Shown here one piece after another: positions 1 to 64,000 of a stretch of 64,000 bases of DNA. A program made the position numbers and the translations under genes. The notes beneath the pieces were generated by a model. It was not told the DNA's origin, made no database searches, and worked only from the letters and a program-made list of their open reading frames with translations. Source of the DNA: Sphaerolaimus hirsutus (lineage: Eukaryota; Nematoda; Chromadorea; Monhysterida; Sphaerolaimidae). Within the stretch, counting starts at the first letter, position 1, and every line of letters begins with the position of its first letter. The stretch covers positions 8,370,001 to 8,434,000 of the forward strand of contig OZ038454.1 in assembly GCA_964036195.1 (NCBI GenBank), given 5' to 3'.

Positions 1-170
1 GCAATTTTTTTTCTGTTTCCGGCAAAATTTCAGCAAATTTTATCCGTTTCCGGCATATATTCGGCAAATTTTTCCGTTTCCCTTTTCCGGTCTCTCATTT
101 TTCCGTTTTCCGGCAAGTGAAAAATTTTTCCGTTTCCGTTTTCCGCCAAAAGGTTTTTGTTGACACCCTA
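1..170. repeat. TTTTCCG-rich element, end fragment
   Basis: Imperfect short tandem of TTTTCCGTTTTCCGGCAAG units ending in TTGACACCCT (160-169). Related copies are at 32217-32467 and 61905-62055. It abuts the end of a GGCACC element (171-190). Confidence 0.6.
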
Positions 171-254
171 CCGGTGCCCTTCCATCACTAGCTATCATTT
201 TGATTGGTGAATTAAAGTTGATGAAGCCGGCAGAGAAATTAACGTAATTTTGGC

Positions 255-485
255 CCTACACACACTAGTTTTCACCGTGACACCTGTGAAAACTGAAATG
301 GCAACATGGCGACATCTAGCCTACTCTTTTTGTATGCTATATATGTTTTAGTTATCAAATTTTAGCTTTCATTAATTAAAATTCCGATTTAAATAAAATT
401 AAATCATTTAACCGTGTTCATTAATTTGCATTTTTGAAAATTTCAGTTTTCACACGAAGTCACGGTGAAAACTAGTGTGTGTAGG
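255..485. mobile_element. MITE with 27-bp perfect terminal inverted repeats
   Basis: 255-281 (beginning CCTACACACACTAGTTTT) is the exact reverse complement of 459-485. The 231-bp unit has no coding capacity. The CTACACACACTA end also occurs at 4630-4645 and 60980-60995. Confidence 0.8.
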
Positions 486-918
486 CACTTTGAAGCGATG
501 GATGGAATAGTTAACGAAGTTCTATTAGACGAAGTGTATTACGAGTGCTCGTTTACGTAGATTCAATAAAAAATTTCACTGTAGGCGCTAATCGCCTTCC
601 ATCACGCACCCTGACCGACTTTTGAGGTTGGCGCACGTATTTGAAAAATTTCTTATCAAAGCAACAAAAAAACAGGATTGGGTGGTTTGGTGCGGGTGCA
701 GGCATCAATGAAGTGTTTTTAATAGTCGAAAATACCAAATGAAAACACGCTAGATTCGTGAATAAAAATTCTCGTAGCGGGGGTTGAATGTCAGATAGAT
801 ATGGCTTGTCAAAGTGTATGCGTCTGCAGCCTGCGGTATCAATGGTGAGTTTTAATATCATTGGATGAGGTATAATACAATGTCATTTTCCACAACTAAA
901 TAAATTGTGGAAGTACCT

Positions 919-1250
919 ACCGTATTTGCTTGAATAATCCCCCTGGGGGATTATTATTTCGTCAGACTATTTTGAGGGGGGAACTAATCGAGGGGAGGAA
1001 TTATTCGAGGGGGGGAATTATTATTTCGTCGACATTTTCAACCATGTTTCTATCAACTCATTTGATGAAATCTGCTTTATTCACACAAAAACGTGCCATT
1101 TTTGTTTAAATTGGGCACAATAAATTGAGCAAATTCTTTAAGGGGGGGTTATTCGAGGGGGGGAATTATTATTTCCTCACTCGTCTTACAGGGGGGGATT
1201 ATTCGAGGGGTGGAATTATTCAAGGGGGGTACTATTCAAGCAAATACGGT
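919..1250. mobile_element. ACCGTATTT MITE copy
   Basis: Ends ACCGTATTTGCTTGAATA and its inverse, with runs of G/C-rich GGGGGGATTATTCGAGG. It belongs to the most abundant family in the window. Confidence 0.7.
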
Positions 1251-1413
1251 ATTTATAAAGTGGGTGGCTTAACTTTTCGTTGGTTTTCGTACTATTCTTA
1301 GGTTGGTTTTCGTACAATTCTTTTAACTAAAATTGTATTTTATTATTATTTTATTCTTCAATTTTCCATTTTATTTTTTTTCTCTCCAATTTTCCACTAC
1401 ACCGACTTTCAAC

Positions 1414-2092
1414 TAGGGATGGCCGAAGAAGGTTTTTTTTCAACGTCAAGGTTTTTTTTATAAAAAAACCGTTTTTTTCAAAAAAGGGTTTTATTTAAAA
1501 AAATCGTTTTTTTCCCAAAAGCTCCCAGATATGGTCATGAGTCAACATATACAGGTAAATCAGACAGGTGACAGTACTTTGTGATGTTTTATATAGCCAT
1601 AGAATGGCTGTAGAGTCATGGGATAGCATTATAAGTGGTGATTTCTATCAAAAATATCCATTTTATGTAGACTTATTACGTATATCGGCTTTTATCGAAT
1701 GTTCATGACTAAGCGAAGTTGGCCATGAAATAGTTTTAAATTAGTTCACAATAGAAGGCTAATTCATTAGCAGTGATTTTTCACACTGTACAAGTTTATG
1801 GTGGCACATTGACTGGATATTATATACTACACTAACATATCATGGCTTATTATGACACAATAGCATGAACAAATGGAAGCTTTTACACTAAAAATGCATC
1901 AAAACCAATGAAAACCACCACAAATAGTAAAGTGCAGGTGAAATTGCGCGCTTGCGCGCAAAAAAATTGCAAAATACCTAGTGCTTAGTACAAAAAAATT
2001 TGGCCAATGTTTTGAAATAAAAAGAACGGTTTCGATGGTCGGGTTTTTTAAATAAAAAGTTTTTTAATTAAAAAAACCCTCGGCCATCCCTA
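1414..2092. mobile_element. hAT-like non-autonomous element (TAGGGATGG)
   Basis: Ends TAGGGATGGCC and GGCCATCCCTA. It is flanked by a perfect 8-bp duplication CTTTCAAC (1406-1413 and 2093-2100), the hAT signature. The interior has T-rich arms and no transposase. Confidence 0.8.
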
Positions 2093-2541
2093 CTTTCAAC
2101 CGAAAAAAAACTGGAAAAAAATCGAGATAAATTATCTAATTTCCAACTCGAAAAAATTTGAAAACATTTTCAAATTTTTGCTTGCCATCACTGCTGAGGA
2201 CCTTCCGTTCAGGCTAAGTACATGTTTATAATTATAGGAGCAGTTATAGTTTATAGTGATGTTTTGCAGAGGAATGCGCAGGCACGTAAATAAATAGCTA
2301 AAGGGTGGACGTGATCTATTGCGTGCGATAAGTAAACCCTGATCAAATATTTATGCAACTGTGATGTTACTGTAATAAAAGTAAGCACGTCGTATTTATC
2401 ACTCTAAAAATAAATGGCATAAATCACGTCCTGGTCATTTTCTCAATGAAAACTGAACTCGCTCAAAAAATCCTTCAAACACTGCCAACATCCTAAACAG
2501 CACAGGCAAAACACATCAAAAAGTAGAGAAACGAATGTAAA

Positions 2542-2673
2542 TCAAAAGTTATCCCACTCTTCTTGTACAGTATTCGCAACTAGTTCATCTTCAACTACTT
2601 TAATGCGACGTATCAAACGTTTAATCACGCGGCGCATGTGCACCACATCTTGCTGCAGCCCCGCCCAACCATC
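2542..2673 (-). CDS. Exon 8, basic helical C-terminus and stop
   Basis: Acceptor TTTCAG above 2673; open for 43 codons to TGA at 2542-2544. It encodes DGWAGLQQDVVHMRRVIK, then RLIRRIKVVEDELVAN, ending VQEEWDNF. The heptad-like Leu/Ile/Val spacing with many Arg/Lys suggests an amphipathic or coiled-coil helix. Confidence 0.65.
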   Translation of the reverse strand, partial: DGWAGLQQDVVHMRRVIKRLIRRIKVVEDELVANTVQEEWDNF

Positions 2674-5600
2674 CTGAAATTGGCAAAGGTCCAATGTAGT
2701 ATTTGTATCCGCAGATACTTATGTATTAGGCGACAAAGCGATACTTATACGAGCTTTTCACAAAAAAAATATTAAAAATAGGAAACAGCGAAATAGCATA
2801 TAGGCAGGACTTATTCACACCGTGGCGGAGCTAAGTCGGCGTTCGCTACTCGCCCCTTTTACGTTTGTAACATGGGGGTTTGGGCGGCTCGTATCAAAGA
2901 CAACTTTATTGAGAGGAATGCACCGCGCTATTGTAGTAGGGGCGGATTTAGGATAAGTACTCAGCAGACCGCAAGCTTTACAGATAATTTTCCCATACTT
3001 TTATGACATGTTAAAATGTCTGCTCAAATTAGCAAGTAGTAAAAACAATGTAGTGTGATGCGAAAAAAATTAGTGTTATTCATTAGATGAAATACAACAT
3101 ATTTAGCTGTACGTGGACAGCAATTATTTCATGTGGTGCATTTCACAATCAGTGAAATATGTTCATTCTCACAAATAATCTGGTAGAAAAAGCCCAAAAG
3201 ATAATCCCACTGCTAGATAAAATCAAGTCAAACTAAAGTGCGCCTGCTCAGGGACGTAGCCAGGATTTTGGAGCGGGGGGGGGCGGATTGTATACGGAGC
3301 CCGGCGAACGGGGGGGGGGCGGCGCCCCCCCCCCTAAAATTTTGCCCCTGTAGTAGGGGAATGGCGCCATGGCACTGGCGCCATTCGTAGGCGCCATTGG
3401 CGCCAAAACAGCAGTATACGTCTGTAATTTACAGACATATAGAGCGACATGGAAATGGACACGAATTGTGTCCATTTCCACTGTCTTTGAGGCCGCGGAC
3501 TCCGGTCAACCGAAAATATATGTTATGAAGTGAAAATGCGCGCTTGCGCGCAAAATTTTTCAAACTGTCGACAAAATCGTCTTCTGAAAGTGCCATTTCT
3601 GGCACATTTTTTGGTCCGGCACGGGAAGGGGGGGCGGCCGCCCCCCCCCCCGCCCCCCCATGGCTACGTCCTTGCGCCTGCTAATCGGCCACACTAATCC
3701 CACCACTGACTGACATCAATTAAAAAGCCGTCGGTAATAGGTGACGCTGTATTTCACGTGGTGGGCACACATTTTTATTTGCATGAGGGCTGAGTTATTG
3801 GGGACTCTGCGCGCCGTTTCGTGTGAAGCGCAGTCATTTTCGACGACCTTACATCGGCGCACTTACAGCCGTGTGAATAAGTCCAGGCAGCGTATAAACG
3901 GCGCAAGTTTTGTGCCCAAAACTCTTTTCTTCCGTTCTATTTTTTGGAGCAATTTTGATGTTATTAACGATGACGTCATGATGGAGTGTTTCACTCAGAA
4001 AAATTTATAACTTGCGTCTGCGGAGAATACACATTTTCACAGTTGTAATCAAATGAGACCTAAAAACAGTAAAAAAACCCACAAGACCTGACAGCATACA
4101 CTAGGCTCTAAGGGCAGATGGTTCTAGGTTTTATTATACAGTAGGAATTCAGATATAAAAGCTAACCCTGCACGCGGGATTTTCGCATGGAGTATGCTGG
4201 GTATAGTCAGTTAACACGGCGTTCTGTTCGATAGCCTTTTGAGCTTCCACCTGTGCCGAAAGTAACCGAAATTCACGCTCAATGATGATTGGTGGGTTGT
4301 AGGGCAATAAACCGAGTTGACAACGACACCAAATGTCAACTGGTTCCGATCCCAGGTCAATACACCGAGTTGACAAAGACACCAAATGTCAACTGGTTCC
4401 GATCCCAGTTCAAAGCTTGCTGAAAAACAGACGAACAAGGTTAAAATGCAAAAGTTTTGAATAATGTTGTAAATCACGCTGGAATGTTGAAAAAATATTG
4501 GGGTATGTCCAAATGTAGATACAAGGCTGACATGGAGTGTACTATGTGCATATTTACAAAAATAACTTTGAATCGGCAAGCTTTGAATTAGGATAGGAAA
4601 CAGTTGACATTCGGTGTCGTTCTTAATTAGTGTGTGTAGACTATATGTGCATAAACCATAAATTTTACATTTTTTGGGAAACTGACCGTACGTTCGTCCG
4701 CCGGTTCCTCAGATGTAGCGGGTTCATCAAAATATTGCGCCAATTCGGGATCATTCGCCTGTACAATCAGTAAAAGCCAGTCAGTGAAAAATGGCCACAG
4801 AATTGTAAAGTCAAAAATTGATGGACACTATTGTAAATACCACTTTATATTGATTGATAACACGAAACATTTCAGAATTTTCAATAGTTTTAAGAGATAA
4901 GAGAAAAAATGTCGGAATGTGCCTGCGCGCACTAGTTGCCAACCATCATTATGAAAACACATAAATCAGCTTTGAACGAATTTAAGTTGTTTAAAATGAA
5001 TAAATTTTATTTTCTGTCAACTGCAGTTGATGGACACCTTATTTAGAAAACTCAAATGCTGATTAATGAGTTTTTCACAGACACTATTTTACAAAGGTTT
5101 CTGATACTTTTGCACCAGGAAGAAAACGACACCGACACACTTTGATCGTAGGGTATAAAATGCAGTCATAAAGTAATTCCTACCCGCTATAGCATCTCTG
5201 AGGCATTTCGTCAGTTTATTTTTGGCGTCTTTTTACAACTAAATCACAAAAAGTTGTACTAAATCACAATACCTGAAATGTATGTTCAACGCCTCCATCA
5301 TCCACAATGACCACAAAATCGGTTGGCGCAGCGCCAGGAATATACGACCGATTTTCGCTACTTGCACTTTCGATTTTGGCTGGAGTTGGCACTGGCACAC
5401 CATCTCGCGTCTTCCTGAATAACGCGTATTTGGATTTTAATTGGATTGGTTTGGAAAATAAAATGTCAAAACATGTCGACACAGACAATGTCTCAGCTTC
5501 GCAGTATGTATTTTATAGAAACAACGGATAATTTCAAAAAGATTTAACACAATATTGCCTAAAAAATTCAATATTCAAAAATTTGCATGCCGGCCTAAAA

Positions 5601-8592
5601 GCAGGTGCTTATTTTTATTATCAGAACCATTTTAATCAGCTGAAAATTCATACGTTTCTAGAGAAATGTATGGGCTTTCTTTTGATATCTATATGAGCTT
5701 CCTCGCAAGATGCCTAAAAACGCGCAGTTAAAAAAAACGGAAAAAATCCTAACGAACGAACCTTCCGCGTGGGGTTTAGCTTACCCTTTAGACGTGAACT
5801 TCCAGCGCAGGGGCTGCGCGTTCGCTTTGCCAACAGCTTCTGTATAACGGCGGTACAAAGAACGCACTATCACTTCAAAGTGGCAAACTGCATCATCAAC
5901 GTGCTCGAGTGCCTGCCAGTTTTGAACGTTTGATGGTTGAGTTTATTCGACAAATCACAATTTGGGCGACGAATTTGCCTTTCGTGAATTTTGAACCCTT
6001 GATTGGCAAATTAGGACAGTTTGAAACACTTCCGGTAATAAATGACCGGTAATTTTTTTTTGGGGGGGGGGGGGTGGAAGCGGTGCGTCCTGGGCAAAAG
6101 TTGCAAGTGATTTCTCACTAAATATTTCTATACAGAAAATCATTGTTTTTGGAAAACCATTGACAAGCCAAACTTAGGTGCACGGCTCGTTAGGTGACTA
6201 CTACAAACGACTAGTACCAACCTGCAATTTCTCCCTAAACTCGGTCCAAATATGAACGGGGTGCCTGCCACCCATGGCCGCCTCAGTCATATCCCTCCTC
6301 AACAAGTGTTCATCTCTCTGACTGGCGCTGAGGGGGGTGCACAGCACGCTGTGGTTCTGGTCGACGTCACCCCAGGCGTACGAGCCGTGCACCGACATGG
6401 AGGGCCCCCTGCCCGACTGGTAGGGCACCCCCGCGTTGAGGAAGTCTGTGGGGGGGAGACCTTTGATTTGGGGGTGTAGCTGGAATTTTCCCGACATTGA
6501 ACCTTCCGAAGAGCCGAGTACAAAAATCACAAAGTCACAAAAATTCCAAACAAATATCACACACAATTATTTATCTGCCTATATATTTTTTAAACATTTT
6601 CGCGTTTGGTGATGACTAGTGATGTTAAAGGCACCGGGAAAAATGGCACCGCACCGCACCGGCACCTTTGCCAACGCATGAAAAGGGCACCTGGCACCCT
6701 GGGGCACCGGCCAGAAAATGGCACCGCACCGCACCGGCACCGGTGCCTTTTGGAAAAAATGGCACCGGCACCGAAGGGCCCCGGCGGGTTGCCGGTGCTA
6801 GCACCGAAAGGCACCGCACCGGGCTGGAATTTCTGAAGTAAATATCGGGCAGTTTCTCAGTGGTCTCACCTTTGTAAGTGCATATTTCCATGAATTTTCA
6901 ACCGATTTTGATGGTTGAGCAATTAAAATGATCAGAATGATGTGGCAATCACTTTTATGAAGCAATTACAATGATTACAAATGAAAGATAAAATATTTGA
7001 TTCACTGCAATGTCCATAGCCACTATTGTCTACTGATCGGAGTCGTTGTTGTACAGAGAATGGAACTATCTCGGTCATAAACTGACAACAAATTTTGAAC
7101 AAACAAGTAAGATAAATATAAAATATAAAAATGATTAAAAATTCAACAAAATTTTAGATTCGCTCATCAGATCACGTATCGGGTATAATGGATTTCACAG
7201 TAGGTATATTTATTTGATGGGAGGTTTACAAAATAGGCAAAAACGGTTGGGTAAATATATCGCTGTTTTTTGAAATATGCATAAGCACATATTTACTATG
7301 GACAAAATTGCGCAGCACATGAAGCCTTGGCCGGTACCTTTCCCGGTGCCTTTTACTTTGGCCCTGGTGCTAGCACCTTTGGCACCGGCAAAAAATGGCA
7401 CCGCACCGCACCGGCACCGGTGCTATTCTGAAAAAAATGGCACCGGCACCGGCATGGCACCCCTGAAGATTGCAATGGCACCGCACCAGCACCGGTGGTG
7501 GTGCCCTTCGGTGCCCAGCACCGGGGCACCGGTGCCCCGGTGCCTTTACATCACTAGTGATGACGCTTGTGTTTTTATACGCTGTCACCCCAGACAATAT
7601 CTGGCACACGAAACATAAATATGGTTTCAAACCTCTCTGTGTAATCTCCCCGCACCGGATGCAGCGATAGCGCGTGCGCGCCTGGTCCTCACTTACATAC
7701 CGACTGCTATATTCCTCAGACTTTTTGAAACGATAGTAGTTGTTGGGCCGATCTCTGCTCTCTATTAAAGCCACCATTGATTTGAGGGTCACTGAAGGCA
7801 CCCATTCGATCTGAAAATGTTCAGCAGCTTAATTTAGCGCCGAATAATTTAGATTGTAAGGAAAAAGTTCTACCAATGCAGCTGTAAACATTTATCTGTT
7901 CGAAGTTCGAACACTCAGGCTCAAGATAATTGAAACAAGATTTTCCTATGTGAATGATACACCCAAATATATCATTAGCTAAATTTCTCCAAAAATTTCT
8001 AGTGTACCGTGGGCCAACAATTTTACGCAACGTCCATGTTTCCATTATACAGCGTGCTTATACAGATAAATAATTTTTTCAGTGTGCTGTCAATAATTGT
8101 CTATGTTATTCCTTTTTCGTGGCTCTAATCAATTTCTAGGTGTTCACAGTGATTAAATCAGGGTACATGAGTCTAAGGGTACATATTCAATTGTAGGATG
8201 GTTCACGGCTCGTAGTATATTGTCAAACGAAAGGCACAACACCATATATAAAGATGAAATAATCCGACCTCTTAACAATTGGATAACAGACTACTCAAAT
8301 AGCAATAACACCCACTCAATCCAACCTTCCCAGAAAACTTTTCCCACATCGGACGGCCCCTGCGCAGCGCCCAAACAGGCACCAAATGCAACGGAATCGG
8401 CCCATCATCGCGGACAACTTCCGGCCCATCTTTTGAGACACACTCGTTCCCATCGGGATCCAATTCATTTGCTTCCGATTGGGACGTAGTAGGCTCATTT
8501 TCGTGCACACTCACTGACACGATTTGATCTGGATCTTCTAATGGCGCTGGCGGAATTGTATCCATCTGTTCAGCGCCGGAAATGGACGCCAT
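2542..8592 (-). CDS. Unrecognised 8-exon gene, CxxC...CxxC protein (~434 aa)
   Basis: Spliced minus-strand model. Exons in transcript order: 8592-8326, 7810-7589, 6479-6222, 5912-5785, 5414-5273, 4758-4687, 4250-4167, 2673-2542 (TGA). All phases agree and the total is 1305 nt. I do not recognise the family. Seen in the sequence: an acidic, disordered N-terminus; a segment with CIRC and CFVC pairs spaced 12 residues apart, which suggests a zinc-binding knuckle; helical middle exons; and a basic helical C-terminus ending EEWDNF. The chosen Met (8592) has the context AACAAGATGG and follows a TTTCAG acceptor at 8632, which may be a trans-splice site. The frame is open up to that acceptor, so an upstream coding exon is possible. 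Exon 2 could instead end at 7697, where a better donor (GTAAGT) would remove the cysteine segment. The gene is divergent from the LOTUS-Tudor gene. Its introns hold two GGCACC elements. Confidence 0.62.
2807..3884. mobile_element. 1.1-kb inverted-repeat element, host of a nested insertion
   Basis: GGACTTATTCACAC at 2807 and GTGTGAATAAGTCC at 3871-3884 are inverted. The hAT-like element at 3249-3674 sits inside it. Confidence 0.55.
3249..3674. mobile_element. hAT-like MITE (CAGGGACGTAGCC)
   Basis: Ends CAGGGACGTAGCCAGG and GGCTACGTCCTTG, with a perfect 8-bp duplication CGCCTGCT (3241-3248 and 3675-3682). It has long C and G runs inside the ends. Confidence 0.82.
4167..4250 (-). CDS. Exon 7 of the unrecognised minus-strand gene
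   Basis: Acceptor GGCACAG above 4250, donor AGG|GTTAGC at 4167, 28 codons. It encodes VEAQKAIEQNAVLTDYTQ followed by a CENPAC motif. The frame is open further upstream (REFRLLSAQ), so the exon could start earlier. A tandem GTTGACATTTGGTGTC repeat lies just above it (4310-4410). Confidence 0.55.
4310..4410. repeat. Two tandem copies of a GTTGACA...GTCAACTGG unit
   Basis: CGAGTTGACAACGACACCAA and its near copy repeat at about 56-bp spacing inside an intron of the minus-strand gene. Diverged relatives are at 4598-4641 and 60944-60992. Confidence 0.55.
4687..4758 (-). CDS. Exon 6, short acidic exon
   Basis: A 72-nt exon with acceptor TGTACAG and donor ACG|GTCAGT, phase 0. It encodes the acidic stretch ANDPELAQYFDEPATSEE. 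The support is clean splice sites plus phase on both sides. Confidence 0.6.
5273..5414 (-). CDS. Exon 5 of the unrecognised minus-strand gene
   Basis: Acceptor ATTCAG above 5414, donor CAG|GTATTG at 5273. It starts with the single base that completes the previous codon. It encodes KTRDGVPVPTPAKIES, then PGAAPTDFVVIVDDGG and VEHTFQ. Pro/Ala-rich, then a probable beta strand; no domain was recognised. Confidence 0.65.
5785..5912 (-). CDS. Exon 4 of the unrecognised minus-strand gene
   Basis: Acceptor GGCAG above 5912, donor AAAGG|GTAAGC at 5785, ending in phase 2. It encodes a helical stretch, ALEHVDDAVCHFEVIVRS then LYRRYTEAVGKANAQP, and ends RWKFTSKG. The split Gly codon is completed exactly by the first base of the next exon. 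Confidence 0.68.
6222..6479 (-). CDS. Exon 3 of the unrecognised minus-strand gene
   Basis: Acceptor TTCCAG above 6479, donor CAG|GTTGGT at 6222; 86 codons, phase 0 both ends. The residues include LHPQIKGLPPTDF, SVHGSYAWGDVDQNH and HIWTEFREKLQ. High GC at third positions sets it off from the AT-rich surroundings. No domain was recognised. Confidence 0.65.
6605..6836. mobile_element. GGCACC-rich element
   Basis: Begins near GTGATGTTAAAGGCACC and is built of GGCACCG/CGGTGCC units. Apparent ORFs on both strands are by-products. A related copy is at 7330-7560. Confidence 0.6.
7330..7560. mobile_element. GGCACC-rich element, second copy
   Basis: Same composition as 6605-6836, ending GGTGCCTTTACATCACTAG. 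It lies about 30 bp from the 3' end of exon 2 of the minus-strand gene. Confidence 0.6.
7589..7810 (-). CDS. Exon 2, carries the CxxC...CxxC segment
   Basis: Acceptor TTTCAG just above 7810; phase 0 in and out. It encodes IEWVPSVTLKSMVALIES, then NNYYRFKKSEEYSSRY, then RYRCIRC and YLCFVC. The spacing C-x2-C-x12-C-x2-C fits a small zinc knuckle. Two donors compete: GTGACA after 7589 (keeps the cysteines) and consensus GTAAGT after 7697 (drops them). The cysteine pattern favours the longer form. Confidence 0.5.
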
Positions 8593-8631
8593 CTTGTTTT
8601 TTGTTTTTTTTGATGGTGGATACAATCGTTT
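8326..8631 (-). CDS. Exon 1 of the unrecognised minus-strand gene
   Basis: Acceptor TTTCAG at 8632-8637, donor AAG|GTTGGA at 8326. The frame is open over the whole 306 nt. The proposed start Met is at 8592-8590 and 89 codons follow. The protein is Ser/Asp/Glu/Pro-rich (SEANELDPDGNE) and then more hydrophobic and basic (VPVWALRRGRPMWEKF). The 13 codons before the Met are Lys-rich and may be 5' UTR. Confidence 0.6.
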
Positions 8632-9398
8632 CTGAAATAAATTTCAAACATTTTTAGTTGAAATTTTAAGCTGATGTTTTTCCTGTGTACATACATTGTT
8701 GAGATGAAAGTCAAGGAAAAGTGTGAAAAGTATGTTTCCCGCTTACTACCAGTTTAACAGTTTACCTGTTGATCTGGTCAGAACACAGTCAGAAATGAGG
8801 GAAGGACCCTGACAATTATTTCAACACAACTTGGTATTCATCAACTTGTTATACTGTATTGGGTTGTTTTGAAAAGCATACATTGTATCTTTTTACAAAG
8901 CCCTCACAGTAGCACTCAATTTGAGCATGACACTAGAATTGAGTGTGATACTGCGTTATTCTATGCAGATAAATAGGAAAAAGGATGCAATGTAATGTGA
9001 TGGAAAAATGTAATGATACAGGCTTTATGCAGCATGTGTCTGTCAATGAAAAACGAATACAATGAGCATTACAATAGGCAATGAATATACATGCATAACA
9101 GATGTCGCACATAAAAGATGTCGCTTACTGTCACTTTTTCACATTTTTCAATCAGTTTCCTGAAAGTTTAGAGTTTGAGCATGTGGGCACTAAATTCAAG
9201 CATGACATATTTTTCAACAACTGTTTATACTAGAACTGTATCCGCGTATGTTATTTTAATTTGAGCATGGCACCAAAAACAAGCCAATACCGGTTTTATT
9301 ATAAATTATACCGTACCGGCGTACCGTACGAGTGTGGCATTACACGTTAAACGGAAAAATTTCAAAACATCTGTTGCCCATTTTGGCAGTGCGGCAAA
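8632..9398. promoter_or_regulatory. Divergent intergenic region
   Basis: This 767-bp gap separates the minus-strand gene (first exon boundary 8631) from the LOTUS-Tudor start (9399), so it should hold both promoters. It is AT-rich. I see no TATA box that I trust and no long ORF. The sequence just upstream of 9399 (9286-9345) carries GTACCG/CGGTAC direct and inverted motifs. Confidence 0.35.
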
Positions 9399-9493
9399 AT
9401 GGGTCCGAGCCTGACGTCGGTAACGCAGGAACTAAGGTCTACCGCGTTGGCTCTGAGTGGTTGCGACCTGTACCGTTTGAACAATGAATATCG
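9399..9493 (+). CDS. Exon 1: start and first helices of LOTUS 1
   Basis: ATG in context CAAAATGGG. It encodes MGPSLTSVTQELRSTA, then LALSGCDLYRLNNEY, the first helices of a LOTUS domain (a helix, then a gly-containing turn and the L..L...Y pattern). Donor CG|GTGCGT; the split Arg codon is completed by the A that opens exon 2. Confidence 0.78.
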
Positions 9494-12400
9494 GTGCGTT
9501 GTGTGTATTAGTCTGTTTCGTTGGCTAAATGCCAAATTTTTGCCGAAGTCGCACGCAGTGATCTTTTCGCAGAGATTTGAATGGCATCGCAATACCATAC
9601 AAGGATTTTGGATGTCAAAGTCTGGAGGAGTTTGTAAAAAAATTGGAAGGCGAAGGGCACCTCAGGGTGAGCTTTTCACATGATTGTTCTTTTGCCAAAC
9701 GATTTAAAAAAATAAGTTTCTTAAAAAATGGCAGCATCTAATCCGACTTTTTAAAATGGTAGTAAAATTATTTTCAATCACACGGTGGAAAGTGATTTGA
9801 AAGAAAACAAATGGATCAGGCTATTTATGGCAAATTGGCACCCGTCCAAGTTATCGGTTACGTATTGTACAAATGAGAGTGAAAGCACTCAAAGTGCTGA
9901 AAATAGCTTAAAGCGGCGTTTACACTGCGAGCTGTGCCAGCAAACTTTTTTCTGTCGGCAATGGACATTTTGTCACGACAACGCACAAATTTTACAGAAA
10001 TTTCGCATGTGCCGACAAAAAAGCCTCGTTAAAAAGAAACCGAACCGACAACGAAAATATGATGAAAAAGCCTCGTTGAACTCTGAGCGAACCGACAACG
10101 AAGATTTGGACGGATGGGCAAGTGCAAAGTTTTGAAAAGTGCGTACGTTTACCCGAAAAATACGCGTCCGCGAGTACGCGGTAAATACATTTACATATAC
10201 TTTAAAAAAGTACTGTACACACTTGTACGCGTACATTTTCAAAGCATACGCGTACGGAAAATGTATTTCAGAAATTTCAATGTGGGACATTTACTGCTCA
10301 AACCGCAAGCTTTAAACAAAATGGCACCATAATGTGATGAATAAACTCAGGTAATATGGTCTGTTGTATGTTCCACATAAAAATTATCCCATATTACCAT
10401 CGTTATTTCTATTGTGGCAGAAATATAACCAATTTTTCGTTCATTATTCAGTTGGCACATGGTAGATTTCCGTGCAATGTGTATGTGTGTTGTCGATAAG
10501 TTATATTTAAAAAGTCATCATATTTATCTATCATTTTCTTACAGAAAAACATTGTTTACGTATGAAAACGTGCCCAATTTTACATATTATATGAAGGAAA
10601 GTACTTGTTTCATCACTCACAAGAAAAGTACCCACATTTACGCGTAAGTACGAGTAAAAAAAGTATTCGACGTTTTCTGTACTTTGTGGTGAGTAGAAAA
10701 AATACTTTACGTTTACATATACTTTTGAAAAAGTTCAGTAATTCTAACAACTCTTGGCAAGTGTGATCATTTTTGGAATGAGATATGAATCATAGTTGTT
10801 TATACGTATTTACTTTTACTCGATAAATACGTACACTCGAGTACAGAGTAAATAAGTTTACGTTTCCTCGGAAAAAAGTTTCTGTACTCGCGTTTACGTA
10901 TGCTTTTTGAAAGTACTAGAGTACAGAAAATGTATTTCTGATATTCCATTATACAGGTGTTTTGAAGGCATGGGATGGAGAAAGGGGTGAAATAAGCAAA
11001 AAATAAAGAGAAAAATGGCCAAAAATGTGAATTTAATATGATTTATAGCTATAGAGACTAAAAATAGGCTTATTTTATGTTGAAATTGGTAAAAATATGA
11101 AAATTAGTGATTGTGATTTTGAAAATTCAGGCAAAATTTTCAAAAATACTTACCTTTACGTTTTCCAGCAGAAAAAGTACATTAACTCACATTTACTCAT
11201 GAGTAAAAGTAAAAAAAAATTACTTTATGTTTTCTGTACTCAGGGGGTGAATACTAAATAAATAAAAATAAAGGGGGTGAAAAAAATACTTTACGATTAC
11301 GTATACTTTGAAAAAAGTTTGGTACTTTTAACAACTCTGGTATGAATTGCACTATTTTTAACAAAAACAGGGCAGCCTACCATAAAATACCTAACCCCTC
11401 AAATTATCCCTCCTGCGTGAATTACCTACTGCCTTGAATTATTCCCCCACGTGAATTACTTAACCCCTAGAATTACCCCCCTGTGAATTAACCTACTGGG
11501 GGGGGGGGGCTGCTTGTTTACGGAGGCCAGCTCAGCCCCCCCCCCTAAAATTTTAGCTACATAGTGGTTGAATGGCGCCATTAGTAAGCGCCACGCCATG
11601 GCACCATTGGCGTTGGCATCAGCGCCATGGAATGCTGTATAGTTATGTAAATATACATACAAAACAGCAAAAACACAGCATTGAGTGTACTTATAACGAT
11701 TTGCGGCCACATGGAGCAAATCGAATGATAATACCGTATTTCTGGTGAAGAACGCGAACTTGCGCGGAAAATTTTTTATGCTGACATTAAAAAAGTTGAA
11801 TTTTCCAGTCACTTTCTGGTCTCGCCTGGGGAGGAGGGGCTGCAGCCCCCTCCCCGCCCTCCCCCCTGGATACGGCCCTGCGTAGGTTTCCATACTAGGT
11901 GTTTAGCCGGCATTACAGCTCAGCGGCGTTTGATGTGAAATGATGACGTATTAGAAGATAATTAGAAAATAATTATTATTAAATAAGTTATTTATTTTAT
12001 GTCAAAATTTACACATTTTATGTCAACATTTTAAATCAAACATTTTATGTCAACAACAAAACTTTAATATAAAATAACTACTTAAATAATGATTATTTTA
12101 TAAAAAATTTTTTGGGACATAACACACAATTACTAGAACTATCTAATTCTGAAATTTCAACACTATACCTTTGTATTTATATTTTGATGTAATCAATTTT
12201 ACAACATAATTTCAAGTCATCATTTCATGTCAAATGCCGCTGAGCTGTAATCCGCTGAGCTGTACTTACTCAGAACTAGGGATGGCTGGCTTTTTGTTTC
12301 AAAAGTTTTCAATTACTGGTTCACATGAATAACTTGTGAACGAGTGGAGCTATCACGGGGATTCTTTCAGGGATCCTTTCCTTTTCAGGGATCCTTTCCT

Positions 12401-15400
12401 TTTCAGGGATCCTTTCCTTTTCAGGGATCCTTTCCTTTTCAGGGATCCTTTCCTTTTCAGGGATCCTTTCCTTTTCAGGGATCCTTTCCTTTTCAGGGAT
12501 CCTTTCCTTTTCAGGGATCCTTTCCTTTTCAGGGATCCTTTCCTATTCAGTTGTTAATGTTGGCCTAACATTTGACGTCAATCCAACCATCCAGTGACAA
12601 GTTATTTGAAAACTTGCGATAACTCAAACTCTGGGTCTGGGAGCTTTTGAAGAAAAAAACAGTTTTATTTAAAAATATGTTTGATTTAAAAAACGGAATT
12701 GTTGAAAAAACGTTTTTTCCATCCCCACTGAGCACTCGAGTATATGTATTTATTGAGTAAAAGTAAATATGTTTAGTAAATACTATGCTGCCAAGTAGAT
12801 GCAGAGGTCTAAATATAACTTATATTTACTTATATATCAACTTATATAAGTATTGGTAAAGCTATTAGCAAAGCTTGATAAAGATGGTAAAGGTAAAGCT
12901 TGATTATTATTGGTAAAGCTTAATTTGCCAAGTTGGCAGTAAATTCGCAGAATTCACACCATTATTCAGATATTATCATAATGTATTCAGTGTATTCAGA
13001 GTGAGAATATTGAGGGGGGATGTCAAAGGGAGGGGGTTAAATCGAGGGGGGTATTATTTCGCCAGAAATTTTTTTGTTGTTTGTAATGTACGCAGAGGTA
13101 GAAAAATGTGACAAAAACCACCATCTATGAGTCTACAGACTTTAACAAGTATTTCGATGGTATAAACCATCATTATAATGTAACACAGTCATTGTTTTTA
13201 ACATGTGTTATGCTTTGCCAGTTCACAAAACGCACCTTTTGTCATGTACCGTATTTTCTCAAATAGTTCCCCTGGGGAATTATTTTTTTCCTCACACTTT
13301 TTTGAGGAGGCAACTATTCAAGGGGGGAATTATTTTTTTGTCAAAATTTTAAAGCACAGTTCTTTCAATTTATTTCACAATACATGCACGTTTAATTAAA
13401 CAACATGCTATTCTTGTTGAAATCAACTACACAACATACATGTGTCCCAATAGGTATAGCTATGCCCTTTCCCATCGGTAGTGCACATTGTATTTTTGCA
13501 CACCAGATGCATTTGCATTTGATGACACATTCAAGGCCCAGACGCAGCAGCTCTTCTGCTTATGCTTGCTTCATTGATGTTTTTAAGTATGTGTAGTATT
13601 TTTTGAGCATCAGTGGGAGGAACTATTCGAGGGGTGATTGTTTTTCCCTCACTCACCTCACAAGGAGGGAACTATTCAAAGGGGAAACTATTCAAGGGGG
13701 AAACTATTCGAGAGGGGGGAACTATTCAGGAAAATACAGTATTTACATTCTACTGTATTTCCTCGAAATACCCCCAGGGGGTTTATTTTTTCAGAGTGAG
13801 AATTTTGAGGGCGGATTAAACGAGGGAGGGGGGTATTTCGAGGGGGTTTATTGTTTCGCCGGAAATTTTTTGAAATCCCAGTACTAAATTGTCGTCTGAA
13901 ACGTACGCAGACGTCGAAAAATGCATCAAAAATCATCATTTATAAGGCTATAAAGACTTGTATAAGTGTGTAGGTAGACTAGTGATGGAAAAGCGCCAGA
14001 AAAAAGGGTGCCAGGCGCCAATGCATTGCGCCATTCAGAAAGTGGGCGCCAAGGACGCCACAGAAAAAGGGCGCCAGGCGCCAAGGGCGCCATGGCGCCA
14101 TTCTGAAAGCGGGCGCCAGGCGCCAAGGGCGCCACGGAAAGAGGGCACCAAGCGCCAAGGGCGCCATGGCGCCATTTGAAAAATAGGGCGCCAGGCGCCA
14201 AGGGCGCCAGGATAAATAAGTGCATACAACACCCTGCGTGTGCTAAAAGTGTTTCTACAGCACCAGTATACTCGGTGTACATGATACTCTGCCCTCGCAC
14301 TGATTTATGTCTCGTGTTTGAAGCGTGCCAATGATTATCTAATCTTGCGATTTCCGTAAAAAGATGAAAAAATTCATCGATGTGAATATGTTAATGAATA
14401 ACATTATAACAACAATCAGTTTTGTCATCTTTTTATGAAACTCGCACGCGTTAACCATCGTTGGCACACTTCCAGCGGGAACCACATGTGCAAGGTGTAA
14501 AGTAACCAGAGTATACATGCATTCACTACTAAATCTGCGTTCTCCACTGTGTAATGAACAAAGACAACACTAGCAACAAAAAAATTCAAGTAAAATTCAC
14601 ATGACAATTCAAACACAATGGATATTGTCATTTGACAACAATCCATTCACTTCAAATTGACTTTTCCAATCATGTTTCCTCAAAATGGACAAAACAAAAC
14701 GGAATTGCAATGATTTGAATCCGTTGATTTATGATTTTGCATGTTCAACGTTCCATCATTATCGTCTTCTGATCTGTCAGACACAACTGATGAACCGTTG
14801 CACAAAAGATTTATACCCACTCACACCACTTCGTCCATTTCCTGGCGAATTTAGATGATCCATGAATGCGTTTTTCATCTTTTTTTCCATTTATACAGCA
14901 CTCACCTTGACCCTGCTGGTGCCTTTTTGGCGCCCTTTAAAAGCAGGGCGCCAGGCGCCAAGGGCGCCACGGAAAAAGGGCGCCAAGCGCCAAGGGCGCC
15001 ATGGCGCCTTTCAGAATGTGGGCGCCAGGCGCCAAGGGCGCCACAGAAAAAGGGCGCCAAGCGCCAATGGCATCCATTCCATCACTAGGTATAAACACTG
15101 TTCTCACATAACAGAGTCACGTATGACAAACCGCAGCCTTTGTCATTTACATTCTCTATACACTAAATTTGGGGGGGGGGTATTTCGAGGGCGGGGTTAT
15201 AAGTTCATAGTGTCCACTTTGAGGGGGGTATTTCGAGGGGGGTATTTCGAAGGAATACGGTTTTTACACTCAATTGGAGAGGGGGTATTTCAAGGGGGAG
15301 CTAATAAATTTACAGTGGCCATTTTGAGGGGCGTGTTTCGAGAGGGGGAGGGGGTATTTCGAGGAAATACAGTGTATAAATACACACCAGGTTAAAACTG

Positions 15401-18400
15401 TTTTTTTCTACTTCATTGGGGCCATTTTTGCCGTTTTTTATTTTTGTCGGTTTGGGTCTCGTTAACGAGACCCGAACCGACAAATCGAGCAAAAATGAGG
15501 ACAGTCGCGTGCGTCTTGTTTCAGTTTGTTGGCACATTGCCGTCACAAGCTGTGAACGTGTTTTTATATTTTATTGTGCCAACATTTATCATTCCAATGG
15601 AATGGCAGGTTTTGCACATTTTTGCACTCATGAAAGCAATAGAATGGCAGGTAGATATTATTAGGGTGTAAACTAAGTTTCTTATTTTATTGCCATCTCA
15701 TACAAATATTTACACATTCCTGCATTCCATTCTGTTGTACACATGTTTACACATTCCTTCACCGGTTTTGATGCCCTTCGAGTATGTTTGGGTTTGGGGT
15801 CTGGGCTTTGACGAAAAAATTTTGTTTCCTCGAATATTCAGCCAGTCCTGAGATAAGGGGGGTCTCAAAAACATGGTCATTTTGCATGGCCGATCTGGCC
15901 GATCAACTTCCAAGCTTAATAATGTGTCCATTTCTGGGCCGATTCTGACCGTTCAACATTCAAAATGATCGGCACAACCTGTAGAGTACATTTTTGAGGT
16001 TGGCTTAGTGATGTTAACATCCCTTATACCGATTTGACGCAGTTTTTCAACACAAAAAATGTTTCTGAACATGCTATCATATAGTTTAGACGACGAGAAT
16101 TCATACCGGAAAATTATTTCTCTCAATATCTCTTTCCAATAAAACGTTAAACTGCCACTTCAGAACTTCAAAAATCACTAATCCGACCTCAAAATGGCAT
16201 CTACAGGTCATGCCAATCATTCTGCCAAGTGTTGAACAATCAAAATCAGCCCAGAAATGGCCGAGTTATTAGCCTTCAAATTCTATTGACTGGATAGGCC
16301 ATGTAAAATGACAACCGTAAATCCTCGAATAAGTCCCCCCCCCCCCTCGAAGCAGGCTGAGGAAAAAATAACTCCCCCCCTCGAATAACTCCCCCCTATT
16401 TTATGGGTGGGAAAGGAGTCCACGTATAAAAAAACGTATTTATGTATACGTTCATAAAAATTATGCATTGTTTTGCATTTGATGCACACTAACATTGATT
16501 TCATTCCATGAATAATGGGATTTCTATACTGGCTTAGACCTTTATGCAACTAACTTAACCCCATTCAGTTGATGTATTGATCATGCTTTTTACTCAAAAT
16601 TCCGACGAAAAAATAACTCCCCCCTCGAATAACTCCCCCCCCCCTCGAATAAGTCCCCCCTCAAAAAATTCTGAGGAAAAAATAACTCCCCCGGGGACTT
16701 ATTCAAGGATTTACGGTATTCTTTATTGGACCCCTTTTATCGCAAGACTGGGGGATTATTCGAGGAAACAAATTTTTTTGTCATAGCCCAGACCCCAAAC
16801 CCCAACATACTCAAAGGGCATGAAAATCAGCCAACATACAACAGAATGGGAATATTCATTTCTGAGATTGCAAAACATATTAGAAACATAGTTTACACCC
16901 TAATACATTGGAAATGAAATATACATACATTACATATTTCGTGAAATGAGTTGATGGAAACATGCTTGAATATTTTGATGAAATAATAATTCCCCCCTTG
17001 AATAATTCCCCCCCTCAAATAGTTCCCCCCTCAAAAATGTCTGATGAAATAATAATCCCCCAGGGGGATTATTCAAGCAAATACGGTATATACCATATTA
17101 CCTCAAATTAATCCCCCCTTTGAATTACCCCCCCTCGAATTAACCGCCCTCAAAATGGGCTGGGGAAATAAACCCCCCCCCTAGGGCTCGAAACTCGATT
17201 TTTTTCAAACTCGAGTTTGAGTCGCAACTCCAAATTTTTTCCGGTCGAGTCGGCGAGTCGAGTCAGGCAAGCCAGTGAAAAGTCGAGTTGAGTCAAATTT
17301 TTTTTTTGAAAAATATGTTAAAAAGTTCATATCAAAATTGATTTTTAGGACATTATTCAATGGAAACCCTGACTCGAAATTTGCCAATATTTCGAGTCGA
17401 GTCAGGCAAAAACCTCGAGTCTCGAGTTTGGGCCATATTTCTCCGGTCGAGTCAGACGAGTCGAGTCGGTACCCTGTTTTACCCTCGAGTCACGAGTCGA
17501 GTCGAGTCGAGTCGAGTCGAGTTCGAGCCCTACCCCCCCCCTCGAAATACCCCCCCTCCAGAATGATTTACATCATGTATACAATGTACATGATGTATTT
17601 ATTACTGCTTATTTGTATTGCAGCTGCACATAGACTTGTTTGTGTAGCAATCTACGTTTTTATGTCCAAATACATCCTGTTTGGATGCATTCATTACCTG
17701 TTTTGGGTATGAAAATGCCAACTTTTTACTACTATCCTTACGGAAAATTTCTGACAAAATAATAAAAAAACCCTCAAATTGAACCCCACTCGAATTAACC
17801 CCCCTCAAATTTTTCTGGCAAAATAATAAACCCCCGTGGGGGTATTTCGAAGTAATACGGTAAGTATGTAGCTAGTATAAACCCTGACATTTTACAGGGT
17901 CTTTTACATGACACATGACATTTTACACTTTACAGGGTATTTTACATGGTCTTGAACTGCCCCCTGTGGGTATTTCAAGGAAGATAAATTCAAGGGGGGG
18001 ATAATTCGAGGTAATACAGCATATGCATTCCCCCTATCACTCACTACACCACTCCCTCATACACTTTTATAAGCAACTGTGGTAAAGTCGGTGTCGTCAC
18101 AAAAAAATGAAAAAAACACGTTCGCAGCTCGTGGCGACAATCGACAACAAAAATCAGGCTCACATAAAAACATTTTTTTTCTTGTGACGACAAGCGCTCA
18201 TCATCGCATTGTCGCCAATCAAAAGCTTGTGCCAACAACAAGATTTTTTCGATCAAAAAAAGCGAACCGACAACATCAAATTTTTCAAATGCTCATAACT
18301 CTGGAACAAAAAGGCCGATTTATCTGAAATTTGGCATGTGAGTGGACCTAACTAATGAGTATACTTAACTGTTTTTTCTTGCAGATATGGAACTTCATTT

Positions 18401-21400
18401 CAGATTTATAAACTTTTTTCACTTTTTGATTTGTCGGCACATTTTGCAGTGTAAACGCCGCTTAAATTAGCCCCATTTTGCCCACTTTTACTTCACTTCA
18501 CTATTCATGTCATAATCGGTATTCTTGTCTATATACATGGTTATATAATTATTTTTGGCCTATTTTATTTATAGCGATTGCGAAAAAAATTTTGGCGGGC
18601 TTCTTTTTGGCAAGCTGACAATTTGTCATTCGTGGTATTTCCCAAACAAATGGCCAAAACTGTTAGACATGCACTATTAATTTTGCAATTTTTGCGTGCA
18701 TGTGCCCATTTTCACGCACATATTGACAGTGAGGGTTGTTTTCATTGTTTTTGTTAATGTTTTTTTTTTGTGGCAAACCTTCCAGTTCTACATGCTATTT
18801 ACCGGATGGCTGATGTTTTTAACGTTTTTCTTTAAAAAATGTTGTTGCTGTTTTTAAACATGGGCATCGAGTTAACCGTTTTTAACACCAGCCAAAACTT
18901 TTAGGTGCTTTAACTTAAGCACTATGTAATGTTTTGCGTGCAAGTGCGCAACTTCACACCCCCATTACCATTGGTGGTGGTTTTCATTGGTTTTGAGGCA
19001 AATTTAGTGTGAAAGCAATTTGTTCTTTTGCTTTTGTGTAATAATAAGTCTTGATATGTTAGTGTAGTATATAACATTCAGTCGATATGCTCCCACACTC
19101 CCTCTGTTTTTTTTTTTAAAAAACAACAACATTTTTGAAAAAGGACGGTTAAACAAACATCGACCATCCCTACTCATAACCATATTTATCTGGAAGCTTT
19201 TGAAAAAAAACACGTTAAAAACGTTTTTTTTTCTAAAAAAACACTGGTCGTTGAAAAAAACGTGTACCACACTGCGACATTGTACCCAAAAAAAATCCGG
19301 TAAAATCGCGCGCAGTTGCGGTCGGTAAATGGCACTCTGATGGTCGACGGCGTGCCCACGAAGGATGTCAGCCACGTGGTCAATTTGGTGCAGCGAACAA
19401 AAAGTAAATCGAGGCGCGGCGGTCGCGGCGGCGGCCAGCTGGCCGGTTTGTCCATGCCGCGGCACCAGCAGCGCGGCGGCGGCGGCTTTTTCAATGCCGC
19501 CAGCGCCCGCGGACTTGTCTTCGCCCCGCGCGGCGGGCGGCCGCAACCTGCCGCCAGGTTCGCTCCTTCGCTGGCGAGACCGCAGGCTACTAATAGGGTT
19601 CGCTTTTAGGGACTATATTTTTTAAAAGTTGAAGGTTCACTATTCGGTTTCGAATGTTTCAAATGTCGCTTCACACAGCGATTTTAAAAATAAGTTCGAA
19701 AGTTTTTTTTGGCAAAGTATAAATACCGTATTTCTTCTAATAGAAAAGTGCTGTTCTATTTTTTTAAACTTATTTACCTGCCGTTCTATTGGAGGTTGAT
19801 AGAACGGCGCTCTTCTATTAGAAGAAATACGGTATTCATACCTTGCCAAAAAAACGTTCGAACTTATTTTCAAAATCGCTCTGTGTGGAGCGCCAATGAA
19901 TATTGACGTTTGGTGTAGGCTGCAAGGCCCATCAGATCATGTTCGATCGAAGCGTAACACACTCATCATGAAAAGGTGGTTTGAAAGTCAAAATTTCTTG
20001 TTCGCAAAAAAACACAACAACAAACAAACAGTTTTCCAACACCAAGCCAACTATTCTTCTCTCCAGCGGTTTCGTAGATTTTCATATAAACACCTTCCCG
20101 GTCAGGTCCGGCGCCGAAAATTTCTTAAAATCATCAAAGATTGGGGGGGGGGTCAGGGGATAGTGGCCAAACATTTGCCTCCGGGATATATAGATAGTTG
20201 AGCGGCCTAAGGGATTTGGGGGGTAACCCCCCCCCCCCAAAAAAAAACAACCCCTGTTAACCCTGCTTGTCACAATAGCCTATGTACACAGGTGCCTCCG
20301 GGAGGTTCTTGGGCTTCGGCTGTGCGAAACGTGTCCAGCAGTGTTCAGAATCCAGCGGTTGTGCGACAACCGCTCAACCAAATTCAACAGCCCGCTTTTG
20401 TTCCGCTGCCGGTGTGTGTTTTTTTTGACTCATTTCACTTTACATGGACGTGCGTGATGAATGGGTTTTATTTGAGAAAAGGTGTTTTGAATATTGGTAA
20501 TCGCGGTGGCACATTTTTACATTTTAAGATACATCAGTGTCATTTAAATTTCAATATTTTTCTTTTTGGCTGGTTCAACGTGTATCATGGTAGTTCCTGG
20601 CGATTTCTACCTGTGCCAACTTTTTTTTCGGGACACTCAGTAGAGAGTAACGCTTGTTTCAATGTTTTGCCTTGGAGAAGGGTTCAAACGGGATCCCACT
20701 CCCGAATCCCGAGAAATTTCGGGATTTTGTGGTCCCGATCCCGAAGCCGCAATCCCGATCCCGTAATTTGAAAAAGCCAATCCCGATCCCGAGATTTTGA
20801 ACACCCCAATCCCGATCCCGAAAAAAATGCCCAAATCCCGATCCCGGAAAAATTCACACACACAAAAGGTGCCAGATATGGCACTTTTAAAGGACCGTTT
20901 TGTATGCATTTTGCAAAAATTTTGCGCGCCAGCGCGCATTTCCTCCACCTCCCTCTCTATCTCTGTTGCGTGGGAATGGACACTACTAATGTATGTATGA
21001 TACAGTGCCCATTACCATAGTTAAAGGTTAATATTTACACATGCATATATGGTAGACAGTGGTGTGAATGCCAATGCCCAAATGAATCTATAGCATTGTT
21101 TTGTATGCCAATTCAATCCAATGCTTCTGGCATCCATTGTTTTTGGTGTTTTGGGTCATTTTGTGAAATATCAGGAGAAAAAACCCCTGAAAACCAATTT
21201 TTTAGGCCTAAATCCCGATCCCGAAAAACGCCAATCCCGATCCCGAAAGGTCAATCCCGATCCCGAAATCTCAAAAAGCCAATCCCGATCCCGAGAGGCC
21301 AATCCCGATCCCGAAATTTCAAAAAGCCAATCCCGATCCCGAAAAGTCAATCCCGTTTGAACCCTACTTTGGGGCCACTAGTATAAATAGTATTTAGAGT

Positions 21401-24400
21401 GGGAGGGCGACCCTAAAACGCTCCATCCAGGGGTCTCCTAGCTTTTGGCCCTCCGGGGGTTGGATAGATAGCTGAGCGGCCTCCGGAATAGATTGATAGC
21501 TGGAAAAAAATGGGGGAGGGGGTACGATAAATATTCTTTTTGAAGGGTGTAGAAGGAAAAAGGGAGAAAAATAGCTCAAAAGGTGTAAAATAGCTCAAAA
21601 TGGTTATACAAGAGCATATAGTAATAAAATAGCTGAAAATAGGTAAATAGAAACAAGAACTAATGATTTTGGGGGTGAAAATCTATAAAATAGTGATTTT
21701 TGAGCATTGGGTTACCGTTTCTCAAAAATCGCTCCAGCAGATAGGTAGATAGCGGAGCGATTTGGGTGGGGGGGTTACGGGGTAAATAGTAGCCCAAAAT
21801 TTTGCCTCCGGGGTAGATAGATAGATGAGCGGCCTTTGGTTAGATAGATAGCTGGGCGGTTTGGGGGGGTAACCCCCCTCTAACCCCCCCCCCCCCATTG
21901 GAGACCCCTGGCTCCATCTAACCCTTTATGTTTACTGATACGCTTTTGCAAACTATGTCGTTGCGGTGCTACCGTATCCTTATTTTGTTATGTAAATAGA
22001 TATGAAGTACTAAAAATCTTTAGCATATTTGCAACATTTTTTGTCCTTCAAATGGGCATTCGAACCAAGGTTCAAACGGGATTGACTTTTCGGGATCGGG
22101 ATTAGCATTTTTATTTTTGGGATCGGGATTGGGATTATCCCGGGATCCTGGGATTTTGACCAAAGTCATGTTATAGAGGGGTTTTCTCTATTTTTTTCTA
22201 GAAAAGTTCTGAAAAAACACATGAATTTCAGAGAAGTGGCATAAAATTCACACAGGATATTTCGGTTCACATTTCTCAGTTCTAAAAGTCTTCTTTTCAT
22301 TTAAAAAATAAATAAATTGGTCTAAATTTTGCTGGATCGGGTTCGGAATTTGAATATTCTCGGGATCGGAATTTTCAGATTTCGGGATCGGGATTGGCTT
22401 TTCGGTATGGTGACCGCTGAATTCCGTAAATTATTATATTGATCCCGTTTGAACCTTTCAACCCTTCGTTAATTCAAGTTAGACTCCTCCCACCAAACCA
22501 CCCAGCGGCCAGCCGTTGTCGCCCATTCGGCCCCTCATCCGAGCTCATTCAGTCATTCAGTGCCGTCGGCAGTTGGAGCGGGATTTTTTACTGCCCAGCG
22601 AGCCCCCTTTTCTGCCCGCCCTCCACCCTACGTGAGTTTGTTTCGTTGTTTGGGAGCTTTTTGGAAGCTCGCCAAGTCCCTTGTACACATGTTCTTTTCA
22701 TTGGCGCACCGTAGACTGAAATTTAGCGTTCGGCCTCGGCCGCTGTAGGTTTTTACACGCGGAAATTAGAAATTCCATAGAACACAAATACTGAACAAAC
22801 AAAACTAAAATATTCTAACACAACTAAAGCTGAACGAAAATATTCAGTGTACCGTTCGACATTTCTGCAACGTACACTGAAATTTTGCGTTCAGCGTTCG
22901 AACGTTTTTGCACGCTGAACTGAACACGCTGAAGTACACAACGTTTTTGAGACGTAAAAATATCGGTACCGGTATTTATATTATTTTGCGCAATTAGATG
23001 CGAGCCGATTTTTTACGCTTCAAAAATGTGTTGTTTTAGATTTTGATTTCAGCGTGCTAACTCGTTCGAACGCTGAACGCAAAATTTCAGTGTACCGTTC
23101 GACATTGTGCGTGTGTGTCTGTGTGTGTGTGTGTTTCTCAACTCAACGTTTCGCTTTTGTACGTAGATGTATCCCGGGTATCGAATGCCGTTTCCATACA
23201 TGGGGATGCCGTTTTACCCCTATCCCGTGAGCCTACGTAACCTTTTCTAATCGTTCCTACGTTACTCATGTATGCTACTTTGTTACAGTATGTATGCTAT
23301 TTTTCCACGTTGCTTTGAATATTGCCTTCTTTTTGTTGGCAGAACATTTTACCGCATGTTTATTTAAACTTGGGTTTTATGGGTATGGATGGCCAAAAAA
23401 TGTTTTTAACGACCCTTTAAAAAACAAAAAAATTAAACGTTTTTTTTTGTATAAATAAAACGGGTTTGCTCCCAAATTTGGTTATGAGTCAACATATAAA
23501 GGTATATCAGACAATTGCCAGTACTTTGTGATGTTAAATATAGCCATAGAATGGCTGTGGAGCAATGGGATGGCATTATAAATGGTGATTTCTGTCAAAA
23601 ATATCCATTTTTTGTCGACTTGTTACGTATATCGCCTTTTGTCAAATGTTCGTGATCTCAAGTCAAGCTTTGCATGGAATAGTGCTTAAACAAGGTTATG
23701 AGCGAAGGCTCATACATTGACAGTGATGTTTCACACTGTAGAAGTATGTGGGATCACATTGGCTGGATATTTTTATACTACACTAACATATCACGGCCCA
23801 TTATTACACAATAGCATGAACAAATGGAAGCTTTCACACTAAAAATGCCTCATAACCAATGAAAACAACCACCAATGGTAATGTGTATGTCAAATTGCGT
23901 AATGCGTATGCGCGCGCAAAAAATTGCAAAATACCTAGTGCATGTCTACCATAAAATCAGTTTCCACCCAAGTGATCTTTATTTTAACAAATCAGATTTT
24001 TAAAAATCAGTTTGAAAAATCAACTGCCAACCCTAAGTGTTGTCATTAAAAAATTTACCTGTCACTTGATGTTTTCACTCGACTTTCCACTTATAACTTC
24101 GCCTACCACTTACACACACTTTTCTTGCCAGGTGCCACTCGGACCCCGTAAAATGTTTAAAAAAATTTGTCCGATGTTTCTCTCTGAGAAATGGTTTCGA
24201 TGCCTTTGTTTTTTAAAAACATTTTTTTAAACAACGGGCATCCCTAGTTATGAGAGACTTTTTGGAAAAATCAGTTGTTTCAAACTCAGGCAATTTCGTG
24301 GCTTGAGTGCAATTGTATCGTTACAACACTTTATTTTATTTTTAAATTTTTATCTTTCTTTATTCTTTTTTTTGTAAAATGGGAACTGATACTGGAATCT

Positions 24401-27400
24401 GGTTACGTACAAGGTCCAACCACTTCAATCTCCGCCAACACTAAAATCATTGTCAACTCACTTTCACTTCATATTTGCAGGTGCCGCAAGCGACGAGCAG
24501 CGCGTTTGCGCAGTCGCACCAATGCAGCAGTAATTTCGCGTACGCCCCAATCAGTCAGAATGGCCAGATCAGACAGAATTTATACCAGGCGACCGCTGGT
24601 CCGCCGCCATTGCAGCAGGTTGGCACCGTTCCAATGCAGCGTCCCCCGGCTGGCCCCGTGCCAGCGCAGCAGCCCCAGACTGGCACTGCTCAGATGCAGC
24701 AGAGCGGGGTTGGCAGAGTGCCAGTGCAGAATGCCTCGACTGGCGCCGTGCCAACGCAGCAGCCGAAAGTCGGCACTGCGCCAGTACAGCAGGAGAAGGT
24801 TGGCAAAGCGCCAATGCAGCAACCAAAGCCTGCCAAGGTTCCAGTTCAGGTGAGTTTGACAATTATTTCAGGATTTGTACCCGTTAATTCGGGAAAATGG
24901 CCGCATAATTTTTCGTTACCGATTTGACACCTTAATTTTAACCGTCCACGGCTGTCAGCAGATATTCTTTTCGCGTAAACCGCAAACTATTTTTTTAAAT
25001 AATTTATTTTATTTTAAATCATATTTTAGGCGCCACGCACGGCTCCCCCAAATTTGGTGTCCGATCTGGAGCAGTTGGTGAAATTCCAAACGAATAGCAG
25101 CGGGAATATTGCAGTCGCGTATGGCCGGCTAAAGTCCGAGTACGCGGCTACTTATGGGAGCGATTTGGAACAAACATTGAAAAATGTTAATGGTGATGGA
25201 GATATCATGGCTTTTGTGGAGAGATACATGGCTGGGGTGCTACATGCGTATTTTGGTTCGTTTGGAACGGGGTCGCAATGCTATGACTTTTCGATGTATC
25301 GTTTTGAATTTTTATAATACACTACCGTGCAGAATAGTTGAGACTTTTTGCACTGCGTGATTAATGTTGCCAGAATTTCGAAATGGTTGATATGTAAAAC
25401 ATTTGGATACTATACATGGGTACCCTGGGGGGTTGACTACACATGCCCAGGATGACCGCCCCTCAAGTTCAAATCTGCAAATATTCCTAGTGTACAAACA
25501 TATTAACTCAGTATGTTCATGTTTCAGAATAGTTGAGACTTTTTGTGTTTTGGGCAGTAGCCACCCAGTATCTCACGTTAAAGTCTATATCCACCTCCTA
25601 TGTTCATTTTTAACAAAATTTTCACCATGGCAACTGCTTGCCTGCATCACTGAGCTCTGTGTGCAGCAAGAAACATTCTAAGCATGAACAGCATATGGTG
25701 ATGCATATATGGAAATGTGGCATTTATTAATTTTTGCTGCAGTTTTGCATCCATTGCCAGCAACTCTGAAATGGGGGTAGGCATACTACTGGGTGGGGCT
25801 ATTTGGTGTGTAAATTTGAGGTTTTGGCCTTGCTCTATTAGGGAGAAAAGTTGGCCCAACTGTGAATGAGTAATGTGCAATGAATGAGTGCATTTTGGAT
25901 GGAATGAAGATGGAAGTTTGTAAGTGCTATAACTTTTGATTGGAAAGAGATATTGAAAAAACGTTTTTGTCATATTAATTCTCTCTGTCTAAAGTATGTT
26001 ATAGACTGTTCAATAACAAAATTTTCATGCTGCAAACCCCAGTAAAATAAGCATAAAAAATTTAGACACCATTGAAAACTTTGAAGTGCCATAACTTTTG
26101 ATTGGAAAGAGATATTGAACTCATTTCTGTTTTAAATGAATCCCTGTTGTCTAAAGTATATGATAGCATGTTCAAAAAATTATTTTTACATGTTCAAAAA
26201 CTGGGTCAAATTGACATATGGAATCTAGACATCACTCAACCGACCACAAAAATAGAATCTGCAGGTTGTCCCGATCATTTGAAGTGTTGAATTATTCAAA
26301 TCAGCCCAGAAATGGTTGAGTTATCAAGCTTCAAAGACACTCATCCAGATTGCCCATTTTTTGTATATTTATTGACCATCTTTTTATAGACCCCCCTTAT
26401 CTTGGGCCTGGGGGTTTATTTGAGCAAACAAAAAATTTTCATTTTAGCCCCAGCATCAAACCCCAACATACTCAAACGGCATCAAAATCGGGCAAGGGAC
26501 AAGAAATTGGGAAGCAAAAAAGTGCAGTGGACCCCCAGCCTACTGTTTCTCTATGTGTGAAAAGTCTCAACTATTCTGCACGGTAGTGTATTGCTTCGGA
26601 AATTTTCGGTATCGATTTTCGTTGTGGTGCTGTGCGCAGTAGTTGACAGTCCAAAGCTTATAAATTTATTTTAAACCAATTAAAGTTTACCGAAATGAAA
26701 AGTAGTTGACGAACTCCTCATTCCAATATGCTCAAAGGTGCTTATAGCAGGTGTATCCGCTTTGAAATTTTCTGCTTATAACTAATGTACGCAGCCGTTT
26801 TGCTGTGAAATGCTGTTTTTCGATATTCAATACGACATAAATACCTTGTATCTGTATTAGTCTTCTTTACAAAATGTCAAAATATCATCCACAATTCCAA
26901 TCGTCGTCAATCCAATCCCCCCAAAACCTCTCAGACAGCCGAGGCATCTTGCAGTTGCGACTGCACCCCGACCACCCCGACTCTGTCAAATTATCGGGCC
27001 CCAGCCCGACTCCGCGAAGGGGCGCCCCGCCGCCGCCCGCGCCCAAATACGACGCGCGCACGCCGCCGCCGCTAGAGGGCGCCCATGGCGTTCAAAATAA
27101 GGCGGCCGTTGGTTTGCGTTGTTTTTTTTATTGATGTTTGTGTATAGACTAGCAGGATTCTCTCCGACCTTCGGTCGGGTTTTGTGGTTCTCTACAATTA
27201 ATACCATTGGAGAAAATATGATACTTTAGTTAAGTTTGCCCACATGCTAGGCATGTGTTTTGAAATGCGGTATGTAATCTACCAACAATAACAAGACCAA
27301 TACCAAAGATGCAATGTTTTGGAATGGATTTTTGTAAACTTCTGTAAAATGGTTGGGCATGAAACTCGGTAGTAAAATGTAGACAGTTTGCGATTTGGTA

Positions 27401-30400
27401 TGGGTGTGCAGTGTGCATTCTGTGTGGTATAGGTTTTGTGATATGATAGTGTGGTTTTTGCAAGGTGTCAAACTTTGTTGTTATCTTCAATTGGTTACAT
27501 TTGTGCTTTGCTGTTCTTTTTGTGTTTGTAAATCCTTGTGGTATAAATTGTAGAGAACCACAAAACCCAACTGAAGGTTGGAGAGAATCCTGCTATAGGT
27601 ACCCACTACTCAGAGGCTTGCAAAAACTGACACCCCAATGGGGACCCCCCTCCAAATGGCACCCCCTGGGGAACCTCCCAAAAGTGGCACCCCCTGGGAA
27701 CCGCCCAAAAATGGGACCCCCTAGGGCCCCACAAATATGGCACCCCCTGAGGACCACCAAAAAATGGCACCCCTTAGGGACCCCCCAAAAATGGCACCCC
27801 CTTGGGACCCCCCAAAAATAGCACCCCCTGGGGACCCCCCAAACATGGCACCCCCTAGGAACCCCCACAAAAATGGCACCCCCTGGGGACCCACCCAAAG
27901 TTGGCTCCCCCTGGGGACTCTACAAAACCCAACTGAAGGTTGGAGAGAATCCTGCTATAGGTACCCACTTCTCAGAGGCTTGCAAAAACTGACACCCCAG
28001 TGGGGACCCCCCTCCAAATGGCACCCCCCGGGGAACCCCCCAAAAGTGGCACCCCCTGGGAACCGCCCAAAAATGGGACCCCCTAGGGCCCCAGAAATAT
28101 GGCACCCCCTGAGGACCACCAAAAAATGGCACCCCTTAGGGACCCCCCAAAAATGGCACCCCCTTGGGACCCCCCAAAAATAGCACCCCCTGGGGACCCC
28201 CCAAACATGGCACCCCCTAGGAACCCCCACAAAAATGGCACCCCCTGGGGACCCACCCAAAGTTGGCTCCCCCTGGGGACTCTCCAAAAATGGCACCCCC
28301 CTGGGGACCCCCCCCCCCAAATGGCACCCCCTATGGACCCCCCCCGCAAAAAAAAAATAGCACCCCCTGAGGACCACCAAAAAATGGCACCCCTGGGGAC
28401 CACCCAAAAAATGGCATCCCATGTGGACCCCCTTGAAATGGCACCCCCATATGTCCCATATTTGGCCCCATGGGTTCATTTTTAGGGTTATGGTAATGTA
28501 GTGTCAAAATGGAGTGCATATATCAAATTGGTGCAATCAGAGACCCAAATTTGAAATCAGTGCAATCAGAATCCCAAAAATGAATGATTTCACAAATTGA
28601 AATTTTTTGGCTCCAGAGGTTCATTTTCAGGGTTATGGTTATGTAGTTTTCAGGGTTATGTAGTGTCAAAACAGAGTGCATATTTCAAATCAGTGCAATT
28701 AGAAACCCACATTGGATCATTTCACAATTTCTAATTTTTTAAGCCCTGGGCATATTTGAAATTGCTACACTCAGAAACCCACAAATCCATCATTTTATGG
28801 TTTGAAAGTTTTTGGCCCAGGGGGTTCATTTTAGGGTTATGGTAATGTAGTGTCAAAATGAAGTGCATATTTCAAATGAGTGCTATCAGAAACCCGAAAA
28901 TGCATCATTTCTCAAATTGAAAGTATTTGGCCCCATGGGTTCATTTTTAGGGTTATGGTAATGTAGTGTCAAAATGTAGTGCATATATCAAATTGGTTCA
29001 ATCAGAGACCCAAATTTGAAATCAGTGCAATCAGAAACCCAAAAATGAATGATTTCACAAATTGAAAGTTTTTGGCTCTAGAGGTTCATTTTCAGGGTTA
29101 TGTAGTGTCAAAACAGAGTGCATATTTCAAATCAGTGCAATTAGAAACCCACATTGAATCATTTCACAATTTCTAATTTTTTAAGCCCTGGGCATATTTG
29201 AAATCGCTACACTCAGAAACCCACAAATCCATCATTTTATGGTTTGAAAGTTTTTGGCCCAGGGGGTTCATTTTAGGGTTATGGTAATGTAGTGTCAAAA
29301 TGAAGTGCATATTTCAAATGAGTGCAATCAGAAACCTGAAAATGCATCATTTCTCAAATTGAAAGTATTTAACCCCATGGGTCCATTTTGAGGGTTATGG
29401 TAATGTAGTGTCAAAATGGAGTGCATGTATCAAATCAGTGCAATCAGAAACCCAAATTTGAAATCAGTGCAATCAGAAACCCAAAAATGCATCATTTCAC
29501 AAATTGAAAGTTTTTGGCCCCAGTGGTTCATTTTCAGGGTTATGGTAATGTAGTGTCAAAATGAAGTGCATATTTCAAATGAGTGCAATCAGAAACCCGA
29601 AAATGCATCATTTCTCAAATTGAAAGTATTTGGCCCCATGGGTTCATTAACAGGTTATGGTAATGTAGTGTCAATGGAGTGCATATATCAAATCAGTGCA
29701 ATCAGAAACCTAAATTTGAAATCAGTGCAATCAGAAACCCAAAATTGCATCATTTCACAAATTCAAAGATTTTGGCCCCAGTGGTTCATTTTCAGGGTTA
29801 TGGTAATGTAGTGTCAAAATGGAGTGCATTATATATCAAATCAGTGCAATTAGAAACCCACAATGCATCATTTCACAATTTGAAAGTTTTGGCCCCATTT
29901 TGGGTTCAATTTCAGGGTTATTGTAATGTACTGTCAGAATGGAGTGCATATTTCAAATCATTGTAATCAGTAACCCACAAATGCATTATATCACAATTTA
30001 TATTTTTTAGCCCCGGGGGCCTCACTTAAGGATTATGGTAATGTTATTGTTAACTCCCATAAACTCAGCCCCTAATTTGGCAAACACCCATCAACTCAAC
30101 TCCCATAAACTCAGCCTCTAATTTGTGAACTTGTGTCAACAGCCCCTTATTTTTAAACTTCTGTCAACTCAACCCTAATTTATAAACACCCATCAACTCA
30201 ACCCTGAATTGTAAACTCAGCCCCTAAAAACTCAAGTCAACCCCCTATACATGTGCAATTGCATTCTTGGGAAGCAACTTTGCCATCTACTAACCCTGTT
30301 TGTCAAGATTGTGGATCGTGTTTGTAAAGGGCATTTGTACTAATAAATAGTGACTGCATTGTGTGCAAAAACACACACGAATTGGGCACAATGAGGCCTG

Positions 30401-33400
30401 CGATTGTGCCTCCTATCTTTTGCATTGAAGCATCCTTAGCGTGCAGTTCTCTCGAAATTGTATAGGTGGAGATAAAGATGTAGAGAAAGGAAGGAAAAAT
30501 TGCACTGTCACTGGCGGGAATCGAACCCGCTACTCTCGTTTAAAACTCGAGCGCCCTAAACGCTGCACCGCCGTGGCGGCTGGGCTCTAGTATTAGGGGT
30601 TCATATGCTGCGTGGGCGCATGTGCTACCACTCACGGCATTGCCCGGGGGGAAGATGTCATCGCTGACATACTTGCGGATGTTGTGGTGAGCAGCGAATG
30701 GAGATAACGTGAGGTGCGGGTTCCATTCCCGATAGTGGCAGTGCAAATTTTGCACTCTTCAGAGTGTGCCGCTGTTCGAACGAAGTGATTCGTCTTGATG
30801 TGTTGGTCAAAGACCTAAATGTATTGGATACTCATGTGGTATTGGGGAGGGGGGCTTTATTCAGCCCCCTACCACTCATCTGCAAGATTCACGCACCCCC
30901 GAAATCGCTGCGCGCAGTCGACCCCGGTATCGACTGGCGAGCAGCCGCCGCGACTGCCCACGCCGCCGTCGCACAGCAAACTGCGGCCGCCCGCCGCGCC
31001 CAGCTACGACCTGGTGCCAATCCCAGACCCTGTAAGATGTCAAATGTCACGCAAAGTGTCAAAAGTCATGTAGAATGCCCTGCAAAATGGCAACCGAGTT
31101 GCCATTTTGCAGGGCATTTTGCATGACTTTTGACACTTTGCTTGACATTTGACATTTTGCAGGGTCTGGGACTGCGCCCTGGTGCTGCCGTCGACCAGCC
31201 AGTCGGGCGCGTCTGCAGGGTCGAAACGCCCGCCGCCGCCCGTCGCGCCCAGTTATTTACCAGAGGATTGTGCTACGTTGGAAGGCAGCGTTGGTTTTTT
31301 TAGTGCGAGTGCATTGATTTTGCAGTTTAATTTTGTTCTGCGCGTGACTTTTCGGGCCGGTCCCGATGTTTTGATGTTTTTTTGTAGAACGTCTGAGATC
31401 TTTTCGTATCGAATGTTGATGAAAATTTGAGGAGTGTGTTGATATCCAACGATTTATCGAACCTTTTGAGGAATTATCGAAAATGGGTATTGAAAAGACA
31501 TAAAAATAATCCAAACCTCAGAAATGGTTCACTTTTAGTTTCGATGCTAAACGGACAGATGACTTTATTTTACAGGGTTCGACAATTGGCAATTTAACTT
31601 TGAAAATGTCTGGCGTCGCCGTTCGATCTCCAGGTGAGTACCGTTAAAAATACACATTTTTTGGTCAGAATGGTTGGATCTACGGTTAGAGAAAATTAAT
31701 TGTTTTCAAACCCCTAGATTTGAAAAAATTGACTGGGTAATTGATTGAAAAAAAACGTAAAATATAGTGCATGTCTACCAGAAATTTTGCCCTTTGATTT
31801 GAAAAATCAGTATTGTTCTAAATACAATTTTTATAATCAGTTGACAAAAATCAAGTTCCATCCCTACTGTGATCAGTCATTTCTACTTCCACTGCCATGT
31901 TTTGTGAACTCATAAGTAGATAATCGGCATCCAATGAAACCTAAACACCAATACTTATACCAAAACATAAGTAAATAAAATATGCGAATATAAATTTCTT
32001 ATCATTTTGTTTATTTTATACTTTTAATCTTTTTATTATATTATCCTTTCAGCGGGAAATGTCATTGTCGGACCCACGCTGGAAGCGGACTTGCCAAATG
32101 CCGAAATTCCTAATAGATTGGGTAGTTGGGACGCGATCAACGCGCTGCCGTTCGACGATCCCAGGCGGATGATCGAGGTATTTTTATCATTTTTTTTATT
32201 TTGTAGGGTTCAAACTAGGGTGTCAAATTTCCGTTTTCCGTTTCCGCTTTCCTCAAGCAATTTTTTTCTGTATTCCATTCCGTTTTCCGGAAAGTGCAAA
32301 AAAAATTTCCGTTTCCGCTTTTCCGCAGGCAAAATTCTTTCCGTTTTCCGCTTTCCACAGGCAAATATTTTTCCGTTTTCCGGCAAGTGCAAATATTTTT
32401 CCGTTTCCGTTTTCCGGCAAGTGCAAAAACATTTCCGTTTCCGTTTTCCGTAAAAAATTTTTGTTGACGTTTGAAAATCAATGTCACTTCTCGCGAATTC
32501 ATGTGTGTGTTTTGAAAAATTTGAGAAAAAAGTTTCATGTCTCTACACCAGAACTTGTGCCAAAATCCCGATCATACAAACTCCGAAAAAAAAACATCTC
32601 GTGTTTTCAATCCCGATCCCGACAATTCTGAATACCGATACCGAAAAGTGAATCCCATTTGAACCCTAGTCACACTTATCCCCCTAAATCACACTTTTTC
32701 CACCCGAAAACGACCACTTGGCAACCTTCCAACCGCAGATAAAGCTGGTCAAGTTCCACTCGCTCGACCAGTTGCACGTAATGCCCCGGGAGGCGGCGTC
32801 GGCGCTCAGCCAGCTCAAGTGCGACTTGGAGTCGTTCTACGGCGTCAACGGCAATTGGGACAATCCGCAGTACTCTGTGGATGCGTCCGAACTGCGGAAG
32901 GTGTCGCAAAGTCGTCGCTTTGCGTCCGCGGTCGTCCTGGTGACTGAGACGAGCGGCGTCACTTTTTGCAGGTGTGAGGGTGCGGTTTTGATTGAGGTCT
33001 TGTGTTTTAGAGTGTGATGGGTCGGGTGCCATAAGGAAATAAAAAGACCACTTATATGTAAGTTGCGGAAGTAATTTGGAAGTGGCAAGTGAAGAGAAAA
33101 ATGGGAAGTAAATCAAGTTAAGATTAAAAAGTCAAGACGAATGACTAGTTCTGATATACACAATTACGAATGACAACTTCTGACAAGTTCTAAATTGACA
33201 AAATAAAAAAATAAAAAATAGAAATCTTCAAAAATTTGTTTTGACCCTTATTTGAACGGTTCCATCCTTTTTCAATCATTTTTACGTTTTTTAAATTATA
33301 TTTTATTTTTGCGGTTTCTTGTCATCTGCCACTCGTCTCTTCACTTGCGGGATTGACTCCACATTTGAACGCGTTTAAGTGTAACTACTATTACTGAAGA

Positions 33401-36400
33401 TCAAAAATTACTTATTCTTTTGAACTCGAATATGTCCAAAGAGTTTATTTCAGTTTAAATTTCAGCTGTTAACTAGTCTCCATGGCCAAAATCTCAACCC
33501 GCCAATTCTCAGAGCGCTGGTCGACCTGAGTTCATTCGACGCGGGTTCGAGCACGGTGGTCGTCCTCCAGGTGGACTTCGGCGACCAGGAACGATTGAAC
33601 GTGGACGAAATTCGCAAATTGGACGCGCGCTTTGCGCAGACACCCGTTACCCTGGTTCCCATGCAGCTGCACCAGCTGAGGCATAATTTTGAGGTTTGAT
33701 AATGAAAATGACAATGGGGCAGCCTTCTGCTTCTGGTGATGATTTCTGCTAAAAAAAAGTGCATTCATACGTCGAGGTCGACTCGTGGCATTTTACTCTT
33801 TTTGTTATTTTATTAAGTTCATTATTATTTACTTCCTGATCAATCATGAGCCATTACCCCATTCTTTCTTAAACACATAAAATTAAACGCGCAATGGCAA
33901 TTTGTTTGCAGGAGATCGATCCCTCAGTCGAAGCGGTCAGCTACTGGGAGGCGCTGGACACGGAAGTGCGCTCGTACTGCGACACCAGGCAGACCTACGC
34001 GCAGGTGAACTATTGGGTTACACTCCTTTCGTGGCGGTTTTTCGGGTATTTGTCCGCTTTACCGGCAGAATTTACCGGACCGCAAAATTTTGTTCGCCAT
34101 TTCCGTATTGTTTACCGCAATCTTCATGGTTTACTGTTTTTCAATTTTGTTTACTACGACTTTTTCTTTGTCTTGGATGCGAAAAGTGGATAAAAATGGC
34201 TAAGCGAAAATCTACAAAGGTTGGAACTACATTCATGGATTTTAAATTTTAATAAATTATAGTATAAAATAATTCGCGATTTTGAAGCTGAGAGTGAAAA
34301 AGGTACAAAGTTTGGCGATTTATAGTGAACATTGATCAGAGGCGCTACCGAAAAGCCGTACCGTTTACCGCTCTAGCTACTTGTACCGTCCCAGAATCAT
34401 TTAAGTACCCCCCGCCGCAGCTGCAAAAGTGGTGCGGCGAGTCTTGCGCGCTCGTCGGCGACATAGTGGAGCTGTCGCCGACCGGCTCGGTGTCGACCAC
34501 GCTGAGCACGCAGTTGGTGCACATGCAGCTGGCCTCTCGCGTCCGCGACCAGGCGCAGATGGACGCGGCCGGCGACGCGGCCCCGCCTTTGGTCGTGCCC
34601 ATAGAGGTTCTGAGACAGCACCCCGTTGGTTTGGTGGGAGGGCAACCATCCGGAGGGGGGTTCTAGGGGGTTCAATTTATAGGTTTTTCAAGGTATAGAA
34701 GGAACAAAGGGAGAAAAATTGCTAAATTTTTACATCGGGGATAGATACCTGGCCAATCCTGCCGGTTACCCCCAACCTTCCATCGGAGACCCCCGCCCAA
34801 TGTAAATACTGGGAATTCCGTTCACAGCGGCCTTATGAATTCCTTTCTCGATACTCGATACTAAGTCGTTTACTAAATGATTAGCTGGTACTGAACTATC
34901 GGGTATTTAATCTATTGCGAGGAAAAAGTACAGAATTTTTGTTTATTTGTTCAGATAGAATTTGAAAATTTCAGCGTAGGGTGTGCAGTAGTGATGGAAT
35001 GGCGCCATGGCGCTGGCGCCATTTGAGCCGCGCCATGGCGCCATTGGCGCTTGACGCTTTTTTTCTGTGGCGCCTGGCGCCCACATTCTGAAAGGCGCCA
35101 TGGCGCCCTTGGCGCTTGGCGCCCCTTTTCCGTGGAGCCCTTGGCGCCTGGCGCCCTGCTTTAAAAGGGTGCCAAAAAGGCGCCAGCAGGGTTTCAAGGT
35201 GAGTGCTGTATAAATGACAAAAAAAATAAAAACGCATCCGTGGATGATCTAAATTCGCCAGAAAAATCTTTTGTGCAACGGTTCATCAGATGTGTCTGAC
35301 AGATCAGAAGACGAGAATGATGGACCATTGAACTTAATCATAAATCAACAGATAAACAGCAAAATCATAAATCAACAGATTCAAATCGTTGTTATTCCGT
35401 TTTTTTTGTCCATTTCAAGGAAACATTGATTGGAAAAGTCTATTTGAAGTGAATGGATTGTTGTCAAATGACAATATCCAGTGTGTTTGAATTCGTCATG
35501 TGGATTTTACTTAAATTTTTTGTTGATAGTGTTGTTTTTGTTCATTACATCCTGGAGAATGCTAATTAAACTGGTGGCACATATAAATTGAAAATTGACT
35601 AAACTGGTGGCACATATAAATGAGAAACCAGGTACCTCGTTTTTCACAACAACCTCACAGGGATACGTGCAGCCCAATATGGCTGCCATTTTTTGTGGGG
35701 GTGCCCACAACATTTGTCTACATATATGCCAAGTGGCACCCCATGGCACCCCCCTGTTCTTCTGCTACAGATTGATGAAGTTTTTTTGCTAATTTTTTCC
35801 CGGAAAATATAAATGAGAATTTTCAAAAAACCAAACAAAGTATAGCTGCGGTAAAGTGTGCAGCAATTTTTTGGTGTGCTGACAACACAAGGGATGATTA
35901 CACTTGTGTTGGTGCTTTTTCAAAAAATAAAAATTCCTTGTGGCTTGCCAAAAGCCATATTATGACCCGCTGGTCATTTTTGGGTATATTTTGACCCCAT
36001 TCACCTACCCCCAATTAAAAATGGCCCCCAATATGCAGACATGTGCTATGAAGCCATCTCAACAACTATTTTGAACTTTGTCATAATCCAAATTGTGAGT
36101 GTAATTGAAAAACCATGATTTTCAACTTTCTGGACATGACCTAGTTTTTTGTCTGGCCCATTAATACTAGATACATAGCACATTGCGCATTGGCCCCAAT
36201 AGATTTTTTACAGATAATTAGTGCCCACATTAAATGGGCACAATTATTTTGTGATTTGTGCTGTGACATTGCAGGCGTCGGACACGCTGTCACGCAAGTG
36301 CACTCTTTACACAGGGCCATTTTTATCATTTGCTATAAGAAATATTTGAGTGCAAAACGGGGCCCAGGAGCAGCCATATGTTGCCCCTGACACTGAACAA

Positions 36401-39400
36401 GCCAATTCTGGCCCCCATGTGCTCCATGAATCGCTTGGGATAGTGGATTGTACACTTTCTAAAACCTATGTTTTTCTCAAAAAAAATGTTTCAGTTTGAT
36501 CAACAACACCATCATTGTGTGGGGGTTCTGGGGACTCTGAGGGTGTAAAAAAGTTGTACATACTTTGAATCTACCAATGTTAAAAAAACTTTTTGGTCTC
36601 AAATGTCCAGAAAAAAAATTATTGAAAATTTAAATTTCATTGGGAACAAAAATTTGTTTGGAATTCTCATTTATATTTTCCAGAAAAAAATGTGAAAAAT
36701 TTTTATTATGCATCATAGGTGGCCTGAGGGAGGTGCCCCCTAGGGTATATACCGTATTTCCTCGAAATACCCCCCCCCCCCTCGAAATACCCCCCCCCCT
36801 CGTTTGACCCCCCCCCTCTCGGGACCACTATGAAACAATCACCCCCCGGGGGGTATTTCGAGGAAATACGGTATAGTAAATACTTGGGGGCACCCTCACA
36901 CAAGATGAAAGCCTAACAGCTTGCACGTGGGATTTGTAAAAGACAATTAAGTGATTTTCTCATTTATATTTTCCACCAGTTTACATCAATTTTCGAAATA
37001 TTCTCATATGCAAATGATCAGCCCAATCTTGCTCAAATTTTGTGTCAATGTTGGGTCAATATTTCGTTACATTGTCCCTAAATGGCACCCCCCCAGCACT
37101 CCCCTGGTCAGCCGTGACAGCCTTCTATATATTTTTTCCGATTTTTTTTCTGGCAAATATAATTGGAAAATTTCGGAATCCCACGCAGAATATTGCTGCG
37201 GGAAAGTGCGCTGCCATTTTTGGCATGCTGCCAACACAAGCAATGGATACGCTTGTGCTGGCAGTTTTATGATGAAAAAATCACAAATGGCTCGCTCAGA
37301 GCGGCACATAGGTGCAGGGTTATTTTTACCCCCTGCTGTCACCCCACTGCTGCTGCCCCGCAAAAATCCATCCCAAATTGCAGATATCAGCCACTTCATA
37401 ACATTCAAACTTATTGAGAACTTTATAAGTGCAAACATTTTGATTGTGATTGCAAAAACCACAAATTTATACTTTCTGGGAATGACCTCTTCATCTGTCT
37501 GGCCCATTTACACAAAATACAGGACACATTTATATGTTTAACATATAACATATATGATATATGTTTAACAGATAAATGTTGTCTGAATTCAATGGGCACT
37601 AGCATTTAATGATTTGCATCCAGATGCTGCAGAGGCTGGTCACGCTTTTATGGAAATGCTGTCTTTGAACAGTGGCATTTCCACTGATGGCCATAAATGC
37701 AGACTTTGTGCAACAATGTGGTGCGGGACCAGCCACATGTTGCTCATGACACTTAGGAAGCCAGTCCTGGCCCCCTTGTGCTGTATGATAAGCCTAGGGC
37801 TGTGTAAGGCACATTAGTTCCAATATATGTTTTAATCAAAAAAATAATTCAGGTTTGATCTTCGGCAAAATTTTGGTGTGGGGATTGTGTGGATTGTGAG
37901 GGGGTGGAAAAGTTGCAGGAACTTACCATCTCATATGTCAAGAAAAATCAGTGGCCTAAACCATCCCCAACCAATTTTATAAATAAATCAAATTTCAGCC
38001 TGAACAAAAATTTGTATGGATTTTCCATTCATATTTGCCAGAAAAAAAACACGAAAAACAATATTTTCAGCAGCACCCTCACAAGATGACAGCCTGACAG
38101 CTTGCATGTGGGGGTTTTAAAACATGGTTTTGTGAAATTTTGTGTATTTTCCATTTCAATTTTCCACCAGTTTAAGTAGTGAATCCGTGTATACTCCAGT
38201 CACTTTACACCCTGCATGCGTGGTTCCCGCTGGAACAGGGACGTATCCAGGATTTTTGAGCGGGGGGGGGGCTGTTTGTTTACGGAGGCCGGCGAGCGGG
38301 GGGGGGGGACTCAGCCCCCCCCCTAAAATTTTACGTAGTGTGGCGGAATGGCGCTGGCGCCACTAGTAGGCGCAACGCCATGGCGCCATTGGCGTTGGCG
38401 CCAGCGCCATGGAACGCTGTAAATGTATGTAAATATACATACAAATACAGATAACAGCACAAAATTGTGTATATTTATAATGATTTCGGCCACAGGGAGA
38501 AAATCTGCTAATAATACACCACGTCTGGTGAAAAATGCGCGCTTGCGCGCAAAATTTTTTTACACTGACATCGAAAAAGTGGCATTTTCCGGACAATTTC
38601 TGGTCTCACCCCGGAAGGGGGGGGGGCTGCAGCCCCCCCCCCCTGGATACGGCCCTGCGCTGGAAGCGTGCCAACGATTTTTTACGCATGCGATTGTCAC
38701 AAAAAGTTGAAAAAGTCGACTCTGTTATAACGCTATACGTGAACTTATTCACAACAATGATTTTTTTCGTCTTTCATACAACAATCGTATGGTTTGTTGG
38801 TATCGTATGGTTATCATCATTGGCACGCTTCCAACGTGAGACATAAATGAGTGCGAGGGCATAGTATCATGTCCGCCGAGTATACTAGGGTGCTGTAGAA
38901 ACACTTTTAGCACACGCAGGGTGTTGTATGCACTTATTTATCCTGGCGCCCTATTTTTCAAATGGCGCCATGTCGCCCTTGGCGCTTGGCACCCACTTTC
39001 TGATTGGCGCCATGGCGCCCTTTTTTCTGGCGCTTTTCCATCACTAGTGTGCAGCCTGTAAACTTTTCGCAATCCATTTGTACACTTTGATCCAACTTTT
39101 TAGCACTTTATATTTACCTTTTTCACAGGTGGAGACGTGGGTACAACGCATCGGACAATTTGTAGAGGCGGAAGACTCAGAATCTCTGTTCGCTATTTTT
39201 TCGACGGCTTATAAATGCAGGGAGGAGGACGTAGACACATACGGAAAAGTGGTCCAGGCTTTTGCGCACAACGATTTTTCACCTGAAGGTGCGTTTTTCC
39301 GTGTTTATTGCGTATTTTATGGCGCACAGCGCACTCAAAATAGGCAACGGCGGTTCGAACGGTTTTTGCAAGGTCGGAATTGAAAAGGATTGGAATTAAA

Positions 39401-39628
39401 AATCGTCCGAACCGACCCAAATTGCAGTATTTTTTTCAGTCTTGTCGTAATTAAAATCGTCCGAACCGACTATAATTCCGCCCGGGCGTAAATATAAAAA
39501 AAACGTTCGAACCGCCCTTGCCAATTTTGAGTGCGCGCTGCGCCTATTAGTACGGTATTTTTAATTGAAAAAAAACATTTACAGACCTGGTCAGTTGGTA
39601 TCAAGAGAACACCCAGTTCAGGGATTAA
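9399..39628 (+). CDS. LOTUS (OST-HTH) and Tudor domain protein, 19 exons, 930 aa
   Basis: Exons: 9399-9493, 9573-9666, 19316-19597, 20292-20411, 22479-22631, 23167-23226, 24481-24849, 25030-25255, 26935-27089, 30918-31013, 31203-31289, 31576-31633, 32053-32177, 32739-32900, 33466-33693, 33912-34004, 34421-34606, 39129-39288, 39585-39628. They sum to 2793 nt with every phase matching. Architecture: LOTUS 1 (about residues 5-95), an RGG-rich stretch (about 97-130), a Pro/Gln/Tyr-rich linker with 10-residue repeats (about 158-391), a divergent second LOTUS-like domain (about 397-485), a Pro-rich linker, an extended Tudor module (about 600-865), and a helical C-terminus. In the family (TDRD5/Tejas, TDRD7/Tapas, nematode LOTR-1) LOTUS domains bind Vasa-type helicases and Tudor domains bind methylated arginine in germ-granule proteins. 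That function is inferred here from the domains. The donors after 19597, 25255, 27089 and 31289 are weak (GTTCG/GTTCA/GTTGG), so those ends are less certain. Confidence 0.82.
9573..9666 (+). CDS. Exon 2: core of LOTUS 1
   Basis: Acceptor TTCGCAG, donor AGG|GTGAGC. It encodes DLNGIAIPYKDFGCQ then SLEEFVKKLEGEGHLR. The G-x-x-IPYK-x-x-G-x-x-SLEEF signature is the most diagnostic LOTUS segment. About 9.6 kb of intron follows. Confidence 0.82.
10135..11335. repeat. Cluster of TACGTTTACG-type elements
   Basis: Several diverged copies (about 10135-10330, 10625-10745, 10805-10945, 11150-11335) share TTTACG / AAAGTACTC / AACAACTCT motifs. Others are at 42510-42995, 45470-45620, 51055-51430 and 52617-52712. 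This fills part of the 9.6-kb second intron of the LOTUS-Tudor gene. Confidence 0.55.
11499..11880. mobile_element. 5'-truncated CAGGGACG-type element
   Basis: The right end GGATACGGCCCTG matches the hAT-like copy at 38236-38657 and the interior is similar. The left terminus is missing. Confidence 0.6.
11905..12253. mobile_element. AGCCGG...CAGCTCAGCGGC MITE
   Basis: Ends GCATTACAGCTCAGCGGC and GCCGCTGAGCTGTAATCC. It is the same family as 48403-48815. Confidence 0.7.
12277..12727. mobile_element. TAGGGATGG hAT-like element carrying a minisatellite
   Basis: Left end TAGGGATGG, right end CCATCCCCA. The flanks CTCAGAAC and CTGAGCAC are a decayed 8-bp duplication. The 18-bp array at 12369-12548 lies inside. 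Confidence 0.6.
12369..12548. repeat. 18-bp x 10 minisatellite
   Basis: Ten head-to-tail units AGGGATCCTTTCCTTTTC, identical except for one change in the last unit. Each has a BamHI site. The unit is six codons, so it is open in several frames; there is no sign that it is translated. Confidence 0.92.
13248..13740. mobile_element. ACCGTATTT MITE copy
   Basis: Ends ACCGTATTTTCTCAAATA and an inverse AAAATACAGT. G-rich arms lie around a 200-bp core. Confidence 0.65.
13752..15373. mobile_element. ACCGTATTT element interrupted by a GGCGCC element
   Basis: The flanks of the insertion join into the same core sequence as the uninterrupted copy at 55596-55990 (GTAGACGGTATAAAC across the junction). 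Confidence 0.72.
13980..15087. mobile_element. GGCGCC-rich element (TAGTGATGG ends), 1.1 kb
   Basis: Ends TAGTGATGGAA and CCATCACTA, with GGCGCC/AGGCGCCAAGG arrays near both ends and a unique core of about 700 bp. No duplicated flank is visible, unlike the copy at 34989-39046. Confidence 0.75.
15661..16903. mobile_element. TTAGGGTGTAAACTA element, interrupted
   Basis: Inverted ends TTAGGGTGTAAACTA.GTTTCT. The interior resembles the 25320-26588 family at low similarity. It is interrupted by an ACCGTAAATCC MITE (16314-16718). Confidence 0.68.
16314..16718. mobile_element. ACCGTAAATCC MITE inside 15661-16903
   Basis: Ends ACCGTAAATCCTCGAATA and GGATTTACGGT. C-rich CCCCCCTCGAATAA units lie in both arms. 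Confidence 0.72.
17183..17531. mobile_element. GAGTCGAGTC-rich element
   Basis: Ends AGGGCTCGAA and TTCGAGCCCT, made largely of GAGTC units. It is inserted into a C-run of an ACCGTATT-type element (about 17090-17865). Confidence 0.68.
17880..17965. mobile_element. Fragment of the introner-like family
   Basis: TTTTACAGGGTCTTTTACATGACACATGAC matches, in pieces of fewer than 20 nt, the arms at 63600-63760. Confidence 0.5.
19316..19597 (+). CDS. Exon 3: end of LOTUS 1 and RGG-rich region
   Basis: Acceptor GCGCGCAG. It opens LRSVNGTLMVDGVPTKDV then SHVVNLVQRTKSK, the final strands and helix of the LOTUS fold. It then runs into SRRGGRGGGQ and further Gly/Arg-rich sequence. RG motifs of this kind are typical arginine-methylation sites. 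The donor is uncertain: GTTCGC after 19597 keeps phase 0; otherwise the frame stops at 19607. Confidence 0.75.
19665..19892. mobile_element. Palindromic element with a second palindrome at its centre
   Basis: Outer arms: CGCTTCACACAGCGATTTT and its inverse. Inside (19725-19833) is an ACCGTATTTCTTCTAATAG...GAAATACGGT palindrome. Confidence 0.65.
20292..20411 (+). CDS. Exon 4: disordered linker
   Basis: Acceptor TACACAG, donor CCG|GTGTGT; 40 codons in phase 0. It encodes VPPGGSWASAVRNVSS, then NPAVVRQPLNQIQQPAF. Low complexity, Pro/Gln/Val-rich, consistent with the linker after the first LOTUS domain. Confidence 0.65.
20679..21365. mobile_element. TTCAAACGGGAT element, copy 1
   Basis: Ends AGGGTTCAAACGGGATCCC and TCCCGTTTGAACCCT. 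The arms are tandem CCAATCCCGATCCCGAAA units. Other copies: 22067-22457 and 32205-32667. Confidence 0.75.
21394..21910. repeat. Repeat with GGATAGATAGCTGAGCGGCC units
   Basis: The same family recurs at about 20100-20260, 34640-34800, 50040-50190, 50585-51040, 58640-58950 and 62917-63412. The GATAGATAGCT motif and C/G runs are shared. Confidence 0.6.
22067..22457. mobile_element. TTCAAACGGGAT element, copy 2
   Basis: Ends AAGGTTCAAACGGGATTG and TCCCGTTTGAACCTT. It ends 21 bp before exon 5 of the LOTUS-Tudor gene. Confidence 0.72.
22479..22631 (+). CDS. Exon 5: Ser/His/Pro-rich linker
   Basis: Acceptor TTCAAG, donor TAC|GTGAGT; 51 codons, phase 0. The residues include LDSSHQTTQRPAVVAH and SARPPPY. 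The exon begins only 21 bp after a TTCAAACGGGAT element, so the acceptor lies almost at the edge of a transposon. Confidence 0.62.
23167..23226 (+). CDS. Exon 6: 60-nt Met/Pro/Tyr microexon
   Basis: Acceptor ACGTAG, donor CCC|GTGAGC, phase 0. It encodes 20 residues that begin MYPGYRMPFPYMG and end in a PFYPYP motif. The Tyr/Pro/Met-rich composition recalls phase-separating linkers of RNA-granule proteins. Confidence 0.68.
23384..24246. mobile_element. TATGGATGGCC/GGCATCCCTA element
   Basis: The interior shares TATAGCCATAGAATGGCTG with the element at 1414-2092. It fills the intron between exons 6 and 7. Confidence 0.6.
24481..24849 (+). CDS. Exon 7: linker with a 10-residue tandem repeat
   Basis: Acceptor ATTTGCAG, donor CAG|GTGAGT; 123 codons. 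After a Ser/Gln/Tyr-rich start, about 24619-24849 is made of roughly eight copies of a 10-residue unit with consensus V-G-x-[AV]-P-x-Q-Q-P-x (e.g. VGTAPVQQEK, VGKAPMQQPK). The DNA unit is 30 bp, so length changes stay in frame. Strong GC3 bias supports this frame over the shadow frames. Confidence 0.8.
25030..25255 (+). CDS. Exon 8: second, divergent LOTUS-like domain
   Basis: Acceptor TTTTAG; donor G|GTTCGT (phase 1). It encodes LVSDLEQLVKFQTNSS, GNIAVAYGRLKSEYAATYG and, later, IMAFVERYMAGVLHAYF. The helix, G-N-I-x-V, L-x-x-E-Y-x-x-x-Y-G and F-V-x-x-Y order follows the LOTUS pattern seen in exons 1-2, at lower similarity. Assignment as a LOTUS domain is an inference. An intact 1.27-kb transposon begins 65 bp after this exon. 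Confidence 0.72.
25320..26588 (+). mobile_element. 1.27-kb Tc1/mariner-type non-autonomous element, copy 1
   Basis: Inverted ends start CACTACCGTGCAGAATAG and are flanked by TA on both sides (25318-25319, 26589-26590). There is no transposase ORF. It lies in the intron between exons 8 and 9. A near-identical copy in the opposite orientation is at 40835-42106. Confidence 0.85.
26935..27089 (+). CDS. Exon 9: end of LOTUS 2 and Pro-rich linker
   Basis: Acceptor CTCTCAG, proposed donor GGC|GTTCAA. The split codon with exon 8 gives Asp, then SRGILQLRLHPDHPDSV, a plausible last beta strand of the second LOTUS domain. It continues into TPRRGAPPPPAPKYD. The donor is weak; another candidate lies about 25 nt downstream. 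Confidence 0.62.
27561..28284. repeat. 362-bp tandem duplication with 27-bp sub-repeats
   Basis: 27561-27922 and 27923-28284 are near-identical. Most of each is built of about 27-bp units such as ATGGCACCCCCTGGGGACC. The sub-repeats continue to about 28460. Long ORFs on both strands are a result of the 9-codon period. Confidence 0.85.
28450..30035. repeat. Satellite-like array
   Basis: Roughly a dozen diverged units of about 100-190 bp, each with AGTGCATAT, ATCAGAAACCC, TTTCACAAATTG and CAGGGTTATGGTAATG. It is located in the intron between exons 9 and 10. Confidence 0.8.
30508..30583 (-). ncRNA. tRNA-like sequence (not a working tRNA)
   Basis: On the minus strand it has a B box GGTTCGATTCC, a T-arm GCGGG/CCCGC and an A-box-like GGTGCAGCGTTTAGG. 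The anticodon arm is CTCG...CGAG with a 9-nt loop and the acceptor stem does not pair. It is best read as a tRNA-derived module. Confidence 0.5.
30672..30745 (+). ncRNA. Second tRNA-like arm, opposite strand
   Basis: GGTGAGCAGCGAATGG and GCGGGTTCCATTCCCG mimic A and B boxes in the order of a tRNA. The rest is diverged. Confidence 0.4.
30918..31013 (+). CDS. Exon 10: Pro-rich linker
   Basis: Acceptor GCGCGCAG, donor CTG|GTGCCA; 32 codons, phase 0. It encodes STPVSTGEQPPRLPTPP and ends RPPAAPSYDL. The donor GT is the first dinucleotide of an inserted inverted-repeat element (31014-31178). The reading frame continues uninterrupted if that element and one CTG are removed. Confidence 0.66.
31014..31178. 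mobile_element. Introner-like inverted-repeat element in the LOTUS-Tudor gene
   Basis: Begins GTGCCAATCCCAGACCCTG and ends GGGTCTGGGACTGCGCC. The arms pair almost along the whole length around GGCAACCGAGTTGCC. CTG lies on each side (31011-31013, 31179-31181). Removing element plus one CTG leaves an open frame across exons 10-11. Confidence 0.75.
31203..31289 (+). CDS. Exon 11: Pro-rich linker, continues exon 10
   Basis: Acceptor ACCAGCCAG, donor AGC|GTTGGT; 29 codons. It encodes SGASAGSKRPPPPVAPSY then LPEDCATLEGS. The 21 nt between the element end and this acceptor (31182-31202) are also open in the same frame, consistent with one ancestral exon split by the insertion. Confidence 0.6.
31576..31633 (+). 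CDS. Exon 12: 58-nt exon before the Tudor module
   Basis: Acceptor TTTTACAG, donor CCAG|GTGAGT (phase 1). It encodes GSTIGNLTLKMSGVAVRSP. The phase fits exons 11 and 13. Confidence 0.62.
32053..32177 (+). CDS. Exon 13: start of the extended Tudor module
   Basis: Acceptor CCTTTCAG, donor GAG|GTATTT. It encodes GNVIVGPTLEADLPN, then RLGSWDAINALPFDDP and RRMIE. The downstream intron is filled by a TTCAAAC element (32205-32667) with a TTCCG element inside it. Confidence 0.72.
32205..32667. mobile_element. TTCAAAC element, copy 3, with a TTCCG element inside
   Basis: Ends AGGGTTCAAAC and TTTGAACCCT; the inner TTTTCCG-rich part (about 32217-32467) opens AGGGTGTCAA. Confidence 0.62.
32739..32900 (+). 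CDS. Exon 14: Tudor module, first SN-like strands and helix
   Basis: Acceptor AACCGCAG, donor AAG|GTGTCG; 54 codons. It encodes IKLVKFHSLDQLHVMP, then ALSQLKCDLESFYGVN. The V..F.S...L.V ... L..L...L..FY pattern is the usual lead-in to an extended Tudor domain. Ending at 32900, not at the longer open frame, is chosen because it keeps phase with exon 15. Confidence 0.76.
33466..33693 (+). CDS. Exon 15: Tudor core
   Basis: Acceptor ATTTCAG, donor GAG|GTTTGA; 76 codons. It encodes PPILRALVDLSSFD, then VVVLQVDFGDQERLNV, then EIRKLDARFAQTPVTLVPMQ. The RA-x-V ... V-x-F-G-x-x-E ... L-x-x-L-x-x-x-F motif is diagnostic of a Tudor domain. Tyr-to-Phe (DFG for the common DYG) and Asp for Asn in the aromatic-cage loop could affect methylarginine binding. 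Confidence 0.86.
33912..34004 (+). CDS. Exon 16: extended Tudor, SN-like helix
   Basis: Acceptor TTTGCAG, donor CAG|GTGAAC; 31 codons. It encodes EIDPSVEAVSYWEAL then DTEVRSYCDTRQTYAQ. Confidence 0.75.
34421..34606 (+). CDS. Exon 17: extended Tudor C-terminal strands
   Basis: Acceptor CCGCCGCAG, donor GAG|GTTCTG; 62 codons. It encodes LQKWCGESCALVGDIVEL, then VSTTLSTQLVHMQLASRV and PPLVVPIE. The L.G.VVEL ... L....V..QLASR order fits the SN-like tail of an extended Tudor domain. Confidence 0.75.
35568..38174. mobile_element. AAACTGGTGG element nested in the GGCGCC element
   Basis: Starts AAACTGGTGGCACATATAAA (with a second start at about 35601) and ends TTTTCCACCAGTTT. CATTTATATTTTCCACCAG also occurs at about 36960-36980, so it may be two joined copies. 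Confidence 0.55.
36751..36872. mobile_element. Minimal ACCGTATTT MITE (122 bp)
   Basis: ACCGTATTTCCTCGAAATAC to its exact inverse, with C/G runs between. It is the shortest intact copy and the deepest level of nesting. Confidence 0.8.
38236..38657. mobile_element. hAT-like MITE (CAGGGACGTATCC)
   Basis: Ends CAGGGACGTATCCAGG and GGATACGGCCCTG, with a perfect 8-bp duplication CGCTGGAA (38228-38235 and 38658-38665). Confidence 0.85.
39129..39288 (+). CDS. Exon 18: helical C-terminal domain
   Basis: Acceptor TTCACAG, donor GAAG|GTGCGT. It encodes VETWVQRIGQFVEAEDSES then LFAIFSTAYKCREEDV and VVQAFAHNDFSP. It is separated from exon 17 by 4.5 kb that is nearly all nested transposons. Confidence 0.76.
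39585..39628 (+). CDS. Exon 19: last exon and stop
   Basis: Acceptor ATTTACAG; it completes Asp, then LVSWYQENTQFRD and TAA at 39626-39628. The phase fit and the absence of another way to end the frame make this convincing although it is only 44 nt. Confidence 0.74.
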
Positions 39629-40040
39629 GAATGTGCATTTATTGTGATGTCGTTTTTATACTTATCGTCTTTTTTGCCCCCATTTCTCTGTTTTCGCCTG
39701 AATTTTTTGAATTAGTCTGTAGTCTGTAGTGTGTTATAAAAAAACCTCGGGATTTTTTTAATTAGTCAGAATTGTGATGGTTCATTTCGCTTGGTTTGTT
39801 TAGTTCGTTTGGTTTCGCTCTTTTCACTATTCTACTTGTCGTATTGCTTTAATGGAGTTTTTTTCAATCATCGTACAGTTCGGTGATATTCGCCATTATT
39901 CCATTTCTCGTCATTTCGGCAAAATTGATTTTTGTCTGTGTGTGTCGTAATTACGGTTCAAGATTACTCAGGTGTGTAATTGGATGCAAGTCAGAAGTAT
40001 AAAAAATAAAACAACCTTGATGAAATATAAATACCTGAAA
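39629..40040 (+). other. Probable 3' UTR of the LOTUS-Tudor gene
   Basis: AT-rich, non-repetitive sequence after the stop. AATAAA at about 40005 is a plausible polyadenylation signal. No coding potential was seen. Confidence 0.35.
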
Positions 40041-40546
40041 TTTATTTAAAATTCCAAAATCCGCTTTTTTTACATTTTACAAGCAGATTTACGTGTTCGC
40101 GTGTGAATACCCCGACATCAACTTTGTCTTCATCTGTTCCAGACATTTGATTTTATGGTGTGATGTCTTTAAATTTGAGTGTGACCATGCGATAAGTTGT
40201 AAGTTCGTCCAAAAATTTCACCCCACAATATTTGTAAGCAGTTTTTCCGGTAAACACAACGCGCATCTTTTAGCAAAGTTTGTTTGCAATTAGGTTTTAC
40301 TATTCGCCAGTTTCCCAACGGCCGTGTGTGAAATTGAACCGATTTTGTTTCGGATCGCATTGCAAATTATCAAGCGCCAATGCAGAACAAAGGCTTAACG
40401 CAATCTCATTATATATCCCACGCTGGTTGGTAAAATAACAATTTCATGATCTGTTTTCGCCGCCCGTATTTTATATTGTTTTTCAGTGTCGATAGCTTCA
40501 TTTCGTTTTTAAATAGAGCTAAAAATATTTTATCAAACAACTGAAA

Positions 40547-40702
40547 ATGAATTGGCATATTGTGACAGTATTCGTAGCGTTAAGCGCTTTATCAATGTCA
40601 GATTGCTTTCATCCCACCAGCAACCTGGGGCGACGTTTTGTGAGTACCGTGTCAGCTTTTTGGCACCTTGCCAACTGCATCTGGTGCCAACGTGGTTGGT
40701 AG
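40547..40702 (+). CDS. Possible small secreted peptide ORF (51 aa)
   Basis: A 51-codon ORF starts MNWHIVTVFVALSALS, which resembles a signal peptide, then reads DCFHPTSNLGRRF. A GTGAGT donor at 40640 in phase 0 suggests that the real product may splice after the Phe. No downstream exon could be assigned. Length alone does not exclude chance, so confidence is low. Confidence 0.22.
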   Translation: MNWHIVTVFVALSALSMSDCFHPTSNLGRRFVSTVSAFWHLANCIWCQRGW

Positions 40703-40834
40703 ACGCCAGGAAAAGTGTTTACATAAGCCCAAGAAAATTGCACTTGAGGCGCCAGTCCCGCGCTAAAGACAAAGAAATTCATCTCACCCAATATTTTCCG
40801 TTTTTGAACTGTATACGTAACTGACCTCAAAATA

Positions 40835-42106
40835 CACTACCGTGCAGAATAGTTGAGACTTTTCACACATAGAGAAACAGTAGGCTGGGGGTCCACTGCA
40901 CTTTTTTGCTTCCCAATTTCTTGTCCCTTGCCCAATTTTGATGCCGTTTGAGTATGTTGGGGTTTGATGCTGGGGATACAATGAAAAATTTTTGTTTGCT
41001 CAAATAAACCCCCAGGCCCAAGATAAGGGGGTCTATAAAAAGATGGTCAATAAATATACAAAAAAATGGGCAATCTGGATGAGTGTCTTTGAAGCTTAAT
41101 AACTCAATCATTTCTGGGCTGATTTGAATCATTCAACACTTCAAATGATCGGGACAACCTGCAGATTCTATTTTTGTTGTCGGTTTAGTGATGTCTAAAT
41201 TCCGTATGTCAATTTGACCCAGTTTTTGAACATAAAAAATAAATTTTTTGGACATGCTATCATATACCCGATGACAATGAGGATTCATTTAAAACAGAAA
41301 TGAGTTCAATATCTCTTTCCAATCAAAAGTTATGGCACTTCAAAGTTTTCAATGGTGTCTAAATATTTAACTACTCAATATGCTCATTTTACTGGGGTTT
41401 GCAGCATGAAAATTTTGTTATTGAACAGTCTATAACATACTTTAGACAGAGAGAATCAATATAACAAAAACGTTTTTTCAATATTACTTTCCAATCAAAA
41501 GTTAAAGCACTCACAAACTTCCATCTTCATTCCATCCAAAATAATTGCACATTGCTCATTCACAGTTGGGCCAACTTTTCTCCCTAATAGAGCAAGGCCA
41601 AAACCTCAAATTTACACACCAAATAGCCCCACCCAGTAGTATGCCTACCCCCATTTCAGAGTTGCTGGCAATGGATGCAAAACTGCAGCAAAAATAAATA
41701 AATGCCACATTTCCATATATGCATCACCATATGCTTTTCATGCTTAGAATGTTTCTTGCTGCACACAGAGCTCAGCGATGCAGGCAAGCAGTTGCCATGG
41801 TGAAAATTTTGTTAAAAAATGAACATAGGAGGTGGATATAGACTTTAAAGTGAGATACTGGGTGGCTACTGCCCAAAACAAGAAAAGTCTCAACTATTCT
41901 GAAACATGAACAAACTGAGTTAATATGTTTGTACACTAGGAATATACACTGATTTGAACTTGAGGGGCGGTCATCCTGGGCATGTGTAGTCAACCCCCCA
42001 GGGTACCCATGTATAGTATCCAAATGTTTTGCATATCAACCATTTCGAAATTCTGGCAACATTAATCACACAGCGCAAAAAGTCTCAACTATTCTGCACG
42101 GTAGTG
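40835..42106 (-). mobile_element. 1.27-kb Tc1/mariner-type element, copy 2 (inverted)
   Basis: Same ends and interior as 25320-26588 in the opposite orientation; TA flanks at 40833-40834 and 42107-42108. Confidence 0.85.
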
Positions 42107-42197
42107 TACATGTCTAGGACTGAGCGGACCGCATGCCTTCCACACAAAGGTCCAAGATACCATAGCGGGGTAATTTACTGTCTAATATTTAGGACTA

Positions 42198-42472
42198 TTA
42201 CATTGAAAACTCATAAGAGCGGTGCTGCATCACAACAATTAAGTACGTCTGGGCGTGTGGCGCCAAATCATTTTGGCGCCATTCCATGGCGCTGAACTGG
42301 CGCTGCAACACCTCTGACTGGAACTGGTCCATTTTGCCACAGGCGCTCTCATCGGGCAGGGATTCGGGCGGTGCGTGGGGCGCCCACCCGCCGCCCATCA
42401 TGGGCACCGGCAGTCTGGGTGACTCGGTGGGCACCTGGTGGAAACCGGTGCTGTACAACCAGCCCAGGTTGG
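42198..42472 (-). CDS. Orphan GC-rich exon-like stretch
   Basis: The minus-strand frame from acceptor CCCAAG above 42472 is open for 90 codons, with high GC at third positions. The residues include NLGWLYSTGFHQVPTE, PVPMMGGGWAPHAPP and KMDQFQSEVLQRQFSAM. The last part (below about 42303) is a GGCGCC element read as protein. The phase would fit the donor of the exon at 46587 as well as the exon at 45865 does. The plus strand is also open here, so strand is not certain. Confidence 0.3.
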
Positions 42473-42509
42473 CTTGGGTGGGTCGTCGGGCAGTTGCGTT
42501 CACGGCATA

Positions 42510-42995
42510 GTTGTTGAAACGTATTTACGTTTCCTCGATAATTACGGATACTCTAGTACTGTGTAAATACGTTTACGTTTCCTCGCGAAAAAAGTACCGG
42601 TATTCGCTTACTCGCGTGCTTTTTGAAAGTACGCGAGTACAGAAAACGTATTTTAGGGGACAGACAGTGTCATTTTGCCAAACAGAAACTGACAAACATC
42701 AGACATTTCCATAAGAAATACTTAGCAGAGGAGATAAACACATCTTTTTGTATATCAGAGTAAAAAATCGAAAAATACTGACTTTTTCTAAACTTTTACG
42801 TTTTCTGTGAAAAAATACCCGTTTTTTAAATTTTCTCAAGAAAAATATCTCGTTTTTACGTTTTCTCTGAAAAAATCATTTGTAAAAGTATTTAAAAAAT
42901 ACTTTACGTTTTCTGTACTCAGGGGTGAGTAAAAGAAAAATACTTTACGTTTATGTTTACTTTTAAAAAAGTTCAGTACTTTTAACAACACTGGT
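42510..42995. repeat. TACGTTTACG-type element
   Basis: Begins GTTGTTGAAACGTATTTACG and ends TACTTTTAACAACACTGG. It is inverted at the ends and AT-rich inside. From here to about 43890 I see no gene. Confidence 0.55.
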
Positions 42996-43892
42996 TCACG
43001 GCAGGTAGTTGACATCAAAATTAGCATGGTATTATGCCGAAATGAACTTTGGGGTGTGCCGTTATGGGATGTTGTATTCACTTATTTTACGCTCCATAAA
43101 TATATTTTTTAACATGCAGATTACCGCCGTTGGTTGGTCGTTGAGAATTTCAGTTCTACCAGTTATGTCAAGTGACACAATTTTTACGAAAGTTTCAAAT
43201 TCGTCGTGAAGTGGTAATTGAATGGCGCAATGACATTTACATAGGCGTTTCTTCGATTTTCTTGCGCGCTGTAGAGTCGTTAAAATGATTGAACTTTTAC
43301 ACTGGAAGTCAAAACAGATCTCCTTTTTAAGGATTATTTCGTTGTTTTTTTAAGTGACTTGAATTCTTATGTTTTCTTTATTTAAGCTACAAAAATTGGG
43401 ATTGAAGCAACAAAAATACATTTTCTGTACACGTGTACTTTTAGAGAGTACGCGTACAGGTGAGTATAGGTACTTAAAACAAGTATATATAAAGCGCCAC
43501 TTTCCCGTGACGTGACGGTTGGTATACGCGGCGGACATCAGACTTAGTATAAAACCTACCATAACCCATCTGAATAATGAACCAAAATTATACAGTTTTT
43601 ACAAGATAAAATAAAGTATCGTTTGTGATGTTATTATACTTTGCATTCGCAATTGAATCAAAATAAAATTTTATGAATCATTACTTCCGTCATTTGATCA
43701 TCAAATTTGTCGTAACTGCTGTCGACTTTATTATGTAGGAGCATTGGACACATTGGAAAGTTGTTAAATCCATCAGATAAATTGGCAATGATGCTCTTCT
43801 GATACAGGTTAGGTACCTAAGTATATATTTACCACATAAAGCTGGAATTATAGCTCGACGTAAAATGTAAACATAAAATTACATCGAAAAGT

Positions 43893-44236
43893 ACCGTATT
43901 TCCTCGATATACCCCCCTCGAATAACCCCCCTCAAAATGGACACTATGAGTTTATAACTCCCCCCCCCCTCGAAATACCCCCCCCAATATAGTGTAAATA
44001 TAGAGAACGTAAATATCAGAAGCTACGGTTTGTGATTGTGAGTCTTATACCTGGCGGTTTTTGTTGCATTTTTCGACGTCTGTGTACGTTACAGACAACA
44101 ATTTAGTGCTGGGATTTCAAAAATTTCTGGCGAAATAATAACCCCCCCCCCCTCGAAATACCCCCTCGTTTAATCCCCCCTCAAAATCTCACTCTGAAAA
44201 AATAAACCCCCTGGGGCTATTTCGAGGAAATACGGT
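43893..44236. mobile_element. ACCGTATTT MITE copy
   Basis: Ends ACCGTATTTCCTCGATATA and GAGGAAATACGGT. Confidence 0.7.
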
Positions 44237-44465
44237 AATTACATACTTATTAACTACATAAAAGTGGATCAAGATAAATACAGGTTTACTTTTACTCATG
44301 AGTAAACCTGTGTAGAATATTTTTTTCCGCATAAAAAATCAAAGTGAGTATTTTTGAGAAAATTTGCCCCTATTTTCACTCAAAATAACTAATTTCCATA
44401 TTTTTGCACATTTTCACTTTCAAATTCGCCTATTTTCAGCTTTTTGGCTCTATCTGATTGTATAG

Positions 44466-45383
44466 ACCGTATTTCTTCTAATACCGTGTATCCTCGAATA
44501 AGTCTCGCTTCTCGAAAAAGTCCCCCCTCTCGAATAAGGTCCCACACACGCTATTTGACGCCAAAATTAGCGTCAACTCAGAGTCAACTGGTCAAAAATT
44601 CAATTGACTCTGAGCCATTTACAATATGTATCCAAAAAATCCCCTTCTTTCATTCTACATCAATCGACTTCTCAATATTTCTTAATCAACACAGGTAAAA
44701 AATTAAAAATAGTTATACTTAAAACAGTTGACTCTGAGTTGACTCAATCGACTTCTAAAAAGTAGCGTCAACCACCGTGTGGAGCGCCTAAGTCCCCCCT
44801 CTTCTGAGTGTGAGGAACAAATAACTCCCCCTCGAAAAACTCCCCCCTCACTTTGATGGATAGAAAACATTTCACAACATATCACCGTCACAAAAAACCG
44901 TTTTATGTATTTAATATGTAAATACCTATATGTATTATCATCTTGCAGCTAGAGTTCACTAATAATGATTTCACTGCTTGAATTGTGTCAACTTTTTTAC
45001 CTGCCGTTCTATTGAAAGTGCCGTTCTATTGGAGGCTGCCGTTCTATTTTTTCACCAATATTTTTCACAAATTTTTCATTTAAACATAATGTTTTTAATG
45101 AAACATTTTAATATCAGAGCATCAATTCAAATAAAACCAAATGTGTAAACAACACTAAATTATAGTTGTGACCACCTTGATGTTCTCACTGCCTACTTTT
45201 TAATATTTTTCTGTTTTGGCACTCTTCCAATGTAATTTGTACCTGCCGTTCTATTGGAGGTGCTGTTCTATTGGAGGCTGCCGTTCTATTGTTTTCGTGA
45301 GTGCAAAAACGTGCCAAAACCTACCGTTCTGTTGCAGGTGCCGTTCTATTGAAAGTATGCCGTTCTATTAGAAGAAATACGGT
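44466..45383. mobile_element. ACCGTATTTCTTCTAAT element with an inner ACCGTGTATCC element
   Basis: The outer ends match the 19725-19833 palindrome (CCGTTCTATT units). The inner copy begins at about 44483 and runs to about 44850. Confidence 0.62.
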
Positions 45384-45749
45384 ACCCATTTTTGGCCATT
45401 GTTCTCTATTTTTGATCATTTTCACACCTTTCACACATAATCATCGCCTTCCATGCCTTGAAAAAACGTATGGTATAAACACTTATCAAAAATACGTTTT
45501 CAGTACTCGAGTACTTTCAAAAAGTATACGTAAAAACGAGTACAGGAACTTTCGGATGAAACGTAAACGTTTTTACTCTGTACTCTAGTATCCGTATTTA
45601 TTGAGTAAATACGTTTTAACAACTATCGTTGACAATCTAACCCCGTAAAAGATACACGATTACATGAGATCACCGGCTTCCCACACTGCACTGCGACGAT
45701 TTTACCGAATCCGCAAGTCACCCGATATTTATCACGACAAAAACATCAG

Positions 45750-46788
45750 CTACCCGCCGAGCCGAAAATACGGTCTCCACCAGCGTCGACTGTAGTTTTG
45801 CGAGTGCGACCGCCTGCCCATTTGCATTTGGTTCCACTCGCTAGATGCGAATGAACTCGATCCTCCTGAAGGGGGGTGGGGGGGCGTTTAAAATTACACC
45901 TTTGCTTTGAGAGTTGAATGTGGGTGGGCGGAAGTTTTAGAATGTATGCATTGTGGCTAGCATTGAAAAAATCTCTGGGAGATTTATATTTTTTCCACGA
46001 TTTTCCAGAGTGATTTAATTATATTTTCTTTTTAAGAGATTTTCTGAGACTTTTAAAAATATCAGAAAATCTCTCAAATTCTGATTTTTATTTTTATTTA
46101 TATTTTCCAGTTTTTTTTGAGAGAGATTTAATTATATTTTTTTCTTATGAGATTTTTTGAGCTTATATTTGATTATATTTTCCAACAATTGATGGGTTTT
46201 TTCAATGTTAATTGTGGCATTGTTTGAACTGACGCCTGCGGCCATCTGGTGCCATACATGCATAGCAACGTGTCAGAAGTCACGTGCATGAGATTTCACA
46301 AGGTCTGGGAGCGGCCGCCCGGAAAGGTATATTGAAAGTATTATGTAAAGGTGGATGTATGGAATGGAATTACTGGAATTTACTATGGAATTTGACATGC
46401 CATGACATTTTACTGTAATTTTACATTATGTATATTTCACACATTTATATGTATATTTCATATATTTACCTATTTTACGTCATAATTTTACAAAAGGAAC
46501 TTTGAGCTGTAATCGAACATCTACGGTCACACAATACATTGAAGATTTGTGTGGTAAGGCCCGTCCCTTCCAACCAGCATCAGTACCGCCCCCAGTCTGC
46601 GCCAAGTGCTCCTTGTCGGGCAGCAGGAAGCCGAACCTGCGCTTGCCCATCGCGTGCGCCAGCCGCATACCAAACACGCCTGGTCCAAAATTCGCTGTTG
46701 CAACGCCTTTGTTTGGCTGCAGCGACAGGAGAAGCAGAAACGCTGCCGCGACCACCACGATGGGGCCCATAAACCCGGAAGTAGACAT
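45750..46788 (-). CDS. Candidate neuropeptide or secreted peptide precursor, 2 exons
   Basis: Exon 1 is 46788-46587, exon 2 is 45865-45750 (TAG), 105 residues, phases matching. The start MSTSGFMGPIVVVAAAF then LLLLSLQ is a clear signal peptide. Next come FGMRLAHAMGKRR and, in exon 2, SSEWNQMQMGRR: two Met-Gly-dibasic sites, the usual signal for cleavage and C-terminal amidation. The end reads SRRWWRPYFRLGG. The donor is G|GTACTG. The exon 2 acceptor has a strong C-rich tract ending TTCAG. An alternative is a single exon reading to 46480 (102 residues). The peptides match no family I can name. An inverted-repeat element (46808-47134) ends 20 bp before the Met and supplies a CCTACAG acceptor. 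Confidence 0.42.
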
Positions 46789-46807
46789 GTTGCACACCTC
46801 TGAGTAT

Positions 46808-47134
46808 GGGGGCAGTCCCGCACCCTGTAGGTGAGGTGTGAAGACGGGTGCCGTGCGAAATATCAAAACTTGTTTGACCTGAGGAAACCTTTTTTTACTT
46901 TTTTTACAAACCACCACAAAACTGCACCGCTATTTGATATGAAATTTACTGGCATCTGCTGCAGGCGGAGGTGGATGAGGCGTGTTGACACATTAAATTT
47001 TTTTCTAAAAATGACATTTTGAAAAGTTATTTCACGAGAATGCTTCATTGTGGTCATGATATACAGAGCGATGTCTAGTTATTTGACACTTGACATGGAC
47101 CTTTACAGGGTGCGACACTGCCGCCATCTCGTAT
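46808..47134. mobile_element. Introner-like element upstream of the peptide gene
   Basis: Left end GGGGGCAGTCCCGCACCCTG, right end CAGGGTGCGACACTGCCGCC, inverted with a few mismatches. Read on the minus strand its end gives the CCTACAG acceptor before the candidate neuropeptide Met. Confidence 0.5.
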
Positions 47135-47139
47135 TTATG

Positions 47140-48400
47140 TTATACCTGTTCGTCAATTGAATTGAATTGTGTATGGGACATCGCTCTATATTAATGCTCG
47201 ATTAAATTGCTTTCATCTTTAACCTCTACTAATTAATGTGCGTGCGAGCTCGCCACTAAACTAGTGCCGACCCCCGCTGCCGCTGCACCTGTCCCAGTTT
47301 CGTTCGTCATCTGTGGTGTACAATTTATTGTAGATTGGGTACCTTAAATGAGTCCGCGTCACTTTGCATGATGGCCAGTTTTCATAACAGGAGAAGCGCC
47401 ACTTTTCATGACATAACGGCGACAGTTTATATAGGTACTGAAGTAATGTCCTCTCATGCCAGGAAAACGCGACACTTTAAATACCGAATTAAATAAACGC
47501 CAACCATGATGTCGTAAAATGGATTACATCAAAATAGACATAGGTACAGCGTTGAAATTTCAGAATTTGATAGTTCTAGTAATTGTGTGTAATGTCCTAA
47601 AAAAATTAAGAAAATAATTGTTATTAAATAAGTTATTAATTTTACATCAAAATTTACACATTCTGCGTCGTCAACATTTCACGTCAAACATTTTACTTAA
47701 TGGAAAGCATTGCACCTGCTAGCAAATCCTTGGTGCTCTTCAAAAAATGCATGTGATGGGAAAACTATTGCAGCACAACAATTGCAAGGCACCTACCAGA
47801 TCACAGCACTTTTATTTTAAGTGTCACACCAGTGCAGCATAAGAAGTGTCGCACTAGTGCAGCACGAGAATGTCGCACTTCAGCAGCATGAAGCGAAAAA
47901 TGCTGGCATATAAACTGTCGCACTATAGCTTGAGCGTTTTGGAATGAAAAGTGGCGTTTTTTACAGTATATAAAGTGGCCAGTATGCCAAGTGTCCTGGC
48001 CTCACCTTAAATAGGTAGTTTGAATTGTTTACGCCTACGTACACCGCTTTATCGGCATCGCAGCACAGTGCGTTCAGAAAACATAACTATTTTATCAAGC
48101 GTTGGGTACTCTTCATGTCGCATATCGACATTGAGTATGTTTATTATAATATTGGACGGCATTGTAAAATAGCGACAAGTATTTTATCGGATTGCGTCGG
48201 AAACTACCTTTAATCAATTGTCAACAGAAAATTTATTAAAAAAAGCAACCTTTATCTCCGCCCATGTAGTTATATCTTGATACTCACAGCAAATTAATGC
48301 GTAATTTGAAGGTAAATACGTAATACACAAAATACCTATCTGCTTTCACCTGGCTGTTTTGATGATAGGTTTTATACGGTTACGGAGTTAAACATTTTTA
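47140..48400. other. Gene-poor stretch
   Basis: AT-rich sequence with a partial AGCCGG-family copy (about 47465-47700) and GTCGCACT/CAGCA motifs at 47820-47900. No credible exon was seen. Confidence 0.4.
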
Positions 48401-48402
48401 TC

Positions 48403-48815
48403 AAGCCGGAATTACAGCTCAGCGGCATTTGAAGTGAAATGATGACGTCGTAAAATTGATTACATCAAAATAGACAAAGGTACAGCATTGAAATTTCTGA
48501 ATTAGATAGTTCTAGTAACTGTGTGTTATGTCCCAAAAAATTGTTATCAAATAATCATTATTTAAGTAGTTATTAATTTAACGTCGAAATTTTTTGGTGA
48601 CGTAAAATGTTTGACGTGAAATGTTGACATAGAATGTGTAAATTAATACTTATTAAATAATAATAATTTTCTTTTATTTTTTTAGGACATTACACACAAT
48701 TACTAGAATTATCAAATTCTGAAATTTCAACGCTGTACCTATGTCTATTTTGATGTAATCAATTTTACGACGTCATCATTTCAAGTCAAACGCCGCTGAG
48801 CTGTAATTCCGGCTT
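48403..48815. mobile_element. AAGCCGG MITE, near-perfect palindrome
   Basis: AAGCCGGAATTACAGCTCAG to its inverse, about 410 bp. Most of each arm pairs with the other, so a transcript would fold into one long hairpin. Confidence 0.8.
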
Positions 48816-48898
48816 TATAGCTTGTAAATTAGGATGTTCTATTATTAGGATCTTATGAATCATGATTTGAAAAAAACTGTGGTTAGCTTTCCAAACAT

Positions 48899-49298
48899 AC
48901 CGTATTACCTAGAAATACCCCCAGGGGGTTGATTATTTCGCCAGCAAATTTTCAGGGGGGGGGGTATTCGAGGGGGGTCTATTATTTCGCCAGAAATTTT
49001 GTGAAATTCCACATGCTCAGACATAGAGAAATCAAACAATTACATAGATGTATAAATTTATGTGTTTTTCGATGTAAATAACTGTATATACATATAAGCC
49101 CTGTCCTAACGTCACTCAGTCATTGGTGTCAACATGTGTTCTGCATCATACAGATCACAAACCGCAGTATTTGTCGTGTACAATCTCTTAACACTCTTTC
49201 TCTGGGTGGGGGTATTTCGAGGGGGGTTATTTTTCCCCAGCAAAATTTTAGCGGGGGGGGTACTTCAAGGGGGGGGGGTGAATTCGAGGTAATGCGGT
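48899..49298. mobile_element. ACCGTATTACC MITE copy
   Basis: Ends ACCGTATTACCTAGAAATA and GAGGTAATGCGGT. A further diverged copy follows at about 49393-49735. Confidence 0.65.
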
Positions 49299-51430
49299 AG
49301 TTGTTAAAACGTGTTTACGTTTACTCGAAAAATACGTATACTCAAGTACAGGGGTTTTGTAGATTTGGACCACCGCGGGGGTTCATATAGATACCGTATA
49401 TCCGCGAATAAGTCTCCCTGGGAGTTATTTTTTCGTCAGAAGTTTTTGAGGGGGAGTTATTCGAGGGGGGAGTTTTTTTTCGCCAGAATTTTATTGAGTT
49501 ACTTCACAAATGGGGTAAATTTGGTTACATAAATCATTTGTAAGAATGCAAAATTCGCAATTCAAGCAGTGAAATCAATGTTAGCAGTGAACTCTAGCTG
49601 CTAGATAATACATATATTTACATATCAAACCGTATTTAGAACGTTTTTTATAATAAATGTGAAATGTTGTAAAATGTTTAATACCCGTCAAAGTGGGGGG
49701 AGGGTTATTCGAGGGGAGAGTTATTTTTTCCTCACATCCATGGTTGGTTTTAGTAAAATTCTTTTTACCAAAAACTGTATTTTATTTTTATTTTTTTCAT
49801 GTTTCACTTTATTTTATTTTATTTTATTCTGAAATGTCATTAATACAATAAAATTTTAAAATAAAATAAACCATTTTACAAAAATTTTACAAAATTTTTA
49901 CAAAAAAGCGGAATATTGGATGCAAGGCCATAAAACAACGGCTAGAAGCATGCAGATGAATACCAAAAAAATTTATGTAGACTTGTGACACGGGTTGCGA
50001 TGCGACGCAGGTTTTTGAATTTGAATATTGAATTTTGACCCTCACAGGGGCCGGATTGATATGTAGCTAATTGGTACTCCTGCGGGAAGATAGCTAAAAA
50101 TTTGTTATTTTTAGGGGGTGGGGGGCTTGCGGGGTTCAATATATGGGCTTTTTCAAGGTATGGAATTAAGAAAATAGGAAAAAATCACATAAGTTAGTGA
50201 TTTTTAAGGTGAAAATATATGAAAAGATGTGAAAATTTACAATTTTGTGCAAAATTTTTTTTCAATCACAACAATGAAAGCAACAACAAGGCTAATTGGC
50301 AGCTACAATCTTAAGCAACATGATAGAAAACCTTTGCTAGAATTTTACAGACGCTCAATTTATTGTAAAATTTTACAAAAATTCAAATTTTTCTAAAATT
50401 TTACTAAGATTTTACAAAAATTCGAATTTTAGTAAAATTGTATTTTTATTTTATTAATTTTCCATTTTTTTATTTTATTTTACTCCTCAATTTTCCATTT
50501 TATTTTTATTTTTTTCTGAGATTTTGCCAACCCTGCGCCTGCACACCCACAAGACGGGGCACTTATTCGAGAGGGGGAAATTATTCGAGGATATACGGTA
50601 GTAAATCGCTCCTCCGGACGGATAGATAGCTGTAAAAAATTGGAGGGGTGGGGTTGGTGGGGGGGGGGGGTTCGCGGGGGTTCAATATATAGGCGTTTCC
50701 AAGATATAGAAGGAAGAAAAGAGAAAAATCGCTAAAATTAGGTGAAAAATCGGCGCCTATGTAGGTAAACATATTACACAAATAGGTAACTGAAAATAGG
50801 CGATGAAACACATGAATAGCGATTTTGAAAGTGAAAAACTATAAAAAGGTATGAAAATTAGCGATTTTGCGAGAAGTGGGGCACAATTTCTCAAAAATCG
50901 CTCCAGATAGGTAGATAGCTGGCCGACTTTGGGGATAGATAACCAAAAATAATACCTCTGGGATAGGTAGATAGATAGCTGAGCGACATCCGGGATAGAT
51001 AGCTGACGGATTTGGGGGGGGGGTAACCCCTCCTACCTACTAAACACCTGCTCGAGTACGAAGAATACGTTTACTTTTTTCTCCGGAAAAATACCTGTAC
51101 TCACACTTACGTATATTTTTTGAAAGTACGCAAGTACCGAAGACGTAATTGAGAAAAATTGATGTGGTGCATAAAAAGCAAAAAAAGACCGAAATGAATT
51201 GAAACGGCTGCAAAACTGGTAGCGGAAATGATGGAAGTTGCGACAGGTAGGGAAAGCGACAACACCTTTTTTATGTTATTTTACTCTTGGTTACAAAATT
51301 GAAGAAATAAATACCTATATACCTACTTGCTTTTACATTTTCCCTTTTCCCTGAGTAAAAATACTGGCTTTTTAAGTTTACTCACTTCTACGTGTTGTAA
51401 AAGTAAAAAAAATTACTTTACGTTTTCTGT

Positions 51431-52260
51431 ATTTTTCTCACGAAATATACAAAATAAAAAAATGTCTTGTTTATGTTCCCTCTGCGTTCTTTTACAGAAA
51501 TATTTAATTATTTTTTATGTTTCTTTAAATAATAGATTTTCTGAGATTATAGGCATGTAATTATGTTTCTGAAAAACACCCATTTCTTGTAACGTTAATT
51601 GAGATGAAGTGAGAAAGTAGGGTCTCGCATATAACTTTATGTTCGGCGTTACACAACCTGGAAAGAGCACACAAAAAAATAAATGTGCCTTTTTCCAGAG
51701 GCCAAATTCAATGAGCCAAACAGAGTTGTCAGGAAGTGTGCAGCGTCTTTGTAATTTTCGGCAGATGAAGTGTCAGATGGCCAAAATCACTCGTAGAATA
51801 CACAAAAGGTGTGGCTATAGCTCAGTTGGTTAGAGCATTCGCACGCATAATGAAAGGATTAATAATTTACTCGAACTCGAAGTTTCGTGTGGCAGATATG
51901 ACGTCAAATAAGGGTAAAATACGTTTACAAAAATTATCACAAGAAAATATCACATGGGTTTGTAATTGCAAGATCATTTATATGTGATACAAAAAAAATC
52001 AAGACTTGTAATAAAAAACTCCGATAAAAATTTGCAATTCAACCTTTCACACAACCATATCAAAACATGGCAACAAAACACACTCCGATGGTTTGAATGC
52101 GAACCCTGCAAACCTCATCCCATCACAATCGAATAAACTAGAGTGGCTTATTGCTATACAATTCTGGACCAGTTAGATACGAATACTTATGTCTAAAATT
52201 ACATCTTCACTAGATGGATTCTACCAGTTGCATTGGCAATTTTAGTCATTACTATTGTTT
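51431..52260. other. AT-rich stretch downstream of the myosin gene
   Basis: No exon was seen. It holds the tRNA-like sequence at 51811-51886. Confidence 0.35.
51811..51886 (+). pseudogene. Degenerate tRNA-like sequence
   Basis: A perfect D-arm/A box (TAGCTCAGTTGGTTAGAGC) is followed by GCATAATG as in tRNA-Met or tRNA-Ile, but the T-arm is lost (only CTCGAACTC) and the acceptor stem does not close. It is a tRNA pseudogene or SINE head. Confidence 0.6.
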
Positions 52261-52414
52261 TTAAGTGAAATTCACCCAATACGTTGCGTTTCTTTGGATC
52301 AGTGCCAACATTCCGTATAATATTTGACCATTGCTTTGAGTATGGTGGACGCCCTTCATTGGAGTTATATAAAATAGCAATAAGCCACTAAACTTCACCA
52401 AACATCCCCCACAC

Positions 52415-52594
52415 TCAAACGTGCCCGCCCAACTGCTGCCCGACGTCGGGCATCTTGTTGCCCGGCTTGCCCGACGCGGTGTTGTGCTCAGCGCCGGCGG
52501 GGTGCTCACCGGCCGCAGAAGGCGCCGTGATCACGCCCCGGTTTTGCGTGTCCACGTAGATGTACTGGCCCAGTAGACGAGAGATCTCGGTGCC
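52415..52594 (-). CDS. Myosin tail last exon and stop
   Basis: Acceptor CACCCAG; it encodes GTEISRLLGQYIYVDTQ, the final F3 helix, then a hydrophilic tail ending QQLGGHV and TGA at 52415-52417. The tail is Gly/Ala/His-rich and unremarkable. Confidence 0.88.
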   Translation of the reverse strand, partial: GTEISRLLGQYIYVDTQNRGVITAPSAAGEHPAGAEHNTASGKPGNKMPDVGQQLGGHV

Positions 52595-55500
52595 CTGGGT
52601 GGTGGCCGTAGTTGCGGAAATGTATTTACGTTTACTCGGAGTACCCGGGTATTTTGGTTATTTATGGTTACGTTTACGTTTTCCAAAAGTACCAGTGTTT
52701 TCACAACTCTGGTGATGGCAATTCATTGGGCATAATTTAGGGGAAGTTATTATCTGATAATTTGTGGACATTTTTTTTGAAAGAACAAACAAAGCGTTTG
52801 GAAAAATGTTGGAAAATGAGGATGGATAGATGGACCACGAATCAATGTTTACACCGACAGCACGAAGCTTTTATACACAACTACACCGCTTTTATCCAAA
52901 ACATTCTACACAACACACACTACTTGAGCCTAGCAGCCAACTGGAAAATTATGTTTTGAATCCCTCTTAGTTAATAGCAGTGCAAACTTTTTGAAAAACT
53001 TATAAATAGTTGACCCAGACAAAAGTTACCAACAAATGTTAACCAAAATTGGGGTTAAGCTCATTTTTCAGTCGCCGTGGCTGCAGTCAACCAGTGTGAT
53101 TAGCAGCCACATTACACCATTGGCACAGTCCCAATAAAAACCCACAACCCTAATAACCCCCCCCCCAATCTAACCTGGTCAGTCTGCAAGCTGATAACGC
53201 GCTGCTGCAACAAACCGCCCACTTTGATGTCCAGGAAGTGCACCGGCGGCGCCGACTGCCCGTCGGGCATGGACTGGGGCGCGGCGGTGACTTTGTGCGT
53301 GGACAGGATCTCGGCTAGGCGCACGTCGAGGAGCACCTCCTGGAGGGGTGAGGGGGGTTTAATCGATTGGAAGGGTTTTTAGATTTGAGTGAATCTGGGG
53401 GTTTGTTGAACCTGAGTCCTGAGTTGAACCCGACTTCAATTTGAGTATTTTGATGGATAACGGCGAGTGAGAAATTACGCACCAAATATGCTGATAGCGA
53501 GTATTTAAAATATCGAGATCGAGTAAAATGTGAAAACATTTTAGCAAAAAAATTGAGATAGGACATGATAATATGTGAAATGCATAATTACATAATTTTC
53601 ATTATATTCAGTGCAAACTATAGAAATCTTTTGGCAGTACTTAATAACACACGATTGACAAGAAAGAGTAAGTAATGAATAAAAAATCAAGTTACCTATC
53701 AGTAATAAGAAAAGTAAATTTGTAAATTAGCATATTAAGTTTACTTGAGTTACCAACACAAATTTACCCGTCACTTAACACTTTCTTGTCACTTATCCAC
53801 TCCCAGAAGTGGTCCCAGTTCCTCAAAACGAACTCACATGCGTAATGATATGCAGAAACTGCAAACCATGCTTATTCACAGCCAATAGGCACTCGCCCTG
53901 CACTCTAGCGTCGCTCGCATTAGCCACGTAGAAAAAGGTAGATCCAAACAAGGGCCAGCGCTGTAGGGTTTGCAGGAAGGCTGCCCTCGCCCTACGCGCC
54001 TCCATGGCCGGCGGCAATCCGGACAGTTTGGCGTTGACTCGCTCCGCCCACTGGTCGGCGGTGACGTGTCGTAGGCGGTCGCACACGCGCGGCAGCAGTT
54101 CTACTACTTGGCGGCTGGGGTTGGGGGTGTATTTTAAGTTTTTGAATGTTTTTTTGGGGGGTTCATTATCACCCTTAAACCCTCAACCCTTGAATTTCAT
54201 TGTTTCAGGGGTAACTTGTTGGTGTCAAAAAAGTGCGCGTTTTTTATCTCTGGTGGTATTTATTTCTGAGGTGAAGTGACACGTGTGGATATGAAAGCAA
54301 CAAATTACAGAATCCCTCGTTTAGCTGTGTAGTCGTACATACCGTATTTCCTCGAAATACCCCCCCTCAAAACGGGGCACTATGAATTTGTGGTCCGGGA
54401 AATGCATAACAGACGTTCAAAAAACTTACTGTGTTACGTTAGAACATCGTTTATACCATCTACATCCTTATATAAGGCTGTAAAAACTTATAAATGGTGG
54501 TTAATGTTGCATTTTTCACGTTTTTCTCTCAAAATTTTCACTCTGAAAAAATAAACCCCCGGGGGGTAATTCGGGGAAATACGGCTCACGTCGTATTCAT
54601 CTCTTTTCCATCCAATTAACAATTCCGGCATGAATCCCCAGTATAACAAGCCCGCCCACAATCAAGTTCTCAACAACAGACACCCCAAGGCGCACGCAGG
54701 GCATTTAAATGTGCCCTCAGTCGCATGTCGGGCGCCCTACATACAAAGCGCCCTAACCCTAACCTGTTAACAGTGTTGGGCCTGTCTGCGCCGTCGTCGT
54801 CGGCGTAGTGCAGCAGGGCGGCCAGCCGGGCCACGTCGTCCATGACGGCCGCGCTGAGCGAGTCCACCGTGCGCATGGGCACCAGCAAGCCCTCCAGGTA
54901 GTCGGGCACCACCTGCGTGAGCGAGTAGGGCATACATTTTTATCACGTGAGCTTGTAAGCCAGACAACCCCAAGCCCTGTAAAGTGTAAAGTGAAGTGTC
55001 AAAATTTATGGAAAATGTCATACAAATTTGTCAATTGTCATTTAAAGTGTGAGGCAAACTGCCAATTGTCATACAAAGTTCAGTATTGAAATATTTTCTT
55101 TTTTTGCGTTTTGATTGACATTTGACACTTAACTTTACTTCTTACAGGGCTCACGACTGCCCCTTGCGCACAAATAAGGTTTCTTTCAATTTATATAACA
55201 TTCATCAATATTATCAATACTTGCATGCCTAAATTGAGTTAGGTGCTTGTGGCTGAATACCGCAAATGTTTACAACTCAAGCGCTTTCAACACCAGCAGA
55301 TGACAATGACAACAAACCAATAGATCCCAATAAAAAAATCGATCAAACCTGGAAAAACATGACATCGATGTACAAATCATTATCATAACGCAGCGGGTGC
55401 ACCCAGGCGGTTCTCTTGAGCAGCAAGAAATAGTCTTTTTGGCGGTGTTCCAACTCGGTGGTCACGTCCAGAATGTACTGGTCGTTGGACAGAAGGCGCA

Positions 55501-58500
55501 TGGCATTCTCTGTGGGTTATTATTGTCTTTTTGTTGCTATTTTATTTGATATTTATGGTGGGCTTGGGAAGTCGTTAGATATGGTAAATATAATTACCGT
55601 ATTTCCTAGAATTACCCCTGGGGGGGGTATTTTTTCAGAGTGGGAATTTTTTTTGGGGGGGGAGGGTTAAACGAGGGGGGTATTTCGAGGGTGGTATTAT
55701 TTCGCCAATTTTTTTTGAAATCCCAGTACTAAATCGTTGTTTGTAACGTACACAGACGTCAAAAAATGCAACAAAAACCCTCCATTTATAAAACTCTTTA
55801 GACTTATATAAGTACGTAGACGGTATAAACCTTGTTCTAACATAACACAGTGATTGTTTTGCGTTTCCCGGAGCTTTTGTTATCTACGTTCTCTAAACAC
55901 TGAATTTGGGGGGTATTTCGAGGGTTTTTTTAAGTTCATAGTGTCGATTTTGAGGGGGGTATTTCGAGGGGGTATTTCGAGGAAATACGGAACTTATAAC
56001 ATTACATTGGGGAACTATGATGCGGAACGTATCACGCGACTCAATTCGTTAAAATACGGTAACATTCTTCATACAGCGTTCCGCCCGACCAGAATATAAT
56101 TAATACGTATATACTTATAATCGGCGGACCGCAAAGTACGCGCAGAATTCTGCCATAATTTGATGAATAAAATCTTGTGATAAATTTCGTAATAAATAAT
56201 TCCACAGTAAAAGCTAAACATTATGATGAAACAACTGTATAACCTTTGTTCACTATTCAGGTGGGTTACGGTAGGTTCCCATATTAAGTGTGATAGCAAA
56301 AACCGAATCTAACCAGCTTCGAGAATGCAACACAGCGCGAACTCCTGCTGCTCCACAGTCGACCGAACATTGAGTTCATCGCACAAATCCTGTATAACCT
56401 CCTCGACCACGGTGGTCGATTTAGTGTTGATCACTTTTTTGTGGCCACCCGGCAAATGGTACAGCTGTCGTTTCAGGTGCTTGCCCAACTGCGTGCCCGA
56501 TGGGGCGGGGGTTAAATTGCTTTGATGTTGGTTTAGATAGGGGAATCGGGTACCCGATAAGGGGGTGCCCGAAAATTTCATGGCTGATGTCAAGTGCGGT
56601 ATTTTAGGATAGAAATGTGTCATTTGTGCATTTCTGTAGTACTGCAATTACAGGCTAGTTTGGTGAGAATTGCAGGGATTCTAAATGTGTATTTACATTG
56701 TTTGTTTGATTTGACCAGAGGAATGCTAGAGTTTATTTTAGATTGACGCTGAAATTTTTGGTGAAATTGAAGCTACCATATTACTGTGAATGAATACTTC
56801 CTATTAGCTACCATATTATGAGCTACCATATTAGCCATGTTAGCTTTTGCTACCATATTAGCCTGAGTGATTTTTCTTCGTTGTTTTACTCAGGATTTAT
56901 TTAAGCGGAACGAGTGATTCGAGATACTACGGTTGATATTTATGCTAATCCTTTAAATATAGTCGCTTATTTCAAGTGGTTTTGCACCTAACACAATCCC
57001 ATGATTGGAGGGTTGCACGTTTTTGAATGAAATAAATTTGGAACTAGAAAAATCAAGTGAAGAAAGAGTGATTCATTATGCACACTTTTCGAATCACTTG
57101 AACAGTGAGGTGCCATTTTATCGACCCGGCCTTCCTGTTTTTGAATTGGTTAAAATACATACCTACATACAGTAAGATATGCGCGACTATTCGAACAGAC
57201 TGGGAATGTTTGTAAATAAATAAAAGAGTAAAAATAGACGAAATATCCTACATTGCGCACATGCAAACACGCAGTTGATATGTTTCTAGAAGACATAAAT
57301 TGATACATGAAAAACTTACAGTGATAGCCTCAATTTCCTTGGGTCCCATGAGAAATTTACGTCCGCCGTATTTGAATGTCTTCTTCAAATTGTGCAAGCA
57401 AACATTCGCCGTTCCTGAAAAAAAAAACGACCGCAGTGAAGAAAAATAAACACAAAAAAAACTTTTTTTAACCCTTCACAAACCCTGAAAAGCCCTCCTA
57501 TCATCAGCTGCAGCGTCGTGCAAATACTTCATCAAATAGGGCTTCAAAACGGGGCTGCAATCAAAGTAAGCGCTCAAAATCGAAAAGAGTCTCCAGCCCC
57601 TGGTGGCGCTGTCGGGCCGGTGTGACTTGTTACTGGTGGTCTGTTTCATGAGCTGGGGGCACTTCCAAACCCTGTAAAATGCCCTGTAAAATGTTAAATG
57701 TCATGCAAAGTGTCAAAGTCATGTAAACTGCCCTGGAAAATGGCAAACGTATTTACGTTTGCCATTTTTCCGGGCATTTTACATGACTTTGACACTTTGC
57801 ATGACATTTGACATTTGACATGGCATTTTACAATGTCTGGGATTGGCACCTGGCAGTAGACCTCGTCGCGCAGGGGCGCGTTCCTGTAGCACATGAGCAC
57901 CAAGTCCTGGAGCACGTCGGTCAGGGATTGACCCTTTTTGAGCGGCTGGTCGCCCATGAAACGAAGCACGCCTACGGATGGATGGATATCATGAAGTGAA
58001 GGTATAAAAAATGCGCATTTAAATATGATACAAATTAAATATGTGAATATGATGAACAAATAAAAAAATTATGGTCTCAAATTAGTGTATTCTGAATACA
58101 TTTGCGTTTTTTGCACGACAGAAATTCGACGTTGTCGCGAGCCCTGAGTATTATATTATAAAATTTTTTGACTTGGGTATTATATTTTATTTCAGGTGTC
58201 AGTAATTGTCATTTCCACATTGCTGTACAATGGCTGAATGATAACTGTACATTGCTCTTTCAAATTTGGTGTACATAAATTCTGATCTTCTAAATAAACA
58301 TTCTTTAGAGGCAAAAAATCCGACGTTCCCCCATACCCTGAGTAAATATATAATATTTTTTCAGCTTAGGTGTTCGTAATTTTCACATTCACATCTCCTA
58401 TTATATTCATTATAGATGGGATTGATATTAAAACAGAACAGGGTAAAGTTGATATTGAAAACACTAGAGACTAAACAAAATTGCCACTTCTGATGTTCTA

Positions 58501-61500
58501 GATTTATCTACACCTTGTTGTCAATCTACAAAATTTGCATAGAAGTATCTCAGGTAGTAGATGAAGCTTTTTAGAGCGTTTGCATGGAGTGTTATTCAAA
58601 ATTCCGGCCTTTCTGATAAAAATAAGAAATCGCAGTTACACACAGGGGTCCACCCGGAGGCCGCTCAGCTATCTATCCCGGAGGCAACATTTTGGGCTAC
58701 TACCTAACCCCCCCCCACAAATCGCCCAGCTATCTGGCTATCTGGAGCGATTTTTGAGAAACTATACCCCAATTTTCGCCCAAAATCGATATTTTCCATA
58801 CCTCCATATTTTTTATAGATTTTCACCTCCAAAATCACTAGTTATTGTTCCTATTTGCCTATTTTCAGTTTTTCCTCGCTTTTCTTCGTTCTACACCCTG
58901 AGAAGGCCTATATATCGAACCCTCGCGACCCCCCCCCCCCCCAAAGTTTTTTCCAGCTAGAAATGAAGTGTGTTGACGTGTTTCAAGCTTGACTATAGAC
59001 CACTGACCGCACATTTTGCAAAGAATATTTCATCTACAAAAAAACTGAACATCGCTCTCGTTATGGCTGAATTTGGTACACCATCATCCACATAAATAGC
59101 TTTATTCATCAAAATACGGTAGTAAATACAGTAGCACTCTGTTTTACATGCAGTCGGGTCGGTATAGCTGAAGCTGAAGCACAATTCCAAAGCAATGAAG
59201 CCCCGAAAACTCACACATAAAAGCATCAGCGGCGAGTTTATTCGCATCGGCCCCGTCCAATCTGAGCAGCGACTGTTGAATCGGCTCCTGCAAATTGACA
59301 TATTTATTAGTTTCAGTTGTTTTTTAGTTTGGTATTCAACGACTCAATACATGGCAAAAATGAGTCTGTGATGTGCGGGAAGCGTTGTGAAGTGGCTTCA
59401 CGCGGAAATTGAGCATCGGCGTGCAGACACTTCACTCTTCCCCCAGACGCTTCACAAGGCATGCAAAGTAAATATGCCAACGTGGTAAAAATGGTGAAGC
59501 GCGCTTCAATGTTTTTTATCGGTGTGATAAAAAGTGAAGCATATGGTCATGCCTTCACACAGGCAGCTTCACGAGCCCCCAGCCCGCTTCCACATGCATT
59601 CCGAACCCATTTCCACTATGTATACTCGGCGGACCGCACGCTATGCATTTGCATGAAGGAAACACTCCATCATGACGTCATCGTAAAAAAAATTGTTCCA
59701 ACAAAAAAAATAAAAACGTTTCAGCAAAAAACATTCGTCACTTGCACGTGACTCCGCCTTTTTCTTTTTTAAATGTTTTTCTTTTTTTGTGAACGTGAAT
59801 ACGTAAGTATCCTGTTCGCGCGTTATCGACTAAGACATAAATAATTTTGGGCGCATACTTTGCGGTCCGCCGAGTATAAGTAAGTGTACCGACTGCCAAT
59901 TCATAAACTTAAAGTGGTCTTGGGCTAACAAACAGCTTAGATTTTCACTTGAGACTTACCTAGCTATGTAAGAATTTTAAATATTTTCATTAGAGGGCAA
60001 ATGTATTAATTTAATATAATCTCGTTGCTGGGCAATCGAGTACAACCGTATCTAATTCGAACTGAATAGTGGTGCGTCAAACGGAAATTAACTGGGGTGA
60101 TTATAAGCGTTTAATTTTTACTTGATTACTGTATTACCTCGCATAAGTTCTTCCCTTGAATAACCCCCCCCCCCACTAGCGGCCAAGTGAGGAAATATCC
60201 ACCCTGAAATAACCCGCTGATATTCAGCACAGGGACAAAAATAAACAAAGGGTTACAAAAACAAACAAAAACTCAATAAGAAAAATCTGATGACAAAATA
60301 ATCTCCCGGGAGAGTGGTTCAAATTATTACGGTAACACTATCCAGCGTACTAATTTTACGAGTGCTCATTTTTCATTTTGTGGCTAATTATGTGTGCACG
60401 TGCAGCGACAAATATTGTTTTAAACCATCAAGTAAATGAGATGATAATTGAAAAATCCCACCTTCGAATATTTGACTTGATCTGCTATATCTCTCCACGT
60501 CCATTCCTTCTCTGCGAAGTTTGAAAAATACATTAGTATCTGGCGGTAAGCAACAATTCTTTACATCTGAGCGTTGGACAAATAGATCAAGCCATGGCGC
60601 CACTTTTTTTATGTGCTGCCGATTTTTCCGTCTTTTATCCAACGCTAGTGCAAATATGTAAACGTGAATGTAAACAGCGAGAAAATCGCCATGGCGCTTT
60701 TCCGACTTCCAGCGCCAAGCGCCAGAGCATGGGGCCTTTTGCTTTGGCGTTAGCGCCAGGCATATTGTTCTTGGCGCCATGGAAAGATAGCACCAAGAGC
60801 AAAAAGCGCCATGGCGTTTTTACATCTCTAGAGCTAGGCTTGTCAAATTACAAGGAAATGTACCAGGCTGGCATGAAGTATTTATATGTGTGTACTAATT
60901 ATATTTAATGCCTGGTGTTACTCATTAGCAAGCATTGAATTTGAATCGGGACCAGTTGACATTTGGTGTCGTGTTCAACTAGTGTGTGTAGAGCCGAACC
61001 CACTAGGAACAGCCTGGTACAAGTCAATTGATAACTATGTGTACTAATGATCATGAAATTGAATCCTTCTATTCAGAAATTAATGACCATTTTTATGAAA
61101 ACCGACCTATAAGGTTATGAATTATGAATGTAATCTCAATGTGTCTTTAGCTAAAGAGACCATTCAATGGTTTTCAACCACAAATTTATGATGATTAACC
61201 CTTTGCTAGCGATCCGGTGCTGTTCATTATAGTTTGTGATCATTGCAACTTTTGCATAAATGCTTCAAAAGGTGAATAATATCCGATGATATGGTACACA
61301 AAACATTGAAATTTTTAATTAAAATACCTATGTATTACAACTTTTTTTATTGCGGGCTACAAATGCGGAAGTAAAAAAAATCTACCAAGCGGAAGCCTGT
61401 ATAAGGAAAAAGGTTGGGCTACATGGAAATTGCGTAAAGGACAAGCATTTCGACCGAGATTTTTTTTGGTGTAACCGTTTTTCATCCAAAAATCTAAAAT

Positions 61501-61812
61501 TTTTGAAGATATGACTCATGAGTCCCGCTTACCCGTCCAAAAAAACAACGTTCAAACTGAAAATTTCACTAATTCGATGCTCACATATGCAAAAAATTAC
61601 CGATGAACATTGACTTTTTGGTGTCAATACTCAACATTAGATATTTCCCAAAATATCTGAGGTCCATAAAAACACGAAAAAGTCAAATACCGAATACCGT
61701 AAATTCTACACCATAAACAGTGCCAACCCTAACATAAAAAAACTCACTGTTAGACTTTTTGTCTTTGAGTGCGCCTTGCACTGAGCCATCTTCCTTGCGA
61801 ACCACGTCGAGT
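52415..61812 (-). CDS. MyTH4-FERM tail of an unconventional (class XV-like) myosin, 3' part
   Basis: Exons in transcript order: 61812-61748, 59287-59215, 57971-57850, 57652-57484, 57414-57320, 56488-56314, 55509-55349, 54912-54764, 54114-53838, 53339-53175, 52594-52415 (TGA). They sum to 1631 nt with all phases matching and give the last 542 residues. The tail holds a MyTH4 domain (LRFMGDQPLKKGQS, DEVYCQLMKQTTSNKS, TRGWRLFSILSAYF) followed by a FERM domain (LPGG, YILDVTTELE, QVVPDYLEGL, WPLFGSTFF, LLAVNKHGLQFL) and a short hydrophilic tail. In the family, MyTH4 binds microtubules and FERM binds adhesion or stereocilium partners. The motor, neck and any first MyTH4 are not in the window, so a motor-less MyTH4-FERM protein is not excluded. 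Class XV is chosen from the FERM wording, not from a tree. Confidence 0.88.
52617..52712. repeat. Short TACGTTTACG element in the last myosin intron
   Basis: GAAATGTATTTACGTTTAC to TTTTCACAACTCTGG. It lies 23 bp upstream of the last exon acceptor on the minus strand. Confidence 0.5.
53175..53339 (-). CDS. Myosin tail exon: FERM F3
   Basis: Acceptor CCTCCAG, donor CAG|GTTAGA; 55 codons. It encodes EVLLDVRLAEILSTHK, then HFLDIKVGGLLQQR and VISLQTDQ, the PH-like F3 lobe. Confidence 0.9.
53838..54114 (-). CDS. Myosin tail exon: FERM F2-F3
   Basis: Acceptor ACCCCAG, donor CAT|GTGAGT; 277 nt, the longest exon of the locus. It encodes RQVVELLPRVCDRLRH, then ARAAFLQTLQRWPLFGSTFF and LLAVNKHGLQFLHIITH. 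WPLFGS-x-FF and AVN-x-x-G-x-x-FL are diagnostic. Confidence 0.93.
54341..54594. mobile_element. ACCGTATTT MITE in a myosin intron
   Basis: Ends ACCGTATTTCCTCGAAATAC and GGGGAAATACGG. Confidence 0.68.
54764..54912 (-). CDS. Myosin tail exon: FERM F2
   Basis: Acceptor CTCACGCAG, donor AG|GTTAGG. It encodes VVPDYLEGLLVPMRT, then SAAVMDDVARLAALLHYAD. Q-V-x-P-D-Y-L-x-G is continuous with the previous exon. Confidence 0.88.
54958..55168. mobile_element. Introner-like element in a myosin intron
   Basis: CCAAGCCCTGTAAAGTG opens it and TTACAGGGCTCACGACTGCC closes it. The GTGTCAAA/TTTGACAC arms match 31014-31178. It is a diverged copy. Confidence 0.55.
55349..55509 (-). CDS. Myosin tail exon: FERM F1-F2
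   Basis: Acceptor CCCACAG, donor CAG|GTTTGA. It encodes NAMRLLSNDQYILDVTTE, then KDYFLLLKRTAWVHPLRY and DNDLYIDVMFFQ. YILDV and R-x-x-W-x-x-P-L are conserved FERM-myosin motifs. Confidence 0.9.
55596..55990. mobile_element. ACCGTATTT element, uninterrupted reference copy
   Basis: Located between myosin exons 56314 and 55509. It serves as the empty site for the insertion at 13980-15087. Confidence 0.7.
56314..56488 (-). CDS. Myosin tail exon: FERM F1 lobe
   Basis: Acceptor GGGCACGCAG, donor G|GTTAGA. It encodes LGKHLKRQLYHLPGG, then KSTTVVEEVIQDLCDELNV and QQEFALCCILEA. L-P-G-G and the ubiquitin-like V-x-E-V-x-x-x-L-C-x-E-L helix mark the FERM F1 lobe. Confidence 0.88.
57320..57414 (-). CDS. 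Myosin tail exon: end of MyTH4
   Basis: Acceptor TTTCAG, donor ACT|GTAAGT. It encodes TANVCLHNLKKTFKYGG then RKFLMGPKEIEAIT, the P-x-x-x-E-I-E closing helix of MyTH4. Confidence 0.88.
57484..57652 (-). CDS. Myosin tail exon: MyTH4 second half
   Basis: Begins directly after the CAG that closes the element-derived intron. It encodes LMKQTTSNKSHRPDSATRG, then WRLFSILSAYFDCSPVLK and PYLMKYLHDAA. Donor G|GTTTGT. Confidence 0.92.
57656..57849 (-). mobile_element. Introner-like element that is the whole myosin intron
   Basis: On the minus strand it starts GTGCCAATCCCAGACATTG directly at the splice donor and ends GGTTTGGAAGTGCCCC, followed by CAG (57655-57653), which is the acceptor. The upstream exon also ends CAG (57852-57850). 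The arms pair around AAACGTAAATACGTTT. Confidence 0.82.
57850..57971 (-). CDS. Myosin tail exon: MyTH4 signature
   Basis: Acceptor CCGTAG, donor CAG|GTGCCA. It encodes VLRFMGDQPLKKGQSL, then TDVLQDLVLMCYRNAP and LRDEVYCQ. LRFMGD and RDE-x-YCQ are MyTH4 signatures. The following 197-bp intron is essentially one inverted-repeat element plus CAG. Confidence 0.92.
59215..59287 (-). CDS. Myosin tail exon: MyTH4
   Basis: Acceptor TTTGCAG, donor T|GTGAGT. It encodes EPIQQSLLRLDGADAN then KLAADAFM. It matches the P-I-x-x-S-L-L-x-L element of MyTH4 domains. Confidence 0.82.
59621..59878. mobile_element. TATACTCGGCGGACCGCA MITE
   Basis: TATACTCGGCGGACCGCA and TGCGGTCCGCCGAGTATA are exact inverses. 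Single ends recur at about 38870, 42117 and 56123. Confidence 0.75.
60128..60333. mobile_element. ACTGTATTACC MITE copy
   Basis: Diverged ACCGTATT-type ends, with CCCCCCCCC tracts only on one side. It lies in the first visible myosin intron. Confidence 0.5.
60594..60833. mobile_element. GGCGCC element, diverged copy
   Basis: GCGCCA/TGGCGC motifs on both sides of a 150-bp core. The ends are less clear than in the 13980 copy. Confidence 0.5.
61748..61812 (-). CDS. Myosin tail exon: start of MyTH4
   Basis: Acceptor TTTCACTCAG, donor ACA|GTGAGT. It starts with two bases of a split codon, so at least one upstream exon exists. It encodes STWFARKMAQCKAHSKTKSL, the F-x-K-x-x lead-in of a MyTH4 domain. 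The frame was chosen because only it keeps phase with the next exon. Confidence 0.66.
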
Positions 61813-62492
61813 CTGAGTGAAAATTTTTAATTAGAGGAATGCTTGGAAATAAAGGGTGAGAAAAATCTCGCATGGCAAAAAGTAGTTATTCAATAGGAAC
61901 ATTTTGGGTATCTTTTTTCCATTTCCGACAAAACGGCAATTTTTTCGGTCTATATGCGAATATTATTTCCCATTTTACGTTTCTTTTTACCGTTTTCCTG
62001 CAATTGCAAAAAAAATTTCCATTTCCGTTTTCCGTAAAAAACATTTTGTTGATTCCCTAGTGTTGATCTTCAGTAGGAAAATCTTTAGGGTAGAAAATTC
62101 CTCACAGTTCAATAACATCTAGTGAATCGTGTGATGAGATGGCTACAAATAGTCATTTTCATGGAAAGACTTTAATTACAATGGCATCCAAACTGTGCAC
62201 ATAATATTTACAAGCAAACCATCGAATGAATTCCAGCATCGCTGTATCGCAATAATTTTTGTAAGATTGACGAATATTTTTACTTAAGCTCACAGTTTAG
62301 CTAACTTTACCAAAAGTTTTACAACACAATCAGAATGTAAACAAAATAAAAAATAGTAATATATTAAATTCTAAATACCTATAATTTTTCTTCTTCATGT
62401 TTTCTTATTTTTTCCTTAGATTTTGCCAACTCTGTAACTTCAAACGACAAAACATCTAATCTAAATCAACAGCAGACAGTCAGCCATGACAG

Positions 62493-62815
62493 ATGGAGGG
62501 CTCTGCAGCCAATTTCTCCACGCGGGAACAATACCGCGCGTTCGCCGGCTACAGCTACATGCTGCTGTCAATGCTCGGCCTATTGCTGTACACCGTTTTT
62601 GCGGTTGCATTCGCTCAAAGCTACAAAGACAAGTTGTCGAAACACCCGTTTTATATACTGGTTATACACCTGGCAATTGGCGACATTGGCCATTTGGCGA
62701 TGACTTTATTTTTCGTGTCCACTTTTATATTGGCTAATGGGCCGGTGGTCGATCATTGGCTGGTGGTTAAAGCCTACAATTTGAATACTTTCTTTGACTT
62801 CGCCATCGCTGGCAG
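62493..62815 (+). CDS. GPCR exon 1: N-terminus to the start of TM3
   Basis: Start Met at 62493; another ATG at 62486 is out of frame. Donor AG|GTGGGT, phase 2. It ends NLNTFFDFAIAG, the start of TM3. A TTTTTCCTTAG acceptor at about 62410-62420 could be a trans-splice or 5' UTR acceptor. Confidence 0.74.
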
Positions 62816-64000
62816 GTGGGTGGATTATCAGTTTCTGGTGCCAGTCACAGACCTAAATACTAAACTTCACTGTATAATGCCGTGTGTCATGTAGAGACAC
62901 TGTAAAATATCAAATCAGGGGTCTCCTAGGGGGGGCTGCGGAGGGGTTGCCCCCCAAATCCCCCAGCTATCTATCTATCCCGGAGACCGCTCAGCTAAAT
63001 ATCTATATATCCGGGAGGCAAAATTTTTGCCTATCTTTCCCCCAAGTCGGCCAGCTATCTACCTATCTGGACCGATTTTTGAGAAATTTTGCGCCAATTT
63101 TCGCTCAAAATCGCTAATTTTCGTACCGTTTTATACTCTTTCAATTTCAAAATCGCGACTTTCGCCTATACACATGTTTATATACCTATTTTTACCATTT
63201 TTAGCCTATTTTAGCTACTTTTAACCTGTTTTTAGCGATTTTTTCCCCTTTCTGCCTTCTATGCATTGGAAAAGCGTACATTTTTTGCCCCAACGAGCCC
63301 CCCCCCCCCTAGCCCCTCCAGCAAAATTTTCAGCTATGTATCCCTCCGGAGGAGCGATTTGCTAACTATCCAGCCCCCGCGAGGGCCAAAATCTTGGATA
63401 CCCCTGTATCAAATGTTGTGCAAAATGCCATGTAAAAGAGCCATAAAACGTAAGATGTCATGCAAAACGTAAAAAATCGCAAAAATCGTCGCTGCGGTGA
63501 CGATTTTTGCACTTTTTACATTTAGCGTGCCATCTGACATTTTACAGGATCTTTTATATGCTATTTTGCATGACATTTGAAACTTTGCATGACATTTGAC
63601 ATTTTACAGGGCCTGTTACATGACACCTGACGTTTTACAGGGTCTTTTACATGACACATAGCATTTATAGGGTATTTCACATGACATTTTACAGTGCATA
63701 TTACATGACACATGGCATTTTACAGCGCATTTTACACTTTACAGGGTCTGGGATTGCCCCTGGTAAATATGTGACGATGATTGCGTATGTGTGTATCAGT
63801 ACATATTTACGCACAGGCATTAAACAGTCCATTGCTAGCACAATACCCACAGAAAACTTGCATATTTATGCCATCTAAATTATGATGCCCCCCCCCCCAA
63901 AACGCAGTTCATTCTGGATAGCGGTGAATCGACTGTCTGCAGTGCTGGGTAGCAGATTAGGTGGGATGGTATTTTCCAAGCCCCGTATCCACCTGGTGTC
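62493..64000 (+). CDS. Serpentine (7TM) GPCR, N-terminal part, runs off the window
   Basis: Exon 1 is 62493-62815 and exon 2 is 63908 to beyond 64000; the split Ser codon fits. The order is a short extracellular N-terminus with one N-x-S/T site (NFS), TM1 (YMLLSMLGLLLYTVFAVAF), TM2 (HPFYILVIHLAIGDIGHLA and on), and TM3 running into SFWIAVNRLSAVL, then FSKPRI in the second intracellular loop. A-V-N-R at the TM3 end takes the place of DRY, and the F-S-K loop is typical of nematode chemoreceptor families (Srx/Srt type). It is presumably a plasma-membrane chemosensory receptor. The intron carries an introner-like element interrupted by another repeat. The gene is on the opposite strand to the myosin. 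Confidence 0.72.
62838..63759 (+). mobile_element. Introner-like element in the GPCR intron, interrupted
   Basis: Begins GTGCCAGTCACAGACC and ends GGGTCTGGGATTGCCC, with CTG on each side (62835-62837, 63760-62). A GATAGATAGCT repeat (about 62917-63412) has landed inside it. Extra tandem CATTTTACAGGG units occur at the right end. Confidence 0.65.
63908..64000 (+). CDS. GPCR exon 2 (cut by the window end): TM3 and loop
   Basis: Acceptor AAACGCAG after a C-rich tract. Reading from the second base it gives SFWIAVNRLSAVLGSRLGG then MVFSKPRIHLV. It is too short to be found as a standalone ORF, but the phase and the TM3/loop pattern support it. Confidence 0.66.

What the first reader, a model, noticed from the sequence alone, without database searches (positions are those of the whole stretch)
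57653..57852. A transposon copy is exactly one intron of the myosin gene
Seen: the minus-strand intron 57849-57653 consists of an inverted-repeat element (GTGCCAATCCCAGAC...GTGCCCC) plus a 3-bp CAG. The preceding exon ends CAG as well. So a 3-bp target duplication (CAG) flanks the element: the upstream CAG sits before the GT supplied by the element, and the downstream CAG is the AG acceptor. Splicing removes element plus one CAG and restores the uninterrupted sequence coding YCQLMKQTT, a conserved part of MyTH4. Known: introners in other eukaryotes gain introns by this type of mechanism, with one splice site from the element and one from the duplication. I infer this is an animal introner.
Basis: partly seen in the sequence, partly recalled or inferred. 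Interest (0 to 1): 0.92.

Follow-up and report, generated by a model that had tools for sequence, protein, structure and literature searches.

The report
Hairpin transposon sitting as an intron
A small hairpin transposon has landed inside a protein-coding part of an animal-like myosin gene, and its ends plus the copied landing site look like the start and end of an intron, so the cell may simply splice it out; whether it really does is untested.

Summary
On the minus strand, 57849-57656 is a 194-nt hairpin transposon (MITE) flanked by CAG/CAG. Removing the element plus one CAG (57849-57653, 197 nt, GT...AG) rejoins a MyTH4 domain in frame: 79.9 bits, against at most 66.5 for seven other in-frame splice choices scored.

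Four more copies or fragments lie in the window. The three copies that keep the left end start GTGCC and have a CWG target duplication. CWG plus a GGG-type repeat end resembles the published NuwaI group of PIF/Harbinger-like (PHIS) transposons; that is a lead, not a membership, since no transposase was found in the frames scanned.

"Animal introner" goes beyond the evidence. Only 1 of 5 copies/fragments is an exact intron; one lies in another coding frame on CTG, where no AG is supplied. An exonic copy would show GT...AG ends about 1 time in 4 by chance. The terminal acceptor is weak, and the stronger internal acceptors break the frame with the end donor. No genome, RNA or relatives were available.

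Best reading: one introner-like intron gain, in which a CWG-targeting MITE supplies GT and its target copy supplies AG.

The parts
57656..57849 (-). MITE: long inverted arms, left end GTGCC, right end (reverse complement) GGGGC; the proposed intron minus its last CAG
57850..57852 (-). target-site copy 1, CAG, last codon before the insert
57653..57655 (-). target-site copy 2, CAG, which would be the AG acceptor
57850..57972 (-). upstream exon of the MyTH4-FERM myosin (GVLRFMGDQ...DEVYCQ); 5' boundary set by eye
57488..57652 (-). downstream exon part (LMKQTTSNK...RRAF)
31014..31178 (+). second copy, 165 nt, GTGCC left end, flanked by CTG at 31011-31013 and 31179-31181; inside a reading frame SYDL|VLPSTS upstream of a sub-threshold Tudor match
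62838..63759 (+). third copy (423 nt without the nested 491-nt piece and one 8-bp duplicate), GTGCC left end, flanked by CTG at 62835-62837 and 63760-63762; at, or 22 nt after, the end of a GPCR-like exon
62916..63406 (+). piece nested in the third copy, 8-bp target duplication TATCAAAT, ends CAGGGGT...ACCCCTG (hAT-like; label recalled)
17885..17963 (+). right-end fragment of the family, followed by CTG (17964-17966)
54963..55163 (-). degenerate copy in an intron of the same myosin gene, no clear target duplication; limits set by eye

Best explanation
A non-autonomous DNA transposon (MITE) with an asymmetric GTGCC/GGGGC inverted repeat inserted into a CAG in the coding exon of a MyTH4-FERM myosin and duplicated the CAG (shown by sequence). 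The element's own left end gives the GT donor, context CAG|GTGCCA, and the second CAG gives the acceptor (shown as sequence). The spliceosome then removes the element plus one CAG and leaves the protein unchanged, so the insertion behaves as a newly gained intron (inferred). The stem of the hairpin would bring the ends together and bury competing splice sites inside the element (predicted).
For: Exact CAG duplication and GTGCC left end in the 3 copies that keep it. Frame-exact restoration of MyTH4, the best score of 8 in-frame choices tested: 79.9 against 51.3 to 66.5 bits (8 of the 49 open pairs). Joined domain 111 bits against 15.8 and 50.7 apart. Unspliced, the insert shifts the frame (197 nt). 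The exact donor scores 3.9, above the next exon's own donor (3.3), on a recalled matrix. Predicted mean unpaired probability is 0.33-0.49 at the two end sites and 0.12-0.26 at the five internal sites examined. The copy looks not brand-new: 7 private changes at 164 compared arm positions. Five myosin exons of 834 nt (limits by eye) are open; with no selection at that divergence 1125 of 5000 simulations stay free of stops, and 31 of 5000 if 0.1 frame-breaking indels per substitution are assumed.
Against: No RNA evidence. The exact acceptor (GGAAGTGCCCCCAG|C) scores -0.5; the three strongest internal acceptors (7.6 to 9.1) all break the frame with the exact donor, and on splice-site score alone the exact pair (3.4) ranks below the 15 open pairs listed. 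Donor positions +4 and +5 are C, poor for U1 (recalled). Given an exonic insertion of this family, GT...AG ends are expected about 1 time in 4. The second copy in a coding frame (31.0 kb) cannot be removed exactly with GT-AG. The age argument rests on four arms of two copies, and variation between source copies could mimic private changes; for the two exons next to the insert alone it is weak (2996 of 5000 free of stops, 858 of 5000 with indels).
Confidence: 0.6

Rival explanations
1. A disruptive exonic MITE insertion that is not cleanly spliced: a polymorphic or damaged allele. The intron-like look follows from any target-duplicating insertion, because removing element plus one copy always restores the frame, together with a 1-in-4 coincidence of GT and AG.
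For: Weak exact acceptor and stronger frame-breaking internal ones. The sister copy at 31.0 kb also lies in a coding frame and has no exact GT-AG solution; 11 of its 49 pairs stay open in frame, none exact.
Against: Flanking exons are open and MyTH4 is well conserved; the copy carries about 4% private changes, so it is probably not fresh.
Confidence: 0.22
2. The element is spliced, but mainly through other sites: internal GTAAAA / TTTTACAGG sites present by symmetry in the arms, or exonic sites, giving altered or non-coding isoforms.
For: Internal sites score better on the recalled matrix: acceptors up to 9.1 and donors at +67 and +93 of 4.2.
Against: Of 157 GT/AG pairs 98 shift the frame and 10 have stops; 49 stay open. 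The internal sites examined lie in the stem. The seven open alternatives scored were lower on MyTH4.
Confidence: 0.12
3. An old intron already lay here and the MITE later replaced or filled it.
For: None found; intron presence in relatives is untested.
Against: Nothing is left of another intron: element plus one target copy make up the whole interval.
Confidence: 0.06

Closest known systems
Introners (Gozashti et al. 2022, PMC9860276)
   Same: A transposon in an exon becomes an intron. Families that carry their own 5' splice site and take the 3' site from the target duplication are described (Fig. 2C legend, Chrysochromulina). Introners are reported in two animal groups.
   Different: Here one exact intron of five copies/fragments in one window; introner families there were found as groups of introns similar up to near both splice boundaries.
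NuwaI group of PHIS (PIF/Harbinger, ISL2EU, Spy) transposons (PMC4482050)
   Same: CWG target duplication, inverted repeats usually starting GGG, reported from 16 animal genomes.
   Different: Here no transposase or Myb/SANT gene was seen in the frames scanned; the left end starts GTG, not GGG; the hairpin arms are longer (97 nt against TIRs of 12-61 bp).
Amoebophrya introner elements (PMC7789003)
   Same: Hairpin introns with short direct repeats across the exon/intron boundaries.
   Different: Those were defined among non-canonical introns of dinoflagellates (1% and 15% of canonical introns in two strains had similar repeats); this one would be GT-AG.
Aureococcus and Micromonas introners, and maize Ds/dSpm splicing (details recalled)
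   Same: DNA transposons removed from pre-mRNA, one splice site from the duplication in some cases.
   Different: Other elements and other target lengths (recalled). The Aureococcus paper looked up was not held.

Membership tests
Introner | element lies within coding sequence with ends at or near both splice boundaries | tested here: met
   57.8 kb copy, GT...AG exact in sequence; splicing itself not shown
Introner | several introns of the genome share the sequence up to the boundaries | tested here: inconclusive
   1 of 5 copies/fragments in the window is an exact intron; no genome held
Introner | RNA evidence of splicing | not testable with these tools
   no transcript data
NuwaI (PHIS) | CWG target-site duplication | tested here: met
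   CAG, CTG, CTG in the 3 copies with both ends; right-end fragment followed by CTG; the degenerate 55 kb copy shows none
NuwaI (PHIS) | TIR usually starting GGG | tested here: inconclusive
   right ends GGGGC, GGCGC, GGGCA, GGGGC; left ends GTGCC; degenerate copy GGGGC at one end, CAGAC at the other
NuwaI (PHIS) | DDE transposase and Myb/SANT gene of the autonomous partner | not tested
MITE | short, inverted repeats, target duplication, several copies, no transposase of its own | tested here: met
   194 nt leaves no room for a transposase

The most novel reading that the evidence does not exclude
CWG-targeting (NuwaI-like) MITEs are built to make introns: every CWG site reads CAG on one strand, so the target duplication supplies both an ideal exon end (CAG|) and a CAG acceptor, and this subfamily carries GT at one end. 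The genome would then hold many such introns, a PIF/Harbinger-type introner burst in an animal.
Probability: 0.27. Interest if true: 0.8.

Novelty: new member of a known kind. Interest (0 to 1): 0.5.

Why it matters
[quoted passage not shown] If spliced, this is an intron caught with its source element, target duplication and restored exon all readable. The CWG rule gives a simple prediction that any genome carrying NuwaI-type MITEs can test: exonic copies on sense-strand CAG with the GT end upstream should survive, the other three arrangements should not.

Tried and rejected
Whole-genome search for copies: no genome is held for this window. The 15-mer terminus gave 36 viral-contig stretches; blastn of the five copies/fragments against all 36 gave one 26-nt match at E 0.005, taken as chance. 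A 22-mer inner terminus gave 0 in viral contigs and 0 in genome contigs. Rfam (gathering threshold) gave 0 and ARAGORN 0, so they did not help to name the organism. I first took the third copy to end at 63749 (so in notebook entry 1) and to sit exactly at an exon end; corrected to 63759, and a stronger donor 22 nt upstream (CAG|GTGGGT at 62816, score 9.7) makes an intronic position equally or more likely. I first took the 31 kb insert to shift the frame; it is 168 nt, frame-neutral, but meets stops when read through. I looked for other hairpin elements forming exact introns: 41 inverted-repeat pairs, 25 shown; of the unrelated ones only 39321-39544 was read beside its gene frame, by eye, with no clear intron-like ends. 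Literature: all 10 searches used. 'introner' with 'harbinger' returned one fungal paper (listing only) and 'nuwai' with 'transposon' three papers (listing), so no link of NuwaI-type elements to introners was seen in this library; most subscription papers are not held.

Full report
What is there. The window is taken to be eukaryotic from its gene structure; no genome is held for it. A MyTH4-FERM unconventional myosin runs on the minus strand from about 58.0 kb down to at least 53.8 kb: MyTH4 111 bits on joined exons, FERM_M 24.3 bits (cut-off 23.8), RA-like matches below their cut-offs, best solved relative myosin VIIa, E 2.5e-12. Exon limits are mine, by eye, and the class was not determined. 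A GPCR-like exon lies at 62.5-62.8 kb, with Srx/Srt matches below the curated cut-offs, and a gene with a sub-threshold Tudor match (21 bits, cut-off 23) lies around 31-34 kb on the plus strand. The organism was not identified; an animal is my inference.

The element. At 57849-57656 on the minus strand a 194-nt hairpin stands between two CAGs inside the MyTH4 coding sequence. It is far from chance: fold z -19.3 as DNA and -18.5 as RNA. Relatives in the window: 31014-31178 (CTG...CTG), 62838-63759 (CTG...CTG, with a nested piece that has its own 8-bp duplication), a right-end fragment at 17885-17963 followed by CTG, and a degenerate copy near 54963-55163 in a myosin intron, without a clear duplication. 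So 3 of 5 show CWG on both sides, 1 on the only end left, 1 not. Shorter, weaker BLAST matches elsewhere were not counted as copies.

Ends. The three preserved left ends read GTGCC; their right ends read GGGGC, GGCGC and GGGCA. GT is therefore most simply an inherited trait of the left end and not a repair made in the myosin gene.

Does it work as an intron? Exact removal rejoins DEVYCQ|LMKQTT. Of 157 GT/AG pairs in and around the insert, 98 shift the frame, 10 meet stops and 49 stay open. Eight of the 49 were scored against Pfam MyTH4: exact 79.9 bits, the other seven 51.3-66.5. Splice-site strength points the other way. On a recalled, human-like matrix the exact donor is middling (3.9; six host donors 3.3, 5.2, 6.9, 7.0, 9.0, 9.7) and the exact acceptor poor (-0.5; six host acceptors 1.0-12.7), and their sum, 3.4, lies below the 15 open pairs listed (3.7-8.6). 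By symmetry the arms carry an internal pair, CCCTGTAA (ATTGTAA in the myosin copy) and TTTT(A/G)CAGGG; using the outer ones together would keep 37 nt and break the frame (listed for the 31 kb copy; the same offsets apply in the myosin copy). RNA folding puts the internal sites of the myosin copy in the stem (unpaired 0.12-0.26) and the end sites in looser context (0.33-0.49), with three flank lengths tried. This is a prediction and cuts both ways, since a branch point must also be reached.

Chance. Removing a transposon plus one duplicate always restores the frame, so that alone proves nothing. With GT fixed at one end and a CWG target, one quarter of exonic insertions give GT...AG. The window has two copies inside reading frames: one fits (57.8 kb), one does not (31.0 kb, CTG). 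All three left-end copies lie with the GT end upstream relative to the neighbouring gene as I read it, a small number. CWG sites are 46.1 per kb in a hand-picked exon set of 2,928 nt and 25.2 elsewhere; 8.1% of the window's CWG sites lie in those exons.

Age. Among the four arms of the two best copies, the myosin copy differs from the three others where these agree at 7 of 164 positions, the 31 kb copy also at 7 of 164. If these changes arose after insertion, a dead gene would rarely keep five open exons of 834 nt: 1125 of 5000 simulations with stops alone, 31 of 5000 with an assumed 0.1 frame-breaking indels per substitution. For the two exons beside the insert alone the figures are 2996 and 858 of 5000. 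This leans towards a working, hence spliced, gene. It is weak evidence because source copies may differ and the indel rate is assumed.

Compared with known systems. Functionally it is like introners that carry the 5' site and borrow the 3' site from the duplication (PMC9860276: abstract, sections 5, 6, 7 and 9 and passages read). Family-level membership is not shown. By target it resembles NuwaI (PMC4482050: section 7 and passages); no transposase was seen, but only selected frames were scanned. Amoebophrya introners (PMC7789003, passages) and non-canonical introns of tunicates (PMC13326754, passages) are looser parallels.

Verdict. A single introner-like intron gain is the most likely reading, about 0.6. 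An introner family in this animal is possible and testable, but not shown.

Noticed in passing
62916-63406: A 491-nt piece with 8-bp target duplication TATCAAAT and ends CAGGGGT/ACCCCTG, hAT-like (label recalled), nested inside the third copy; similar stretches occur near 21.7 and 50.6-51.0 kb, and at 58.7 kb by way of those.
   Followed up: partly
31011-31181: Second copy of the family inside a proline-rich reading frame; frame-neutral 168-nt insert with stops, so this gene is either spliced in an altered way or broken.
   Followed up: partly
39321-39544: A different hairpin element (47-nt arms, 89% complementary) overlapping the 3' part of an open frame that follows a good acceptor ending at 39128.
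   Followed up: partly
25318-26592 and 40831-42108: A 1.29-kb inverted pair, 94.6% identical, about 14 kb apart, on either side of the Tudor-like exons.
   Followed up: no
27560-29999: Dense overlapping tandem repeats with periods from 27 to 442 nt.
   Followed up: no
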